The notes beneath the pieces are model-generated. The model saw only the letters and a list, made by a program, of their open reading frames with translations, was not told the DNA's origin and ran no database searches. The position numbers and the translations under genes were made by a program. From assembly GCA_026692725.1 (NCBI GenBank), contig JAPMUG010000001.1, positions 310,001 to 374,000 of the forward strand: a DNA stretch of 64,000 bases, read 5' to 3'. Source of the DNA: Ecytonucleospora hepatopenaei (taxonomy: Eukaryota > Microsporidia > Enterocytozoonidae). This document shows, in pieces, positions 1 to 64,000 of this stretch. Position 1 is the stretch's first letter. Each line of letters begins with the position of its first letter.

Positions 1-2256
1 AACTGGGCAGGAACAAAAAAGAGTTCCGAATGCACACTTATTTTGACAGAAGGTGATTCTGCAAAAACATTGGCAGTTGCAGGTTTAAGCGTCGTTGGTA
101 GAGACAAGTATGGTGTGTTTCCATTACGTGGTAAGCTGCTAAATGTGAGGGAAGCAGCAAACAAGCAAATAATGGAGAATGCAGAAATAAGCGCAATTAA
201 AAAAATATTAGGACTGCAACATGGCAAAACATATTCAGACACTTCCACTCTTAGATATGGGCACATAATGATAATGACAGATCAGGATTTTGATGGTTCT
301 CACATTAAAGGATTGATAATTAATTTTTTAGATCATTTTTTCCCTTCCCTCTTAAAAATCAATGGATTTTTACAGGAATTCATCACACCGATTGTCAGAG
401 CCACAAAAAAGAACAGAAAGTTGGATTTTTTTACTGTTCCTGAATATGAAGAATTTAAGAATGATATCGAGGCTCGTAATTCCAAGGGCTGGACAATAAA
501 ATACTACAAAGGTTTGGGTACTTCCACTGCAGCAGATGCTAAGCAGTATTTTTCGAATCTTGATCTGCATGTAAAAACATTTTCTCCGCTATTTGATGAT
601 GACAAACAGCTTGTAGATCTTGCATTCAACAAGAAAAAGGCGGATGAAAGAAAAACATGGCTTGGTGCGTTTGAACCCGGGACTTTTTTGGATCAAGCAC
701 AGGAAATCATTTCAATCAAAGATTTTGTTAACAAGGAGCTTATTTTATTTTCAATGGCGGATAACATACGTTCTATTCCTTCTGTAATCGATGGTTTAAA
801 GCCTGGTCAAAGAAAAGTTATTTTTTCATGTTTTAAAAGAAATTTAAGAAATGAAATAAAAGTAGCACAGCTAGTAGGTTATGTTTCAGAACACTCTGCA
901 TATCATCACGGTGAAGCATCGTTATCATCAACAATTATCAATTTAGCGCATGACTTTGTAGGGAGCAACAACATAAATTTGCTTTTACCAATTGGTCAAT
1001 TTGGTTCTAGACTTTTGGGGGGTAAAGATAGTGCCTCTCCGAGGTACATTTTTACCAATTTAAATCCACTTACAAGATTGCTTTTCCATGAACACGATAT
1101 TCCAGTATTACAAGAACAGACAGAAGATAACATGAAAATTGAGCCAGTATATTATGTGCCGATTTTACCACTCGTTTTGATAAATGGAACTGAAGGAATT
1201 GGGACTGGGTGGTCAACTGCAATTCCAAATTATAATGTAATGGATTTAATAAAAAACATTAAGCTACTAATGCAGGGACATGAACCAGAAGAAATGATCC
1301 CATTTTATAAAAATTGGAGGGGAGAAATCATAAAGCGAGATGTGCATAAATTTGATGTATATGGCAAAGCATATAAATTGGCAGATGATAAGACAAATGT
1401 AGTTGAACTTCCTGTTGGAACCTGGACGCAGGGTTTTAAGGAGCAGTTGGACATTTTACAAACAAAAGGTGAAATTAAAGGATTTAAAGATTATTCTACA
1501 GACAAGACAGTAGATTTAATAATTTCATGTGGTGAGAAATTTAAAGAAAAATTAACTAGTTCCATATCAACTTCTAATATGGTATGTTTTGATTCAAATG
1601 GTAAAATTAAAAAATATTCGTCTACAACAGAAATTTTGAAAGAATTTTATACAGTCAGGCTTGAACATTACGATAAAAGAAAAAGACACAGACTTGGTGT
1701 CCTAGAACACGATTTGGAGAAGCTAAGAAACAAAGTGCGTTTTATTAGGAAGGTTGTTGATGGGTCACTGGTAGTTTCAAGGAAGCAAACAGAGCAGCTC
1801 ATAGAAGAAATGAAGCAGTTGAAGTTTAAAATGTTTGATGATTCTTTTGATTATTTGTTAGACATGAAAATAAGTTCTTTGACAAAGGAACGAATCGAAA
1901 AGCTAAACAGTGAATATGTTGAAAAAGAACAAGAACACAACATTTTAAAAGGCAAAACAATTAAAGAATTATGGATCGAGGATCTTGATGTTTTTGAAAG
2001 GGAATATAGAGTTGTCATTGAAAAAGAAGCACGTGAATATGCTAAAGATATAAATAAAAAAAGTAAAACTGGAAAGCAAATAAGTGAAATTGACTTATCT
2101 TTGTATAAAAAGAAAAATACAAGCAAAATAAACCTGAAAGTGTCTGATACAACAAAAAAGACGAAAGTTGAGAAGGTTAATTCAGAGCTTAAGAAAAAGA
2201 ATCTTTCAAGTAAAATCAAGAAATTGGACCTTAGCAGTATGGATAACAATAAATAA
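1..2256 (+). CDS. TOP2: DNA topoisomerase II, 3' part (5' end outside window)
   Basis: The enzyme passes one DNA duplex through a double-strand break in another, using ATP, and works in the nucleus during replication and chromosome segregation. The frame is already open at base 1, so the N-terminal ATPase part lies outside the window. The TOPRIM domain follows, with the EGDSA block at the start and the DQDFDGSH metal-binding block near base 280. The PLRGKLLNVREA block near base 120 is typical of eukaryotic type IIA enzymes. The catalytic tyrosine is in the ASPRYIFT motif, with the Tyr codon at 1045-1047. The C-terminal 60-70 residues are lysine-rich, as expected for the regulatory tail. The family assignment is secure; any internal Met used as a start would be an artefact of the truncation. 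Confidence 0.96.
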   Translation, partial: NWAGTKKSSECTLILTEGDSAKTLAVAGLSVVGRDKYGVFPLRGKLLNVREAANKQIMENAEISAIKKILGLQHGKTYSDTSTLRYGHIMIMTDQDFDGSHIKGLIINFLDHFFPSLLKINGFLQEFITPIVRATKKNRKLDFFTVPEYEEFKNDIEARNSKGWTIKYYKGLGTSTAADAKQYFSNLDLHVKTFSPLFDDDKQLVDLAFNKKKADERKTWLGAFEPGTFLDQAQEIISIKDFVNKELILFSMADNIRSIPSVIDGLKPGQRKVIFSCFKRNLRNEIKVAQLVGYVSEHSAYHHGEASLSSTIINLAHDFVGSNNINLLLPIGQFGSRLLGGKDSASPRYIFTNLNPLTRLLFHEHDIPVLQEQTEDNMKIEPVYYVPILPLVLINGTEGIGTGWSTAIPNYNVMDLIKNIKLLMQGHEPEEMIPFYKNWRGEIIKRDVHKFDVYGKAYKLADDKTNVVELPVGTWTQGFKEQLDILQTKGEIKGFKDYSTDKTVDLIISCGEKFKEKLTSSISTSNMVCFDSNGKIKKYSSTTEILKEFYTVRLEHYDKRKRHRLGVLEHDLEKLRNKVRFIRKVVDGSLVVSRKQTEQLIEEMKQLKFKMFDDSFDYLLDMKISSLTKERIEKLNSEYVEKEQEHNILKGKTIKELWIEDLDVFEREYRVVIEKEAREYAKDINKKSKTGKQISEIDLSLYKKKNTSKINLKVSDTTKKTKVEKVNSELKKKNLSSKIKKLDLSSMDNNK

Positions 2257-2295
2257 AATATTATATTTTATAACCCTGTTAAATTACACAATAGT

Positions 2296-2520
2296 ATGAG
2301 AGAAGAGCATGGAGATATTTTAAAGATTTTCTTTGATGAAATAAAAGCAGGAAAAGAACGTAATGAAGCAATTGCAACTGTAAAAAGCTATTTACTGAAG
2401 CAAAAACTTAATTTAAACGATTGTGAAATTTCTAAAGATGACGCAAATGATTTCAAGAGAATTTTAAAACTTCACTCGATTGAAAAGGTTTTAAAAAGCA
2501 TAAACAATAAAAATAAATGA
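2296..2520 (+). CDS. Small charged hypothetical protein (74 aa)
   Basis: The frame runs from an ATG 39 bases after the topoisomerase stop. It encodes a predicted all-helical, lysine- and glutamate-rich protein with no membrane segment or recognisable motif. A CCC block lies about 20 bases upstream of the ATG, a little farther than in most genes of this window, which gives modest support that it is expressed. I do not recognise the family. It could be a small nuclear or cytosolic factor, or a chance ORF. Confidence 0.5.
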   Translation: MREEHGDILKIFFDEIKAGKERNEAIATVKSYLLKQKLNLNDCEISKDDANDFKRILKLHSIEKVLKSINNKNK

Positions 2521-2594
2521 CAAGATAATATTAAATAAAATAGTGTATTGTCAGAATTCTATTTAAACGACAATATTGTTTTATTGTTACCCCT

Positions 2595-3998
2595 ATGGTT
2601 TTGCTTTCTTTTGAAAAAATTAAGGAGCTTTATGCCGATAAACATAGTGGAGAAATATTACGTTTTGCAGCATTTGCAAAAGAAGACACATTTTTAAATT
2701 TTATATATTCAGTGCTTTTCAAAGATGATGTGGAATGTCAAATGGAAGATTTTTTACTTAAACTGTTGGAGAGTCAAAAAATTTGTTGTGCAATTGTAAA
2801 ACATTACACAGGGATAGAAATAGAAGAAAATGAAATTGAAAATGTAAAAACAAAAGCAACATCTTTTATAGGTAATCGTAAATTTGGACTTTTAGATTTT
2901 CCAGGTAACGTCTATAAAAAAGTTTTTTTGTTTTTGCTCCATGTGGAAAAAAGTTTTGAAATGTTATGTAATGTTGATCCTGAATTTATATTTAATGTTT
3001 TTAAGGATTTGGTAGATTCTTCAAAAGAAAAAATACTTAATGAATACGTTTCTCCTATTAAGCTAATGCTTTACAGAACATTTGTATTTGAAGAAATTTT
3101 TAAAAATTCGTGTCATTGCATGTTTTACTTATTTTTAGAGAGTGAATACAATGTTGAGGCAAAAAACACGTTAATTAAAAAAATTACAGAAATGGACGCT
3201 TCTAAAGAAATAGATGTATCCAATAGATATATATCTAGTATAGCACCAAAAACACCTCAGCAAAAAAGTTTGTTGTTTTTGTCAGAAAACATTAAAAAAA
3301 CAATTTTATCATCAAATTTTACTTTTATTAACAACAAAATATACTATTTTTATAATGTTTTCCCAGAATATAAAACTTATGATAGAATATCATTAAGAGA
3401 TAAAAATATATTGCAAGATGATATGGATTCAAATTATAAATTAATCAGATTTTATGCTGAAAAAAGTTTATTGAAAAACGAAGAAAATGATAAAGAAAAG
3501 ACAGAGAATAATTGTGTTCTTGGAATGGATTTAAATGATCTAGAATGCAATAAAATAGAAAATAAAAAACATTATGTAACTACAATTTTAAACAAAATTG
3601 TTTGTTTAATTCTAGAAGATAGGTTACAAGAAAATCACAAAAATCTAATAAAAATGTGTATTAACGACTGGCTGTATGAAGAACTTTATTTAAATGTCAA
3701 AAGCTATACATTATTAGACCTTTTTTTGTTACATGTTAAAGACATTGTTTTAAAATTAAATGAAAAAGAATCCAATGAGTACAAAAAGAAGTTTTTAAAG
3801 TTTTTAGCATATAATTTGCCTGTCTTAAAGGATGTTTTTGTTCGGATTTTAGAATTTTCATCGAAACATAATGAACTTGATCTTTTTATTTTATATTTTG
3901 TTGAAAAGCATCCATTTAAAAAATTACAGAGTGTTTTAAAAAGAAACAGAATTTATTTAAGCAAGGTTATAAATGATGAGCTTAAAGTGTATTTATAA
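2595..3998 (+). CDS. Hypothetical helical protein (467 aa)
   Basis: The ATG is preceded directly by a TACCCCT block, so the start is well supported. The protein is predicted to be mainly alpha-helical, with many short amphipathic stretches and no transmembrane segment, signal peptide or metal-binding motif. The C-terminal third alternates leucine- and lysine-rich helices, which resembles a HEAT- or ARM-like solenoid, but I cannot place it in a family. It lies between topoisomerase II and thioredoxin reductase on the same strand, with intergenic spaces of 60-75 bases. Confidence 0.8.
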   Translation: MVLLSFEKIKELYADKHSGEILRFAAFAKEDTFLNFIYSVLFKDDVECQMEDFLLKLLESQKICCAIVKHYTGIEIEENEIENVKTKATSFIGNRKFGLLDFPGNVYKKVFLFLLHVEKSFEMLCNVDPEFIFNVFKDLVDSSKEKILNEYVSPIKLMLYRTFVFEEIFKNSCHCMFYLFLESEYNVEAKNTLIKKITEMDASKEIDVSNRYISSIAPKTPQQKSLLFLSENIKKTILSSNFTFINNKIYYFYNVFPEYKTYDRISLRDKNILQDDMDSNYKLIRFYAEKSLLKNEENDKEKTENNCVLGMDLNDLECNKIENKKHYVTTILNKIVCLILEDRLQENHKNLIKMCINDWLYEELYLNVKSYTLLDLFLLHVKDIVLKLNEKESNEYKKKFLKFLAYNLPVLKDVFVRILEFSSKHNELDLFILYFVEKHPFKKLQSVLKRNRIYLSKVINDELKVYL

Positions 3999-4061
3999 TT
4001 TATAAGGTAAATTATCAGATTTTAATAAATTTATTTGAAATATTGTTTGAACCCCTATAAA

Positions 4062-5114
4062 ATGAGTGAAAGTGTGCTAAAAAATAAAATTTATGATGTT
4101 GTGATTGTAGGGGGAGGACCTGCCGCCTATACAGCTGCATTATTCCTTAAGAAGAAAAACACAGGCATCAAGTTGATGATGCTCGTAGGAGGATATGACC
4201 TAGAAATTGGACCAGGTGGTCAATTAACTACAACTACAACTGTTGACAATTATCCAGGATTTCCGAAAGGAGTCCAAGGACCAGATTTGATGGAAACTAT
4301 GGAAAAGCAGGCAAGAAAAGAAGGAATAGAAATTGTTGAAAAAACGGTTTCTTTACTCACAAAGGTTAATGAAAACAAGGACCTTTTTGTTTTATGTACA
4401 GATAAAAAGTATGAAAAAACAGAAATTTTAAACAATCTAAAGAAAAATATTTTTGGAGGAAATGATCAAGGTATGTTTCTTGATCAATCAATAAAACTAT
4501 CTAAAAGTGTTATTGTAGCAACCGGAGCATCTGCCAATAAACTACATTGTAAAAACACAGATGTATTTTGGAATAAAGGAATAAGTGCATGTGCAGTATG
4601 TGATGGTTTTATGTTTAAAGACAAAAAGGTTGTAGTAATAGGAGGTGGTGATACTGCTATGGAGGAAACTAGCTATCTTTCAAATATTTGTAAAGAAGTA
4701 GTTTTAGTGCATAGACGTAATGAATTTAGAGCAAGAGAAGATAACCTGGAAAAAGTAAAAGAAATAAAAAATGTTAGCATTTTAACGCCTTATGAGTTAG
4801 AAAGTTGCCATGGTGAAAGTGTTTTAAAAAGCATAAAAATAAAAAACAATTTAAACGATGAAAAGAGAGAAATAACCACAGACGGATTGTTTTTTGCAAT
4901 AGGTCACACCCCAAACACATCCTTTATAAGTATTGAAGGTGTCAATATTTTAGAAAACAAGTTCTTAAAAACAGAAAATGAAGTTCTGACAAACATTTCA
5001 GGTCTGTTTGCATGTGGGGATGTACAAGATTTTGTTTACAGACAAGGTATAACAGCAGCTGGTTCAGGTTGTAAAGCAGCTTTAGCATGTTTGTCCTTTT
5101 TAAGTAAACAATAA
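4062..5114 (+). CDS. TRR1: Thioredoxin reductase (low-Mr, NADPH-dependent)
   Basis: This flavoenzyme uses NADPH to reduce thioredoxin and so supplies the cytosolic disulfide-reducing system. From the chosen start the protein is 350 residues, close to the usual length of the bacterial/fungal type. The FAD-binding GGGPAAY motif is near residue 18. The redox-active site CAVCD has cysteines at about 177 and 180. The NADP-binding GGGDTA motif is near 194, followed by an HRRNEFRA block. The second FAD motif, GLFACGDV, is near the C-terminus. The frame extends 9 codons upstream to a TTG, but the ATG at 4062 sits just after AACCCCTATAAA, so I take it as the start. About 13 extra residues between the FAD and NADP domains are lineage-specific. 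Confidence 0.95.
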   Translation: MSESVLKNKIYDVVIVGGGPAAYTAALFLKKKNTGIKLMMLVGGYDLEIGPGGQLTTTTTVDNYPGFPKGVQGPDLMETMEKQARKEGIEIVEKTVSLLTKVNENKDLFVLCTDKKYEKTEILNNLKKNIFGGNDQGMFLDQSIKLSKSVIVATGASANKLHCKNTDVFWNKGISACAVCDGFMFKDKKVVVIGGGDTAMEETSYLSNICKEVVLVHRRNEFRAREDNLEKVKEIKNVSILTPYELESCHGESVLKSIKIKNNLNDEKREITTDGLFFAIGHTPNTSFISIEGVNILENKFLKTENEVLTNISGLFACGDVQDFVYRQGITAAGSGCKAALACLSFLSKQ

Positions 5115-5491
5115 TAATTTTAAATATAAGTTTTATGTAAAAATATTTTTAAATAAAATAATTAAAACTATTGTGTTTTTAAAATGATGTTTATTTTGAA
5201 TATTTTGTTAGTAATTTAGTAATAAATAAATTTATGTGTATTTTAACTAATAAAAGTTATTTAAATTTATTAAACACTATCACATCCCAACACGTTGTTT
5301 CATGATACAAATTTTAAGAATAAATAAACCCATCCTTATTATTATAATATATTATTTTGATTTTTACTAAACTATTTTATTTATGAATCACCTTAGATGT
5401 GACAAACGCTATAATTTAATCAACCACACGATTTTAAAAACTTAAAAAATTGTTTCAAAAATTATTTTTCCAAAACATTTTAAAAATAAAA
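5115..5491. other. AT-rich intergenic stretch
   Basis: There is no open frame or RNA-like signal. The stretch contains several TTTATTTA/AATAAA-type runs that could serve as 3'-end and promoter sequence between the thioredoxin reductase and lectin-like genes. Confidence 0.6.
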
Positions 5492-6268
5492 ATGCTGTAT
5501 ATTAAATTTATAAAGGCATTTTACATCAACAACACAGAACAAGAAAGATTTTTAGGTGTTAACAAACACAATTCATTTACTGCAACTCCCACCTCTACAC
5601 CTGTTGATTTTGAGCTTAAGCATTTCAAGTCATCAGATTGTACACATTCTCTGGGTGTTGCAAATACAAAAAATGTTATGGACATAAGAGGAAGTGCGCA
5701 CAATGGTGATCTTATACTATATAGATATCATGGAAATTCAAACCAGCGTTTTAATATTTTTTATACACCAAATAACAAGTATATGCTGCATCAAAGAGGT
5801 AGATGCATATATTATGACATGCAAAAGGAAAAGTTTTATTTGACCAACTGTATAAACACGTATGGATCTCTTTTTAAGTTTTATTTTGCAGTGCGTACAA
5901 GAGAAAGCCAGCACAGCTGTTTACCAAATGTTACTGTACATTCTTTCCTAAATAAATACATAAAAATACTCAGAAAAAATAAAAAAGAGGAAAGCACGAG
6001 CTCAAGTTCTAAGAAAAACACAAATTATGAAAGTTCATCAAGCAGTTCATGTGAAGATTCTATCAAAAGGCGTAGAAAATACAAAAAAAGACAAAATAAA
6101 GATTTTTATGGCAGTAGAAATCTCATTACACACAATTTTAAACAAAATAATTGTGGTCATCAAGCTATAAGCAGTGATTGTGATGGATATGATAGACTTT
6201 CTACTTGCTCCTCTGAGACAGAAACAGAAGCATTTTTAAATAGACCTTTATCTATGTATCTTAGGTAA
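5492..6268 (+). CDS. Ricin-B-lectin-like (beta-trefoil) protein with Ser-rich basic tail
   Basis: The N-terminal half (about residues 20-140) has beta-trefoil signatures of the ricin B lectin family. These are a MDIRGSAHNGDLILYRYHG block followed by NQRFNI, the usual Q-x-F/W repeat end, and a later RCIYYD...TNC repeat. The C-terminal 100 residues form a low-complexity tail rich in serine and in basic KRRRKYKKRQ-type clusters, with an SSETETEA acidic patch. Ricin-B-lectin-like proteins in Microsporidia have been linked to spore or polar-tube structures and host-cell adhesion; that link is from the family, not from this sequence. No convincing signal peptide is present. The frame extends upstream to TTG 5450, but ATG 5492 is the first Met codon. 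There is no CCC block before it. Confidence 0.75.
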   Translation: MLYIKFIKAFYINNTEQERFLGVNKHNSFTATPTSTPVDFELKHFKSSDCTHSLGVANTKNVMDIRGSAHNGDLILYRYHGNSNQRFNIFYTPNNKYMLHQRGRCIYYDMQKEKFYLTNCINTYGSLFKFYFAVRTRESQHSCLPNVTVHSFLNKYIKILRKNKKEESTSSSSKKNTNYESSSSSSCEDSIKRRRKYKKRQNKDFYGSRNLITHNFKQNNCGHQAISSDCDGYDRLSTCSSETETEAFLNRPLSMYLR

Positions 6269-6354
6269 TTTTAAAATCATTTTGTTGTATAAATAATAAA
6301 TTTTATATTAAATATTTTAATAAACAACAAAATAAATTATTACATAGTGGTCAT

Positions 6355-7590
6355 TTATTTATTTACATATCCTATTATCAACAACATAAATATAGACACA
6401 ATATCTGAAATTATTGTAATTGTTGGTAGTGTAAAAAGCTCCATATTTCGTACCTCAAACCCATTAAATTTCTCTAACAAAAACATCAGTCCTAGCGTTA
6501 AGGCTGAAAAAAACCCAATAAATATAAGGGAAAAAATTGAGTTGACTGAATACTCATACATGTATAGTATTAAAAGATATATTAAGGAAATCACTAGTGT
6601 TATAGAGAGTAACGTGTTTACAACTATTTGCTTTTCCCCCTTTGACATTACTGTATTATAGTTTTTATGCCAGTAGATTAACGCAATTGAAAGGGACATA
6701 CCTGAAAAAAAGGGAAATATTTGCGGCACCAGTGGCATTTTTACAGATACTTTTTCTACGATAACCCCACATAGAAAACTACAAATTATACAGCACAAAA
6801 AACTACTAATATTCATGGTTATAAATGCAACTGAATTTAGTTGCTGTCCTTGTACTTCATCATCACAACTATCGTGTAAGTCTATTTGCACCATATCTAT
6901 GTTAGAAACATTTCCTATCGTATCTGAGCTTTCTTGATTTATATATTTTGTTTGCGACAGGTAATACAAAAAAATAACACCAAAAACCAAAGCAGAAAAC
7001 AAATACAAAATAAATGCCACATTTTCAGTAACCGAGTCTACAATCAATACTATGTTTCTCATACACAGTAGGTGTATAACATCACTTACAGCTGAAATAA
7101 GCGGAATGACAATGTTTTTAGCGTCTATTTCTGCTATTTCTGCTATTTCAAGCGTAATAACTAGCGATAAAATAAACAAAAATGTTCCAATAAAACATGA
7201 AATTGTTATGGCTAAAATAAACTTTACGCTTGAAAATATTTCTATTGTTTTGTATAAAAATGAAATTAGCAGGCCTGAAGACCCAATTGTGGCACCAAAA
7301 ACAACCGAAACCATAAGTAGCATTGCAGAGTTTGTCTTTACTATGTTATAATAGTCATTATACATAGTTTCTTTATATTTCGTAATGTAAATTGTAAAAA
7401 GTGTTTCGACAATACCTGTGAAACTCATGACACAAGTAAAAGTAAACACCATCGGGTATTTTTCCAGCAGAGTGTTTCTACTGACTTCGGCGAAAATGTC
7501 TCCACATGCAAACAATCCCATAAAATTAATCATAAGTGAAATAAAAGACTGGCATATTATATCGATGTTTAATTTTTTTTCTAGAAACAT
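6355..7590 (-). CDS. SLC41/MgtE-type divalent cation transporter (putative Mg2+)
   Basis: The 411-residue protein has about ten hydrophobic segments in two similar halves, separated by an acidic cytosolic loop near residues 215-250. Each half ends with a short block resembling the paired MgtE/SLC41 signature: IVIPLISAVSDVIHL in the first half and LFTLPTITIISDIVSIF in the second. This matches the N-[VF]-x-x-P-x-x-x-x-x-x-D pattern of SLC41 transporters. SLC41 proteins carry Mg2+ across the plasma or organellar membrane. The assignment rests on these two motifs and the duplicated topology. The start is a clear ATG with no CCC block. The large plus-strand ORFs across it are shadows. Confidence 0.7.
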   Translation of the reverse strand: MFLEKKLNIDIICQSFISLMINFMGLFACGDIFAEVSRNTLLEKYPMVFTFTCVMSFTGIVETLFTIYITKYKETMYNDYYNIVKTNSAMLLMVSVVFGATIGSSGLLISFLYKTIEIFSSVKFILAITISCFIGTFLFILSLVITLEIAEIAEIDAKNIVIPLISAVSDVIHLLCMRNIVLIVDSVTENVAFILYLFSALVFGVIFLYYLSQTKYINQESSDTIGNVSNIDMVQIDLHDSCDDEVQGQQLNSVAFITMNISSFLCCIICSFLCGVIVEKVSVKMPLVPQIFPFFSGMSLSIALIYWHKNYNTVMSKGEKQIVVNTLLSITLVISLIYLLILYMYEYSVNSIFSLIFIGFFSALTLGLMFLLEKFNGFEVRNMELFTLPTITIISDIVSIFMLLIIGYVNK

Positions 7591-7796
7591 TCAAAATAAA
7601 ACCAACCAAAAAAATTTTAAACAGCAAGTTTTAAGAAAATATCTTATTGGTGTATCATGTAGAGATTATTAAAAATTATTTGTATCCATAATAATTTATA
7701 GGAATATGATTGTTTAAATATATACTAAAACATTAAAATAAATATAATTTATACCAATATGATTATTTAAATATAATTCATAATATTATGTCAATT

Positions 7797-8156
7797 TTAA
7801 TACAATTTAAAATGTTTAAAAATTTCTTTAAGGTTATTTTTCTTTTTATCTAAAATTTCAGTTGCTATGGCAGTCATTATATTTTCTGGTTGTTCTATCC
7901 ATTCAACATATTGAATTTTGTTTGTATTGCATGTTTCTTTCAATAACTCAACGTCTTCTAAATTAAGCTTAAGAATAATCTTCGTCATTTCATTTAAATT
8001 TCTAACATATTCTTTGGTTGTATCAAAATCTTTAAAAACAAAAATACTCTTAACAGAAGCGTGGCAAGCCTGAGCTATCATTGAGCCTTTAGTAAAACCG
8101 TGTGTTTTTTCTAAATCTTTTACTAAAAAGATTATCTGTGTTAAATCACATTGCAT
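7797..8156 (-). CDS. PTRHD1: PTRHD1-like peptidyl-tRNA hydrolase-fold protein
   Basis: This small 119-residue protein has the features of the PTH2/PTRHD1 fold. There is a starting beta strand QIIFLVKDL, the glycine-helix block KGSMIAQACHASVKS, and the signature YVEWIEQPENIMTAIA near the C-terminus. The WIEQPEN motif is characteristic of PTRHD1 rather than of classical PTH2. PTH2 enzymes release tRNA from stalled peptidyl-tRNA; the activity of PTRHD1 proteins is less certain. It is transcribed away from the HSF-like gene, and only 37 bases separate the two ATGs. Confidence 0.75.
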   Translation of the reverse strand: MQCDLTQIIFLVKDLEKTHGFTKGSMIAQACHASVKSIFVFKDFDTTKEYVRNLNEMTKIILKLNLEDVELLKETCNTNKIQYVEWIEQPENIMTAIATEILDKKKNNLKEIFKHFKLY

Positions 8157-8193
8157 GTATAAATATTAAACTAAAAAATATTTAAGAGGGGTA
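8157..8193. promoter_or_regulatory. Compact divergent promoter (PTRHD1-like / HSF-like)
   Basis: Thirty-seven bases separate two divergent start codons. The plus-strand gene has AGAGGGGTA just before its ATG, the GGG-type version of the microsporidian start signal. The minus-strand gene has no CCC block. Confidence 0.5.
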
Positions 8194-8988
8194 ATGTCAA
8201 GAAGAAAAGAATTTGTAATTGAAAAACATTCTAATGGTGAAGATATCGTAATTACTGATGGTAAAGAAATATGTACAAATATGTGTAAATACGAGAAACC
8301 ACGCAAAAAAGCATCTTTTATTAATAAATTGTACATTGAAGCATGTGATGCATCCAATAAGGACATTTCCTTTGACGAAGAAGGAGAAAAGGTGGTAATT
8401 AACAACAAAAAAGAATTTGTCAAAAAAAGCATGGAAAAAATTTCAAACGCAAAAGATTACAGTGGATTTGTTCGTCAGTTAAATAATTATGGATTCACAA
8501 AAATAAAATTGTATGATGAACAAAATACAGATAAAGAAGCATACTTTCATCAGAATTTTAGTAGGGATGCACCGGAAAACCTTTATTTAATCCATAGAGG
8601 AAAACAAAAGAAAAATGAAACAAAGGAGAATATAATTTCTCTTGTTAATTCCATGCAATATTTGATAAACTGTAATTTTAAGTTACAAAATAAAATAGAT
8701 TATTTGAATGAAAGAGTTAATGTATTAGAGCGAAAAAATCAATCTGTTTTTGAAATTTTAGGATATGCTTTTAAACAAGGCATAAATACAAATTTACAAA
8801 CATACGTTGATAATTTGAACAATGGAGGATTTATTACTGAAAATAGCAAATATTCTTCACCTAATAAAAAAGATAACCATTTAACATACCATATAACAAG
8901 TGATTCGAAGCAAAACTTACAATTGGAAAATAACAAGAAAAACAAAAAGTCTAATAAGAAAACAGTTTTTGAAGATTTTTATTTTTAA
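8194..8988 (+). CDS. HSF-type DNA-binding transcription factor
   Basis: The heat-shock-factor DNA-binding domain spans about residues 41-137. The recognition-helix core GFVRQLNNYGFTKIKL (about 91-106) is nearly canonical. It is followed by the wing and the FHQNFSRDAPENL block, which corresponds to F-x-H-x-x-F-x-R-x-x-x-x-L in HSFs. Residues 145-185 form a short heptad-rich helix that could be a small trimerisation segment. The C-terminus is polar and lysine-rich with no clear activation domain. HSF-family proteins bind inverted nGAAn repeats and drive stress genes. Another HSF-domain class, such as Skn7 or Sfl1, is also possible. Start: ATG right after GGGGTA. Confidence 0.88.
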   Translation: MSRRKEFVIEKHSNGEDIVITDGKEICTNMCKYEKPRKKASFINKLYIEACDASNKDISFDEEGEKVVINNKKEFVKKSMEKISNAKDYSGFVRQLNNYGFTKIKLYDEQNTDKEAYFHQNFSRDAPENLYLIHRGKQKKNETKENIISLVNSMQYLINCNFKLQNKIDYLNERVNVLERKNQSVFEILGYAFKQGINTNLQTYVDNLNNGGFITENSKYSSPNKKDNHLTYHITSDSKQNLQLENNKKNKKSNKKTVFEDFYF

Positions 8989-9017
8989 AATAAATTCATT
9001 TTTACACCTTATTTAAA

Positions 9018-9809
9018 ATGTCCAGTTTTTATAAATTTGCATTCCAATCTATGGAAAATGATGATTATGAAATCTCAGAAATTAAGTTATTTTGGTTAAA
9101 CATGCTTTTAAACCAAGACAAGATGATTAAAAGTCAAGTTGAAGAATTTATTTTTTCACAATTTGAAAAAGTCCAAAACACAAGCATAAAAAAGTTAATT
9201 TTGGAAAATATTTTTATGTTAGAAAAAAGTTCAATAAAGGAAAATCACATTTACATTGATGTGCAGAGTATGCTTGTGCATGAATGTTTTAAAATTAGAG
9301 AAATGGCTATATTACTAGTTGAGCATTTCTTTGATTTTTATAAATTTGATGAGTTTTTAATGTTTAAACTTAGAAAAAATAAGCGTATAAGAGGATATAT
9401 GTACGAAAATGAGGTTTATAAAAATAGTTTTAAAATAAAGTATAAACATAGAATAAACAAAAATTTAGAAGAAAAAACAATAAAAATAAATTTAAGTGAT
9501 CTGCTTCTAAAAAATTACAAATCACTATGTAAATGTGATAATTTTTCCTCTTTTAAGGCGATATGCAAAATATTAAAAGATGAAAAACCAGATTTTTATT
9601 TAAACATGAGTATTGAGATTTTTTTACAAAAAATAAAAATGTATGAGCTTAAAAATTCTCCTTTAATAAGTCAGTTACAGCTCGAATGGCTGCTTAAAAA
9701 AGAGGAAGGCGTTGATTTATCATGTCTAATCGACTTGCATAATTTAGAAAAAAATGAAGATTTTTTATTTTTAGAAAGGACATATAAAAAAATAGAAAAT
9801 AAAAAATAA
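9018..9809 (+). CDS. Hypothetical helical protein (263 aa)
   Basis: The frame starts at an ATG 29 bases after the HSF-like gene. It encodes a predicted all-alpha protein rich in Lys, Glu, Phe and Leu, with no membrane segment or known motif. Regular leucine/phenylalanine spacing in the first 120 residues suggests a short helical-repeat fold. I do not recognise the family. Confidence 0.7.
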   Translation: MSSFYKFAFQSMENDDYEISEIKLFWLNMLLNQDKMIKSQVEEFIFSQFEKVQNTSIKKLILENIFMLEKSSIKENHIYIDVQSMLVHECFKIREMAILLVEHFFDFYKFDEFLMFKLRKNKRIRGYMYENEVYKNSFKIKYKHRINKNLEEKTIKINLSDLLLKNYKSLCKCDNFSSFKAICKILKDEKPDFYLNMSIEIFLQKIKMYELKNSPLISQLQLEWLLKKEEGVDLSCLIDLHNLEKNEDFLFLERTYKKIENKK

Positions 9810-9897
9810 ATTTGTTTAAGCTAAACTTAAAATAAAATAAGTTAAATTTGACTTAATAAAAATTAAACTATTTTAATTCTAAAAAATTAGTATAAAA

Positions 9898-10419
9898 TTA
9901 ATTAAGAATTGTTTCACTTGTCTTTTTAGATTTACCAGCTGATTTGGTTTTAGATTCTGATTTATTAAGATGTGAACTAGAAAGTTTTTGAGTGTCAACA
10001 ATTACTTTTTCATTTTCTAACAATTTTTCATACTTTTTCATAAAAGCCAAATCAGAAAGTTTCGATTTTTCCTTTGCTGTAAAAATTCTATCTTTGGTAT
10101 TCTCTTCATTTATTCTGTTTTTTAAGTCTAAGATTTTTGGCAGAATTTCAATGATATTTTCTACTTTGCTTCTATCGTACATTTTTGGTACATCCATTCT
10201 TCTTTCAAAAGTATTGATTGAATGTTCAACAACTTCTTTTCCTCTCATAACTCTACTTGCTTTTGTCCATTTTAATTTACGAGGGTTTAATCTCAATTTA
10301 AATAACTTAAAACATTTTGATCTACAAAATCTAAAGCTTTTGTAATCTCCTCTCACATATTTTGTACCCTTTCCAGGATAAACGTTTGCTGAGCAAAACC
10401 AACACTTTTCAATTCTCAT
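9898..10419 (-). CDS. RLP24: Ribosome biogenesis protein RLP24 (L24e family)
   Basis: RLP24 binds nuclear pre-60S particles, holds the place later taken by ribosomal protein eL24, and recruits the AAA ATPase Drg1 in the cytoplasm. The N-terminus has the L24e zinc finger, with CWFC at residues 6-9 and a C-x3-C pair in FRFCRSKC. It is followed by the highly conserved LNPRKLKWTKASR block. The TFERRMDVPKMYDR segment fits RLP24 and not eL24 itself. The 173-residue length fits a slightly shortened family member. The frame extends upstream to a GTG at 10482, but ATG 10419 directly follows ATCCCTAC on the coding strand. Confidence 0.92.
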   Translation of the reverse strand: MRIEKCWFCSANVYPGKGTKYVRGDYKSFRFCRSKCFKLFKLRLNPRKLKWTKASRVMRGKEVVEHSINTFERRMDVPKMYDRSKVENIIEILPKILDLKNRINEENTKDRIFTAKEKSKLSDLAFMKKYEKLLENEKVIVDTQKLSSSHLNKSESKTKSAGKSKKTSETILN

Positions 10420-10456
10420 GTAGGGATAAAAAAATAAAATTTTACACTCCATAAAA
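10420..10456. promoter_or_regulatory. 37-bp shared divergent promoter of RLP24 and LSG1
   Basis: The whole space between two divergent start codons of large-subunit assembly factors is 37 bases. The RLP24 side carries TATCCCTAC; the LSG1 side has ACACTCCATAAAA before its ATG. Confidence 0.55.
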
Positions 10457-11473
10457 ATGAAAAAATCACAAAAAGAAAACACTAAATTTGCTAGTTTTTT
10501 ATACTCTGATAGATTTGGTGTTAAAAGATGTGCAAAAAAGAAAGTTTGTAGAAATAGTATACTTGAATATCATGGGTTAAGTAATTTAAAAGAAAAATTA
10601 GAAATAGAAAATAAAAAAATTTCAAATACTAAAAACGGAACTTCTACAAATTGTTGCATTGAAAAATATGCCGACCTTTTAAACAGTCTTAATTATTCGT
10701 TAAGCATTCCACCTAGGGTGTCTTCAACTACTATTGAAAAAGAAGAATACGGTGTCGTGGAAATGGCAGCATTTAATTTTTGGAAATATTTAAATAAAGA
10801 TAGAGTTTTTGAAAGAAACATTGAAATATGGAGACAATTTTGGCTAGTATGTGAAAAATCTGACACAATTTGTCAAATTGTAGATTCAAGAAGGATAAAA
10901 TATTATTACAATAAGGACATTCATATACTTTATCCAAACAAAAAACATGTTTTGTTTGTTAATAAATGTGATTTAAGTAGCATAAAAGCAGATAATCCAG
11001 CTAACATTTTATCATATTATTATTCAACCAAAGAAGGTGAATTTGATTTTACTTTAAAGGGTAAAATAGGTTTTGTAGGATATCCAAATGTCGGCAAAAG
11101 TTCTACAATTAATTTAATAATGAAAAGCAAAAAAGTAAAAGTTTCAAACACCCCTGGAAAAACAAAATATTTGCAAACAATAAAAGGACCAGATTTTGAG
11201 ATATATGACTGTCCCGGACTTGTTTTTCCAAAACATGAAAAGGTTGATTTAATTCTCATGGGTGTAATAAATGTAGATCATTGTGTAGATTTGGGAAAAT
11301 ACACAGAACAAATTTTAGATTTTATTGGTATTGAAAATATACGTAAATACTACAATATTAATGAAATGTACAATCAAAATACTGTTTTAGAATATTTATC
11401 AAGGATTTATAAGATAAATCATACAAAATGCATACAAAAAATAGTTAAAGATTTTTTTTCCAATAAATTTTAA
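10457..11473 (+). CDS. LSG1: Circularly permuted GTPase LSG1
   Basis: LSG1 is the cytoplasmic GTPase that helps release the export adaptor Nmd3 from pre-60S subunits. The G motifs are in permuted order: NKCDL (G4) at about 175, then GYPNVGKSST (G1) at about 208, then TPGKTK (G2), then DCPGL (G3). This is diagnostic of the YlqF/Lsg1 group. The EIWRQFWLVCEKSD block upstream of G4 is specific to Lsg1. At 338 residues it is much shorter than the yeast protein, having lost the linker insertions. It pairs divergently with RLP24, which acts in the same cytoplasmic maturation step. Confidence 0.94.
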   Translation: MKKSQKENTKFASFLYSDRFGVKRCAKKKVCRNSILEYHGLSNLKEKLEIENKKISNTKNGTSTNCCIEKYADLLNSLNYSLSIPPRVSSTTIEKEEYGVVEMAAFNFWKYLNKDRVFERNIEIWRQFWLVCEKSDTICQIVDSRRIKYYYNKDIHILYPNKKHVLFVNKCDLSSIKADNPANILSYYYSTKEGEFDFTLKGKIGFVGYPNVGKSSTINLIMKSKKVKVSNTPGKTKYLQTIKGPDFEIYDCPGLVFPKHEKVDLILMGVINVDHCVDLGKYTEQILDFIGIENIRKYYNINEMYNQNTVLEYLSRIYKINHTKCIQKIVKDFFSNKF

Positions 11474-11494
11474 ATAAAATTTTATCCCATAAAA

Positions 11495-12136
11495 ATGTCT
11501 TTTGATGAAACATTAGTAAAGCATTCATTTGTAGAAACTTCTGTATTTGAAGTGATTTTTCCTAAAATTAGATTTAATTACATAAAAAGCATTCAAAATT
11601 TTATTGAAAAAGTTCTTAAAGAGAAAAAAATAGGGTTTGAAGTTAACTTTGATACATGTACAATGAAAGTTTTTACAACTTCAGCTACAAGAGATCCATA
11701 TATTATTATAAAAGCAAATGAATTGATTCAATTACTAAGCAAAGGCATGTCTTTTGAAGAATGTGTGGATGTTTTGAATGATGGTGTTTTTAGTGAAATA
11801 ATTCATACAAATGTTCTTACAAAAAATTATGATGCTTTTGAAAATAGAAAAAATAGACTTAAAAACCCAAAAGTTTTAAAAGCATTGGAGATTTTAACAA
11901 AAACAAAGGTTTTTGTAGGACAAAAAACATGTTGTGTTGTTGGAGATCATGATGGAATAGATGTTGTTAGAAGTTTGATAATAAAGTGTTTTAAAAATAA
12001 TTTGCATCCTGCCTATGAAATTAAATCACTTTTAATAAAAAACAATTTGAGAAACAAAGGAGTTGAAGGAGATTGGGATCGTTTTTTGCCTAAAATAAAA
12101 AAAGGTAAAGATTTAAGTCAAAAAATAAAAAAATAA
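11495..12136 (+). CDS. KRR1: KRR1-like small-subunit processome factor (KH domains)
   Basis: KRR1 is a KH-domain protein of the nucleolar small-subunit processome, needed for early 18S-type rRNA processing. Diagnostic blocks are TSATRDPYIIIKANELIQLL, the ALEILTKTKVFV strand-helix and HPAYEIKSLLIK, followed by WDRFLP near residue 195. The protein is 213 residues against about 300 in fungi, because the basic C-terminal tail is mostly missing. Start: ATG after TATCCCATAAAA, 21 bases after the LSG1 stop. It is the third ribosome-assembly gene in a row. Confidence 0.9.
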   Translation: MSFDETLVKHSFVETSVFEVIFPKIRFNYIKSIQNFIEKVLKEKKIGFEVNFDTCTMKVFTTSATRDPYIIIKANELIQLLSKGMSFEECVDVLNDGVFSEIIHTNVLTKNYDAFENRKNRLKNPKVLKALEILTKTKVFVGQKTCCVVGDHDGIDVVRSLIIKCFKNNLHPAYEIKSLLIKNNLRNKGVEGDWDRFLPKIKKGKDLSQKIKK

Positions 12137-12179
12137 ATTTGTCCATTTTTTTAGATTGTATAATTTTTACCCTCTAAAC

Positions 12180-12920
12180 ATGTCAGATGAAAATAACATT
12201 ATTGGTTTAAAAATTGACAAGGGAGAAGTTTTAGTTGTTATGAGCGACGATCCAAATAATTTTAAAATTGCATCTACCAACTTGATTTCTAAAGTTGAAG
12301 AAATTTTATGCAAGCTATCAAACAGAGAAACATGGCCACAAAAATCAAAAAAAGAAAATATTATTTTTGAAATTGAAAAAAATATTGGATCGGGAGTTTT
12401 TAGAGATTATTATGATAAAGATGGAGATAAAACATTTCATTTTGAAGCAAAGGTTACAGAAAAACCTGAGATTGATGAAGACAAAGCATTTGGCCTTTCT
12501 GAATCGAATAAAGTTGATAATTCTCCTATTATTAAAGAAAGTCCCGTTGAAGAAGAAGCAATTAACCATTGGGGAGCTTCAACTGAAGAAACTACAAACG
12601 ATAAAACTCTAAACAAATTTACTCCACCTTATGTTTTTGAAAAGAGAACAAAAATTAACAATAAAACAGACGAAATATCAAATTTACGAGATGATATTAT
12701 AAGAATGTTGTTACGCAATTCATTTTTACCAAAACAAACATTTCAAGTTTCTAAAACAAAAAAGGTGGATAAAGAATTTATGGTAAAGCATATTTCAAAC
12801 AAGAAATCGTTTAAACAGGAAGGATTCGATGGGAATTTCTGTATAAATATTTTTAAATTTAGTGTAAAAAAGAGCGTAAAAAATGTAAAAGAAAGTTTAT
12901 TTTACCTTAATACGGCATAA
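12180..12920 (+). CDS. Hypothetical acidic protein (246 aa)
   Basis: The start follows TACCCTCTAAAC; an upstream TTG at 12156 is ignored. The protein is hydrophilic. It has an acidic low-complexity middle (about residues 85-150) and a basic C-terminal third ending near FCINIFKFSVKK, with no transmembrane segment. I do not recognise it. It may be a chromatin or RNA-associated factor, but nothing in the sequence proves this. Confidence 0.7.
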   Translation: MSDENNIIGLKIDKGEVLVVMSDDPNNFKIASTNLISKVEEILCKLSNRETWPQKSKKENIIFEIEKNIGSGVFRDYYDKDGDKTFHFEAKVTEKPEIDEDKAFGLSESNKVDNSPIIKESPVEEEAINHWGASTEETTNDKTLNKFTPPYVFEKRTKINNKTDEISNLRDDIIRMLLRNSFLPKQTFQVSKTKKVDKEFMVKHISNKKSFKQEGFDGNFCINIFKFSVKKSVKNVKESLFYLNTA

Positions 12921-13038
12921 TATTGATATAGATAATTATGAATATCTTTTTGTCTTGTGTTTATTTAAATATATTATGTTTTACAAGTTATAAATTTAAA
13001 AAAATAAATAATTTATAAATTTATTTGAAAATATTTGC

Positions 13039-14349
13039 TTACATTAAATAAAATCCTGCTGTCATTTCAATTGCTTTGTATAATTTTTCCATTAATTTTT
13101 CTCCAGTGGAATATTCAGGAATCAAAAGAGTGTTAAAGCATGTTTGTGCGCTAGGCAAGCGTTCTGTATCGCATCCGTTCTTCATAATAGTAAATTTTAA
13201 AGATGAGGCCCCTCCAATTGGTAGTCTATCATTGCCGGTTATAAACTTAAGTAGCTTTAAATGAAATTCTTTATCCATACTCTCTACTATTTGCCAAAAA
13301 GCAACAACAACAGGAGAACTTTCCGTATACCCCTGATACACACAATACTCTTTAATAATCATAAAGTTAACAATATTTGTTCCCATAATTATTTTTTCAA
13401 GCTCTTGATGGTTCATGCCATCTATGCTTTCACTAGAAATAACACTAAAAAACCCATCCAGAACTTCATTAAATTCATTTGAAATAGCCTTGTTTATGTA
13501 AAAATCAGACAGTAAATGCTTAAATCTGTTATAATTTTTTCTTGTAACATAACATGAACCGCCATTTTTAAGCAACGGATAAGTGCATGCATTTCCATTC
13601 CTTTCAATTGAAACTTCAAATGTCAATTCCAACTCTTCAAACTGTTCGTTCGTAAAGTCATTCATGCTTTCTAATGAATTGTATATTTCTTTCTCAAGCA
13701 ATTTTAAATCACTATATTCAAATATGTCTCCATAAAACTTTTTAAATAAAAGTGGACTTAGTGGTATGCTCAAAACAACATTATTATAAAGTGCTATTCC
13801 CAATATTATGCCTAGTAACTTTAATTTTTGTTGATCTGCATCTGGTTTAAGCCATAAATAGTTGTTTTTAACTGTAAAAATTGAACTGTCTTCTGAAATT
13901 TTATGCGAAAGTAACTGAAAAAATTCCTTGATGATTCCTCCTGAGTCAACGCCCTCCTCTTCTAAAAATGAAATTTTTAATTGCTTTCTAAAATCACAGT
14001 TTTCTGCCTTTGATAAAAATTCTAAAGTGTCTTCATAAATAAATTCTCTTCTTACCTTAAGTACCAAATACGGATCAGTTAATCCCTCAAAAAGTGCTCT
14101 AAAAAACGATTCTTGTAGACTTGTCCGTTGTTTATCACAATTTTCAAGCTTTAAAAGCTCTGCTTTTTTATGTACAGGCATTGTAAACTTATAAACAATT
14201 GGTGTTTCTTTTTTGCTCTTCATTTTTCTAAACTCCTCCTTGATATCAATACTGTTATAAAAATTATATAAATAAAACACATCATAATGAAGAGTGCTTG
14301 ACTCTAAATTTATCATATGCATTACTCTTAAAATTTCAAAAAGATACAA
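13039..14349 (-). CDS. HECT-type E3 ubiquitin ligase, catalytic part of a frameshifted gene
   Basis: HECT ligases accept ubiquitin on a cysteine and pass it to a substrate lysine. The frame covers a complete HECT domain. It has the EEEGVDSGGIIKEFFQLL start and the LGIALYNNVVL helix. It also has the RLPIGGASSL block and the catalytic site AQTCFNTLLIPEY, with the Cys codon at 13138-13140. The C-terminus lies about 40 residues later and includes the usual bulky residue near the end. This frame has no good ATG upstream of the domain: it opens at a TTG and continues the reading of 14336-15144 after a +1 shift at an A8 run. The real protein would start at 15144. Confidence 0.9.
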   Translation of the reverse strand: MYLFEILRVMHMINLESSTLHYDVFYLYNFYNSIDIKEEFRKMKSKKETPIVYKFTMPVHKKAELLKLENCDKQRTSLQESFFRALFEGLTDPYLVLKVRREFIYEDTLEFLSKAENCDFRKQLKISFLEEEGVDSGGIIKEFFQLLSHKISEDSSIFTVKNNYLWLKPDADQQKLKLLGIILGIALYNNVVLSIPLSPLLFKKFYGDIFEYSDLKLLEKEIYNSLESMNDFTNEQFEELELTFEVSIERNGNACTYPLLKNGGSCYVTRKNYNRFKHLLSDFYINKAISNEFNEVLDGFFSVISSESIDGMNHQELEKIIMGTNIVNFMIIKEYCVYQGYTESSPVVVAFWQIVESMDKEFHLKLLKFITGNDRLPIGGASSLKFTIMKNGCDTERLPSAQTCFNTLLIPEYSTGEKLMEKLYKAIEMTAGFYLM

Positions 14350-14741
14350 AATTTTTTTTACTGTTCAAATAAGTGCATAAGTCACACTCATCCAATACTT
14401 TCGTTATGTTTTTAACACTTGAAATCAAATCAATCGCTGTAAAACTCAAATGAAACAAACACAATCCACATTTACAATTTTGAGAATCCTGAAGACCATG
14501 ACCAGTAACTTCATCAGTTATTTTTTTGATATATATAATTGTACACTGAGTATAAAATGGCATATTCTATTTCAACAATGCCTTCTCTTTCACAAACAAC
14601 ATTAAAAATTCTTAAAATTACCAGTCCAAACAAAAAATTTGGAGATTTCTGAAATTTATGCAACATTAACTGTAATACACCCACTAGAATATAAGAATCG
14701 GTGTCTTCAAGTGGAAGGTATAAAACACGGCAAAAACTCAT
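14336..14741 (-). pseudogene. Middle part of HECT ligase gene, in two shifted frames
   Basis: Two short open frames (14741 to 14514 and 14563 to 14336) overlap their neighbours by 14-50 bases. They read as one continuous helical protein segment if one base is skipped at each junction. The junctions lie at an A7 run near 14530 and an A8 run near 14350 (coding-strand bases). The segment includes a CKCGLC cysteine cluster. It has no start signal of its own and sits between the N-terminal piece and the HECT domain, all on one strand. Confidence 0.6.
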
Positions 14742-15144
14742 GATTCAACTCATCTTCTCGTGTCAAAAGTCTAGTGTTTATTTCCAGTTCGGCGTTGTTT
14801 TCAGAATTTATTTTTAAAGGTTTCTGACCTTTCATCCCAAATTGAATTGGGGAAAATTTTTTATAAATAAATTCTTGTGCACAAAAGTTTGACATGTATA
14901 AGTACAATTCAAGATACATGTTTTTGTTTTTTATTTCAATTTTATTTTTATTTTCTAATATAGTTTGTACATTTTTACATGAAAAAAGCTTTCCATATTG
15001 ATTTAATATTTTTTGAACCTGAATTTTAATATTCTCAGGCGCACTTCGGCAAAATGATTTTATACAATACATTTCCATACAAGGACCATTTTTAGCCACT
15101 TGGTCATAAACATCATTCTCCTTTTCATCCTCAAACATTATCAT
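14707..15144 (-). CDS. N-terminal part of HECT ligase gene
   Basis: The frame starts at an ATG right after TACCCCTGAT, so it carries a normal gene start. It encodes about 145 residues, acidic at first and then predicted helical. The stop is reached just after a T5 and a T4 run, where the next frame (+1) takes over. I read it as the amino-terminal part of the HECT ligase gene rather than as a separate gene, because the downstream pieces lack starts of their own. Confidence 0.6.
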   Translation of the reverse strand: MIMFEDEKENDVYDQVAKNGPCMEMYCIKSFCRSAPENIKIQVQKILNQYGKLFSCKNVQTILENKNKIEIKNKNMYLELYLYMSNFCAQEFIYKKFSPIQFGMKGQKPLKINSENNAELEINTRLLTREDELNHEFLPCFIPST

Positions 15145-15477
15145 ATCAGGGGTATTTGTTTAGAATTTTATTGATAAAGGAAGTTAATAAAGGAACACAA
15201 ATAACAAATAAAATTTGAAAGAACTCAAAAGAATTTGAATTTTAATATTAGTGATTATAATGTTTGTTTTAATTAATTATTAAAACATTAACAAAATATT
15301 TTACTGAAGGGTAAATAATATAACATTTTTTTATTTTAAAACACACCTTTATTGTTTATACGTATTAACCAATTATTTAATAATTAAAATAATAAAACAT
15401 GTATTATATACATAAATTATAATAATTTATTGCGTATTTTTGTAAAATTTTAAACATTTGTTTATATACCCTTAAGA
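15145..15477. promoter_or_regulatory. Divergent intergenic region between HECT ligase and RPT1
   Basis: These 333 AT-rich bases have CCC blocks at both ends: TACCCCTGAT on the minus strand before 15144, and TATACCCTTAAGA on the plus strand before 15478. Nothing else is recognisable inside. Confidence 0.45.
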
Positions 15478-16719
15478 ATGTCAAACAAAAATATTGCTGA
15501 AGAAAATGAATTGATAAAAATTTCACAGCTAAACCGTAATCATTACACGGATACAATTTTACAGCTTGAAAATGAAATAAACAAACTTCAAGACAACATT
15601 AATTTGAAACTAGGCACCAAAGAAGTTGAAACAGGATTGGCTCCTCCATATTTATGGAATTTAACAAAGGATAAACTTTCGATTACAAATTCTCCTCCTC
15701 TTCAAGTTGCTAAGGTTGTAAAAACACTGTCAGTAAATTCTGGAGAATACACATATATGATTTCTATCAAGCAGATGGCAAAATTTGTAGTTGGCAAAAG
15801 TAGATATCTTGAACATGCAGAAGTATATGACGGTATGCGAGTGGGTGTTGATCGATTGAAGTATGCACTTACACTACCCCTGCCTAGAAAAATTGATGCT
15901 TCTGTGACATTAATGCAGGTTGAAGATAAGCCTGAAGTGACTTACGATGATATTGGTGGATGTAAAGAAGAAATTGAAAAAGTCAAAGAAGTTGTTGAAG
16001 ATCCCATGCTAAACCCAGAAAAATTTATAAACCTCGGAATCGACCCTCCAAAAGGAATTTTATTGTACGGTCCACCAGGTACCGGAAAAACCTTATTGGC
16101 ACGAGCAGTAGCCAATCGTACAAATGCGTGTTTTATTAGAGTGATAGGCTCAGAATTAATCCAGAAATATGTAGGAGAAGGTGCGAGAATGGTCAGGGAA
16201 ATATTTAAACTGGCAAGGAGTAAAAAGGCGTGCATAATATTTTTTGACGAAGTGGATTCATTTGGATCAACTCGTTTTGGTGATTCGGATAACAATGAGG
16301 TGCAGAGAACAATGCTTGAATTAATAAATCAATTGGATGGGTTTGATTCCCGTGGTAACGTAAAAGTTATTATGGCAACAAACAGACCGGACATCCTTGA
16401 CCCGGCACTTTTACGACCAGGAAGATTAGATAGAAAAATTGAATTTAAAGTGCCTGATTTAGAAGGAAGAACTAAAATACTGAAAATAAATTCAAAATCA
16501 ATGAGCGTGGCCAAAGAAATACGATATGAATTGATTGCACGCATGTGTAATGGGGCAACAGGTGCTGAATTAAGAGCTGTTGCAATTGAAGCAGGAATGT
16601 TTGCCATTCGCGAAAGAAGAAAAATTGCAACGGAGGCTGATTTTATAAAAGCAGTTGATAAAGTTATCAAGCAAGGAAGTAGATTTTCATCTACACCAAA
16701 ATATTTGACTTATAATTAA
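15478..16719 (+). CDS. RPT1: 26S proteasome regulatory ATPase RPT1
   Basis: RPT1 is one of six AAA ATPases in the 19S base ring that unfold ubiquitinated proteins into the 20S core. Among the RPT paralogues the closest match is RPT1, from the TGLAPPYLW block near residue 52 and the [17 protein letters not shown] block near 120. Walker A GPPGTGKT is at about 198-205, Walker B IIFFDEVD at about 253-260, and the arginine-finger block RPGRLDRK at about 315. The protein ends in TYN, like other RPT1 proteins. After Walker B it has DSFGST where most RPT1 proteins have DAIGGA. Start: ATG after ATACCCTTAAGA. Confidence 0.96.
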
Positions 16720-16831
16720 TAAATATGTTGTAGTCTTATATGAATGTTGATTTGTATATGTTTTTGTAATAAATATCTATCTTTTTAAATAAAAAAGAAC
16801 TATATAAATTTTAAGTTTTTTGCCCATTTTT

Positions 16832-17062
16832 ATGAAAAAGAACAGTCACGTTAAATGTGTTTTGGACAACATTTATAAAGAAATAGACAAGATTGTTATA
16901 GAAAGCAAAAGTGCCAGAGAGCAAAATAATTTTAAGAAAAAACAGTTACAATTTTTAAAAGGATCTGTTTCAAAACCAAAGTTACCCTTTAAAAGAATCT
17001 TGTTAAAATTAGAAAGGAAGAAAAATAGAAAAATAAAAAATAACCTTTCAAAGAAAATATAA
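16832..17062 (+). CDS. Small lysine-rich protein (76 aa)
   Basis: The ATG follows TTTGCCCATTTTT, so the start is likely genuine; a TTG at 16820 is ignored. The protein is strongly basic, with a KLERKKNRKIKNN-type C-terminus, and probably binds nucleic acid or the ribosome. I do not recognise it. The next gene begins 9 bases after its stop. Confidence 0.6.
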   Translation: MKKNSHVKCVLDNIYKEIDKIVIESKSAREQNNFKKKQLQFLKGSVSKPKLPFKRILLKLERKKNRKIKNNLSKKI

Positions 17063-17071
17063 AACATACTT

Positions 17072-17554
17072 ATGTATTCAAAAGAATATATTGAGGAATT
17101 AGTTAAAGATTTGAAAAGAAACAAATCTATAATTGAAGACAAAAATATGTGCATAAAATCATTAAATAAAATAAATTTTGAAATGAAATGCAAATTATCA
17201 GATGAAAAACTCAAAGTGGAAAGTAGACAAAAAGAAATTGAATATTTGACTCAAAAAAACAAAATTTTGGAAACAAAAATCAAGAATTTAACAAATAAAA
17301 ATAAACATAAAATTAATAGCAAATATAACCATGTTTTAAGCAAAAAAGATAAATATGATGAGAAAAGAGAAGAAAATGATATCGTTGAAAAAATGTCTCT
17401 CAAAACGTATGTAAAAAAATTACATGATTTTTTATTTAAAATATCATCATGTATTAACTTGGATAAAGACATTATAAATGAACTTATTATGTTGGAAAAA
17501 ATAAATACGGAAGAATTGTGTGATGCAATAACTTTGAAAAATGATGAAATTTAA
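17072..17554 (+). CDS. Coiled-coil hypothetical protein (160 aa)
   Basis: Residues 5-95 show clear heptads of a parallel coiled coil, rich in Lys, Glu, Ile and Leu. A short helical C-terminal module follows, with KTYVKKLHDFLFKI at about 110-123. There is no signal peptide or membrane segment. It starts 9 bases after the stop of the preceding small gene, and no CCC block precedes it. The arrangement (coiled coil plus small C-terminal domain) resembles kinetochore or spindle-pole subunits, but I cannot assign a family. Confidence 0.6.
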   Translation: MYSKEYIEELVKDLKRNKSIIEDKNMCIKSLNKINFEMKCKLSDEKLKVESRQKEIEYLTQKNKILETKIKNLTNKNKHKINSKYNHVLSKKDKYDEKREENDIVEKMSLKTYVKKLHDFLFKISSCINLDKDIINELIMLEKINTEELCDAITLKNDEI

Positions 17555-17587
17555 ATTAATTTTTAAGTATACAATTTATTATTAAGA

Positions 17588-18082
17588 TTATTTGAGTGAA
17601 ACATGTAAATTTTCCTCTAAAGCTCCTTCTTCACTTTCTATGATAGAGTGTTCTGCTGCATTCCATTTTACAATTTTTAATTTTTCTTTGTTCCCACTTG
17701 GATTTTCGATTGCTTCAGCCGTATAGCCTTCTGCATCACCATCATATTCACCTAATATCATCTTCATCGTTCCTTGTTGTAGTATTTGTGATTTATCAAC
17801 ATTTAATATTTCAAGGCGTGAATTTAAACTATCTTTAAGTAAGCAACTCATAAAAACATTTAAGTTGTTGCTACGGCACAAGAAAAGTCCATTCTTAGAT
17901 TTAAATTTCTTATCCCCAAATTCAAATTGGCAATTTGTTTTGATTTCAGCAGGATCTTCTATTTGCATAAAAACTGCTTTTGATTTTGTTAGACATAGTT
18001 TTTTAGATGGTTCACTTGCCACTTGAATTGTATAATAAAAAGAACACAAAACTGCAGATATTTTGGTTATAAGAAAATTCAT
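17588..18082 (-). CDS. Secreted beta-trefoil-like family protein A
   Basis: The first 20 residues are hydrophobic with a plausible signal-peptidase site (QVASE). Residues 25-90 contain two cysteine pairs in the pattern C-L-x...C-x-F and F-L-C-x(9)-MSC, like the other secreted proteins between 17.6 and 24.2 kb. The ricin-type second repeat is eroded, with no KCL...QxF. The C-terminal 50 residues are acidic and low in complexity. The coding strand has TATATAAATTTG about 25 bases before the ATG and no CCC block. Function unknown; secretion is inferred from the N-terminus. Confidence 0.7.
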   Translation of the reverse strand: MNFLITKISAVLCSFYYTIQVASEPSKKLCLTKSKAVFMQIEDPAEIKTNCQFEFGDKKFKSKNGLFLCRSNNLNVFMSCLLKDSLNSRLEILNVDKSQILQQGTMKMILGEYDGDAEGYTAEAIENPSGNKEKLKIVKWNAAEHSIIESEEGALEENLHVSLK

Positions 18083-18153
18083 GGATAAAACAATACGCCA
18101 AATTTATATATGTTTTAAAAAAATGTTTCAAATTTTTAAAAGAAAAATTTTAT

Positions 18154-18741
18154 TTATGCTGCAGAAGCTGCCTTTTCAAGTTGTGCGTTTTCTCCTCCAT
18201 TTCCTTCTTTTGCATCTTTTTTAACATATCCGTTGCTTAAATGAGGGCTGTCCTTTGAAGATTGTAATCCTGAGATTTTTGGTGATTCTTCTTTTACAAT
18301 TACATCGAGATAGTGTATTTCAAATTGTGTTTCAAAATCAGAAGTGTTGCATTCAACTATTTGAAGTTTTTTGTTTATTTCTGGTGCAAAATCGTATCCT
18401 AAACACTTTCCTGTTTTTTTATTGATTATTTGTGCCTTTTTGCTTGGCTTGTCCACTATTTGCCAGTGAATATTTTCAACCGCATATTTACATAACTCTA
18501 AGGTTTTTTCTGTTTCTAAATTTGTGCAGAAATACATTTTGCCTGCCCATATCATGCTGTTTTTTTCTTTTGAGAAGTTAGACAAAAGTTCCTGGATTTT
18601 TATTGTTTTTTCATCAGCAAAAAATAAACTTGCATTATCAGAAACTAATTTAAGTTGATTGTTGTGTATGTTACGTAATTCAAAAGGTCGAGATGCATTT
18701 TGTGCCGTGACCAATCCCAATAAGGTTTGTAAAATGTACAT
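18154..18741 (-). CDS. Secreted beta-trefoil-like family protein B (ricin-B-like)
   Basis: A short signal peptide (LLGLVTAQNA) is followed by a beta-rich region of about 130 residues. Its second repeat has the ricin-B form TGKCLGYDFAP, then VECN, then TQFEIH. An earlier FCTNLETEKTLELC pair forms the first repeat. The C-terminal 45 residues are polar and low in complexity, ending in AASAA. A TATA-like AATATAAAATAG precedes the gene and there is no CCC block. It is tandem with its two neighbours on the same strand, so local duplication is likely although the sequences are now very different. Confidence 0.72.
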   Translation of the reverse strand: MYILQTLLGLVTAQNASRPFELRNIHNNQLKLVSDNASLFFADEKTIKIQELLSNFSKEKNSMIWAGKMYFCTNLETEKTLELCKYAVENIHWQIVDKPSKKAQIINKKTGKCLGYDFAPEINKKLQIVECNTSDFETQFEIHYLDVIVKEESPKISGLQSSKDSPHLSNGYVKKDAKEGNGGENAQLEKAASAA

Positions 18742-18828
18742 ATTGTTTTCAAAACATAAACTATTTTATATTATTTGAAACAAAGTTTTGAATTGTTTAC
18801 ATTAAGAAATTAATTAAAATTTTTAATT

Positions 18829-19416
18829 TTATTCTTGTTTATTTGCAGCAGTTTCAAAGAATAAGTTGAAATCAACCTGTGTTTGGTCAATTGGAATCTT
18901 TTCTTGTAATTCTGATGAGCTATTTTCTTCTAAGCTCAAAGATTCTTCTTCTTTTTTAATAATTTTATCATATTCACATTTATATTCTTTAGGAGATAAC
19001 ATTATAAAAACTTGCTTTTTTTTCTCACTTCCAGATTTGCAATTTTCAAAAACCATGTTTTGTGTATCCTTTTGAACTGTAAGACAGAGTCCTACATTAT
19101 TTTTTATGACGATTCCGTTTTTAACATTTTTAATTCTTTTAAATGTTATGTTTTTTGTTGGTAATGGACATGCTCCAATATTTTTGTTATTTAATGCACA
19201 TAAAAAAGCCCTGTCTATAACAAAAATTCCATTTTCTTTTTTTATCAAAATATTTAAATTGTTTTTTTCTATTTCTTCTATGTTTTTTAAAGAAACCTGA
19301 TATTTATCGTAACTCATATACAGAGAATTGTCACAAAAAAACCTTAATATACATTTTTGTGACAAAACTGATGCCTTTATAATACATAAATTATAAAATA
19401 ACATTAAAATAAACAT
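18829..19416 (-). CDS. Secreted beta-trefoil-like family protein C (ricin-B-like)
   Basis: A signal peptide of about 17 hydrophobic residues precedes a cysteine-bearing domain. The first repeat is FLCALNNKNIGAC. The second repeat is GLCLTVQKDTQNMVFENC, followed by KQVFIM. This is the same C...C, [GN]-x-C-L, C, Q-x-F layout as proteins B and E. The tail is acidic (KEEESLSLEENSSSEL). There is no transmembrane segment, so it is probably released or attached to the spore wall or polar tube. It is the third of three head-to-tail family genes. Confidence 0.72.
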   Translation of the reverse strand: MFILMLFYNLCIIKASVLSQKCILRFFCDNSLYMSYDKYQVSLKNIEEIEKNNLNILIKKENGIFVIDRAFLCALNNKNIGACPLPTKNITFKRIKNVKNGIVIKNNVGLCLTVQKDTQNMVFENCKSGSEKKKQVFIMLSPKEYKCEYDKIIKKEEESLSLEENSSSELQEKIPIDQTQVDFNLFFETAANKQE

Positions 19417-19571
19417 TAAAATTTCTTAAATTATGTTTAGTTGTAAAAAAAGTTTAAAAATTATGAAACAAAACATTTAAAAACAAATACAAATTATTTT
19501 AGACTTAAATAAAAGCAGCTATAGTCTTTCACATCATAAAACATTTAAATTAAATATAATTAAAAAATCAA

Positions 19572-20810
19572 TTATTTATCACAAAATACAATAAACATTT
19601 CTATAAATACAAAGAACAAAAAGACACAGTCAAAAAAACCACCGTATTCATTTTTATACACTTCAATCAAACATTTTCTTTTAAATAGAAAGCATTCATA
19701 TGTTTTTAGTGTGTTTTCTGCTATTTTACACCACTGATAATTATCTAACAATAAAACATGGTTTTCCATCTTGATGTTGATCATTTCATAAACACTCTTA
19801 AGCCGTCTAACTATATCTTCACTATTTGGCTCGCAAAAAATAATTTTATCTTTATGTTCTATTTCACTAATTCCTCCTACATTTGTTGTTACTACATGTA
19901 AACCACTTACCAATGCTTCTAATACTATCATACAAAAACTTTCAGTTAGTGAAGTATTTAACAAAACATGAGAATTGCGCATAATTTCACCAATTTTTTT
20001 AGGTGACTGAAATGGAAATAATTCGACCTGATTCCAGAGTCTGTATTTGTCTATAATAAACATTAAATCATCCTTTTTACTACCGTCCCCAACAATTGTA
20101 ATTTTGACTTCAAAATTTTTACAGATCAAAGGAATTGCCTCAACAAGAATATCAATGCCTTTTCGAAACTCTAATCTCGTAACAACGCATATTTTAAACA
20201 CTTTCTTTGCACTAAAATTATTTTGTTGTTTGTTAGCATAAAAACATAAAGAATTTACACCATTTGGTATTACGCATATCCGTTTACTATCAATAAAAGG
20301 CATTCTTTTAAGCAAATTGTTTTTACATACGTTAGAAACAGCTATTATTTTGTTAATATTTAGCAAAGTGTATTTTATCACAGTATCTGCAGCAAATCTC
20401 TCTAACTTATAATTGTCATAAATTGAATGTTCTGTTAAAACTGTTGTGATTCCAAGTATTTGCGCATGAAATAATGCTTCCAATGCCATTGGAGAGTGTG
20501 TCTGGTGCCCGTGCACTACATTGATGTTATTCTCATAAAAAATATTTTTATATAAAAAATATCCTGCAAACAAAGCTGGCCATGCAACATTTTTGCTTAA
20601 AATGGGAAATTTGACGTAGTATGTTTTGACTCCATGAACTAAAGAAATGCTACTGCTTGAATTTTTTGTCTTTGGGTAGCAATGCGTTATAACAATGCAT
20701 TTGTGTCCTTTTTGCTGCATGGATATGGCCAAGTTAAGTACATGGTTTTCTACACCACCTGTTCCTGGTATAAACATGTCCGTAACAAAAGCTATGTTTT
20801 GTTTGTTCAT
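19572..20810 (-). CDS. PIGA: GPI-anchor GlcNAc-transferase catalytic subunit PIG-A
   Basis: PIG-A (Gpi3) transfers GlcNAc from UDP-GlcNAc to phosphatidylinositol on the cytosolic face of the ER, the first step of GPI-anchor synthesis. The glycosyltransferase-4 fold is evident. The N-terminus has FIPGTGGVENHVLNL, then HGHQTHSPMALEALFHA and TVLTEHSIYDN, all typical of PIG-A. The GT-B donor site has ESFCMIVLEALVSG (an E-x7-E motif). A hydrophobic segment near residues 390-408 is the C-terminal membrane anchor. Start: ATG directly after ATTACCC. Confidence 0.95.
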   Translation of the reverse strand: MNKQNIAFVTDMFIPGTGGVENHVLNLAISMQQKGHKCIVITHCYPKTKNSSSSISLVHGVKTYYVKFPILSKNVAWPALFAGYFLYKNIFYENNINVVHGHQTHSPMALEALFHAQILGITTVLTEHSIYDNYKLERFAADTVIKYTLLNINKIIAVSNVCKNNLLKRMPFIDSKRICVIPNGVNSLCFYANKQQNNFSAKKVFKICVVTRLEFRKGIDILVEAIPLICKNFEVKITIVGDGSKKDDLMFIIDKYRLWNQVELFPFQSPKKIGEIMRNSHVLLNTSLTESFCMIVLEALVSGLHVVTTNVGGISEIEHKDKIIFCEPNSEDIVRRLKSVYEMINIKMENHVLLLDNYQWCKIAENTLKTYECFLFKRKCLIEVYKNEYGGFFDCVFLFFVFIEMFIVFCDK

Positions 20811-20943
20811 GGGTAATCTATATAAAAGAGTTTAATTTTTATATTTTTAATTTTTAGTGACATTAAAAGATCATTAAATAATTACAAATAGCATTTAATT
20901 TATTTTAAAGACATGCAAATACTTTTTAAAAAATTTTACCCCA

Positions 20944-21495
20944 ATGGTTAAATTTCCTGAAAGAGATCCTACTAAAGACTATCTTGTTGTTAGAGTTACT
21001 GGTGGTGAACAACCAGGACCAATTTTTTCACAAAAAGCTGGTCAAATGAAGTTACCGGGAAAGGTGGTTGGAGAAGACATTAAAAAGCTTACGGTAAAAG
21101 AATACAAATTACAAAAAATTCACGTTGAACTGGCTGTTAAGGACAGAAAGGCAGAATTGAAGCTGGTCCCAACAACATCACAGTTGATTGTTAAGGAATT
21201 AAAAGAAACAAGACAACCTAAAAAGAAGGGGGGTGAAAAAATAGATCAAATACACGACGGTTCTTTGTCTTTTAAAGGCCTGTGCAATGTTGTAGATATT
21301 GTGCATGAGGACAGATCTAGATCTAACACTCCTAAGGGAACAATGAAACAAGTGCTTGGAACTGCGTTGGCAGTAGGCTGTTCTGTGGAAGGCCATAATC
21401 CTAAAGATGTGATAAAAGCTATAAATGGGGGAAGAAGTGAAATAGCAACTCTTTTGAATCTTAAAGAAGCTGCTTTACCTGAATATTTAAATTAA
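20944..21495 (+). CDS. RPL12: Ribosomal protein uL11 (L12 in yeast naming)
   Basis: uL11 forms the base of the GTPase stalk of the large subunit and binds the LSU rRNA GTPase centre. Diagnostic features are the GGEQPGP N-terminal turn, KLVPTTSQLIVKELKE ending the N-terminal domain, and SLSFKGLCNVV with GTMKQVLGTALAVGCSVEGH in the C-terminal RNA-binding domain. At 183 residues it is slightly longer than the usual 165, with a C-terminal extension. Start: ATG directly after TTACCCCA. Confidence 0.94.
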   Translation: MVKFPERDPTKDYLVVRVTGGEQPGPIFSQKAGQMKLPGKVVGEDIKKLTVKEYKLQKIHVELAVKDRKAELKLVPTTSQLIVKELKETRQPKKKGGEKIDQIHDGSLSFKGLCNVVDIVHEDRSRSNTPKGTMKQVLGTALAVGCSVEGHNPKDVIKAINGGRSEIATLLNLKEAALPEYLN

Positions 21496-21558
21496 TTTTT
21501 TTGTTTTTTTATATCGTTTCATGTTTTTAAAAAATTGTTTTAGATTTTTAAGATAGAA

Positions 21559-22269
21559 ATGAAATATATTGAAATTGTACTTTTTTATTTTAGTATTTCA
21601 GTTAAGTGTGGGAAACGTTTTGAAAACAATCGTGATATCTCACAAGATGTTTTGGCGGGTGTTCTAGACAACACAAATCGCAACTTTTGTGTGTTTGGAC
21701 CTATCCGTAAAAATGTATCCCAAAATACATTTTCTTTTGGTTCTAAACTATGTATCGATGCAAATCAAAGAATTTACACTTGTGAGGATGGGTTGGAGTT
21801 GGATTTTAAAAAAATATGGAACTGCGATAATTTTGTTATTCAAGAACAAATTTCAGGTAAATGTTTACAAAAAGAAAATGACATGTATTTTTTAGGCAGT
21901 TGCAACACTTGCTTAAACAAATCGTTTTTTAATTTAACAGACAGGTGTTTAAAACCATCGCTAAAGGATACAATTGGAACTCTTTTATGTGATGATATAG
22001 CAGAAGCTACAAGAAAAAATATTACAAAAAAACAAAAGTCACCATTGTGTAAATTAATGAAAATACAAAAACAGCTCAATGAAGAGGTAGAAGATATTGT
22101 TCAACCACTGGGTCTCAGAAAAATGATAGACAGAATTGAAAAAAGAGGAAAATATTACGACCGCATGGTAGAAGGACCAAAATATGAAACAAGAGATTTA
22201 ACAGCCTGCCGTGACATAGCATACAAGCGCAGAAAGGCGCAGGCAAGAAGAATGAATAGATCAAGGTAA
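21559..22269 (+). CDS. Secreted beta-trefoil-like family protein D with basic C-terminus
   Basis: A signal peptide (IVLFYFSISVKCG) precedes a cysteine-rich domain to about residue 145. Cysteine pairs include KLCIDANQRIYTCEDG, then the ricin-like SGKCLQKENDMYFLGSCN. The C-terminal 70 residues are helical and end in a strongly basic stretch (YKRRKAQARRMNRSR). It is the only member of the local family with such an arginine-rich end, which could act as a nuclear-targeting or nucleic-acid-binding patch; that is inference. Its start is a normal ATG 63 bases after the uL11 stop. Confidence 0.68.
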   Translation: MKYIEIVLFYFSISVKCGKRFENNRDISQDVLAGVLDNTNRNFCVFGPIRKNVSQNTFSFGSKLCIDANQRIYTCEDGLELDFKKIWNCDNFVIQEQISGKCLQKENDMYFLGSCNTCLNKSFFNLTDRCLKPSLKDTIGTLLCDDIAEATRKNITKKQKSPLCKLMKIQKQLNEEVEDIVQPLGLRKMIDRIEKRGKYYDRMVEGPKYETRDLTACRDIAYKRRKAQARRMNRSR

Positions 22270-22278
22270 ATTTAAATT

Positions 22279-23442
22279 TTATTTGTTTTTTGTGTATATT
22301 TCACGTATCAAAAATGTCATTACGCCTATAATTCCCACAAACATGACAATATATTGCAAATAAGAGTGACTTTCTAACTGCCTTTCCTTTACATTTTCCA
22401 AATGGTGCTCAAATTCCATAATTGCTCTTTTTAACTGCATCATCTTAATGCTCATATCGTTTATTTTTTTATTAACACCATAACTGCTTTTTGATATTTT
22501 TGATTCATTTAATTTGTTTATTTTTGTCTTTAACTTTGAAATATCCTTGTTAAACTCATTTTTAGCCAAAACAAAGACGGTGTCCGGTAACTCCCCTATG
22601 TTTCTTTTTATTAAAAACTGTACCAACTCCATTTTATGTATCAATTCTTTAACATCGTTATCTCCATGCTTTATTTCTGCAGCTCCACGTATATATTCTT
22701 CGATTTTTGGTGTTTTTGAATGGTACATGTTGTATCCATTTACCTCGTCTCTTTCGTAAAACTTTGCTTCTTTCAATACAAATGCTTTGGAAGATGCTGT
22801 GTTCTTATAATCTGCTATTATTCCAAAATATTTTCCCGGTTTATTTGCTTCAAATGCCTGATTAAATCTAAAATAATCATACAGAAGTGTTTTGCCATCA
22901 TATAACTCAATTTTCATGTTCATTGAAGTTGCAATTACTTTCATCGTTATTTCTTTAAGGTTTCTGAATCTTTTTGGATTCAAAGAGTCTCTTTTTGTCA
23001 ATATATCTCCCATTTCCTTCAGATCTTCGGACCCGTCATTTTTTATGAATATCAAATCTGCTACGCCGCCCTTCATTTCAAATCCGAACACAAATCCGTC
23101 AAACTTGCTTGGACCTCCATAAAATGGGCCTGTTGTTAGTTTTTCTGAGGTGTAATAAATGTAAAATCCTGCAACTTCACGAGAGCCTAATTTTGGCAAT
23201 TCAAACGTAGTGCTAAATGACCAGTTTTCGACTTTATTGATGTTTTCCCATCTTACCAGTGAACTAGCTGCTATGCTTGAGCGAAGAAACAATTTATCTT
23301 TTTTAACCTTGGTATTATACAGTCCTATATTCTCGTTAAACACATGTGGTGCATATGAAAATGAGTCATTTATTTTTTCTACAACACCTTCTCCTTGTGA
23401 TTTAATTGCAAGGGCATTGTTAAAGTAAAGTCCAAAATTCAT
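22279..23442 (-). CDS. L-type lectin cargo receptor (ERGIC-53/VIP36/Emp47 family)
   Basis: These receptors bind high-mannose glycoproteins and carry them from ER to Golgi. Residues 65-225 match the L-type lectin domain: WSFSTTFELPKLGSREVAGF, the GPFYGGPSKFDGFVFGFE metal/sugar region, and the closing KYFGIIADYKN strand. A helical stalk of about 110 residues follows (lysine-rich heptads, 265-350). Then comes a transmembrane segment at about 358-378 and a short cytosolic tail ending TKNK. The lumenal orientation normally needs a signal peptide, but the N-terminus is only weakly hydrophobic and an in-frame TAA closes the frame just upstream. Confidence 0.85.
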   Translation of the reverse strand: MNFGLYFNNALAIKSQGEGVVEKINDSFSYAPHVFNENIGLYNTKVKKDKLFLRSSIAASSLVRWENINKVENWSFSTTFELPKLGSREVAGFYIYYTSEKLTTGPFYGGPSKFDGFVFGFEMKGGVADLIFIKNDGSEDLKEMGDILTKRDSLNPKRFRNLKEITMKVIATSMNMKIELYDGKTLLYDYFRFNQAFEANKPGKYFGIIADYKNTASSKAFVLKEAKFYERDEVNGYNMYHSKTPKIEEYIRGAAEIKHGDNDVKELIHKMELVQFLIKRNIGELPDTVFVLAKNEFNKDISKLKTKINKLNESKISKSSYGVNKKINDMSIKMMQLKRAIMEFEHHLENVKERQLESHSYLQYIVMFVGIIGVMTFLIREIYTKNK

Positions 23443-23557
23443 TATTGTATTTGTTTTTATTAATTAAATAGCACATGTGAAACAAAAATAAACATTACAT
23501 ATGTTCTGATAAACAATGTAAAACACCGTATATTTAAACTCAAACAACAAAAACAAC

Positions 23558-24238
23558 ATGGTTTACACACTATTAGCATTTTTTACAAATGTTTATGCAA
23601 GGACTTTGATAGTTCCTATAACACTTAAAACGCACAGACTAACACTTAATGACGCATCGGGTGCTCCCATTTTAATCAATAGTGCATTACATGATGATAC
23701 GGTAAATAGTGACAAAATACGCATTCCTTCGGACTTTGCATTTTTATCCGACACAAACCATTCTGTATGTTACAACTTGGAAAATGACTCTCTTTCCGTC
23801 TGCAAAAATGAAGGAGAAAGACAGCCATGGCATTTACTGGACGAGGTTAGAAATGTTCGTTTTTCAACAAGCGACAACAAATGTTTGACCGTAGGAGAAA
23901 GAGACGATGCAACAGACAATTATTCTTTGAATTTACTGCCATGTGATATGAAAAATAAAGAACAGGTGTTTATTTTGAACAAAAACCATGGCATGATAAA
24001 AGACGCAAAAAGCATGAAAGAATTAAGAAAGAAAATGGTTGAAATCGATGTAGAAGAAAAAGATGGTTATAAACCAAGAAAACTTGAAGGAGATGGTAAC
24101 TATGATAAAGATAACAACGTAGAAACAGCCGTACAGGACATGCTAAATAGAAGACAAAACTCAGGCAACCCACATAACGACCAAACCAAACCATACAAAC
24201 TTACACAGAGCGATACTTCTGGACACATTCCACAATAA
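23558..24238 (+). CDS. Secreted beta-trefoil-like family protein E (ricin-B-like)
   Basis: The signal peptide MVYTLLAFFTNVYA is followed by a beta-rich domain to about residue 145. The cysteine layout is VCYNLENDSLSVC, then NKCLTVGERDD, then LLPCDMKNKEQVFIL. This matches proteins B and C closely in spacing, including the final Q-V-F. The C-terminal 80 residues are polar and charged with no membrane anchor. A TATA-like GTATATTTAAACT lies about 25 bases before the ATG, without a CCC block. Confidence 0.74.
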   Translation: MVYTLLAFFTNVYARTLIVPITLKTHRLTLNDASGAPILINSALHDDTVNSDKIRIPSDFAFLSDTNHSVCYNLENDSLSVCKNEGERQPWHLLDEVRNVRFSTSDNKCLTVGERDDATDNYSLNLLPCDMKNKEQVFILNKNHGMIKDAKSMKELRKKMVEIDVEEKDGYKPRKLEGDGNYDKDNNVETAVQDMLNRRQNSGNPHNDQTKPYKLTQSDTSGHIPQ

Positions 24239-24324
24239 TAAATTATTTATTGTCACAAAAATATTTTTATAAACAAAAAAACTAATTATAATTTTCTCAT
24301 TAATATTAAATATTTTACCCCCAT

Positions 24325-26949
24325 ATGTCTTCCGATAAAAACAACAGTGCTGGTTCAGAACCATATGATGTAAAGAAAAGAAGGTTAGTAGAATCTGACA
24401 CTACGGAATCAAAAAATGAAAAGGCCGTTAAAATTTTAAATCCTTTTAGAATTGAGAATAATGAAGAGGACAAACATATTACTGAAGAATCTGAAAAACA
24501 AGAAATAATAGATAATGAGTTAAAAAATTTAAAAGATGATGTTTTTCATGCTAATGAACCATTAGAGAATGATGAATACAAGAACAACCATGAGGATTTT
24601 GAAGATAGTCAAGAGACTAAAAATGCAGCAAGGAAGGAAGATAACATTGACAGAAGACAGTTTACAGAAAGTGAAGAAAATTCAGAAGATATTAGCGCTG
24701 AAATGACGCAAAAGCAAATTAAACAAGAAGAAAATCCTAATATTAAGGCAGGGGAAGCAAAACACACTCCAGATGATGCTGATTTGACAGATGCAATGGT
24801 GTTTTTAAACAAAATTAAAGATGATTATTCACATAATGTACAGGTGTATGATCAGTTTTTAGAAACCATGAGGGATTTTAAATTTGGTAAGATTGATTCT
24901 ACCGAAGTATGCAAGAGAATAAGAATTTTATTTAAGGAAAATCCGCATTTAATAAGGTCATTTGAAGAATATTTGCCTCACCATTTAAAAACAAGTTTTG
25001 GAAGTCACATGATGAATCGTGGAGCTGTATTAAGTGGTCAGCACTCTATTCCGTATAGGAATGTTCCTAATGTTGCTGGTCCTTTACCGTATCAACCTGC
25101 TTCAGTTCCACCTTACGTGAATGCAGAATCCATTCCCAGACAACCTTACATACCTAACGCAAATTATCCTCCCCATTTAACCATGGGAAGGCAAATGAAT
25201 CCGATCGGAGCAGAAGGACATAGGACCATGCCTCAAATTCCACTTGGGGCGGGTGGATTAAGACCGCCTGTTCCTGTAGATAGGGGAATGAAAAATGAGA
25301 AGCAGCAAATTTTTGTTGAAAAACTTAAGCAAAAGTATACACCATCAAGTTTAATTTATTCAAATGTAATTGATGCAATGCTATCACCGAATGTAACGTC
25401 CACTGAGTTGTATAATTATGTAAAGGAGATTTTAAAAAATGATCCGGAGCTTTTTAATGATTTTAAATCATGTTGTGACTTAAATTATGACTCTCCAGAA
25501 TCTTTGCCTCATGAAATCAGAGAAAAATACACATTGGAAAAAATAAAAAATATTATGGAAGAAAAGGGTATTTTGGGTTACTTTACGATGATTTTGAACT
25601 ATTACAACCAAGATCTTGTTTCTGGTAAGAAATTGTTTTATCTTTTAGACATTTTAATTGATAACAAAGAATATATTAAGGAGTTGAAAAATTATTTAAA
25701 ATATAGCGATAAAGATGATAAAGCCAAGATATACAATAAATCTGATTTTATTGGTTCTTATGTAGAAAAGAATGCTCAGACATTGTTAAATCAAGAAAGT
25801 GCAACTAATTTGGAAATTAATGACAGGTTTGTTTGTTTAAACACACTTGTTTCAGAGGAAACAGTTTATGTGGTGAGAAATAAAAATTATTCTGAAGAAT
25901 ATTTGGTTCGTTTAGGAGATGATAGATCTGAGTTTGATGTACAAATTCAAAGACTGAAGTGTTTTATTTGTAGGCTTTTTAAACTTTATGCACTGTTACC
26001 AGACGAACCAAAAACATTAGACATTTCAGATTTGGACATGTCAACTTCAATCGTCAGAGATGTGTTGAAGATGATATATGGTAAGGAAGAAAATAAGATT
26101 CTTGAAAAAATACTTGAAAATAGCAAAGCTGCAATTCCAAAGATTATAAAAAGGTGTTGTGTTGTTTATAAGGAATTTTTGACTAAGCAAAAGGAAAACA
26201 GATTAAACTGGAGATTTGTGGCAGAACAACATTATTATAAGGCATATGATATTGATGGAATTGATTTTAGAAATTCTGAAAAAAACAATTTAACCCTAAG
26301 GCACATAAAAGAAATTTCAAAAGATGATTTCAGTATCAAAGTGACAGACAGAGAGTTGTTAAAATTTTTGTCTTTAATTATTAAAAAATACGTAAGTTGT
26401 CATTCAAATCAAAGCAAGGTCGTTACTATACAGCAAAAAGTTGATTTTTTTAAAAATGTTTTTGCAAATATCAATAATTCATCATTTGAATATTCTGTAA
26501 GCTTAGAATACTACGGGTTGTATTTTTACATTTTAACATTATACAACAGGCTAAAAGAGCTGAAGGAAACTGATTTTAAGTTGGAACAACCTTCAAAAGT
26601 TGCAATTAAATTGGGTTTGGTTGAACCAAATGAATATGAAACTTCATTTTCTGCTGTGCTTGAATACTGTAGACTAGCAGCAGAAAAATCTCTGGACAAC
26701 GATTCTTTTGAGGAAAAAATAAGAATTGTAACCAAATGCAAGGGATTTAAATTATACAATTTTAAAAAAATATTAAACAAACTGGATAAATGGGCAATAA
26801 TTATAATTGAAAAAGCGTTGGAAAAGAATGAAGATGGTATGGATTTGTTTAATATCCATAAAAACAATTCTGTGATAAGTTTAAAAAGAAATGCAGGACT
26901 TGCCATTTCAGAAGAAGCCAATGAATTTTCAGATAGAAAAAATGAATAA
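24325..26949 (+). CDS. SIN3: SIN3-like transcriptional co-repressor scaffold
   Basis: SIN3 holds histone-deacetylase complexes together and docks DNA-binding repressors on its PAH domains. Residues 1-145 are acidic and disordered. PAH1 lies at about 153-222 (DAMVFLNKIKDDY...FLETMRDFK pattern) and PAH2 at about 325-390 (VEKLKQKY...VIDAML...ILKNDPELF). Between them is a proline-rich linker. Residues 400-860 correspond in order and character to the HDAC-interaction and C-terminal regions. The 874-residue length is about half that of fungal SIN3, with fewer PAH copies. Start: ATG after TTACCCCCAT. Confidence 0.82.
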   Translation: MSSDKNNSAGSEPYDVKKRRLVESDTTESKNEKAVKILNPFRIENNEEDKHITEESEKQEIIDNELKNLKDDVFHANEPLENDEYKNNHEDFEDSQETKNAARKEDNIDRRQFTESEENSEDISAEMTQKQIKQEENPNIKAGEAKHTPDDADLTDAMVFLNKIKDDYSHNVQVYDQFLETMRDFKFGKIDSTEVCKRIRILFKENPHLIRSFEEYLPHHLKTSFGSHMMNRGAVLSGQHSIPYRNVPNVAGPLPYQPASVPPYVNAESIPRQPYIPNANYPPHLTMGRQMNPIGAEGHRTMPQIPLGAGGLRPPVPVDRGMKNEKQQIFVEKLKQKYTPSSLIYSNVIDAMLSPNVTSTELYNYVKEILKNDPELFNDFKSCCDLNYDSPESLPHEIREKYTLEKIKNIMEEKGILGYFTMILNYYNQDLVSGKKLFYLLDILIDNKEYIKELKNYLKYSDKDDKAKIYNKSDFIGSYVEKNAQTLLNQESATNLEINDRFVCLNTLVSEETVYVVRNKNYSEEYLVRLGDDRSEFDVQIQRLKCFICRLFKLYALLPDEPKTLDISDLDMSTSIVRDVLKMIYGKEENKILEKILENSKAAIPKIIKRCCVVYKEFLTKQKENRLNWRFVAEQHYYKAYDIDGIDFRNSEKNNLTLRHIKEISKDDFSIKVTDRELLKFLSLIIKKYVSCHSNQSKVVTIQQKVDFFKNVFANINNSSFEYSVSLEYYGLYFYILTLYNRLKELKETDFKLEQPSKVAIKLGLVEPNEYETSFSAVLEYCRLAAEKSLDNDSFEEKIRIVTKCKGFKLYNFKKILNKLDKWAIIIIEKALEKNEDGMDLFNIHKNNSVISLKRNAGLAISEEANEFSDRKNE

Positions 26950-27003
26950 AATTGAGTATGTTTTATAATTTTAAACTTATTTTATTTCTAAATAATTCTA
27001 AAC

Positions 27004-27798
27004 TCATTTTTTAATGAGATTCCATATTATTAAACCACCTATTACCATAAACACAATAAATGTTCCACCAAACAATCTAATATACCAATTCCTTCTATTT
27101 TGATACGAACGTGCAGCAGTAAGTTCAGAACGTGCTTGCACTGTGTTTCTTGCTGCATCTTCCATGTGCAGTACCATTCTATCAGTTTCTATATTGCTTG
27201 AGGAAACTATTTTTTCTATTTCCGCAATCAATTTGACCAAATCATTTATTTTTTCTACAATTTTTTCAATTCTGTCTTTACGATTTTTAGCTTCTGTTAA
27301 AACATTTTTGCTTCCTGTGCTACTTAATGACAATGCATTGTTTAAAATTTCTTCTGCTTTTTCAGGATCTTCAATTTCTTGTAATTGCTCTTGTGTAGCA
27401 TCCGGACATGCAATTTTAAACATTTCCTTTAACCTTTCCTTCTCACTTTGTTTGTAATTATATTGAACCGTTTGAAAGTTTTTAACAAGTTCTGACAGCC
27501 TTTTGCTGAGTGAAAGAACATGTGATTCACGCATTGCTATGACATATGTGTTTGAATTTTGTTTGTTTTTCATTTCTCTGGTTTTCTCTGAAACTTTTTC
27601 AATTTCGTTTTTGATTTCGTTTGATGTGTGTGTAAATGCAGTTATACAACCATCAATTCGCAAGTCTATACTTTGCTCTGATTCAGATGTTTGTATTGAA
27701 ACTTGCTTTATTTTTAAATTTTTCTTCAATTCTTCTATATATGTTTCTAAATGATTTATGTTGTTTTGCGTTTTCTTTACAAACACCAAAAAATCCAT
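27004..27798 (-). CDS. Syntaxin-like Qa-SNARE, copy 1 (zero-layer Ser)
   Basis: Syntaxins on target membranes form the four-helix SNARE bundle that drives fusion. The protein is 264 residues: a helical N-terminal Habc-like region, the syntaxin block MFKIACPDATQEQLQEIE near 126, a SNARE motif at about 175-232, and a C-terminal membrane anchor at about 241-261. An ungapped comparison with plasma-membrane syntaxins puts serine 201 where the ionic-layer glutamine is expected. Start: ATG after ACCCTTAATT. It lies head-to-tail 67 bases downstream of a paralogue. Confidence 0.88.
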   Translation of the reverse strand: MDFLVFVKKTQNNINHLETYIEELKKNLKIKQVSIQTSESEQSIDLRIDGCITAFTHTSNEIKNEIEKVSEKTREMKNKQNSNTYVIAMRESHVLSLSKRLSELVKNFQTVQYNYKQSEKERLKEMFKIACPDATQEQLQEIEDPEKAEEILNNALSLSSTGSKNVLTEAKNRKDRIEKIVEKINDLVKLIAEIEKIVSSSNIETDRMVLHMEDAARNTVQARSELTAARSYQNRRNWYIRLFGGTFIVFMVIGGLIIWNLIKK

Positions 27799-27865
27799 AA
27801 TTAAGGGTTTTTAAAAATGAAAATATATGTGAAATTTTGGTTGGTTACTCAAAATTTATTTAAAT

Positions 27866-28672
27866 TTAATTTTCTGGTTTGTTTCTTGAAATAAACAAGA
27901 CAACAAAAAGTACAAGACCAGAAAATAAAATTAAAGCACCATAAAACAACATTCTTTTGATATAATTTGCTCCTTCTTGATAATCACGAGCAGTTTCTAA
28001 ATTTTCTACTGCGTTTTCTGTATTTTCTTTTGCGTTTTCCATCGAAATAACAATTTTATCTATTTTATCTGAATTTTCCACTGTAATTTTATCTATTTCA
28101 TCTATCAATTCCACTAATTTAGCAATTTTACTTACAATTTGGTTAATTTTGTGTTTTCTACCCATAGCTTGTTTTAAGATAGTCTTTGATGAATTGCTTC
28201 CAACTGCAAACGCTGCTTCTAACATTGTTTCTGCATTTTCTAAATTTTCAAAATCTTTTAATTCTTCTTCAGTTGCATCAGGGCATGCAATAATATATGT
28301 TTCTTTAAGTTTTTCTTTTTCTCTTTTTTTGATAGAATGTTGAACTTGTTGAAAATGTTTAATAATTGAAGTCAACTTTTTAGTATGTCCAAATATATGA
28401 TCTTCACGCATTTTTATGACATAAGAGTTTGTGTTTTTTTCCTTTAATTTTTGTGTTTCTTTTGTAGATGTTTCAATTTGTCTTTTTATTTTATCGCATA
28501 AATGTGAGAATTCATCAATAATTGAGTCTATTTTTTTATCTTGTTTTTTTTCTTCTTCGTGTGTCAAAACACTGTTTTGTTTGGCAATAGCGCATTTTTG
28601 AAATTCTGAAGAGTAATTTTCTAATTTTTTAAGTTCTTGTTGGGTTTTTTTGCAAATTATTAAAAAATCCAT
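27866..28672 (-). CDS. Syntaxin-like Qa-SNARE, copy 2 (zero-layer Asn)
   Basis: This is a tandem paralogue of the previous gene, with the same domain order. It has an N-terminal three-helix region, the block TYIIACPDATEEELKDFENL near 125, a SNARE motif at about 175-232 and a C-terminal membrane anchor at about 239-261. Asparagine 200 takes the position of the ionic-layer glutamine. The two proteins share their first four residues and many blocks (RMRE/AMRE, CPDATxEEL), so they arose by duplication. The tail after the anchor (SRNKPEN) is a few residues long and charged. Start: ATG after ACCCTAAA. Confidence 0.87.
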   Translation of the reverse strand: MDFLIICKKTQQELKKLENYSSEFQKCAIAKQNSVLTHEEEKKQDKKIDSIIDEFSHLCDKIKRQIETSTKETQKLKEKNTNSYVIKMREDHIFGHTKKLTSIIKHFQQVQHSIKKREKEKLKETYIIACPDATEEELKDFENLENAETMLEAAFAVGSNSSKTILKQAMGRKHKINQIVSKIAKLVELIDEIDKITVENSDKIDKIVISMENAKENTENAVENLETARDYQEGANYIKRMLFYGALILFSGLVLFVVLFISRNKPEN

Positions 28673-28947
28673 TTTAGGGTTTGTTTGTTTAAATATCTTT
28701 AAAGGTTTGTTTTAAAAATATTAAAAAAGTCTTATACTATTAATATTAAAAGTATACAAAAACTTTGTATGTCTCATAATGATATTTAATAATGTCATGA
28801 GGTAATACTAAAACAATAAAATTTTAAAATATATCTAAAATATTGAAAGATATTTTCCTTTTTTTAAAATTTATAAAAAAACAAATGTGAAATTAAAAAA
28901 TAAATAAAAACCCAATAATAAAAATATAAAACTTTTTAAACCTTTAA

Positions 28948-29769
28948 ATGAATAAAAAAATAGGCGCACATTTGTCTATTGCAAAAGGTCTTGGCACTTT
29001 ACAAGAACAAATGGATCTTTTAGAGGCAGAAGCGTGTGCAATTTTTTTAAAAAATCAAAGAAGATTTGCATTTAAATCCATTTCTAAGAAAGAAATATCT
29101 GAGTTTAAAAAAGTTAATAATCCCAAGATGATTCTACCTCATGGTTCTTATCTAATTAATTTAGCAAATGATACAGAAGGCAAAATGTATGATTTGTTTC
29201 TTGATGATCTAATAAGATGTGATTTGCTAGGTATAAGCCTATATAACTTCCATCCAGGTTTTAATAAAGTAAAAAACATGGAACTTTCTATAAAAAGAAT
29301 TGCAGATGCAATAAACAAAGCTCATCTTTCTACAAAAGATGTTGTTGTTTGTATCGAAAACATGGCTGGTCAAGGCTCAGTTATAGGGTCACGCTTTGAA
29401 GAAATACGCGAAATCATTTCTCAAATTGAAAATAAAAAACGTATTGGGGTTGTTTTAGATACGTGCCATTTATTTGCAGCTGGATACGACATAAGAACAA
29501 AAGAAAGTTTTGCTTGCGTAATGGAACAGTTTGAAAAAATTATAGGGTTGGAATATTTAAAAGGTTTGCATATAAATGATTCCAAGACAGAATTAGGATC
29601 TAAAAAGGATAGGCATGAAGAAATAGGCAAAGGGAAAATAGGACTGGAAGCTTTTAAGTATTTAATGAATTCAGATATTTTTGATAATATGCCACTTATT
29701 TTAGAAACACCAAATCCTGAAATATACAAGGATGAAATAACTTTACTTAGAAGTTTAGTAGAAAAATAA
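28948..29769 (+). CDS. APN1: AP endonuclease, endonuclease IV family (Apn1/Nfo)
   Basis: The enzyme cuts DNA 5' of abasic sites in base-excision repair and uses three zinc ions. The TIM-barrel ligands are in the expected order: GAHLS at residue 6, LPHGSYL near 65, YNFHPG near 98, ENMAG near 134, LDTCH near 170, GLHINDSK near 207, KDRHEEIGKG near 220 and LETP near 252. The 273-residue length is typical. The FLKNQRRF block replaces the common F-x-K-N-P-R-x-W. Start: ATG after AAACCTTTAA, with no full CCC block. Confidence 0.95.
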   Translation: MNKKIGAHLSIAKGLGTLQEQMDLLEAEACAIFLKNQRRFAFKSISKKEISEFKKVNNPKMILPHGSYLINLANDTEGKMYDLFLDDLIRCDLLGISLYNFHPGFNKVKNMELSIKRIADAINKAHLSTKDVVVCIENMAGQGSVIGSRFEEIREIISQIENKKRIGVVLDTCHLFAAGYDIRTKESFACVMEQFEKIIGLEYLKGLHINDSKTELGSKKDRHEEIGKGKIGLEAFKYLMNSDIFDNMPLILETPNPEIYKDEITLLRSLVEK

Positions 29770-30010
29770 AATGATTTTTTGGTAAAAAATTATCTTTATC
29801 TAATTTTTGCAAAAACATGTAGTTTTAAAAAAAATATGACCAATTTATAAAAAACATAGTTTTATTTGTATTTTTATATTTTTGATAAAGTTTAAAATAA
29901 ATCCTATATTCTCATGACAATATTCTATACATATAACAATGCCAATTCTTAGAATAAAACTGTTATATTTTTTTAACAAATATTTAAATAAAAATAAAAT
30001 TTAGCCCTCT

Positions 30011-30328
30011 ATGCAAATAAAATGCATATTAACTGATTTAGAATATGAAATTGATTTAAATGAAAAAGATATAGACAAGCTTGAGATTGTTAGTGACATG
30101 TTATATAAAAAATACAAAATACAAAATGCTAAAATTATACAACATAATGGCTTTTATTATCTGTTTGTAGATCAGAATGTTAATAAATTAAAATATACAG
30201 AAAAATGTATTGTAGATGAAATTGTTGATAACATTATAAGCAATTCTGATGTAGAAAAAAAAGATATGGATTTTATCATACATAATTATGACAAAATATT
30301 TAAATCAATTTATCTAATAGATAAATAG
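30011..30328 (+). CDS. Hypothetical small protein (105 aa)
   Basis: The ATG follows TTTAGCCCTCT, which supports a real start. The first 55 residues read as beta-alpha-beta, with a ubiquitin-like run of hydrophobics (MQIKCILTDLEYEIDL). The rest is helical and acidic. There are no cysteine motifs or membrane segments. A divergent ubiquitin-like fold is possible, but I cannot confirm it by eye. Confidence 0.6.
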   Translation: MQIKCILTDLEYEIDLNEKDIDKLEIVSDMLYKKYKIQNAKIIQHNGFYYLFVDQNVNKLKYTEKCIVDEIVDNIISNSDVEKKDMDFIIHNYDKIFKSIYLIDK

Positions 30329-30396
30329 TAAAAATTATATAAAATTATTGTATATATAAGAATATGTACATTTATCTATTCAGAACTGTTTAAGTA

Positions 30397-31050
30397 TTAC
30401 ATAATGCTATTAAAAAGATTATTCTTTGCACCCATACACATTTTTATGGTTAATTCTGGGGTTAAATCACTATATTCAGTATATCTAAAAATACATGAAG
30501 GAATTGGATGGTCTTTTTTTAGCCTTGGTATTTTAATCACTTCCTTTTGGACAACAGTTTTTTGTTCTTCTGTCTTTATTTGCTCACGTGGTTTTTTATT
30601 TGTTTTTAATGCATCATTTCTTTCTTCTATTTCATCTATATATGTGTTTATAAAGTTATTTTTGTCATTTTTGAGATTTAAAATAAATTGGTGGATTTCA
30701 CCTTCATCCTTTAAAACTAACATTTCCTCTACAATATTCTCAAAACATTCTAACCAGTCATTATATCTTACAATATCTTTAGGATTTTCTTGTTTTTTGT
30801 AAATACGCAAAAGCTGCTTTCTTATGTTTATTTCATGTTCAACCATTATATCTTCAAAATTATTGGAAATAAAATTGACTTTCCTTAATTGCGTTCCACA
30901 TTGTGGACAAGGCGCATATCCTACACTAAACAACTCATTTAAGCATTGCTTACATATTTTATGAAAACATGGACTGGTATAAAGCTGTAAGTTTGGTGTT
31001 AAAAAAGAATCATTTTTACATACAGGGCATTTTATTTCTGAATGGTTCAT
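30397..31050 (-). CDS. TFB3: TFIIH subunit TFB3/MAT1 (CDK-activating kinase assembly factor)
   Basis: MAT1/TFB3 links the CDK7-cyclin H kinase to core TFIIH in transcription initiation. The N-terminal C3HC4 RING finger starts CPVCKND and continues CFHKICKQC and CPQCGT. The following LRKVNFISNNFEDIMVEHEI and RYNDWLECFENIVEEM blocks are typical of the MAT1 helical region. At 217 residues it lacks most of the C-terminal kinase-binding part of the roughly 310-residue family. Start: ATG directly after AACCCTT. Confidence 0.9.
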   Translation of the reverse strand: MNHSEIKCPVCKNDSFLTPNLQLYTSPCFHKICKQCLNELFSVGYAPCPQCGTQLRKVNFISNNFEDIMVEHEINIRKQLLRIYKKQENPKDIVRYNDWLECFENIVEEMLVLKDEGEIHQFILNLKNDKNNFINTYIDEIEERNDALKTNKKPREQIKTEEQKTVVQKEVIKIPRLKKDHPIPSCIFRYTEYSDLTPELTIKMCMGAKNNLFNSIM

Positions 31051-31056
31051 AAGGGT

Positions 31057-31140
31057 TTTATATAAAAATTTAATAAAATACGATGAGTAAATAAATTTAT
31101 ATAAAAATTTAATAAAATATAGGCAGTTTATATAAAAATA
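31057..31140. repeat. 24-bp direct repeat upstream of TFB3
   Basis: A 24-base AT-rich unit starting TTTATATAAAAATTTAATAA occurs exactly at 31057-31080 and 31096-31119, with a partial third copy at 31127-31140. It contains the AAATTT and TATA words seen near other starts, but low complexity could produce it by slippage. Confidence 0.5.
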
Positions 31141-31144
31141 GATA

Positions 31145-31336
31145 CTAGCACTCTTTTTCTAATAGAAGAGAATCAATTTCGCCTGTTCTTCTAATACTAC
31201 CGCATATATCAACCATATTAGTTTTTCCCGTCAAACGACCATTTGAATCCAACTCTGCTAAAAATAATTGCACCCCGTCTCTTTCCTTAGGTAAAATTGG
31301 TCTTTTTGTAAAAATACACTTTCTATGACTAGACAT
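31145..31336 (-). CDS. RPS21: Ribosomal protein eS21
   Basis: eS21 is a small eukaryote-specific 40S protein near the head and platform. The KRPILPKERDGVQLFLAELD segment and the diagnostic DICGSIRRTGEIDSLL ending match eS21. It is 63 residues against about 82-87 elsewhere, with the N-terminus reduced. Start: ATG directly after TTACCCTT. Confidence 0.85.
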   Translation of the reverse strand: MSSHRKCIFTKRPILPKERDGVQLFLAELDSNGRLTGKTNMVDICGSIRRTGEIDSLLLEKEC

Positions 31337-31533
31337 AAGGGTAAATTTTTTAAAAAATAAAATGGCTCATTTTTTTACAGAATATATTTATATTTATATT
31401 TAAACTTTACTATTTTATTAACAAGTTTTAATTGTTTAGTAAACAAATAATCAAAAAATTTAACTGTAAAAAACCATGCTTTTAACATTAGTGTGCTTGT
31501 ATATTTTTGTAAAGAATTTATTAATGGACCCAT

Positions 31534-34500
31534 ATGGAGAAAATTTTAAATTTGGAAGGAGATTTTGACATTGAACTTTTTGACAAAATTGTCCAACAGG
31601 CTTTGAGCAGTAATGCCACGGAAAAGACAAAAGCAGAGAGTGTTTTGCTTCAATTTAAAAAACTTAACAACAGCTGGTTAAAGGTGGATTTTATTTTAAA
31701 AAATTCCAAGTATAAGGAATCTAAATTTATTGCATTGCAGATTTTAGAAGAAAATATAAATACAAAATGGAATGTATTTGATGTAGGTGTCAAAAAAGAT
31801 ATCAGAGAATACTTGTTTTTATATATAGTAAATAATTGCTCTAGTAACCTTAACGACATAGTTTTGAAAAAATTCAACAGTGCTCTTATTTCCATTATAA
31901 AAAAGGATTGGCCAAAACTTTGCCCTGATTTTATTAGCAACTTAATAAACATCAGTCAAACTACAAATATGGATGTTTGTGCTAATTCCTTGGTGATTTT
32001 AAGAGAAATTAATGAGGAAATATTTTTTAACAACAGTTATATGAGTATTTCTAGAGTTAAAACGCTCAAAGAAGCATTAGAGAAGGACTACAACAATATT
32101 TTCACATTTATTGTAGGCATTTTAGAATTTTCAGAAAAACAAGAATTGAGTGCACAGCTTCTGAAAAATTGTCTGCTTTGTTTGGGTTCATTTTGCAAAA
32201 GCATGAACTCTGGATATATTTTTTCAACAAGAATTATTGAGATCATTTTAACACATCTAAATAGTTCACATTCAATTGAAGTTTTACTAACATTACATGA
32301 GATAATTGATTTATTTGTTGTAAAATCACCGGATGGTGACGAAGCATTTTTAAGAATACCCCAAAATATTGATTCTAAACTAATTTATGAAAAAATATTG
32401 ATTGTTTATCAAGAGTTGTTAGGGTTTTTTGATTTGTACATGAGCAAATTTGATCATGAAAATGAACTTGCTAAATTATATTTTGAATTTGACCAAAGTG
32501 AAAAATTATTTGTAAAGGTTTTTTCCAGGTGTTTTTGTTCAATTCTTTTTAATTTTTTTGATAAAATGCCACAAGAATTGAATAAAAGGTGTATGTTGCA
32601 TCTTATAAATGTATCAAAAATAAAAGACATTGCATTATTTAGGGAAATATTTGTAGCTTGGCAAAAAATTATTTTTGTTTTTTATAGCGAATATCCATTT
32701 TTTAAAGAAACTGCAAAACCGTTGATTAGAAATGAATATATTTTTGTTTTGGAAAAATTGTTTCCCGTCATGATAGGTTTTATGCCAAAACCACAGGAAG
32801 TTTTTGTTGTAATCAATGAACTAGGAGAAATAGTAAAGGACAAAACAGTACAAACAGTAGACATTGAGTTTGGTAAGAAAATGTCTGAATCTTTTAAACA
32901 GTTATGTTATCCAATAAAGGATTTTATTTTAAAGTATTTGTATAATGAATGTCAAAAGTTAGTTAAAACAGTCAATACATTTGATCTAAATCACTTCAAC
33001 AGAGTATGTTGGGTGATAGGATGTTTTGCAAATGTGTTGGAAAAGAAGGAAGAAAATGATTTTTTTGTAAATACAGTGGATGTAATTTTAACAATTTGTG
33101 GAGCATCCGAAGATTTGAACAGAAAAAGCATAGTAGCATCATGTACAATTTACATTATTTCAAAGTACTGTAGGTTTTTGAAGAATAACGTTGAATTTAT
33201 GTATTTGGTTATACAAAAGTTGTTTGAATTTATGGAAACAGACTTAGAAGGATTAGATGAAATGAGCTGCGATGCTTTTTTGACAATAGCTCAAAATGCA
33301 CCAACGCAGTTTTTGAGCCAATATAAAGGGAATTCAATTTTAGTTTCTGTCTTAGGGGATCTGGGAAAAATAAAAGCCACTTTGCGTGGAAAACAAAGAC
33401 TCCAGCGTGTGGTTGTCGAGGGGTTGTTTGAGATTATCAAAAGCAACAAAATAGAAAACGGAGTTTATGTCACGTCAATTCTACAGGCATTTTGTGATTA
33501 CAGTCTCATAGCATATGACCAGCAAAAATTAAAAAACGTAGGAGATGCAAGAGCAATATGCCACTTGTTTGAATGTTATTCCATAGGTTTTGAGTATGTT
33601 CCACATATTTTACAGGGTGTTTGTAATAAAAATGATGTTGTTTTATATTACAAAAATCTTTTAGATAATTCTCAGTTTGTTTCTGAAGCACTGGCTAAAA
33701 TTGTTAAAGAGGCAATTGTAAATTTATGCATTAAAATGGCAACCAATGATAACAGCGATGACTTTTACAATATTTTGACTGAAGTTGTTTTGTTTGATTA
33801 TCAGCATACATTTTGTGCTAAAACCATTTTGTTATCAAGTGTGATGATCAACAATGCACAAAAGACAATGTTTGTGCAAAGACTGTTGTTTCTTATAAAC
33901 AACATTGTTATTCCATCAACTCCTTTGCTTTTAGAGGGCGATAATCACCAGGACGTGTGTTTGGAGATTTTAAAACTCAATGCAAATTTAATAAAAACAG
34001 CAGAACTATATGGAACTTATTTTACCATACTAATGACAAATGACAAGTTTGATCAATTTTTTGAAGGTGTTTTGTTTACGATGTCATGCATTAATGAAAT
34101 AAGCAGCTGCGCCATTGAATTTCTAAAGTTATTGTTTGAGAGAAGTTTTGAAGCCAACAATCAGCAGTTTTTTGTCATATATTTTTTTAGAACACTTGAA
34201 AATTTAATTGGGCTTCTTATTGACAGAGATACAAGACATAACAATAAAGTGCAATGTGAATTTCTTTATTTATTGATGAATTTGTCTATAAAAATTTCTT
34301 TACTAGATGAGCAAAAAAATAATAAAGAAAAAATCACAGAATTTTTGATTTCGCTTTTTACCGGGGCATTTGAAAATTTGACTATTTTAAGCGTACAGCT
34401 TTTTATCAAGGGGCTTTTTGAAATAAAAAATATCCATAATTTTACTGATCACGTAAGTGATTTTACTGTTAAGATATATGAATATGGATCTGATGAATAT

Positions 34501-34551
34501 GTGAATGAAGATAAAACCATTCTTATGGAAAGAATCAATCAACTTGAATAA
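31534..34551 (+). CDS. XPO1: Exportin-1 (CRM1) nuclear export receptor
   Basis: Exportin-1 carries leucine-rich-NES proteins and, with adaptors, pre-60S subunits out of the nucleus with Ran-GTP. The N-terminal blocks ESKFIALQILEENINTKWNV and KDWPKLCPDFISNL are typical, and the central HEAT repeats include KLFEFMETDLEGLDEMSCD. Cysteine 522 (codon 33097-33099) aligns, counting back from the following IVAS block, with the leptomycin-reactive cysteine of human CRM1. The 1005-residue length is close to the usual 1070-1080. Start: ATG directly after GACCCAT. Confidence 0.94.
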   Translation: MEKILNLEGDFDIELFDKIVQQALSSNATEKTKAESVLLQFKKLNNSWLKVDFILKNSKYKESKFIALQILEENINTKWNVFDVGVKKDIREYLFLYIVNNCSSNLNDIVLKKFNSALISIIKKDWPKLCPDFISNLINISQTTNMDVCANSLVILREINEEIFFNNSYMSISRVKTLKEALEKDYNNIFTFIVGILEFSEKQELSAQLLKNCLLCLGSFCKSMNSGYIFSTRIIEIILTHLNSSHSIEVLLTLHEIIDLFVVKSPDGDEAFLRIPQNIDSKLIYEKILIVYQELLGFFDLYMSKFDHENELAKLYFEFDQSEKLFVKVFSRCFCSILFNFFDKMPQELNKRCMLHLINVSKIKDIALFREIFVAWQKIIFVFYSEYPFFKETAKPLIRNEYIFVLEKLFPVMIGFMPKPQEVFVVINELGEIVKDKTVQTVDIEFGKKMSESFKQLCYPIKDFILKYLYNECQKLVKTVNTFDLNHFNRVCWVIGCFANVLEKKEENDFFVNTVDVILTICGASEDLNRKSIVASCTIYIISKYCRFLKNNVEFMYLVIQKLFEFMETDLEGLDEMSCDAFLTIAQNAPTQFLSQYKGNSILVSVLGDLGKIKATLRGKQRLQRVVVEGLFEIIKSNKIENGVYVTSILQAFCDYSLIAYDQQKLKNVGDARAICHLFECYSIGFEYVPHILQGVCNKNDVVLYYKNLLDNSQFVSEALAKIVKEAIVNLCIKMATNDNSDDFYNILTEVVLFDYQHTFCAKTILLSSVMINNAQKTMFVQRLLFLINNIVIPSTPLLLEGDNHQDVCLEILKLNANLIKTAELYGTYFTILMTNDKFDQFFEGVLFTMSCINEISSCAIEFLKLLFERSFEANNQQFFVIYFFRTLENLIGLLIDRDTRHNNKVQCEFLYLLMNLSIKISLLDEQKNNKEKITEFLISLFTGAFENLTILSVQLFIKGLFEIKNIHNFTDHVSDFTVKIYEYGSDEYVNEDKTILMERINQLE

Positions 34552-34558
34552 ATTTATT

Positions 34559-35053
34559 TTAACAACAAAAAAAATCTGCAATTTTTTGAATTGTGCTTTT
34601 GTGCTGTGGTTTTGTTGTGTCTTTGTACGTAATTTCGTGCTGTTCATCAAATACAATTCTTTCCTTGGATTTCGCTGCCTCTACGTATGTTTTGTCATTT
34701 TCTTTTATTTCCAATTGTGTGCTTTGAGGAGTTGCTTGTTTTTTTAATATTTTTAAATATGGTGTTTTTGCAGATTTAACAGGGACATTTATTTTGTCAT
34801 TTTTATTTGTTAAATTTATTATATTGTACTTTCTTTTTTCAACTTCAGTGTATGAAACATTATTTTTATTGGATAAACTTTCTTTTTTATAATTATTTTC
34901 TTCTTGTTTATTGTTTTCCATTGTAAAGTGTAAATTATTATTCTGTTGATTTGTAATAACCTCTTTTTCTACATTTTTATTGTTGTTTTCTATATTTTGA
35001 AATAGATTTATTCTTTCAAAATCTTGTTTTTTGTTTTTCTCAGAATTATACAT
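34559..35053 (-). CDS. Hypothetical Asn/Lys-rich protein ending in -CC
   Basis: The 164-residue hydrophilic protein is rich in Asn, Lys and Glu. Its only hydrophobic part is the last dozen residues, STIQKIADFFCC. A C-terminal Cys-Cys could be a Rab-type geranylgeranyl site or a palmitoylation site; this is inference. Its stop lies 8 bases from the exportin stop on the other strand. No family is recognised, and composition alone would not prove it is coding, but the frame is long for such AT-rich DNA. Confidence 0.55.
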   Translation of the reverse strand: MYNSEKNKKQDFERINLFQNIENNNKNVEKEVITNQQNNNLHFTMENNKQEENNYKKESLSNKNNVSYTEVEKRKYNIINLTNKNDKINVPVKSAKTPYLKILKKQATPQSTQLEIKENDKTYVEAAKSKERIVFDEQHEITYKDTTKPQHKSTIQKIADFFCC

Positions 35054-35285
35054 TTGTTAAAAGAAAAATTGTATTTTTAAAATAATTCATTTTATTGGTT
35101 TAAAAAATAATTGATCGTTAAACATCTTAAAATTTTGTACAACAATAAAAAAGTTTTAAACGGTATTTTTATATTATATAACATGCGATAACCTTTTCAA
35201 AATTAAAAATATTTTAAAACCATTAAAAAACATTACAGAATATTTTAAACATAAACCAATTATATTAAGCCAAAAATTTAATGTT

Positions 35286-35357
35286 AGATATGTGGCGCAA
35301 TGGTAGCGCGTTAGTCTACGGAACTAAAGGCTGTGGGTTCGAATCCCGTCATATCTG
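35286..35357 (+). tRNA. tRNA-Arg (anticodon ACG)
   Basis: A full 72-nt cloverleaf can be drawn. The acceptor AGATATG pairs with CATATCT, the D stem is GCGC/GCGC, and the anticodon stem TTAGT/ACTAA closes a loop with ACG. The T loop is TTCGAAT, the discriminator is G, and no intron is present. A T5 run follows as the Pol III terminator. The last nine bases overlap the 3' end of the protein gene on the other strand. Confidence 0.95.
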
Positions 35358-37706
35358 TTTTTGGTTTTCTTCTTTTTTTAATATCTTTATAACCTTTTTG
35401 TTAAAATATCTTATTAAATAAAAAACACTTGGATTTTTATTTAAAATATTCTTCCCATCATTTTCTAATAGTCTCATGCTTAAAACTAAATTTGTTAAAC
35501 TTCTTTTGTCTAAACTTTCTGTGCTAATTCTTTCAAGTATTTTTTCAACAAAACATATTGTTAAATTATAATCCATTGATGTATACTTATCTAATACTGC
35601 TTTGAGCATAATTATTAGCTCATCCTGTGAAAAATCATCTAAACAAATACAATTTTCTTCAAATCCTCTTATTATTTCAGACATTTCTGCATGACCTAAT
35701 CCACAAAACATTTCAATTGCCTTGTTTTTATTTACTTTAACCAGTTTTACAAACTTATTTAATATCATTGTGTCACCCGTAAAAAAAGTTTGACTAAGTT
35801 GTTTAATTTCAGAAACCATTTGCATTCTAATTTCATTGAGAAATCCTTCAAACTTAGGCAATATTCTTTCCTCCAAAAATTGATTTACAACATCTGTTTT
35901 TCCAAATACCTTTTTAACTGCACGCTCAATTTTTGCTTCTAAAATATTCTCGAAATTTTCTTCCAAAACACCTAAAGATTTTGGTAGGTTTGAAGTCATT
36001 TCATTGGATTTTGGTGCTTCAATTATTTCTTTATCTTTCTGAACGGTCTTTGTGATATCTGTATCGTTTTTATCATCTTTTTGATTTCTTACAGCCAAAT
36101 ATTTTTGAAACCTATCTTCCTTATTTGGTATGTTCTTCTTTTCTACCACAACCTTATTTTCTTTCTTTTCAGATGAATCACTTGTATTCACCAATTTACC
36201 TGCAGTTGAAAAATTACTTGCTTTTTTTGTTATGTTGTTTGAAGATAAAGAATTGTTTTTGTCTTCATCTTCTTTTTTATTCAAATTTAAATCATAATCA
36301 GATATTTTTACTTCATCATTATTACTTTCAGATTCTTCCTTTCTAATATCTGTGGTTTCACCTTCTTTCTTTGCTTCCATTTTAGACACCATGGATTCTT
36401 TTGCACTTTCTTTTTCTTTTATACTTTTAAAAATTTTGTTCAATATTGTTTTGCTAAAACTTTCCTTTTTCACCGTAGAAAGACCTTCTGTTGTATTTTC
36501 TTTGTTTTTTTCTTGTTTAGTGTAATTGTTTTTTCCATTAATCAAATTTTTTTCATCCATATTTGTTTTTTGAATAATTTCAGGCAACTCACTATTAGTT
36601 CCTTCTTTATTGTTAATGTCACTCTGATTAGTTTCAACAAAACTTTCTTGATTGACTTTATTTTTTTCTTCTTTTGGAATTTTTTTCCTCAATTTTAAAA
36701 CTTCATGATAAAATCCTAAATTGCTTGTTTTTTTAATGTGGTTCCACGTCTCTTCTGAGAAACGACTTGTTAGATTAATACATTCATCAAGTTTAATAAC
36801 ATTTTTATCATCAGTTAAAATAGTCAAAAGCAAATAATTTTCAAAAACATAAAAATCAAAAGACAATACATTGACCTCAAAAACCTGCTCATGATATACT
36901 TCAATCAAACCATCTGCAATTCTAAATATAACAAAGGCATTTCCATTTCTCATGGCAATGAAGCAATCAAATGCTTTTATTTCGTAATTTTTTTCTTTAA
37001 GCAAAACATTAGTGGATGAGAGCATAAAACAATCTTCATAAACAATGAAAAGATAATCATTTTCTTTCTTTTTACCTACAATAGTATTGCCACAATACTC
37101 ATATATAAAATCACCTTCAAAATCTGCATTGATTCTTCCATTTTTATTGTAAAATTTGTTTTTAGACCATAAATAAAAAGAGTCATTTGTTTTCATTACT
37201 TTTGCATTTTTAAGATTTATTTTTTCACTTGCTATTCTATGTGTAAAACGACCGCTATTAAATATTACTTCGTTCACATAGCAACTAGATTCCTTTTCTA
37301 CAAGAAAATAAAGCCTATCTTGAATTTTAAACATTTGCTTTACATCTTTACAAAAATTTATTTTGTTCTCCAAATTACCATATTCAGCTAATACTATTTT
37401 TTCATTACTCAGTAACATAAAAACATATCTTTTATCTTCTGCAACAACGTACACATCAAGTACGTCTTCTGTACCAGAAACAAATGTTTCTGTTTCAAAG
37501 CACACTTCTCTTGAATTAAAACTATAAACAAAAGAAATCTCATCTGTTTTTATAAATGGATTTCTTACACTCACTACAGAAGATTTTAAAATAAATCGTG
37601 TTAAAACATCAAATTCAATGTTTTTATAATGCATGCCTTGACATGTGCATAATCGTTCAGAGACGCTAAAATTTTCTTCTAACAAATCTTTTAATTTGTT
37701 ATTCAT
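35349..37706 (-). CDS. Large protein with beta-rich N-terminus and helical C-terminus (EDC4/Ge-1-like layout)
   Basis: The first 330 residues are beta-strand-rich with repeated short hydrophobic strands, like a degenerate WD40 propeller. Residues 345-560 are a Lys/Glu/Asn/Ser-rich linker. The C-terminal 220 residues are helical and include a coiled-coil start (ERAVKKVFGKTD...FLEERILPKF) and an all-alpha end. This order fits Ge-1/EDC4, the mRNA-decapping scaffold, but I see no decisive signature and give it only as a possibility. Start: ATG after AACCCTTCGTATTT. The stop codon lies inside the tRNA-Arg sequence of the opposite strand. Confidence 0.75.
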   Translation of the reverse strand: MNNKLKDLLEENFSVSERLCTCQGMHYKNIEFDVLTRFILKSSVVSVRNPFIKTDEISFVYSFNSREVCFETETFVSGTEDVLDVYVVAEDKRYVFMLLSNEKIVLAEYGNLENKINFCKDVKQMFKIQDRLYFLVEKESSCYVNEVIFNSGRFTHRIASEKINLKNAKVMKTNDSFYLWSKNKFYNKNGRINADFEGDFIYEYCGNTIVGKKKENDYLFIVYEDCFMLSSTNVLLKEKNYEIKAFDCFIAMRNGNAFVIFRIADGLIEVYHEQVFEVNVLSFDFYVFENYLLLTILTDDKNVIKLDECINLTSRFSEETWNHIKKTSNLGFYHEVLKLRKKIPKEEKNKVNQESFVETNQSDINNKEGTNSELPEIIQKTNMDEKNLINGKNNYTKQEKNKENTTEGLSTVKKESFSKTILNKIFKSIKEKESAKESMVSKMEAKKEGETTDIRKEESESNNDEVKISDYDLNLNKKEDEDKNNSLSSNNITKKASNFSTAGKLVNTSDSSEKKENKVVVEKKNIPNKEDRFQKYLAVRNQKDDKNDTDITKTVQKDKEIIEAPKSNEMTSNLPKSLGVLEENFENILEAKIERAVKKVFGKTDVVNQFLEERILPKFEGFLNEIRMQMVSEIKQLSQTFFTGDTMILNKFVKLVKVNKNKAIEMFCGLGHAEMSEIIRGFEENCICLDDFSQDELIIMLKAVLDKYTSMDYNLTICFVEKILERISTESLDKRSLTNLVLSMRLLENDGKNILNKNPSVFYLIRYFNKKVIKILKKEENQKQI

Positions 37707-37751
37707 AAATACGAAGGGTTAAATTTTATAAAAATAGAAATAACATGTATT

Positions 37752-39188
37752 TTAATGATTAATGTTCCAGCCTATGTCCTTTAAACAAACAATGTTTTTA
37801 TAACCACGTTCAATAAGAATTTCTTGTACTAAAATAATATGTTGTGTTGTTTTTAAAAAACTTCTTTGTGTGATTTGATTTTGTTGTTCTTTTGAGCGTA
37901 CACCAAAAAGTATTATTTTGCTAAAAACATTCCATTTTGTAATATTAAAATCAACAAAAGATTCAATAGTAAAAACATCTTCTTTAAATTTAGAAATTTT
38001 TTCCAACACAATTTCTAAAGTCTTAAAGTAAGTTTGAGACAATATATCATGTGGTTTGTTCTTAAAATGAGAATATATGTCCACAACCAAATGTAAAACT
38101 TCAATACACACATTCTTTTGTTGAAACACACAAGAAGATTTTGTTAAAATATAGATACAGTGTATTGCTTCAATTGCAAAATATATGGTTGTTGATGGTT
38201 TTAAAATGATTTCCCTTATTTCATTTATATTTTTTGTATTTTCTAGTAAAATTTTGTATCTAAGTAAAATTGTCTTGTCGTTAAATATTTTTAAGTTTAA
38301 TTTCAAAAATGAATCACAAATACTATTTCTAACATTAAAATCGTCTATTTTACAGAGCATTAAATTAAATGCATTGATTAAATCATTATCTTTATATGCT
38401 TTTTTAACAAATGCAAGAAGTAGCAGGTATATTTCTTTGTCTGAAGAAATGTTTTCAATCAAGTTGTGTGTAAAAACAGTTCTAAAAAAATCAGCCAAAA
38501 AACATGCATCGATAGAGTTAAGCTCGCACAAAATTCTTTGTTTAAAAAAATCACGGTAATTTTTGCAGTTAACGTAGATCCAGTTCAATTTCAATGCTCT
38601 TTCCTTTAGATTTTCACCATATGAAAGAAGACAAATAAACTGATTGATATAGCTGTCATTTGTTAGTTGAATGCAATATTTATTGTTATGTTTAAACGAT
38701 AAATAGTATTTTTCTATTTTTTTTCTAATTTCAAGTTTTTCAAGACTGTTGTTGTGACAGTAAATGTACATAAAAATAAAAAGTTCACATAAAACAGAAT
38801 GACATTCTTTGGGATATTGGCTGTTTTCTGTGGTCAAACGTAATATAAATTGATCAATGAGCATGTTTTTTTGTGAATTTATCATGAATTTATATATTTT
38901 GGTATTGTCAAAATTTGTAAGAATTCCACTTTGGCTATGCAAATCAAACGAGTTTATGAAATCAAAGAAATGTTGTTTGTTGAAAGACTGTGATTTGACA
39001 TGAATTTCAGGCTTTAATTTGATTGATTCAGTATTAGAAAATCCAATGCTTGTAAATTCTTTTTTTAAACAACAGTATTTTTCAAATAAATCTACGGATG
39101 TGCTTTTATTATTGGAATTGTCTTTATTTGAAGAAGTATGATTTTTTTGAACAAGCAAATTATTATAATAACATTTAAAACAACTCAT
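37752..39188 (-). CDS. Hypothetical helical protein (478 aa)
   Basis: The frame opens at a GTG two codons upstream, but ATG 39188 follows TTACCCTTGTGT and is taken as the start. The protein has an N-terminal 40-residue Ser/Asn-rich segment with a few cysteines, then a continuous alpha-helical body resembling a HEAT/ARM-like solenoid. No catalytic or metal motif is visible. It is transcribed in the same direction as the preceding large gene, with a 45-base gap. Function unknown. Confidence 0.75.
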   Translation of the reverse strand: MSCFKCYYNNLLVQKNHTSSNKDNSNNKSTSVDLFEKYCCLKKEFTSIGFSNTESIKLKPEIHVKSQSFNKQHFFDFINSFDLHSQSGILTNFDNTKIYKFMINSQKNMLIDQFILRLTTENSQYPKECHSVLCELFIFMYIYCHNNSLEKLEIRKKIEKYYLSFKHNNKYCIQLTNDSYINQFICLLSYGENLKERALKLNWIYVNCKNYRDFFKQRILCELNSIDACFLADFFRTVFTHNLIENISSDKEIYLLLLAFVKKAYKDNDLINAFNLMLCKIDDFNVRNSICDSFLKLNLKIFNDKTILLRYKILLENTKNINEIREIILKPSTTIYFAIEAIHCIYILTKSSCVFQQKNVCIEVLHLVVDIYSHFKNKPHDILSQTYFKTLEIVLEKISKFKEDVFTIESFVDFNITKWNVFSKIILFGVRSKEQQNQITQRSFLKTTQHIILVQEILIERGYKNIVCLKDIGWNINH

Positions 39189-39440
39189 ACACACAAGGGT
39201 AAAATATAATTATAAAAATTCACTATAAATATATGATAACATTTAATTATGCTTTAAAAAATATAAAATAAAAAACAAGACTAAATAAAATACTAATTAT
39301 TTAATATAATTTTATCTACACTGCACTAAAAATAAAAATATTATTATTAACTACATACAATAAGTATTAAATAAATTTATCAATAATATTAAAATAAAAA
39401 TAGTATAAATTATAAATATAAATAACATAAAATGAAAGAA
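39189..39440. other. AT-rich spacer between protein gene and LSU rRNA 3' end
   Basis: These are about 250 bases of simple A/T sequence. It holds the upstream region of the 39188 gene and the LSU 3' flank. I see no RNA or ORF. Confidence 0.5.
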
Positions 39441-39704
39441 TAAGCACCAAAAGGTTGAGGAAGCAGGCAACCTGAAGCACTCGCAAAAAGCTCATGCCGT
39501 ACAGTTCCTGTCCCCGTGTGAGTCGTCTTCACACAATCGCGTTGTCAAGTACTTATTCCAGCTTAGAGGCTTTCAGCTGTTACAAGAAGGACGTAGCTGT
39601 GCCCCGCACCTTAACAGATGAAGGCATTACCAGTGGTCCTGATCGGTACTTCCTCTCGTACTGTTCTGACCTGCTCTTCAACGCACTGCAGTAGGGTAAA
39701 ACTA

Positions 39705-39742
<38 letters not shown>

Positions 39743-39846
39743 TATTAATTGGTGAACAATCATACACTTGGTGATTGATGCTTCACCATGCTCGGAAGAG
39801 CCGACATCGAAGAATCAAAAAGCGGCGTCGCTATGAACGCTCGGCC

Positions 39847-39879
<33 letters not shown>

Positions 39880-40159
39880 CGTCACCTCCGCTCCTAGACG
39901 TGTGTAGCGGAGGATCTCTAGGCCGCTGTTTCCAGTACCTGCCGTTCACACGGCAGGCTAAAGCAAGCTTTTGCCCTTATGCTCCACGAGTGGTTTCCAT
40001 CCCCTCTGAGCTCACCTTTGGACGTCTGCGTTATTGTTTAGCAGTCGTGCCGCCCCAGCCAAACTCCCCATCAAGTCTTGTAAGCACCTCCATTACGGAT
40101 GTCAGTGGTCTCACACATTTCCCCACCTCGCTACGACAAACAAATAGAGATCTGCACTT

Positions 40160-40197
<38 letters not shown>

Positions 40198-40296
40198 GCA
40201 TGTCCCAAGCCCGTTCCCTTGGCTGTTGGTTCGCAAAGCAGTAAGTAGGGACAGTGGGAATCTCGTTGCTCCATTCATGCGCGTCGCTAATTAGAC

Positions 40297-40340
<44 letters not shown>

Positions 40341-42107
40341 TGTTTACAAGTGCGTACTTAAAATTACTTCCTTAACGTCCCAAGCACTGAGCAGAATTCA
40401 CTTTGCATCTACACAAAGCTATGTTTTTATTAAACAGTCAGATTCCCCTTGTAAGCCCAGTTCTAGCGTGCTAGAGCCAATAATTATCCCGAGGTTTTTC
40501 ATCCATTTTGCCGATTTCCCTTACTTACTTTTTTCTTATACTTTGGGCTCCTAACCCTGAAGTCCTGATGCGGTTCGGTACGACAACTGCCCTGCCTTTT
40601 TATCATCCCCCTTCGACTCCTTCTCAATATGACTTTCCAGAGCCTCCATACCTTGAGCAAATTTACACTCCTTCATATATAGCTATCATAAATAAATACA
40701 ATAACTACATACTGTATACGGCGGATTCGTGCTTAGTGTCGCCACTTCGGGCAGCTTCGAATTAATATTTAAATTCTTCCCTTTTACTTGCCTATTCATC
40801 TATCTATATTGCTACAAATAAACTAACTTGCGACAATAGGATCGTATCACTTCCTTCTATTCAAAGGACAAACCCGTCTTCTTAAGTACATTTTAATGAT
40901 GCTACTACCTCCAAGATCTGCTCTGAATGCACCTCCAGACGCGTCCACACACGCCCTTCTCTAGTACAATCATGCCAGCCTACTAAACTTCGCTTCAAGA
41001 GCATCATGACACAGGTCAGCGCCATCCATTTTAAGTAGTCCTAAATTCGATGGGTACGTTGTAACACGTTTCTTAGCGGATGCCAACCTCCATGGCCACC
41101 GCCCCACTGTCTTAATTTAGATACCACTTTTATGGGCTCTTTGTCCTGTCTTTGGCCATTTATCTCTTTGCTAGGTTCATCCCTTTTTGCGCCCCATGCT
41201 TACCACAGAGAGCCCACTAGTGCTCTATAGACTTTTGGCTTGGATCACTCTCAAACCAAACGACACATTCGGAGTTTGTTGACTAAGTCCACATCCTCTC
41301 TACTGCATCTTCCTACCTTTCTACACTTATACAATAATTACAAACAATAAATTATCTATAACATTATACATAGACTTGAGCACCGCTGTCCTGAGAGACA
41401 TTTCGGCTGGAACCAGCTACCAGGTAGTTCGATTGGTCTTTCGCCCCTATGCCCATCTTTTGTCAATGAGTTGAACATCAATACGACTTAGATCCTCCAT
41501 CAGAATTTATCCTGACTTCAATCAAAACAGACATAGTTCACTACCTTTCGGGTCTTATGAATGCAACTCCTAAACTTCTCTCGGCTTCTGTTTTCCATAC
41601 ATTCACCTCGCTGCACTCAAAATCTCCTTGGTCCGTGTTTCAATACGGGTCCGAGTCTCTCGGCTTACCCCCTGGTACTTTCACTATTTCACTTTCTATA
41701 TGAAACTTTTTCATCTTTCGCTCGCGCTACTTCTTTGCTATCGGTGTCTAACTATATTTAGCCTTGGAAGTTACTACCTCCCCTTCACACTGCACTACCA
41801 AACAGCACTACTCTCTAAATCTCCTGCCGCCCGGGGACTATCACCCCTTCTTGTCCTGCTTTCCTACAGGTCTTCGCGACTCTCATTACAACAAACACTT
41901 GCGTGCTTTTATCATCTGAGCTTCTTCATGTTCATTCGCCACTACTTATGAAATCCTAGTTAGTTTCTTTTCCTCCTCTTAATGATATGCTTAAGTTCAG
42001 AGGGTCTTCGTGAAATCTCTCTCACTATTGGAAACGTCTTCTGACTTTTCGTACTCTTCTACGTTCGTCATCGCTGCTAGACCCTAGCGATCCCGTACCA
42101 GGGATTC
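39440..42107 (-). rRNA. Large-subunit rRNA with fused 5.8S-like 5' end
   Basis: Universal LSU blocks are present on the minus strand. The sarcin-ricin loop reads AGTACGAGAGGAAGTACCGA at about 39643-39662. The peptidyl-transferase segment near 39695-39720 reads GACCGTCGCGAGACAGG. The 5' end carries a 5.8S-like block near 42060-42095 (GGATCGCTAGG...GATGAACGT-like). It runs straight into GAACTTAAGCATATCATTAAG, so 5.8S is fused as in other Microsporidia. AT-rich expansion segments lie near 40660-40850 and 41310-41370. Both ends are approximate (within 20-40 bases). ORFs here are spurious. Confidence 0.95.
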
Positions 42108-42542
42108 TCTATTTTTTTCTATCTCTCAAAAAGCTACTACTACTTCTTAAATATATGGGTCTAAAATTTTTGCTTGGCTCATTCTATAAACTAATATTTT
42201 TAACTAATACAATTCATTTTAACTTTTATTTATGTGTAAGTATTGTATATGTTAATATGTTGTATACAAACAATATTTTACTATCTACAGCACAAAAAAC
42301 TATATTTGGTATGTTTTCTATAAATAAAATTATATAATTCTTAAAAAGTAATATTTATTATACAAAATACAAACATAAACAGTGTTTTATTTCTACACTA
42401 ACTATATTAATGTATATGTTTTGTTATAATATAATATTTTATTATAATATTTTAACTAAATTATATTTTAGCAATTTTATTTTACTAAATTATATTTTAG
42501 TAAAAATATTAAATGAAACTATTTACTGTAAAAATGCGTTTT
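42108..42542 (-). other. Internal transcribed spacer (ITS) between SSU and LSU
   Basis: This roughly 430-base spacer of extreme A/T content is long for a microsporidian. Near its LSU end it contains a 16-base motif (42146-42161) that also occurs upstream of the SSU at 44213-44228. No ORF of note. Confidence 0.75.
42146..42161 (-). repeat. rDNA repeat motif, ITS copy
   Basis: The coding-strand sequence GACCCATATATTTAAG is identical at 44213-44228. Similarity extends to about 47 bases on both sides. This copy lies about 40 bases before the LSU 5' end. Confidence 0.7.
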
Positions 42543-43846
42543 TAATGATCCCACAGCAGGTTCTCCTACGGTGACCTTGTTACGACTTGTACTTTATCTA
42601 ACTACAGGTATTCAGAGCCTAAGCTCTTCATCCCTATAATCATCTGAAATAGTGACGGGCGGTGTGTACAAAGAACAGGGACACATTCACAATGCCTTGA
42701 TGAGACACTGTTACTAGGAATTCCTCATTCATAGCTTATTTACAAAAGCTAATCCTACTCATCTCAAATTGCTTTGTCTTCTCAAGAGATATTGTATTGC
42801 GCTTGCTGCCCAGGATATCTAAGGGCATCACGGACCTGTTATTGCCTTCTCCCTCCTGTGCCTAAATAACACCTGTCTAGAAGATCTCACTGGTTCCAGC
42901 ACTTAAGCTAAAAGTCGCCCCATCAATTTCCAACGGCCATGCACCACTCTTGTCTACCTCATGTCTCCAATCTACGATAGACTTGACCCTGGTAAGTTTT
43001 CCCGCGTTGAGTTAAATTAAGCAGCACAATCCACTCCTGGTAGTGTCCTTCCGTCAATTTCGCTTTAAGTTTCACCCTTGCGAGCGTACTATCCCCAGAG
43101 CCCGAAAACTAAGATTTCTCCCACACCAAGCATCGCTCTCGCAACACCCAGCATTGTCGGCATAGTTTACTGCTAGAACTACAGCGGTGTCTAATCACTT
43201 TCGATACTCTAGCCTTCGTCCTTGATCCCCAGATACGTCTAAGAGCATCGCTTTCGCCTCCGTTGGTCCAGGTGGGGTCTTGAGATTTCATTCTTTGCCC
43301 ACCTATACCATGCTCCCTATCCGTTCCGCTACTCTCAACAAACTCAATGGCTTTTAACACCACCTTTTAATTGCATCTACGACTACGGACCCTTTAACTG
43401 CAGCATCCACCATAGACACTCTTGGAGTTGGAATTACCGCGGCTGCTGGCACCAAAACTTGCCCTCCAATTGCTTCACGTCAAGGTTTTTACACTCGACC
43501 CTTCTACTCACGTTTCATAACTGTCTCCTCTCAAAAGAGTGGACAATTTTCGCGCCTGCTGCCATCCTTGGACGTGGGAGCCATCTCTCAGGCTCCCTCT
43601 CCGGAATCAAACCCTGATTTCCCGTTACCCATCACTGCCTTGGTAGTCCTTTACACTACCAACAAACTAATAGGATTGCACCTTATTCTACACTCTTAGC
43701 CACAGGTTACCGTGGTTATTCTTCCCGCATAGAGCAAATCAGCGCAACATTACTGAGCCGTTCGTCGTTCCCTCGTCTGAGTTCACATAACATGCATGGC
43801 TTAATCTTAGAAACTAGCATCTACGTCAGGCAGAATCAACCTGATG
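42543..43846 (-). rRNA. Small-subunit rRNA (16S-sized)
   Basis: The 5' end near 43846 reads TCAGGTTGATTCTGCCTGAC, the microsporidian SSU start. The 530 loop GTGCCAGCAGCCGCGGTAAT is at about 43430-43451, and the TGTACACACCGCCCGTC block lies near 42654-42670. The 3' end reads GGATCATTA at about 42543-42551. The length of about 1.3 kb is bacterial-sized, as is usual in Microsporidia. Confidence 0.96.
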
Positions 43847-44750
43847 CGTTTGTATCTCTCCACTACCTTTTCTCTCATACCTGTTGATAACTACTGTATT
43901 TATATAATATAACATTATATTATATAACAATAATTATCACAGTATACAAGATACTCGTACGTAGCTTTGAATTTTACAAAACTTTATCTGTGTTTACACA
44001 CTTTCATACTTGTCATTATAATGACTTTGTACTAAGCTAATAATAATACATAATTATTATATAATAAACTATTATATAGTAAATATACATTACACTATAT
44101 TAAGCTTTTAAGCTTTTAAGCTATGTTTTAAAAACAATAACCTTTTTTTATTTTTTAACTTTACTTGTTGCTATAATAGCTTGACTTGTATTTAACTTTC
44201 GTTACTACTTGTCTTAAATATATGGGTCAAAATATTTTTCTTTGCTCTTCCCTTCTTATTTTTACTCACATTTTTATTTTCTACTTCTTATTTTATACTT
44301 TCATATACACATTCATATTTTATTTATAATAAGTAAACAATATTTTATATTCTATTGTATAACATTTTTTAATATACTTTTTTTAACTTTTATATTTATA
44401 TAATGTTTATATTTATATATTAAATATATTAATTAACACTTTATATATGTATTAAGTATATAGATAATAAATTATTTTATATTTTTATACTACTTTTTCT
44501 AATAAAATATGTGCTTTATAAAAATGTTTTTTATATCCTTATAATAAAATTTTAAAATATTCAAATAATTTTTATACAAATAGAAAATATTCTATAATAT
44601 TCAAATAATTTTTTAGAAAAGCAATTTTATGAATAAATTGTAAATATTAATACATATTTGTATGATACAAATTCTTTTATACTATAAATTTATCTGTATT
44701 TATAATTTTATTTTACAAATTATGTTTTCAGAAACAATATTTTTTTACAC
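43847..44750 (-). promoter_or_regulatory. SSU upstream region (5' spacer and presumed Pol I promoter)
   Basis: These are about 900 bases of A/T-rich DNA without a credible ORF. A short near-palindrome of TATA words lies near 43896-43930. The second copy of the rDNA motif is at 44213-44228. The last 250 bases before the MCM gene are simple-sequence A/T. The location upstream of the SSU makes promoter function likely but unproven. Confidence 0.5.
44213..44228 (-). repeat. rDNA repeat motif, upstream copy
   Basis: This 16-base sequence is identical to the ITS copy and lies within a 47-base similar block (44201-44247). It sits about 370 bases upstream of the SSU 5' end. See the ITS copy at 42146. 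Confidence 0.7.
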
Positions 44751-46784
44751 TTATAAATTTATTAAATACTCATTTGTATTTTTCTTTACAACAATCCCTT
44801 TGTAATTCAAAACCTCAATATATTCTGCTACTGATTGCTTTATTTTCATCTTTCCTATTATTTCACATAATTCCTCTTTATACAATATTTTTCTCCCATT
44901 CTCACTTATAAACTCACTTAATACTCTTTCAACACCATTCTTCTTTTCTTTTGTCTTTATCTTTTGTTCCATAATTTTTTTGTAATATTTTACTGCCCAT
45001 TTTGCATCTTCTTCTTCAACTACCTTCTTCCACCTCATTTTAGAATATGCTTCTGATATTTTTACTATACTTTCATACACTTTGCTAGAAATCTCTTGAT
45101 TTCTTGTTTTTTGCTCCAAATAATAACTTTTTATATACTCCTCTGCATTTTTTGTCAAATTTGGATTTATCTCCCTCCTTGAAAACATTATAAACCTTCT
45201 TATTAAATCAACTGACTTTCTTTCCTCTGTTTCCTCATAAAACAAACAATCTGCCTTTATGTTTTTCATCACATTTTGTAATCTACTTGACATATTTGTC
45301 GATGTCTCGCTTTCATAAAATTTTGTCCTTTTCTTTAATAATTCTCCTGATATTTGATAATCCTTCTTTATTGAAAATTTATCTGTTATTTTAAAATGCA
45401 AATCAAAACAATTATTTATTACACTTTCTCTTATAACATCATTTTCTTTTTTATTATTCGTTGCAGCTGCTATTACCGTACAATTAACATGTAAATTGCA
45501 TTTTATCATATCATTTTGATAAAAGTTTTTTTCTGTATTGCTTATACTATTTTTTAATACAACATCAAATAAAAAATCTAATGATCTTCTTTCATGTAAA
45601 TCATCAATAAAACAAACACCGCCATTATTTAACACAAATACACCTGCTTGTACAGCATAACCCTCTGATATTTTATTGTATATTATTTTGTTATTTATAC
45701 CACTTGCTAAATATTTTGTATTATTGTTCTTTATGCCTTCTTTAAAAGAAAAATATGTTGATTTTGGCAAAATACGTTTTGCACTATTTAACACATTTGT
45801 TTTTCCTGTTCCAATATCTCCTGAAATATAAACGTTAATTGGTGCTATTTCATCAGAATCTTTTTCTTTGCTTCCTCCAAATAAACTCAAAATCATTCCT
45901 ACTTTCAAAAGATCTTGTCCATGAACATTTTCAAAAATTGTTGATATCAAAACACCCAAAAGATTTGGGTGCTGCGAAAGCTCTAAAAAACTGTCCACAT
46001 TTTCATTTAATTCACGGCAAGAAATATGTGTCGTCAATAACTTAATGTTATTTGCATTTATTTTTACTAAATATTCGTCATTTACCAGCGTTGCCATTAC
46101 CATTCCTATAATTTCCACTGTATCTCCTACTTTAACATAATTTATTAAATTCTTGTTCAAAATGACTGCCAAAACATTCTGTTTATTACCGCATAAATAC
46201 TCCAAAACTTGAATTTCTTGGAAATCACAAAATGACGTTTCTGGGTGTATCGGCAAAAAACTTAATGTTTTTGATTTACAAGGACATGTTTTTGGTATTT
46301 TAAATATTTTTTCTGTTTTAGATCTTGTGGATATTTTGTTATGACACTTAGAACACTCAAAAAATCCTACAAAATTTTCAACACAAGGTGCTCCTATAAA
46401 ACAAACGGTTCCTTTTATTTTTATAATTGAATTTATCATGTCACAAGATATTGAATCAAATGTTTCAAATGAACTTGATTTATTTTCTTCTTCAAAATTT
46501 TCAAATTGAATTCGCGTATATATAAAGACACAAAGATTTGTTCTTTTAAAAATTATTTCAGAAATTGCACAAGAAATACATTTTAAACTTTTATACTTGT
46601 TATAAAATTCATAACTACACACATAATTTTGTGTTTGAATAATATTTTCAAAGTCAAGGGTTTTTTCGTCTTTATTGTTTTCACTTTCAAAATATTTTAT
46701 GATTTTTTCAATTTTCAAAAAATCCTCATTAAATGAAGGTGTTTCACATTCTTGAAAATATAAATTATATGTGTTTAGTCTCAT
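44751..46784 (-). CDS. Divergent MCM-family AAA+ protein
   Basis: The N-terminal half has an MCM OB-fold with a zinc cysteine cluster (CSKC near 144-147, CPC near 167-169) and the IKIKGTV strand. The AAA+ half has a Walker A GDIGTGKT at about 322-329, where MCM proteins usually have GDPGTAKS. Then come AGVFVLNNGGVCFIDDL (Walker B, usually C-I-D-E) and AAATNN as sensor 1. At the arginine-finger site NCFDL replaces the usual SRFDL, so the finger is cysteine 459. MCM2-7 form the replicative helicase; MCM8/9 act in repair. I cannot say which paralogue this is, and the degeneration argues against a standard catalytic MCM2-7 site. No CCC block precedes the ATG. Confidence 0.85.
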   Translation of the reverse strand: MRLNTYNLYFQECETPSFNEDFLKIEKIIKYFESENNKDEKTLDFENIIQTQNYVCSYEFYNKYKSLKCISCAISEIIFKRTNLCVFIYTRIQFENFEEENKSSSFETFDSISCDMINSIIKIKGTVCFIGAPCVENFVGFFECSKCHNKISTRSKTEKIFKIPKTCPCKSKTLSFLPIHPETSFCDFQEIQVLEYLCGNKQNVLAVILNKNLINYVKVGDTVEIIGMVMATLVNDEYLVKINANNIKLLTTHISCRELNENVDSFLELSQHPNLLGVLISTIFENVHGQDLLKVGMILSLFGGSKEKDSDEIAPINVYISGDIGTGKTNVLNSAKRILPKSTYFSFKEGIKNNNTKYLASGINNKIIYNKISEGYAVQAGVFVLNNGGVCFIDDLHERRSLDFLFDVVLKNSISNTEKNFYQNDMIKCNLHVNCTVIAAATNNKKENDVIRESVINNCFDLHFKITDKFSIKKDYQISGELLKKRTKFYESETSTNMSSRLQNVMKNIKADCLFYEETEERKSVDLIRRFIMFSRREINPNLTKNAEEYIKSYYLEQKTRNQEISSKVYESIVKISEAYSKMRWKKVVEEEDAKWAVKYYKKIMEQKIKTKEKKNGVERVLSEFISENGRKILYKEELCEIIGKMKIKQSVAEYIEVLNYKGIVVKKNTNEYLINL

Positions 46785-47107
46785 TGCTCTATTTCTATTA
46801 TATTTACCTTACAATTATAAAATAAATTATATATGTAAAGAATATCAAAAAATTAAACAACAAAAATAAGTTAGGGCATTTCTTTTTTGTTTGTTTTGTT
46901 AATTTAAGCTTAAACAAAATGCTAAAAATGTTTTTTATATGAAAAATAATTTTTTAAAGACCTTAAAACTTCTACCCTGAAAAATTCTTAAAGATAAACA
47001 TTAAGATAATTTTATAAATTTAAATATATAATACAAATATCTAATTTAAATATTTAATATAAATATAACTATTTAGACCAAATATTTAATATAAATACAT
47101 TATATAT
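46785..47107. other. AT-rich intergenic region
   Basis: This lies between two divergent starts. It has simple A/T sequence and a repeated AAATATTTAATATAAATA word near 47047 and 47079. No gene is seen. Confidence 0.5.
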
Positions 47108-47398
47108 ATGAAATTTTTAACATTTATTTCTGATCTCAAAAACAAACAATCAAATCCAAAAACTATCTTATCTAACAATTATTTTCTAGATAAACAAATA
47201 TGTATAAGTCTTGAAAATATAAAAAATATAACACAACACTCCCCTTATGTATTGGAAATATCTCTGGATAATGTAACATACAATGTTTCCTTTGTTTTCC
47301 AACAAAATTTATGCGAAATGGTTCGTAAAAAAGAATTCAAAACAATATGGTTAAAACAGCAGTATAAAACAATATTTTATAATATAGAAATAGAATAG
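47108..47398 (+). CDS. Hypothetical small protein (96 aa)
   Basis: A short frame starts at an ATG after a TA repeat, with no CCC block. The protein reads as beta-rich in the second half (YVLEISLDNVTYNVSFVF) with no signal peptide. The frame could be coding, but there is no family match or start signal, so it is tentative. Confidence 0.4.
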   Translation: MKFLTFISDLKNKQSNPKTILSNNYFLDKQICISLENIKNITQHSPYVLEISLDNVTYNVSFVFQQNLCEMVRKKEFKTIWLKQQYKTIFYNIEIE

Positions 47399-47605
47399 CA
47401 AGATATTAAAATAAATAATATTTGATATAAATAATTTTTATTTTTATTTCATTCATTTTTGATTACTTTTATTTTTTTTACTTTTTTATGTCTATTTTTA
47501 TCATATGTTTAAATATTTAAATTTTTAACCTCTTTTATTTTTATATTTTTTACAAAATAAGTTATTACATTAAATATTTATATTATAAGCAATTTGTTAT
47601 TAAAC

Positions 47606-48049
47606 ATGAAAGAATCAAAAAAGTCTAACGTGGAAAAAGATGAACTTTCAATGGAAACCACAGAAAGCAATGAAAATCTTTCTTCAGAAGAATATGCATA
47701 TAAACAAAAAGTTGATAATTTTGTACAAAAAACAGTGGCTGACATGCATCCAGAAGATCAGCAAAGGTATGAGACGTTCAGAAGAAGCAACTTTATAAAA
47801 GGAGCAGTAAAAAAATACATTAACCAGGTAATCGGACAAGCAGTAAATCCAAACATGGTGATAGGGGTGAGCGGGTTAGCCAAGGTTTTTGTGGGTGAGT
47901 TGGTGACAGAAGGACTTAAGGTTCAAAAAGAATTTGGAAATACAGGCCCCCTGTTACCCATCCACATCCATGAAGCAATGAGGAGATTGCAGAAAACCAT
48001 GCCAAATTCATCTTTAAGAACAAAATCACCATGGAGTACAGATATTTAA
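47606..48049 (+). CDS. TAF11: TFIID subunit TAF11 (histone-fold)
   Basis: TAF11 pairs with TAF13 in TFIID through a histone fold. Residues 60-135 match the TAF11 domain: RYETFRRSNFIKGAVKKYIN, then the GVSGLAKVFVGELVTEGLK helix, then GPLLPIHIHEAMRRL. The N-terminal 40 residues are acidic and disordered. The frame opens at a TTG at 47594, but ATG 47606 is the first Met codon. There is no CCC block upstream. At 147 residues it is shorter than the human protein. Confidence 0.88.
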   Translation: MKESKKSNVEKDELSMETTESNENLSSEEYAYKQKVDNFVQKTVADMHPEDQQRYETFRRSNFIKGAVKKYINQVIGQAVNPNMVIGVSGLAKVFVGELVTEGLKVQKEFGNTGPLLPIHIHEAMRRLQKTMPNSSLRTKSPWSTDI

Positions 48050-48077
48050 ATATTTTAAGAATATTAAACAAATTATA

Positions 48078-48133
48078 ATATACTTAATAAATTGTTGTAT
48101 ATAAATAAATTATTATATACTTAATAAATTGTT
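48078..48133. repeat. 19-bp direct repeat in TAF11 3' flank
   Basis: The word ATATACTTAATAAATTGTT occurs at 48078-48096 and 48115-48133, 37 bases apart. Low complexity limits its meaning; slippage is likely. Confidence 0.4.
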
Positions 48134-48205
48134 ATATATTATATAATTTGTAATTTAAATTTTATTTTTCGTAAATAATTTTATCATTTTACTAATAAAA
48201 AAACA

Positions 48206-48805
48206 CTAAAAAACTACCATTAACACATATGTAAAATAACCCAAAAACATAGCATATCCAACTACAAATGTTTTATTTTGTATGTTTAGCCTTCTACACA
48301 ACACCTTTGATCCTACAAAACTTGACCAAACATCTGCCAACACTCCTAGCATAAGCTTAAATTTTTTTGGTAAAAGAAACAAAAATGCATTGGACCATGC
48401 AAAAAGACATATAGGCAAAAAAGAATATCCTATGATATTACAGCATGTTGTTAGCCCTGCATATTCTTCGGCCAACAAATTTAAAAGAGAAAATATTCCT
48501 ATTGAAAAAAACATGCATAACATATAAATATAGCCAAAATGCAACTTTCCTCTCAAAGTAAGCGCAATTGCATACGCTGAAATTAAAAAAAGCGGCCCTA
48601 CCAAGTCAAACGTTCCTGTATTATTTTCGTCTTCATAAATTTTTGTCTTGTTGAAAACCAATGTACTTTCACGTTTTATTGCACCAAAATCAATTCCCAT
48701 TTCCTCTAAAAAAGGCTTGTCTTCTGGTAAACTACCTGTGAATAAAGTTTTAAAATCATACTGTAAAAAAGAGTCATTTTTACGTGGTTTTCCATAACTT
48801 TGCAT
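48206..48805 (-). CDS. YIP1: YIP1-family ER-Golgi membrane protein
   Basis: YIP1/YIPF5 proteins act with Rab GTPases in ER-to-Golgi vesicle formation. The cytosolic N-terminus has the typical EEMGIDFGAIKRES block. It is followed by a five-segment membrane domain with LVGPLFLISAYAIALTLRGK, HFGYIYMLCMFFSIG and the conserved IIGYSFLPICLFAW helix. The 199-residue length is normal for the reduced family. Start: ATG with a TATA-like upstream region and no CCC block. Confidence 0.88.
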   Translation of the reverse strand: MQSYGKPRKNDSFLQYDFKTLFTGSLPEDKPFLEEMGIDFGAIKRESTLVFNKTKIYEDENNTGTFDLVGPLFLISAYAIALTLRGKLHFGYIYMLCMFFSIGIFSLLNLLAEEYAGLTTCCNIIGYSFLPICLFAWSNAFLFLLPKKFKLMLGVLADVWSSFVGSKVLCRRLNIQNKTFVVGYAMFLGYFTYVLMVVF

Positions 48806-49027
48806 ATTATGATAATGTTTATAAATAAATTGTATATTAAATTATTCTATTCTTAAAAATAAAATATAACAGTTTTTAAAAATAATTTAAATAATATTTA
48901 AAAACAATAACTTTAGGTTAAAAAACTTAAGGGTATTTTTATGTTAAACATTTTATTGTAATTTTATATTTCACCATTTTATTGAATTCATTTGTGATTC
49001 CTTTCAAAGTTTATTTTCATATGATGC

Positions 49028-49780
49028 TTATAAATCAATAGGATTTAGACCCATTTCCTTAAGCACCTCATTAACCTTAATTAGGGTATCTTCTGGACCA
49101 TTTACAGATATTCCCTTTGTTTTTGGATGGGTGTAAATTTCATAATCATTTCCTCCCTTATGGGTCATGTCTCCAAAAAACACTATTTTTTCTTCCTTGA
49201 TATGTCTCAGACAGTATGTTTTATCCCATCCTTTTGGAAACACATCTATTGAAATTTGACCACCTATTGAACAAACCACATCCATTTGACCGCAGAATTC
49301 CCTGACTTCTTCCACTATATTTTCTCTAACTTTGTGTTTTTTGTCATACTCATTAAACGCAATTCTCTCTTCTTGTGTGCAACTTCTACCAACAGGTGAC
49401 ACATTTACCATCGACCTTCTTGTTTCAATAAATGTTCCTCTTTTTACAGGACATTCTGTTTTGGAAAGTATGCATAAAAAACGATTTATAAGTTTTTTAA
49501 AATTTTCCTCTCCTAAAAATGTAATAAAAGATTCTTCACTAACTAACTTTTCATCTTTGTAGTATCGAACACCATTTTCAGGAAATCCATATGTAAATAT
49601 TTGTAATAAATCATCTCCAATTTGTTCCTTTTGCTTAGGCAGGTCAGAACCACCGACAAATGCTATGTTGACTTGCTTTTTTAACTCTTTAAGCATTTTT
49701 AAAATTTTGTCAGGTGCTACGCATCTGCTTTTTGTCAAGGTACCGTCGACGTCAAATAAAAACAATGTGTTGTTTTCCAT
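49028..49780 (-). CDS. SEC53: Phosphomannomutase (eukaryotic PMM/SEC53 type)
   Basis: The enzyme interconverts mannose-6-phosphate and mannose-1-phosphate, feeding GDP-mannose for N-glycans and GPI anchors. HAD-fold motifs are the phosphate-accepting FDVDGTLT near residue 10, then FVGGSDL, then KRGTFIETRRSMVNVSPVGR for substrate binding. The family block GGQISIDVFPKGWDKTYCL is followed by FFGDMTHKGGNDYEI. The 250-residue length is standard. The frame extends upstream, but ATG 49780 lies directly after TTACCCAT. It works upstream of PIG-A and the L-type lectin pathway in this same window. Confidence 0.95.
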   Translation of the reverse strand: MENNTLFLFDVDGTLTKSRCVAPDKILKMLKELKKQVNIAFVGGSDLPKQKEQIGDDLLQIFTYGFPENGVRYYKDEKLVSEESFITFLGEENFKKLINRFLCILSKTECPVKRGTFIETRRSMVNVSPVGRSCTQEERIAFNEYDKKHKVRENIVEEVREFCGQMDVVCSIGGQISIDVFPKGWDKTYCLRHIKEEKIVFFGDMTHKGGNDYEIYTHPKTKGISVNGPEDTLIKVNEVLKEMGLNPIDL

Positions 49781-50081
49781 ATGGGTAATAAACGAAAAAA
49801 CAAACATTATTGAAATATTGCATAAATTATAAACAAACAAATATATAGGCATTCTTTAAATAAATTTTATTTAATAAATTTGTATTTAAAGATAACAAAT
49901 GATTATATATAAACACATAAATTTTTTTATTACTAAATTGTGTAAAGAATATTCAAAAAATTCAATCATATTTTCTTTAATAAAAAAACTTTAAGAAAAT
50001 AAAAAAATAAGAAAGGTTTTTAGTCCGTTTTTGATTTAATTTGCACAAAATCAACAGTTTTATAATGTTTTATAGCATATA
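49781..50081. other. AT-rich intergenic region upstream of phosphomannomutase
   Basis: This holds the upstream region of the minus-strand phosphomannomutase gene and simple A/T sequence. There is no further gene. Confidence 0.5.
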
Positions 50082-50243
50082 ATGGTGTTGAAGTTATTTG
50101 TTTTGATTGTAATAATATTCAATTTGTTTACTGTTGTTTGTTTTTTACTAATTTCAATAATATTAAAAGATTATTATAAACATGAAAAAAAACTTTTATT
50201 TAAAAAAGAGAAAAAAAATTCTGAGAAAGGAAAACCTTACTAA
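50082..50243 (+). CDS. Putative 53-residue single-pass membrane microprotein
   Basis: The frame (ATG at 50082, TAA at 50241-50243) encodes a hydrophobic stretch of about 27 residues, VLKLFVLIVIIFNLFTVVCF and on. A short lysine-rich tail follows (KKLLFKKEKK). This is the layout of small tail- or signal-anchored proteins. It is too short to trust alone and has no CCC block, but a hydrophobic-then-basic pattern of this quality is uncommon in random A/T sequence. I do not recognise it. Confidence 0.4.
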   Translation: MVLKLFVLIVIIFNLFTVVCFLLISIILKDYYKHEKKLLFKKEKKNSEKGKPY

Positions 50244-50640
50244 TGCATGACATGAGGGTGGTTTAACCGGCACCATGGCCTACCAAATTCCTTTCACAGC
50301 GCGCGCAACCCAACCATCCTCCCTATTCCAACAGAAAAGCGACTACACGAAAACCCATTCATCCCCCCTAATTCAACAGAAAAGCGACTACACGAAAACC
50401 CATCCATCCCCCCTAAATATACTCCGACCAACCTCTAACACCCATTACAGAAAAACCAACCTCATGTCACGCTTCATAATAAAAACCGATCTCGCAAAAA
50501 AGGCGAGGGTCAACACAGTGCTTTATACAAGACGCGTACTTGCATAGAGATATAGAAGACCCTACACATACCAGGCGTATTACTGAATTGCCTCCTGGAT
50601 TTCGGGGACCTGTGGCAATTGGGGACCATTGTTTATGCAT
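50244..50640. other. GC-richer island with 45-bp tandem repeat
   Basis: The region is clearly richer in G and C than all surrounding DNA. Two 42-base blocks differing at one base (50329-50370 and 50374-50415) repeat with a 45-base period. Downstream, AATTGCC at 50586-50592 can pair with GGCAATT at 50614-50620. A 90-codon plus-strand frame (50275-50547) spans the repeat, but its composition looks like a by-product. It could be a structured RNA, a mobile-element end or a minisatellite. Confidence 0.45.
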
Positions 50641-51049
50641 GAATTTTTTTGTTTATATGTTTGTGACAAACAAAATTAAATTTTGTTTGCCTTTTTTAAA
50701 AAATTTTACTTAATTAGGTGATATAAAAAGATGACTAAATATTGTACAATATTCAATAACAATCATTTTTAAAAAATTTTAATTTTTGTTTATTTTGTTG
50801 TTATTTTATGCAATATAAACAAAAACAATTTTGTATTAAACATTAGCGTTGTAATAAAATTTAATACAAAAACCATAAACAATAGTGTTATACAAGATGT
50901 AAGTTCATAAAATATATAAAAAGCCACCTTATATTAAATTAATGTTAAATTTTTATACTTTTTTCATATTGAATAAAAATATGCAAATTTACATTACCTT
51001 GTATAAAAACAGACTAAATTTAAATGCTTTAATTCTAAATTATATGCAG

Positions 51050-51230
51050 CCTTTGACCGAAGCACTTCGGCATTAGTGTATTTTGTATATATTGATGTGA
51101 GTTTATATATGGTGATCCCAAGACGGGATGAAAGCCGCAGGTTGTTTTTGTAATTTGTAAAAAAAGTGGTCTTAGTCGCATAGTGTGTTTTTTTAATTTC
51201 ATAATAGCTTGGTTAATTGCATTTAAATAT
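51050..51230 (+). repeat. Repeat A copy 1
   Basis: This unit of about 180 bases contains TTGACCGAAGCACTTCGG, GATGTGAGTTT...TATGGTGATCC, GAAAGCCGCAGGTTG and GTCGCATAGTG. A second copy is at 55709-55875, and an inverted one at 53993-54122. The minus strand is open for 84 codons through this copy, with no recognisable product. Confidence 0.75.
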
Positions 51231-51284
51231 AAGGTTAAACATGTATTTATATGTCTTGTTATTTTATGAATAAATTTGTATATA

Positions 51285-51480
51285 TACAACTAAAAATTTA
51301 TTTACTACTTCTAATAATTAATTATTTCACCGCACGCTGGACACTTTTTCCTCACCTGATTTCTCATTAAACCAGCCGTGCTTGTAAATGGGCCCTTGCC
51401 CTACCCTACCAAAACCTACCAGCTTTGCCTCCCGTCTCCTTCGGACTCTTCTGGGGGCCTTGGCTTTGGTCTTTAAAACT
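51285..51480 (+). repeat. Repeat B copy 1
   Basis: The unit of about 190 bases starts near AAAAATTTATTTACTACTTCTA. It contains CTGGACACTTT, CAGCCGTGCTTGTA, CCTACCAAAACCT and CCTTCGGACTCTTCTGG. It lies 55 bases after repeat A copy 1. It is the most GC-rich of three copies and probably the least decayed. Confidence 0.75.
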
Positions 51481-53992
51481 CAATCCAGGATTTCTATACT
51501 TGGGGTTTGTTAAATCGGAACCCCACCGGGTTTGTCGCCTGAGAATGACATATTTTTATTAATTATACTTTTTTAAAAAATTTTATAATAAAAAAAGATG
51601 ATTTTTTATAATAGAAAATGACTTAGATTTAAACATTTTATTTAAAAAAATTTTATGACGTTGAACAAGAGCAAAAATTTTGTACAAAAGTTCATTAGTA
51701 TTATTAAAATTTTTAAATCAATTTTTATCTTTATTTTTTATTAAAAATTAATAATTTTACAATATTTTCATATAAATTTTTTAATTCTTGTTAAAAATAA
51801 TGATAAAAAACATTTTTTTACAATGCATAAAATTTTTAAACGTATGCTTTAAATAATTAAAACAAAAATATAGTAGGTTTTTTGTACAAACAATAGTCTT
51901 TATATATAACTCAAAAATTGATTTATTTGTACTTATTTAAAATAGAAAAATATAAATAAAAATATTTTTAAAAAGATGAGTTAAAAACATTGTTTAAAAA
52001 AGAGACAGCATTTTTCAAAAAATTTGTGCTCACTGAAATATAATTTTTTTAATTAAAAAAAAGTTAAAAAAAGATAAAGAATTAAAAATTTTGCACTAGA
52101 TCCAATTTTATAAAAAGTTTTTGTTACAGATAGATAAATTATCTGAATAGAATGCCATATTTAAATAACTTATTAAAAAAGACTATTTGTTATAAAAAAT
52201 AAAAAAAAATAATGACGAAGATGGGTTTATTTAATACCTGTTTTTTAAGCTACAAAAATTAAATAAATTTTACAAAGATATTAAATATTAACATTATGTT
52301 AAAAACGCTTATAGTTCAATAAGTATGCTAAAAGCTAAAAATACACAATATTAAATTTATGAGCCTGTTATTTGTAAATTTTGTCAGGGTGTGACCGTTT
52401 TATGTTTAAAAATTATAAAAAAACAAAAAAACGCACAAAAAAATTTTCGTTTAAAAAACGACAATATTACTTTATAAAAAACCAAATAAAGCTTTTAAAG
52501 TAAAAAACTTACTTCAGTTTGTACATTTTGAAATACACAAACAGATAAAAAATATAACTAAAATACCACAAAGTTGTGTAAATTTTTTTTTTATATTTTT
52601 TCCCTGTTATCATTTAAAATATTTTTTAAAAGTTCAATGTTCTAATATTTTATAATGTTTTAATATTCCAATATTTTTATTTTGTAATATTATAAACTTA
52701 TAAACTTATATAAAAACTTGGGGAAAAAATTCTTTTTTGTAAAATTTCTTTTTAAAACATGTTTTAAAAATTAAATATTTAAATAAAAACCAAATGTTAC
52801 AAAATTTATTAAAATTGATATATTTTGCATTGTAAATAAAAAACAAAAAAACTTATAAGCTTTAAAAAAAATTAAATTTTTAAAAAGTTTTAGTATGTAA
52901 CTAAAAAATTAAGATAATTACAAAATCAATCTACCAACTAAAAAACAAAAAAGACTCAATTATTATAAAAAAACATTTAAAAACTAAACTAACCAAAAAT
53001 TTTATAAAAAAACTAATTATTATGTATTATAAAAAAAATTTTAAGTTTTTTTCATATACAATTTATTTTTGTAATAAAAAATTAAATATATAAATTATAA
53101 TAAAATGTAAATTTTATTTTTTAAAACGTGTTTTTACTTTTATTTAAAATTAGTTTTAAAAAATTTTTTACTTTTTGCCAAAATTTTGCTAATTAAAAAA
53201 AACAAGTAGAGTTTAAAAAAATAAAAAACAAATTAAATTGTGTATTAAAAAATTTTAAAAATAATTTATTATAAACGTTTTAAATCTTTTTCAAAGTTTA
53301 AATAATTACTAATTGTTTTTTAAAATGTAAGATTTTTAAAAAGTATGCGTAAAAACATCTTAGATTAGTCTCTTTGCACATTTTTTTAAATTTTTTATTT
53401 TTTATTTTCTTATTAATCTTTTCTTCTATTTTTACTATCAGTTATCTTTTTTATTTTATAAAATTTTTTATATATTTTTACTTCATAAAAAAATAATTAT
53501 ATTTGTAGACAAGTTATTTTTTTAACTTCTAAAAAATAATTTTTTTACTTTTTTTTAAAAAATATTTAACTGCATTTTGTATTATTTTATCAAAATGCTT
53601 TCTTCTTAACAAGACGTACTTGTATATCAAGGGCTTTTCTTTACTATATCAAAACCTGAACTGTTTTGTTTAATTGTTTTCTTTAAATTCTAATGCGGTT
53701 TAATTAATTCTGAACAAATTATATTTCTTAAACAAATATTAGTTTAATTTGTTAAAATTTTTTTCTTTAAAATACAAATTGCTACAATTTTTTTAAAAAA
53801 GTCAATCTATACACTTATAAAACTTTTAATAATTACATAAAAACAATGTTTTTCAAATTTGATTTAAAAAGTAATCAAATACTAAAGTGTTAAATTTTTA
53901 AAAAATAAAATTCAAATCTTCAATATATATCAACAAAATTATTCATTATTAATTTACTCACAAAAAGTTTATTAAAAACAACGTTCATACTT

Positions 53993-54122
53993 ATGCAATA
54001 AACAAGCCTTTCTGATAAAAAAATTATGAAAACCTGCAACTTTTATTCCGCCTTGGGATCACCATACACAAACACACACTATTTTATAAAATACAATATT
54101 GTCAAATTGTTTTAGTCAAAAG
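53993..54122 (-). repeat. Repeat A copy 3 (inverted, shortened)
   Basis: Read on the minus strand it matches GTTTGTGTATGGTGATCC of copy 2, a GTTGCAGGTTTT block and a GGCTTGTTTATTGCATA block. The TCGCATAGTGCG part is missing. Confidence 0.6.
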
Positions 54123-54983
54123 CTTTAAATTTCATGCCGTGGTTAAGAAATGTTTAATAAATGATGTGTATTAAAACAAACACTTCTTAAGATTACCTGT
54201 TAAAGAGGTTTTTAGTAATATGTCTCACAACTTTCCTTTTGTATCCCACCTCTTTAAAAAAATTTACTCCATTGCAAAAATTCAATTTTTCAGCTAGCAA
54301 TAAACTGCCAGTAAACATTTAAAAACAAAAATCTAATTGGATTCTATCTTATCATCAAAAAATTCTTTATAATTCCTACTATAAACTATTTATTTCTTTT
54401 GATTGTCTTATACTAAAGTTTGCACATGTTTATAAAAATTTTTATTAAGGCGGAAAAATTAGATTTGATCTTTTTTACAAAATTTTAAAAGTAGTTAGCT
54501 ATTAGTTATTTTTAATGTTTTATAAAGATTTGTAGTTAATAAAATAGTATCAAAATTTAATCAAAAATTTTTATAAGTTTAAATAAAATTTATGTTTTAA
54601 CATTTGTATTTATTAAATCTAAACAAATATGAAAACTTGTTAGTATTAAAAAAATTTTAAAATAAAATGAGTATGAGTAAGCTTGCAACTATTAACAAAA
54701 TTTTTTACAAAATATAAACAACTAATTTTTTAAAAAATTGAATCTTATTTTAAGAAAAATTTTTTAAAGCAGTATTGTATGTTTGACTTTTTTTAGTAAG
54801 AATTTTATTTTGTTATTATTGTATTAAATTTAAAAATATTTCTAAAAGTGCATATTGTTTTTAAAGTTTAACTGCAGAAACAATATAATTTTAAATGTTT
54901 TGCACAAACTAAAAATTTTTATATAGCGAAAAATTAAAATAACAAGTTTTTATATTGCTTAAAAAAACGCATTTGCATTTCGA

Positions 54984-55113
54984 ATGAAAACACGTGATAA
55001 ATCCAAATGGAAAAATTTTTCCAGGATTATAAAAGATCTAATAGACAATCCATTTTACTCACGTAAAGTGGATTGTAATATACCTTGGGTAACTAGTACT
55101 AAAAAATAGAAAA
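54984..55113 (+). pseudogene. Relic reading frame 1
   Basis: An ATG at 54984 opens a frame of about 42 codons ending at a TAG near 55110. The composition is less A/T-biased than its surroundings and the peptide looks like real coding (DNPFYSRKVDCNIPW). It is probably the remnant of a longer gene, perhaps of a mobile element. No family is recognised. Confidence 0.35.
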
Positions 55114-55236
55114 ATAAATATAAAATACCTGATATGCAAAAAAAAGACTATAAAAGTTATTTTTCAATATATACAAAAAACGTAAAAAAATATCCGAGTT
55201 AAAAAAATCTTAAAAGAATCTAATCTAGTTAAGTAA

Positions 55237-55515
55237 ATATACAAAAAATTTAAAAAAAATCTTGATCCAACACAAATAATTGATAAATTCAAATTTAAAA
55301 CCAATTGTCTAACATTTACATCTAAATTTAAATACAATTTTATTTACACTATACCAAAAAATACAAATTGTGTCTGCTGCGACACAAGTCAATATGAAAA
55401 CTTTTTTTACCTAAAATTCGAATGTAAAGAATTTGTTGACCTGAGATACATTACTATAAACAAAATTTTGAATCACCTAAGAAAACTATTGAACAAAATG
55501 TTAATAACTTATTAA
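55237..55515 (+). pseudogene. Relic reading frame 2
   Basis: The frame is open for 93 codons to TAA 55513-55515, in DNA where stops are frequent. It has no usable ATG. The peptide has a cysteine cluster (NCVCCD) followed by a single later cysteine. It could be the 3' part of the same decayed gene as the frame near 55000. Confidence 0.35.
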
Positions 55516-55708
55516 ATTGTTTAAAAAATTTTATAAAATTTATTACACTGATACAAAACAACGTAAAACAATTTTAAAAAATTAAAAAAGTATTTACCAA
55601 TAATAAAATAAATTTGAAAATTTTAAACTAAAGGGGTAGATTCTGTGGTTTGGATAGTTTAAAGCCCCATAAGCAGCGCCCCCTTCACACACAGCTTAAA
55701 ATAAAAGG

Positions 55709-55875
55709 TTTTGACCAAAGCATTTCAACATTAGTGTATTTTATATAGATTGATGTGAGTTTGTGTATGGTGATCCTAAGCGGGATAAGAGCCGCAGGTT
55801 GTTTTTGTAATTTGTAAATAGGGTTTCAGTCGCATAGTGCGTTTTTTTAATTTTCTTAGGGCTTGGTTTATTACA
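55709..55875 (+). repeat. Repeat A copy 2
   Basis: This is colinear with copy 1. It shares TTGATGTGAGTTT, TATGGTGATCC, GAGCCGCAGGTTGTTTTTG and CAGTCGCATAGTG, with several G/C bases changed to A/T. Confidence 0.75.
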
Positions 55876-56214
55876 TAAAAAATATTTAATTAGACATTAA
55901 TTCATGGCTAGAGGTTTATAATGAATAAATTAATATTTATATATATAAGCAAAAATAAAAAAATTTTAAACTTAATTTTTTAAATATAAACAAAAAACTA
56001 TTTTTTATTACATTCATTTATTTTTACTTTAAAAATAATAAAAATAAATAATTTGCAAAATTATAGAAAGCATTTTTAGTAATTTAATGCGTATTAGGCA
56101 AAATAAAAAAAGTTTATAGGCTTAAAATTTTTAATTTTCTTACTATACTATTACTAACAAAATTTCAATACATTTTAAAAAAAGATTTTTAAAATTTTTT
56201 TAAACATAATTAAA

Positions 56215-56390
56215 TTATTTTTACTACTTCTAATAATTAAACTTTTCACTGTATGCTGGACACTTTGCTCATTTGTTTATCTTTAAATCAGTCTGCTTGT
56301 ATATTTGCTCTTGCCCTATTCTACCAAAACCTTTTTGGCTTTACCATCTGTTTCCTTCGGACTCTTCTGCGAGTTTAAGCTTTGATTTTT
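56215..56390 (+). repeat. Repeat B copy 2
   Basis: This shares TTACTACTTCTAATAATTAA, GCTGGACACTTT, CTACCAAAACCT and CCTTCGGACTCTTCTG with copy 1. It lies about 340 bases after repeat A copy 2, so the A-B order is kept. Confidence 0.75.
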
Positions 56391-57199
56391 TATAAAACAA
56401 AAAATCATATGTTTATTTTAATTCTTAATTTAACCAAATAAAATAGTTTTTTTTAAATTTCAAAGCACAAAAACAAATTTTAGTCATTTAAATAATTAGA
56501 AACATTTTGTATTTTTTTAAAAATGTACTTATTTTATTTATTTTTTGTAAAAAATGTTAATAACTATTTTCTGTTTGATGTAAATTTAAAACAAAAGTGG
56601 ATTTGCATCTTATTTTTTACTTTTTAAGTTGTTTTTGTCAAACTTAAAACTTGGCAAAAATTTTTTAAAATTTATTTATGTAATCATATAAAAAATAAAA
56701 CATTTTTTTGTTTTTAAAAATTTTTAATTTTAAACTCATTTCAGCATGTTTTTTATTCAAAAAATAAAAAAATTTTTTAAAAATACTATACTTATTTGAA
56801 ATGTTTTAAAAGGTTAGATTTTAAAATTTTTATAATTATGTTAATTTTTTTAGAAAAAATTAAATAAACAAAAAAAGATGAAGTGAACTTTTTTTATATA
56901 ATGTATTAATAAAAAATTTAAAAAACACTGTTTTCTAAGAAAAATAAAATTTTTTATATTATTGACAAAACAGTTTTAATTGTTTTTTTTAAAATAAAAA
57001 ATAAAATTTTTAAAAATTTTTTATACAGAAAACACATATATGTTTTTTCAATTTTACAATGTGTACTTTAAAAGATTATAATTTTTTAAAAAAGTAATTT
57101 TGAAAATTTTTATTGATTTTTTACAAAAAATACTTATAAACTTATGTTTAGTTTAAAAGATAAAAGTGAAATTTTAAACATGTTTTAAAACTTTTTTAA

Positions 57200-57390
57200 A
57201 CTAAAAATTTATTTATTACTTCTAGTAAATAAATTTTTTATTGGTTGCTGGACACTTTTGTCTCAACTGCTTTCTCTTTAAATTAGCCGTGCTTGTATAT
57301 TAGCCCTATGACTATTCTTTCAAATTCTAACTACCTTTGCCTTTTGTATCCTTCGGACTCTTTCTGGTCCTTGGATTTAGTTTTTAAAAA
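57200..57390 (+). repeat. Repeat B copy 3
   Basis: This shares AAAAATTTATTTATTACTTCTA, GCTGGACACTTTTG, TTAGCCGTGCTTGTATAT and TCCTTCGGACTCTTTCTGG with the other copies. No repeat A lies beside it. It ends just before the 3' end of the coiled-coil gene. Confidence 0.7.
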
Positions 57391-57420
57391 AACTTATATT
57401 TAAAAAAAATAAATATTGGC

Positions 57421-58428
57421 CTAATTGTTTTGTTCAAGAGCAATTAATTGTCTATTAAGCAAAAAAATTTCTAACAAAACTTCAACCTTTTCCATAGGAG
57501 TTTCACCAAATTCTTCATCAAAAAGTTGTTTTAATTGTTTTAAGCATTCATCTAGATTGTTTTTGTACTTTTTTGCTTCCTTTGTTTTATTTTGTTGTAA
57601 CTTAAAAGTTTTGTTCAAGTCTTTTAAATTTTCTTTATGGTCTAATTCTAAATTTTCAACTTCTTTTATTGTTTTTTGTCTTTCAAGATTTATTACTTCT
57701 TCTTTTTTTAACACAGTTTTAAATTCATCCATTGCTTTTTTAAATATAACTTCTGTTTCGTTTTTTCTGGGTATAAGATCTTGTTTGAAAGCTTTTGTTT
57801 CTTTTTCTTTTTTCTTAATTTGTTCTTTTATTTTAATTAATTGTTTTTTTCTTTCACTTATTTCTTTTTGAATTTGGGAGTCTTCTAATTTTCGTTCATT
57901 TTTGTATGCTAAAATTTCTTTTAATTTTCGAAGTTGAGTCAGTATTTTTTCTTTTTCAAAAATTAGCTCTTGTTTTTGTTCATTTAATTTGTTTAATTTT
58001 TCTAATATTGCCAATAATGTTTTATCATCTTTTTCTGTATCAAAATAATTTTTGTATTTTGACAAAAAATTTTCCCTATCTTTTTCCCTATTTTTTTCTT
58101 TTTCTATTTTTTCTTCTAAACTTTTTATTAATTTATGTTTGTTCTTTAATATATCTTTTTGTTTTTCTTTCAATGTTTTTTGTCTTTTTTTTAATTTTTT
58201 TATTTCATATTGTGCATTTAAAAGCTTCATATATAAATTTTCGGTTTCTTTACATCTTTTGAATTTATCTGTATATGTTGTATAAAACGGATACCATTTA
58301 TTTTTTTCTTTTTTAGGAAAACTTTTTTCAAACTGATCTAAAGTATGTTCATTATAAGCATGTGTACTTACAACACTACTAAAGGTATCAGAAAAACATT
58401 TGTTTAATAATAAAAACGTAACTATCAT
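57421..58428 (-). CDS. Putative secreted coiled-coil protein (335 aa)
   Basis: The N-terminus is hydrophobic (IVTFLLLNKCFSDTFSSVVS) and reads as a signal peptide with cleavage near residue 14-20. After a short segment, residues 60-310 form an almost unbroken lysine- and glutamate-rich coiled coil. A short C-terminal helix follows (VEVLLEIFLLNRQLIAL). There is no membrane anchor. Secreted coiled-coil proteins in Microsporidia can belong to the spore wall or polar tube, but I cannot confirm a family. It has a clean ATG with no CCC block, and a gene-poor region on each side. Confidence 0.65.
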   Translation of the reverse strand: MIVTFLLLNKCFSDTFSSVVSTHAYNEHTLDQFEKSFPKKEKNKWYPFYTTYTDKFKRCKETENLYMKLLNAQYEIKKLKKRQKTLKEKQKDILKNKHKLIKSLEEKIEKEKNREKDRENFLSKYKNYFDTEKDDKTLLAILEKLNKLNEQKQELIFEKEKILTQLRKLKEILAYKNERKLEDSQIQKEISERKKQLIKIKEQIKKKEKETKAFKQDLIPRKNETEVIFKKAMDEFKTVLKKEEVINLERQKTIKEVENLELDHKENLKDLNKTFKLQQNKTKEAKKYKNNLDECLKQLKQLFDEEFGETPMEKVEVLLEIFLLNRQLIALEQNN

Positions 58429-58724
58429 GAGGATTAAACATTTTCAATTTTTAAAATCTTTTTTAATCAAAAAAGATCAAACAAAATTCGCCGTTTAAAA
58501 TATCTTTTAAACATTTTTAAAAATATATAATTACATAACAATCTTTTTTAATTTTTTTGATTTTATAATTTTTTATCAGTTTTTTTTACAAAACATTTAA
58601 ACATGTTTTTTGAATTTTATTTATTTGTCTTTAACATTAGTATTTTATTTAAAAACACATTTCTACTGATCATAATTTTTAACAAATTGTTTTGACATTT
58701 TTTTCCTACTATTATAATAATATT
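58429..58724. other. AT-rich spacer
   Basis: This holds the upstream region of the minus-strand coiled-coil gene. There is no ORF or RNA. Confidence 0.5.
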
Positions 58725-58966
58725 TGGATAAATACAGCTACACCCTCAAAAAAATCTCAAAGCCCTCAAAAAAACCTCTAAACCAATAAATCATTTAAAC
58801 CAAATATTTACCTTGGTTAATTGAAAATAAAGCTATTAATTTGAGGGTCGAGATACATAATTTGAGGGTTTAGAGATTAATTTAAGGGGCGCCGAACAGA
58901 CTTTGTTGGTGAACAAATTTTTTTGAGGGCTTTGAGATTTTTTTGAGGGTCGAGAAATATCCACCC
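58725..58966. mobile_element. MITE-like element with perfect 33-bp inverted repeats
   Basis: ACCCTCAAAAAAATCTCAAA begins a 33-base arm at 58742-58774, and its exact reverse complement is at 58918-58950. Outside the arms the similarity continues imperfectly (TGGATAAAT on the left; rev-comp of ATATCCA on the right). The element is flanked by an 8-base direct repeat ATAATATT at 58717-58724 and 58967-58974. The interior has several GAGGG words. An 8-base duplication and short non-coding body fit a non-autonomous DNA element, of hAT or Merlin type. Confidence 0.65.
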
Positions 58967-59567
58967 ATAATATTTTACATTCAAGCAATTATTTATAAAA
59001 TATATGTATTTATGCGTTAAAAAAATAACTTTTTGTTTAAAGTTAGTGTATTTAAACATATTTTTTTGTTTAAAAATTAACAAAACACATAGATTATCTG
59101 TATCATTATTATTTCATAAAAATTTTAACATCTAAAACTATTCTTTTCAACAAATTGTTACTTATTTAATGCATTTTTATATAAAAAGCTATAATTAGAA
59201 TAAAATTTTTTATAAACAAGACAGAAAATTTCATTTTTTCACACATTAATTTTCTGTTAGCACTATAATTTTTTACATTGATAAATTTTAAAACCTTTTT
59301 AGGAAAACAATACTTGTAAATAAAGTTATTTATACCTTCTAATTATTAAAAACAAACCATGTTATATTTGATTTACTTAAAAACACAAACACTTATTTAA
59401 TTAAAATCATAACTCCTAGGTTAATTTCTTTTAAATTTGTTTATTATTTTTTTCCTAATGCTATTGTTTTAAAAAAATCCTAGTAAGTTTTTAAAAAATT
59501 GTAGCAAGAAAAGATACAAATATTTTTAATATACCAAAATGATATAAAATTACTTTAAACAACAATT
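58967..59567. other. AT-rich spacer 3' of USP gene
   Basis: No gene or repeat of note. It contains the 3' flank of the deubiquitinase. Confidence 0.5.
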
Positions 59568-62183
59568 TTATTCAATAAACAACACTTCTTTTTCATCCAA
59601 TCCGATTATTTCTTGATCACTCATTTCAATATATTTTTCAGGTGCATTTTTATCAAATTTATAAATTTTAGCCAAAATCATATATTTTCTCTTTAAATCT
59701 CCAATTGTTTCTACTTTTTCCAAAATGATAGGGTACCCATTTATCTCTTTAATTTCATTTAATTTACATACAACAAGTGGATGTTCAATTTTATCCAGTA
59801 AAACCACCATTCCACCCTCCAAAATAACATCACTTTCTTTTTTATAATACACCACATTTGTAGAATCACGTACTAAACCAACAACATCAAATTCTTTTTT
59901 AGATCCTATGTTTCCCATACATAAATGTTTAGATTTTAAACATTTTTTGATCAAATCGGCCCGTGTACAACCAATTTCTACAAAAAACGGATGCACATGT
60001 TCTATTGCACCTGCATTGAGCCTACCAAACATTACTCCTACAAATAAAACTTGCATATTTTTTACAAATGAAATCTTAACTATATTTTTACTCTGTACAT
60101 AACATTCTACACACTCTGCATCAAAACATTCATGGTCTTTACATTTTCTTGTTCTACCTTCCAACAAAACAACACCTGAACAAACAAAATCTTCCTCAAT
60201 TTTGTTTGTTAGTTCTTTTATGCTTAATTTCTTAGGAACAATAAGAGGAACTTTAATGTCTCCATATTGCACAAAAATTCTTCTATGCCCATGTAAATAT
60301 TTCAAGTATAAATTAAGAACTTCTTTTTTAACACTTGCCAAAATTATAACATCGCCATCCTGAAGAGACGAAAAGTTATCCTGGTTTATTTCTTCCACCA
60401 TCTGTTCGTTTTCAATTTCACCCTTTCTTTTTTCCCTAAACACACAAAAATCATCATCACCCTTCTGTTTTAATTCCTGATAATTTTCAGCAACTGTAAT
60501 ATTTACAAGGGTCAGTTTTTCTGGATATACCATACATTCTATTTTATCTTCAAACATTTTTAAAAAAAGAAGCTTTCCCTTGTTGTATTTGTTTTTGTGT
60601 ATTAATGGCCCATTTCCATTTATTTGGTTTATTTCCTCAAATTTACCTTCCTTACTCTGTTGAAATACCTTTGCATTTTTAAACACACACTGTATGTTAT
60701 CAAACTGGGAAAGTGTAACGGTTTTCAGTGCCATCCTCTTATAATCATTGTCATTATCATAACAACCAGGGCCATGATAACCCTCAACTGTTTCTTGCTC
60801 AATACACCCCACTTCACGAAAAGCAGGCTTTTCTGTCAATATTGAAGGCACATTCTCAAGATAAAATACCTCATTTTTTACGTCCTTTTTCTTATAAACC
60901 AAATAGTAACTTGAAAAACATTTTTCTCTTCCTGTAAACTCATTTTTACCTCCAAAATTCCAATCCATGACTTCTTCATCTAATGCTTCTGTCACCTCTT
61001 CATCGTTAAACTTGTAAAACTTTCCTTTTATTTTTATGTAACAGTAAAAGTGACCCTGGGATATGCTGCCCATATGTACAATATTTGAAAACAGTTCGTA
61101 TTCACATCCTTTATCTCTGTTATCTTTTTCCATATAATTGCTTAAATCAAATTCATCTGAAAATCTAAACTTGCCATTGTGTTTTATGCTTTCACCTGTT
61201 TCCCAGTCGAATGCAAAACGCTTTATCAAGATAAATAAATAATCAGGCGTTTCTTTACCAATGTACATGTTTTTAGTTGCTTTGGTTTTGCCATGCTTTT
61301 CACAGTTAAATTCATCAATATTCTCAGGAAGTATAAATTTGGAAAAGGATTCTTCCATATTTTCTGAACTGTTCAATTCCAGCTGAATATCTTGATAGGT
61401 TTCTTTCCTTCTTAGTGTACACCCACAATCCAATCTAAATATGACATCCATCTTCCCTTCAATTGTTTCCTCGATTAACTTTTTATTTTCTATTTCCAGC
61501 TTGTCAAAGAGAATCTTACTAAACTCATGGACATCCTGGTGCTCATGCACACTTTCTACAAAAGGCAAATTCATTATGAACTGTCTCACCATTTCATAAA
61601 CAGATCCTGTGTAATTGTTGTTTATGTCTGTTTTATTACATTCAGTGGTTGTAGACATGGCGTAAAACAGTCTTTTTAAGTTTAGAGAATAAAACTTATT
61701 TTCTCCATCAAACAGTCTTTGCTGAAAACCACCCATGTAACGCATTGTTTGCAGGAGTGAATTTATGTAACATGTTGCGCCTAAGTTGGTTAAACCGCTA
61801 AATGCATTTTCTACAGTACTCTTTTCAATAAATATTTTTATTTCAAGAGGATTTTCTTGGAAAACATTAAATTCTTGTTTATTTTTTTGTCTTTCAGAAA
61901 GTTTAACCAAATCAATAATAAACGTGTTGTTAAACAAGGAAAAATCAAAAGAAAACTCCATTTCATGAGAAAAATCACCATATTTTACATTCATGTTAAT
62001 TTTAAACTTTGTGTCCCTGTAAACTTTGCTATTAAAAGCAATACATGCTTTTTTATTCTTATAGTGCAATTTAAAAGAATAGACAGAGCTATCACCATTT
62101 CTATCAAAGCTAGAAAATTCACTACTACTTTCACCATTTTTGGTAAAAATATGCGTAAAAATACTCTCTTGAAATTTTTTCAT
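59568..62183 (-). CDS. USP7/UBP15-type ubiquitin-specific protease
   Basis: The enzyme removes ubiquitin from proteins. Residues 1-115 have the pattern of a MATH/TRAF domain, as in USP7. The USP catalytic core follows: GLTNLGATCYINSLLQTMRY with the active cysteine, then DVHEFSKILF. A zinc-like C-x-C turn (LDCGCTLRR) comes next, then SQGHFYCYIKIKGKFYKFND with the catalytic histidine and FNDEEVTEA with the aspartate side. Residues 480-870 are several ubiquitin-like modules, typical of USP7. The frame extends upstream, but ATG 62183 follows GACCCTT directly. At 871 residues it is shorter than human USP7 (1102). Confidence 0.93.
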   Translation of the reverse strand: MKKFQESIFTHIFTKNGESSSEFSSFDRNGDSSVYSFKLHYKNKKACIAFNSKVYRDTKFKINMNVKYGDFSHEMEFSFDFSLFNNTFIIDLVKLSERQKNKQEFNVFQENPLEIKIFIEKSTVENAFSGLTNLGATCYINSLLQTMRYMGGFQQRLFDGENKFYSLNLKRLFYAMSTTTECNKTDINNNYTGSVYEMVRQFIMNLPFVESVHEHQDVHEFSKILFDKLEIENKKLIEETIEGKMDVIFRLDCGCTLRRKETYQDIQLELNSSENMEESFSKFILPENIDEFNCEKHGKTKATKNMYIGKETPDYLFILIKRFAFDWETGESIKHNGKFRFSDEFDLSNYMEKDNRDKGCEYELFSNIVHMGSISQGHFYCYIKIKGKFYKFNDEEVTEALDEEVMDWNFGGKNEFTGREKCFSSYYLVYKKKDVKNEVFYLENVPSILTEKPAFREVGCIEQETVEGYHGPGCYDNDNDYKRMALKTVTLSQFDNIQCVFKNAKVFQQSKEGKFEEINQINGNGPLIHKNKYNKGKLLFLKMFEDKIECMVYPEKLTLVNITVAENYQELKQKGDDDFCVFREKRKGEIENEQMVEEINQDNFSSLQDGDVIILASVKKEVLNLYLKYLHGHRRIFVQYGDIKVPLIVPKKLSIKELTNKIEEDFVCSGVVLLEGRTRKCKDHECFDAECVECYVQSKNIVKISFVKNMQVLFVGVMFGRLNAGAIEHVHPFFVEIGCTRADLIKKCLKSKHLCMGNIGSKKEFDVVGLVRDSTNVVYYKKESDVILEGGMVVLLDKIEHPLVVCKLNEIKEINGYPIILEKVETIGDLKRKYMILAKIYKFDKNAPEKYIEMSDQEIIGLDEKEVLFIE

Positions 62184-62286
62184 AAGGGTCTTAAGATATA
62201 GAAAATAACAATATAGATATTTATTGGTAAAACACAAAAAACAACTTGAAACATGCAATACATGGAAATATTACAAAAAGAAAAAA

Positions 62287-62358
62287 AAGGCACAAGAGGG
62301 GATCGAACCCCCGACCTACAGTTTACAAAACTGTTGCTCTACCACTGAGCTATTGAGC
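62287..62358 (-). tRNA. tRNA-Thr (anticodon UGU)
   Basis: A 72-nt cloverleaf is read on the minus strand. The acceptor GGCTCAA pairs with TTGTGCC except for a U-U mismatch at position 4:69. The D stem is GCTC/GAGC. The anticodon stem ACAGT/ACTGT closes the loop TTTGTAA with anticodon TGT. The T loop is TTCGATC. No intron or encoded CCA. A T-run follows as Pol III terminator, so the discriminator is a T. Confidence 0.9.
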
Positions 62359-63058
62359 CGTACTAAAATATAACTATTAAATTATATTTAATTTATATTT
62401 AAGGGTTTTAACATTTTGTTGAATATGGTTGTAGTTAAAGCTTTATGTCAAAACATAATTATTATGAGTTAACAAACAAAAAATTATTTAAGGGTCATTT
62501 CATACAATCAGCTTTAGTCATTTTCTATTTATTTGTTATTTCCATAGTTTTATTTAGAATAACCTTTTAACATAACACATAAAGTTAAAGTACAACCAGT
62601 ATTTATCTCATACTTGTTTACATATATTGTCAAAACATTCATTTTTATGATATTTATTATTTTTAAAATCATTAGTTATTTCAACACGTGGAACAGTTTG
62701 TTATAAATCTTATATTTTACTAATATAAAATGTTAAACAATATGCTAATCTGTGACAAAATAAATAATAGTAAATAAATTTATATATATAATATGCTGTG
62801 ATAATGCATTTAAAATTTATTCCTTTTTTAAATTACATAAAAATATGTGCATTAGTAAATAAATTATTTTTATACAAAATATATTAATTACGTTTTATTT
62901 TACTAACTTTTACATACTTAATAAGGAAAAAAGAATAATTTTACATTGGATACTGCATGCCAGATGTACACCATAGGGATGACTACAAAAATAATTTAAT
63001 ACAAATATTTTATCCTTTTTAATTAATGTTATTATTTTTTCCATTTATCAATAGTTTA
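62359..63058. other. AT-rich intergenic region (700 bases)
   Basis: Only simple A/T sequence and very short frames are present. No gene, tRNA or repeat is seen beyond the tRNA 5' flank. Confidence 0.5.
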
Positions 63059-63226
63059 ATGTTTACTATTAAATTAGAAGGAGATTCTAAAAAAGTAGCT
63101 GCTTTTTATTCACCACAACCTTTTTATATAAGAATGTTATATGAACTTTTTTCTTTTGATACTACGAGTGTATTTCGTTTACATGTATAGGAACTACAAA
63201 CATGTCTCAGAACATTTCCTCCTCAC
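63059..63226 (+). pseudogene. 5' part of ORF interrupted by in-frame TAG
   Basis: The frame starts at ATG 63059, codes for 43 residues and stops at TAG 63188-63190. It then stays open in the same frame into ATG 63227 of the next entry. The 43-residue peptide (LEGDSKKVAAFYSPQPFY region) has protein-like composition. This suggests one gene with one internal stop, by mutation, sequencing error or readthrough. Confidence 0.5.
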
Positions 63227-63685
63227 ATGTACCAATCCAAGATATATCAATTTAGAGAAATTGGAAATCCAAACTATATTTATGCAAAAATATTAACATA
63301 TGGTGGACCAATAATTATACCAGCTAATATTTTTACTAATCCAGAAGAGGCACGTGAAATCTTCACACAGTTCAAAATAGGAATAAGTTTTTCACGTGAG
63401 ATGTTTGAATTAGATCATGAAGATTCTGCAACACCTGAAATGGTTTTATCAGAACGAAAATTTATTGAAAGAGTTAATAGAAAAGAAAGTAGAGGAAAAT
63501 CAGTTAATGAATTAAGTAGCGAGGAAGATAAAAAGGCACAAAAAAGAAAACAAGAAGAAGGTTCTAGTGACATGGATATCGAGGAAGCAGGACCTTCTAA
63601 TAAAAAATTAAAAGAAGACAAAGATGATGATCCACCTACAGAAACAAAATATCCTTTAAATATAGAAATGGATGGAGATGATTAA
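63227..63685 (+). CDS. Hypothetical protein with acidic tail (152 aa; possibly part of a longer ORF)
   Basis: The protein has a beta-rich first half (IYQFREIGN, YAKILTYGGPIIIPANIF). It is followed by a basic helix and then an acidic, disordered tail (KKAQKRKQEEGSSDMDIEEA). A basic cluster next to an acidic tail resembles nuclear proteins, but no family is recognised. The ATG at 63227 lacks a CCC block. The same reading frame continues upstream past a TAG to 63059. Confidence 0.6.
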   Translation: MYQSKIYQFREIGNPNYIYAKILTYGGPIIIPANIFTNPEEAREIFTQFKIGISFSREMFELDHEDSATPEMVLSERKFIERVNRKESRGKSVNELSSEEDKKAQKRKQEEGSSDMDIEEAGPSNKKLKEDKDDDPPTETKYPLNIEMDGDD

Positions 63686-63864
63686 TTTAAAACGTTATAA
63701 ATTATAAAATAATATTTTATGATTTGAATAAATTAAGCTTAAAACTTTATTTCTTTATTTTAATATTTTTAAAATATACTATGCTGTATAATTTATAAAA
63801 TATTTACTATTGTAAATTTACAGTAAATAAATTTTACTAACAAAACTTTTTACCCCATTTCTTT

Positions 63865-64000
63865 ATGTCTCAAAGTATACACTCACTTACACAGGAAGAA
63901 ATTTACAAGGCAGCTGTTGAATTTTACAATGCAAAACAAAAGGAGAAGCTGGAACGTCTTTTTGCGCAGTATTTAAAAAATTCTTATGATTCTCGTTTAT
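63865..64000 (+). CDS. Start of an unknown gene (3' end outside window)
   Basis: The ATG follows TTTTACCCCATTTCTTT, a clear gene-start signal. Only 45 codons are visible, predicted helical (SLTQEEIYKAAVEFYNAKQK). No family can be assigned from this fragment. Confidence 0.75.
   Translation, partial: MSQSIHSLTQEEIYKAAVEFYNAKQKEKLERLFAQYLKNSYDSRL

Follow-up and report, generated by a model that had tools for sequence, protein, structure and literature searches.

Five small open reading frames (ORFs) in the genome of the microsporidian Ecytonucleospora (Enterocytozoon) hepatopenaei raise the question of whether they form one locally duplicated family of secreted beta-trefoil proteins, and if so, to which known proteins they belong. 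We addressed this in a window of 64,000 nucleotides (the whole stretch of DNA that was analysed; contig JAPMUG010000001.1, positions 310,001 to 374,000), which was compared as 41 ORFs, 36 of them outside the cluster. Both published PTP2 primers match the genome without mismatch, which points to this species or a close strain.

Layout and shared features of the cluster

As originally claimed, all five ORFs are open and ATG-started: ORF A (17588..18082, minus strand, 164 aa), ORF B (18154..18741, minus strand, 195 aa), ORF C (18829..19416, minus strand, 195 aa), ORF D (21559..22269, plus strand, 236 aa) and ORF E (23558..24238, plus strand, 226 aa). Genomic clustering is present, with A-E inside 6.7 kb (E and B as supported members, C and D as weaker ones). 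PIG-A (19572-20810), uL11 (20944-21495) and an L-type (legume-like) lectin gene (22279..23442, minus strand) were all found in between and are not members of the cluster. The lectin ORF matches Pfam Lectin_leg-like at E 1.2e-6 (28.5 bits, exceeding the cut-off of 24) and has a hydrophobic segment near its C terminus. B and C are direct neighbours in the same orientation, and the L-type lectin gene is the single gene that separates E from D. Further gene-order markers are a 26S proteasome ATPase (15478-16719) and Sin3.

A signal-like N-terminal segment, predicted for all five ORFs, is found in five out of five by a hydropathy criterion (Kyte-Doolittle, 9-residue window, reaching 1.9 or more in the first 21 residues, a threshold chosen post hoc), against 4 of the 36 other non-nested window ORFs of at least 100 aa (Fisher P 1.7e-4). 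ORF A, with a score of 1.91, is barely over this post-hoc threshold. A four-cysteine pattern, C-x8-12-C-x18-32-C[LI]-x12-22-C, is shared by B, C, D and E and recurs in 2 of the 36 other window ORFs (P 7e-4, for a pattern that was defined after the proteins had been inspected); among shuffled ORFs it occurs in 80 of 8200. The motif [GN]-x-C-L could be confirmed in the same four ORFs. The further claim, that in three of them the pattern runs on to C...Q-[VT]-F, holds only for C (G-L-C-L...C...Q-V-F) and E: B has E-T-Q-F instead, and D lacks a Q at this place. Counting Q-x-W/F sites in general, there are two in E, one in C, one in ORF F (see below) and none in A, B and D. An extended regular expression derived from E and B matched B, D and E and nothing else among 66 stop-free segments; since it misses C and the relatives P0002, P0005, P0011 and P0012, it was not relied on.

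Ricin-B-like similarity and the family reading

The clearest member is E, which matches Pfam Ricin_B_lectin at E 3.9e-6 (27.5 bits, under the cut-off of 29), carries exactly four cysteines (71, 82, 109 and 129) together with Q-P-W and Q-V-F, and has a pI of 5.8. Its relative P0002 is 45% identical and keeps four out of four cysteines; identity amounts to 53% in the core and 38% in the tail, so the core is better conserved. P0002 itself matches Ricin_B_lectin only at 0.074. B likewise has four cysteines (72, 84, 113 and 131; pI 7.1), and ricin-B models or CDtoxinA account for three of its four Pfam matches (CDtoxinA 0.0024, Ricin_B_lectin 0.036, RicinB_lectin_2 0.038; all under the curated cut-offs). 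CDtoxinA is a beta-trefoil as well. Over all sequences searched, no ricin-type Pfam match passes its curated cut-off, and NCBIfam gave no match above cut-off. In comparison to (QxW)3 beta-trefoil lectins (ricin B chain, PF00652), E shows their cysteine pairs with Q-x-[WF] in two segments, where three repeats are expected; it stays under the Pfam threshold and the third repeat is unrecognisable by sequence.

When the 41 window ORFs were aligned with hhalign to the profile of E and P0002, E ranked first, B second and C third; in the reverse scans E came third for B and third for C, each time with one unrelated ORF ahead. Single comparisons against the E profile gave P 0.033 for B, 0.025 for C and 0.4 for A. 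We also ran pairwise phmmer among the 41 ORFs, with 1000 target shuffles per direction. For B and E, 0 and 1 of 1000 shuffles scored at or above the real value, against 10 and 27 for C-B and 6 and 14 for C-D. Among A-F, the real score was equalled or exceeded by at most 50 of 1000 shuffles in 10 of the 30 ordered pairs, and for five of the six queries (B, C, D, E and F) the best non-self window match was another of the six (B and D for C, C for D). In 20 of 20 shuffled sets the E-B E-value beats the best of the 30 pairs. The B-E pairwise similarity is faint but real, and C-B and C-D are weaker. This faint similarity supports a shared descent of B-E by duplication, which may have been local, as proposed.

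ORF F (5492..6268, plus strand, 258 aa) lies outside the cluster and was proposed as a sixth relative, which the data bear out: it is ricin-B-like (with Q-R-F), matching Ricin_B_lectin at 6.5e-4 and RicinB_lectin_2 at 0.013, both under cut-offs. Its hydrophobic start is weaker (1.31), its pI is 9.5, and its best non-self window match is B, though weakly (32 of 1000 shuffles). Genome-wide, PF00652 recovered E and one gene on contig C7; F and B were missed, so this count is too low. A genome-wide search with PF14200 gave no match, and when E, B, the C7 protein, D and F served as queries against the genome, each recovered only itself.

Structures were predicted for two of the six proteins, D and E. 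The mean AlphaFold pLDDT was 38.5 for D (alignment of 6) and 32.7 for E (alignment of 5), which makes the models too poor for fold assignment. Foldseek searches of the PDB with these poor models gave 105 (D) and 157 (E) matches at E<=10 and none at E<=0.001, with best E-values of 2.1 and 0.27, respectively. A full trefoil was absent among the best 50 matches of either protein, and the designed trefoil fragment 3ol0 was among the best 50 of D (E 5.9). Given the quality of the models, the Foldseek result is treated as uninformative. Sequence searches of the PDB found no significant relative (E none, E with P0002 0.056, D family 1.2, F 0.72, B 0.039); the matches were mostly unrelated chains, and F also met the fungal agglutinin 4g9m at 0.95.

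The cluster is best read as a new example of the microsporidian ricin-B-lectin-like (RBL) proteins, a known family to which PTP4-6 belong. On their similarity to ricin-B models, E and B are assigned to this family and F and the C7 gene are classed as further members outside the cluster, while D and C probably belong to it. The beta-trefoil/ricin-B interpretation is supported at the sequence level for E, B and F (through Pfam), less strongly for D and C (through profiles and phmmer), and is not supported for A. We estimate a probability of roughly two in three that these are divergent small secreted RBL proteins which, as secreted beta-trefoils on the spore wall or polar tube, would bind glycans.

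According to published work, RBL genes form clusters and PTP4, PTP5 and PTP6 are RBL proteins (PMC10759460), germination of Spraguea releases two RBL proteins (PMC3749934), and in the RBLs of Nosema bombycis QxW is changed to QxF, with 22 of 52 lacking a detected domain (PMC9224602). The likeness to the families treated there (NbRBLs, Vairimorpha necatrix RBL1-9, and the lectin-like clusters of Spraguea and E. cuniculi; PMC9224602, PMC10759460, PMC3749934) extends to small secreted proteins that resemble PF00652 weakly, QxF replacing QxW, clustered genes and extreme sequence divergence. Differences are also seen: here the genome belongs to the Enterocytozoonidae, only faint pairwise similarity exists within the cluster, PIG-A, uL11 and the L-type lectin gene interrupt it, and the D family is well conserved.

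A spore-coat, polar-tube or host-interaction role, as suggested by the original prediction, would agree with these published family data (PMC10759460, PMC3749934, PMC9224602). The proteins would be exported via the secretory pathway, and the cysteine pairs might close beta-trefoil hairpins into a compact domain on the spore wall or polar tube. This domain could then bind glycans, either those of the host cell or those carried by mannosylated proteins of the parasite's tube and wall, with the variable charged C-terminal tails tuning partner binding. The beta-trefoil fold of A, C and D, the glycan binding, the location and the role in invasion are what we infer from this family reading.

Candidate relation to PTP4 and PTP5

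A sharper form of the RBL reading is that the cluster holds true orthologues of PTP4 and PTP5 (B and C, or E and D), that is, the Enterocytozoonidae PTP4 and PTP5 genes hidden by divergence, accompanied by further trefoil paralogues that are also secreted. The PTP4 loss reported for the Enterocytozoonida would then be a detection failure. We regard this as tentative and rather unlikely. In its favour, PTP4 and PTP5 are themselves RBL proteins with adjacent genes (PMC10759460), and B and C lie side by side. Total loss of PTP4 is reported for nine of nine Enterocytozoonida species on the basis of OrthoFinder and BLAST (PMC13174016), and for E. bieneusi, a human parasite, both proteins are given as 'nd', which is ascribed to probable high sequence divergence or incomplete assembly (PMC7040029 Table 3). 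Anncaliia PTP4 has a pI of 6.8 and 5 Cys, and PTP5 a pI of 8.9 and 8 Cys; here E has its four Cys at pI 5.8 and D is basic (pI 9.3) with 12 Cys, and similarly B (pI 7.1, 4 Cys) can be set beside C (pI 8.4, 7 Cys). In favour of the broader RBL reading, EhPTP4 keeps four Cys and is conserved more strongly in its N-terminal part (PMC5413088); E shows the same trait with respect to its single relative P0002, though this is not specific to PTP4 as B also has four Cys. E resembles PTP4 in cysteine count and conservation pattern, and D resembles PTP5 in composition.

Against this, the L-type lectin gene splits E from D, two different pairs fit about equally, and composition is weak evidence. Compared with PTP4/PTP5 the candidates have the same RBL domain and variable tail, four conserved Cys (PTP4), a basic and Cys-richer counterpart (PTP5) and linked genes, but there are five genes instead of two and E and D are not directly adjacent. 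PMC13174016 does assign one gene of sp. MB to PTP5, and points out that PTP4/PTP5 may have been wrongly identified in V. corneae in the past. A PTP4 or PTP5 named for E. hepatopenaei was not found in the titles and passages of the partly covered literature.

With PTP4/PTP5 reported lost or undetermined in the lineage, the cluster offers concrete candidates for testing the reported PTP4 loss. Some members of the RBL family are polar tube proteins with host-cell binding (PMC10759460), and dsRNA knock-down of the polar tube protein of E. hepatopenaei in infected shrimp has been reported (PMC10899260). If the orthology were true, clade-wide PTP4 loss would be wrong and the tube-tip protein of a pathogen of shrimp would have been identified, together with a D gene that has a relative in Enterospora canceri.

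ORFs C, D and A

It might alternatively be argued that the RBL family is represented by E, B and F alone, that A, C and D are secreted but unrelated and have cysteines in common by chance, and that D is a separate conserved spore protein of the Enterocytozoonidae. Several observations on D fit this view: its family has no ricin-type Pfam match in six out of six members, its weak Pfam matches are to unrelated models, it ranks 40 of 41 against the E profile (single hhalign P 0.085, aligned on the tails and not on the core), it has 12 Cys, and an internal repeat, evaluated by comparing its two Cys-pair segments, found no support (110 of 150 shuffles). For C, too, the weak Pfam matches are to unrelated, non-trefoil models. 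A repeat profile was built from E, P0002, B, F and the C7 gene, with C, D and A left out. As single sequences against this profile, C (real score reached by 53 of 1000 shuffles) and D (76 of 1000) did not rise above shuffles and scored below the best background ORF, as did three of the five D relatives. When aligned with their relatives, however, the real score on the same held-out profile was reached by 0 of 150 column shuffles for the D family and by 2 of 150 for C with P0005. Together with the C-B and C-D phmmer results, the common [GN]-x-C-L and the cysteine spacing, this makes us consider this alternative unlikely.

For A, the outcomes are less favourable. One Cys pair (69 and 80) is kept at the family spacing and the second is absent. 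The family tests failed: A ranks 30 of 41 against the E profile, 497 of 1000 shuffles reach its score on the held-out repeat profile (no match as a profile either), its weak Pfam matches are to unrelated models, and its best non-self match among the window ORFs is uL11 and no cluster member. RBL membership of A is unsupported.

Slightly less probable still is that the beta-trefoil was kept and sugar binding lost, the proteins being disulphide-linked building blocks or clients of tube and wall, which would suit the few Q-x-W/F sites and the four Cys as the feature common to B-E, though published PTP4 and PTP6 bind host cells (PMC10759460).

Returning to the RBL reading, D and E both consist of a conserved core and a more variable tail, and the description of the cluster as fast-diverging fails for D, whose core (residues 29-145) shares 65-81% identity with five relatives (P0008-P0012), one of which is Enterospora canceri ECANGB1_2680. 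Being conserved in that species, D may serve as a common marker of the family.

Ricin-B likeness of the clustered ORFs

All five ORFs of the cluster, A (17588-18082, minus strand), B (18154-18741, minus), C (18829-19416, minus), D (21559-22269, plus) and E (23558-24238, plus), were found where the original prediction had placed them. The signal-like segments claimed for them were recovered as well: a hydrophobic start is present in 5/5, against 4/36 of the other window ORFs (non-nested, at least 100 aa), as scored by hydropathy rather than SignalP and with a threshold fixed once the values had been seen. Two cysteine pairs, the second opened by C-[LI], are common to B-E and occur also in 2/36 other ORFs and in 80/8200 shuffled ORFs, the pattern having been defined after the proteins had been read. 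A Q-[VT]-F ending had been claimed for three ORFs; it holds for two (C and E), B having E-T-Q-F instead.

Ricin_B_lectin is the top Pfam match of E (3.9e-6; 27.5 bits against a cut-off of 29) and of F, an ORF outside the cluster (5492-6268, plus; 6.5e-4), and three of the four Pfam matches of B are ricin-B or CDtoxinA models (0.0024 to 0.038), the latter of which we take to be a trefoil. None of the ricin-B-type matches of E, F or B reaches the curated Pfam cut-off, and what weak Pfam matches A, C and D have are all to unrelated models. When the 41 window ORFs (A-E and 36 others) are scored with a profile built on E and its relative P0002, E comes first, B second and C third, with A at rank 30, F at 35 and D at 40; in the reverse scans E comes third for both B and C, each time with one unrelated ORF ahead.

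A repeat-unit profile was made from eight units, whose only sources were E, its relative P0002, B, F and one gene of contig C7. Scored as single sequences, C, D and A do not stand out against it (53, 76 and 497 of 1000 shuffles, respectively, at or above the real score). Relatives of C (P0005, 5.9 bits) and D (P0012, 5.2; P0011, 3.5) exceed the best background ORF (2.9 bits), which C (2.7), D (1.0) and the three other relatives of D do not. When family profiles are used instead, D reaches 19.3 (highest of 150 column shuffles, 14.1) and C 14.8 (2/150 shuffles equal or exceed this); for A nothing was found at profile level. The two cysteine-pair segments of D are unlike one another (110/150 shuffles). 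Given the Pfam, E-profile and repeat-unit results, E, B and F are ricin-B-like members by sequence, D and C are probable members, and the membership of A is undecided.

AlphaFold models of D and E are poor (mean pLDDT 38.5 and 32.7), and a Foldseek search of both against the PDB gave no significant match. The cysteine pairs are modelled in or beside hairpins (strands 63-66/72-75 and 101-106/109-114 in D, 69-73/78-82 and 108-116/121-128 in E), which would fit ricin-type repeats, though we give this little weight.

Descent and relatives of the family

Direct comparison among A-F operates at the detection limit. The E-B pair is the strongest (phmmer E 4.6e-5 as a single comparison): it beats the best of the 30 ordered pairs in 20/20 shuffled sets, and out of 1000 target shuffles none reaches its score one way and a single one the other way. 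With 10 and 27 such shuffles for C-B, and 6 and 14 for C-D, these two pairs are weaker, and for 10/30 ordered pairs at most 50/1000 shuffles reach the real score, uncorrected for the 30 pairs. BLASTP aligns 27 residues of E and B around the first cysteine pair (E 0.004, single comparison). Among the 41 window ORFs, the best non-self match of B, C, D, E and F is another of A-F; that of A is uL11. This pairwise similarity favours descent of B-E from a common ancestor by duplication, which would be either old or followed by fast change.

Among 5.8 billion proteins searched (548 candidates scored), the only relative of E at E<=10 is P0002 (45% identity), with 70/131 residues identical in 16-146 and 30/80 in the tail. 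D has five relatives (P0008-P0012), with cores 65-81% and tails 19-53% identical; one of them, ECANGB1_2680 of Enterospora canceri, a member of the Enterocytozoonidae, shares 60% identity with D over 77% of the length of D. The relatives of D came from mixed two-protein queries, from which distant relatives could escape; such queries gave for A and B only their own copies, and for C its own sequence together with P0005 (90% over 84% of the length of C). The listings of P0002 and P0009 agree (two contigs each, the longest 61277 for both), a hint that E and D may be linked in a relative's genome also.

Beyond the window, a PF00652 search of the genome found a single further gene (L003:1369-1980, minus; contig C7, 252856-253464). 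It encodes 203 aa with a signal-like start and the motif N-K-C-L...C...Q-V-W, and matches Ricin_B_lectin at E 0.0068 (0.0045 in a second search). A convergent 421 aa ORF adjoins it (L003:40-1305, plus), Ser/Lys-rich and with a C-L...C...F stretch, for which there is no Pfam match and no repeat-profile support. The family count is a lower bound, because neither B nor F passed the first filter when the genome was searched.

Polar tube proteins and a possible role

The cluster is a further example of an already described kind, the microsporidian ricin-B-lectin-like (RBL) family. Its genes are reported to cluster, and two RBL proteins are released at germination in Spraguea (PMC3749934); for Nosema bombycis 52 RBLs are described, with QxW changed to QxF and the domain undetected in 22 (PMC9224602). 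Structure-based work assigns PTP4, PTP5 and PTP6 to the family and finds ptp4 and ptp5 adjacent in every genome analysed there (PMC10759460), while EhPTP4 is described with four conserved cysteines and TfR1 as candidate receptor (PMC5413088). For E. bieneusi, a 2020 review gives both PTP4 and PTP5 as not determined (PMC7040029). According to a 2026 paper that used OrthoFinder and BLAST, PTP4 is lost in 9/9 Enterocytozoonida species and one gene of sp. MB counts as PTP5; that paper also questions earlier PTP4/PTP5 calls in V. corneae (PMC13174016). Methods of this type could overlook genes as diverged as those of the cluster. Members of the cluster are candidates for PTP4 and PTP5 in this lineage by composition, cysteine count and gene neighbourhood only.

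Taken jointly, the cluster would encode secreted, disulphide-stabilised trefoils with variable charged tails, acting as glycan binders on the wall or tube, a reading to which we assign a probability of about two thirds. The small proteins would be secreted via their signal-like starts; their trefoil domains, held by disulphides and carrying the tails, would be placed on the spore wall or polar tube and might bind host glycans or those on mannosylated proteins of the parasite. The signal-like starts and the ricin-B similarity of E and B are the computed part of this mechanism; location, glycan binding and role would follow by analogy with the RBL family.

Genomic surroundings

An L-type lectin gene (22279-23442, minus) sits between two of the putatively secreted ORFs; L-type lectins of the ERGIC-53/VIP36 kind are cargo receptors for secreted glycoproteins. 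CCC is a start signal in microsporidia and is present in the 20 nt before the start of 17/35 other ORFs against 0/6 of A-F (Fisher P 0.03), or 17/36 against 0/5 for A-E alone (P 0.057); the secreted genes may have a different start signal.

Ecytonucleospora hepatopenaei is the same species as Enterocytozoon hepatopenaei, its older name. The two qPCR primers published for PTP2 of Enterocytozoon hepatopenaei (PMC8874471) match the genome (3.09 Mb, 13 contigs) exactly, pointing towards one another across 238 bp of contig C9. These matches and the E. canceri relative of D assign the genome to Ecytonucleospora hepatopenaei or a close strain. The window lies on C5 and contains a microsporidian SSU rRNA (42543-43846, minus) and a eukaryotic LSU rRNA (39292-42027, minus). 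The region 49853-57420 is gene-poor, with only two ORFs of at least 80 aa wholly within it, a 45-base tandem repeat at 50307-50416 and a GC fraction falling to 0.145 in 53001-54000. On one side lies a 335 aa ORF (57421-58428, minus) whose start is hydrophobic and whose long body is Lys/Glu-rich and coiled-coil-like; a Pfam search of this ORF gave nothing above cut-off. On the other is a phosphomannomutase gene (49028-49852, minus; Pfam 1.2e-83), whose first ATG adds a hydrophobic extension ahead of the domain; the true start may be a later in-frame ATG.
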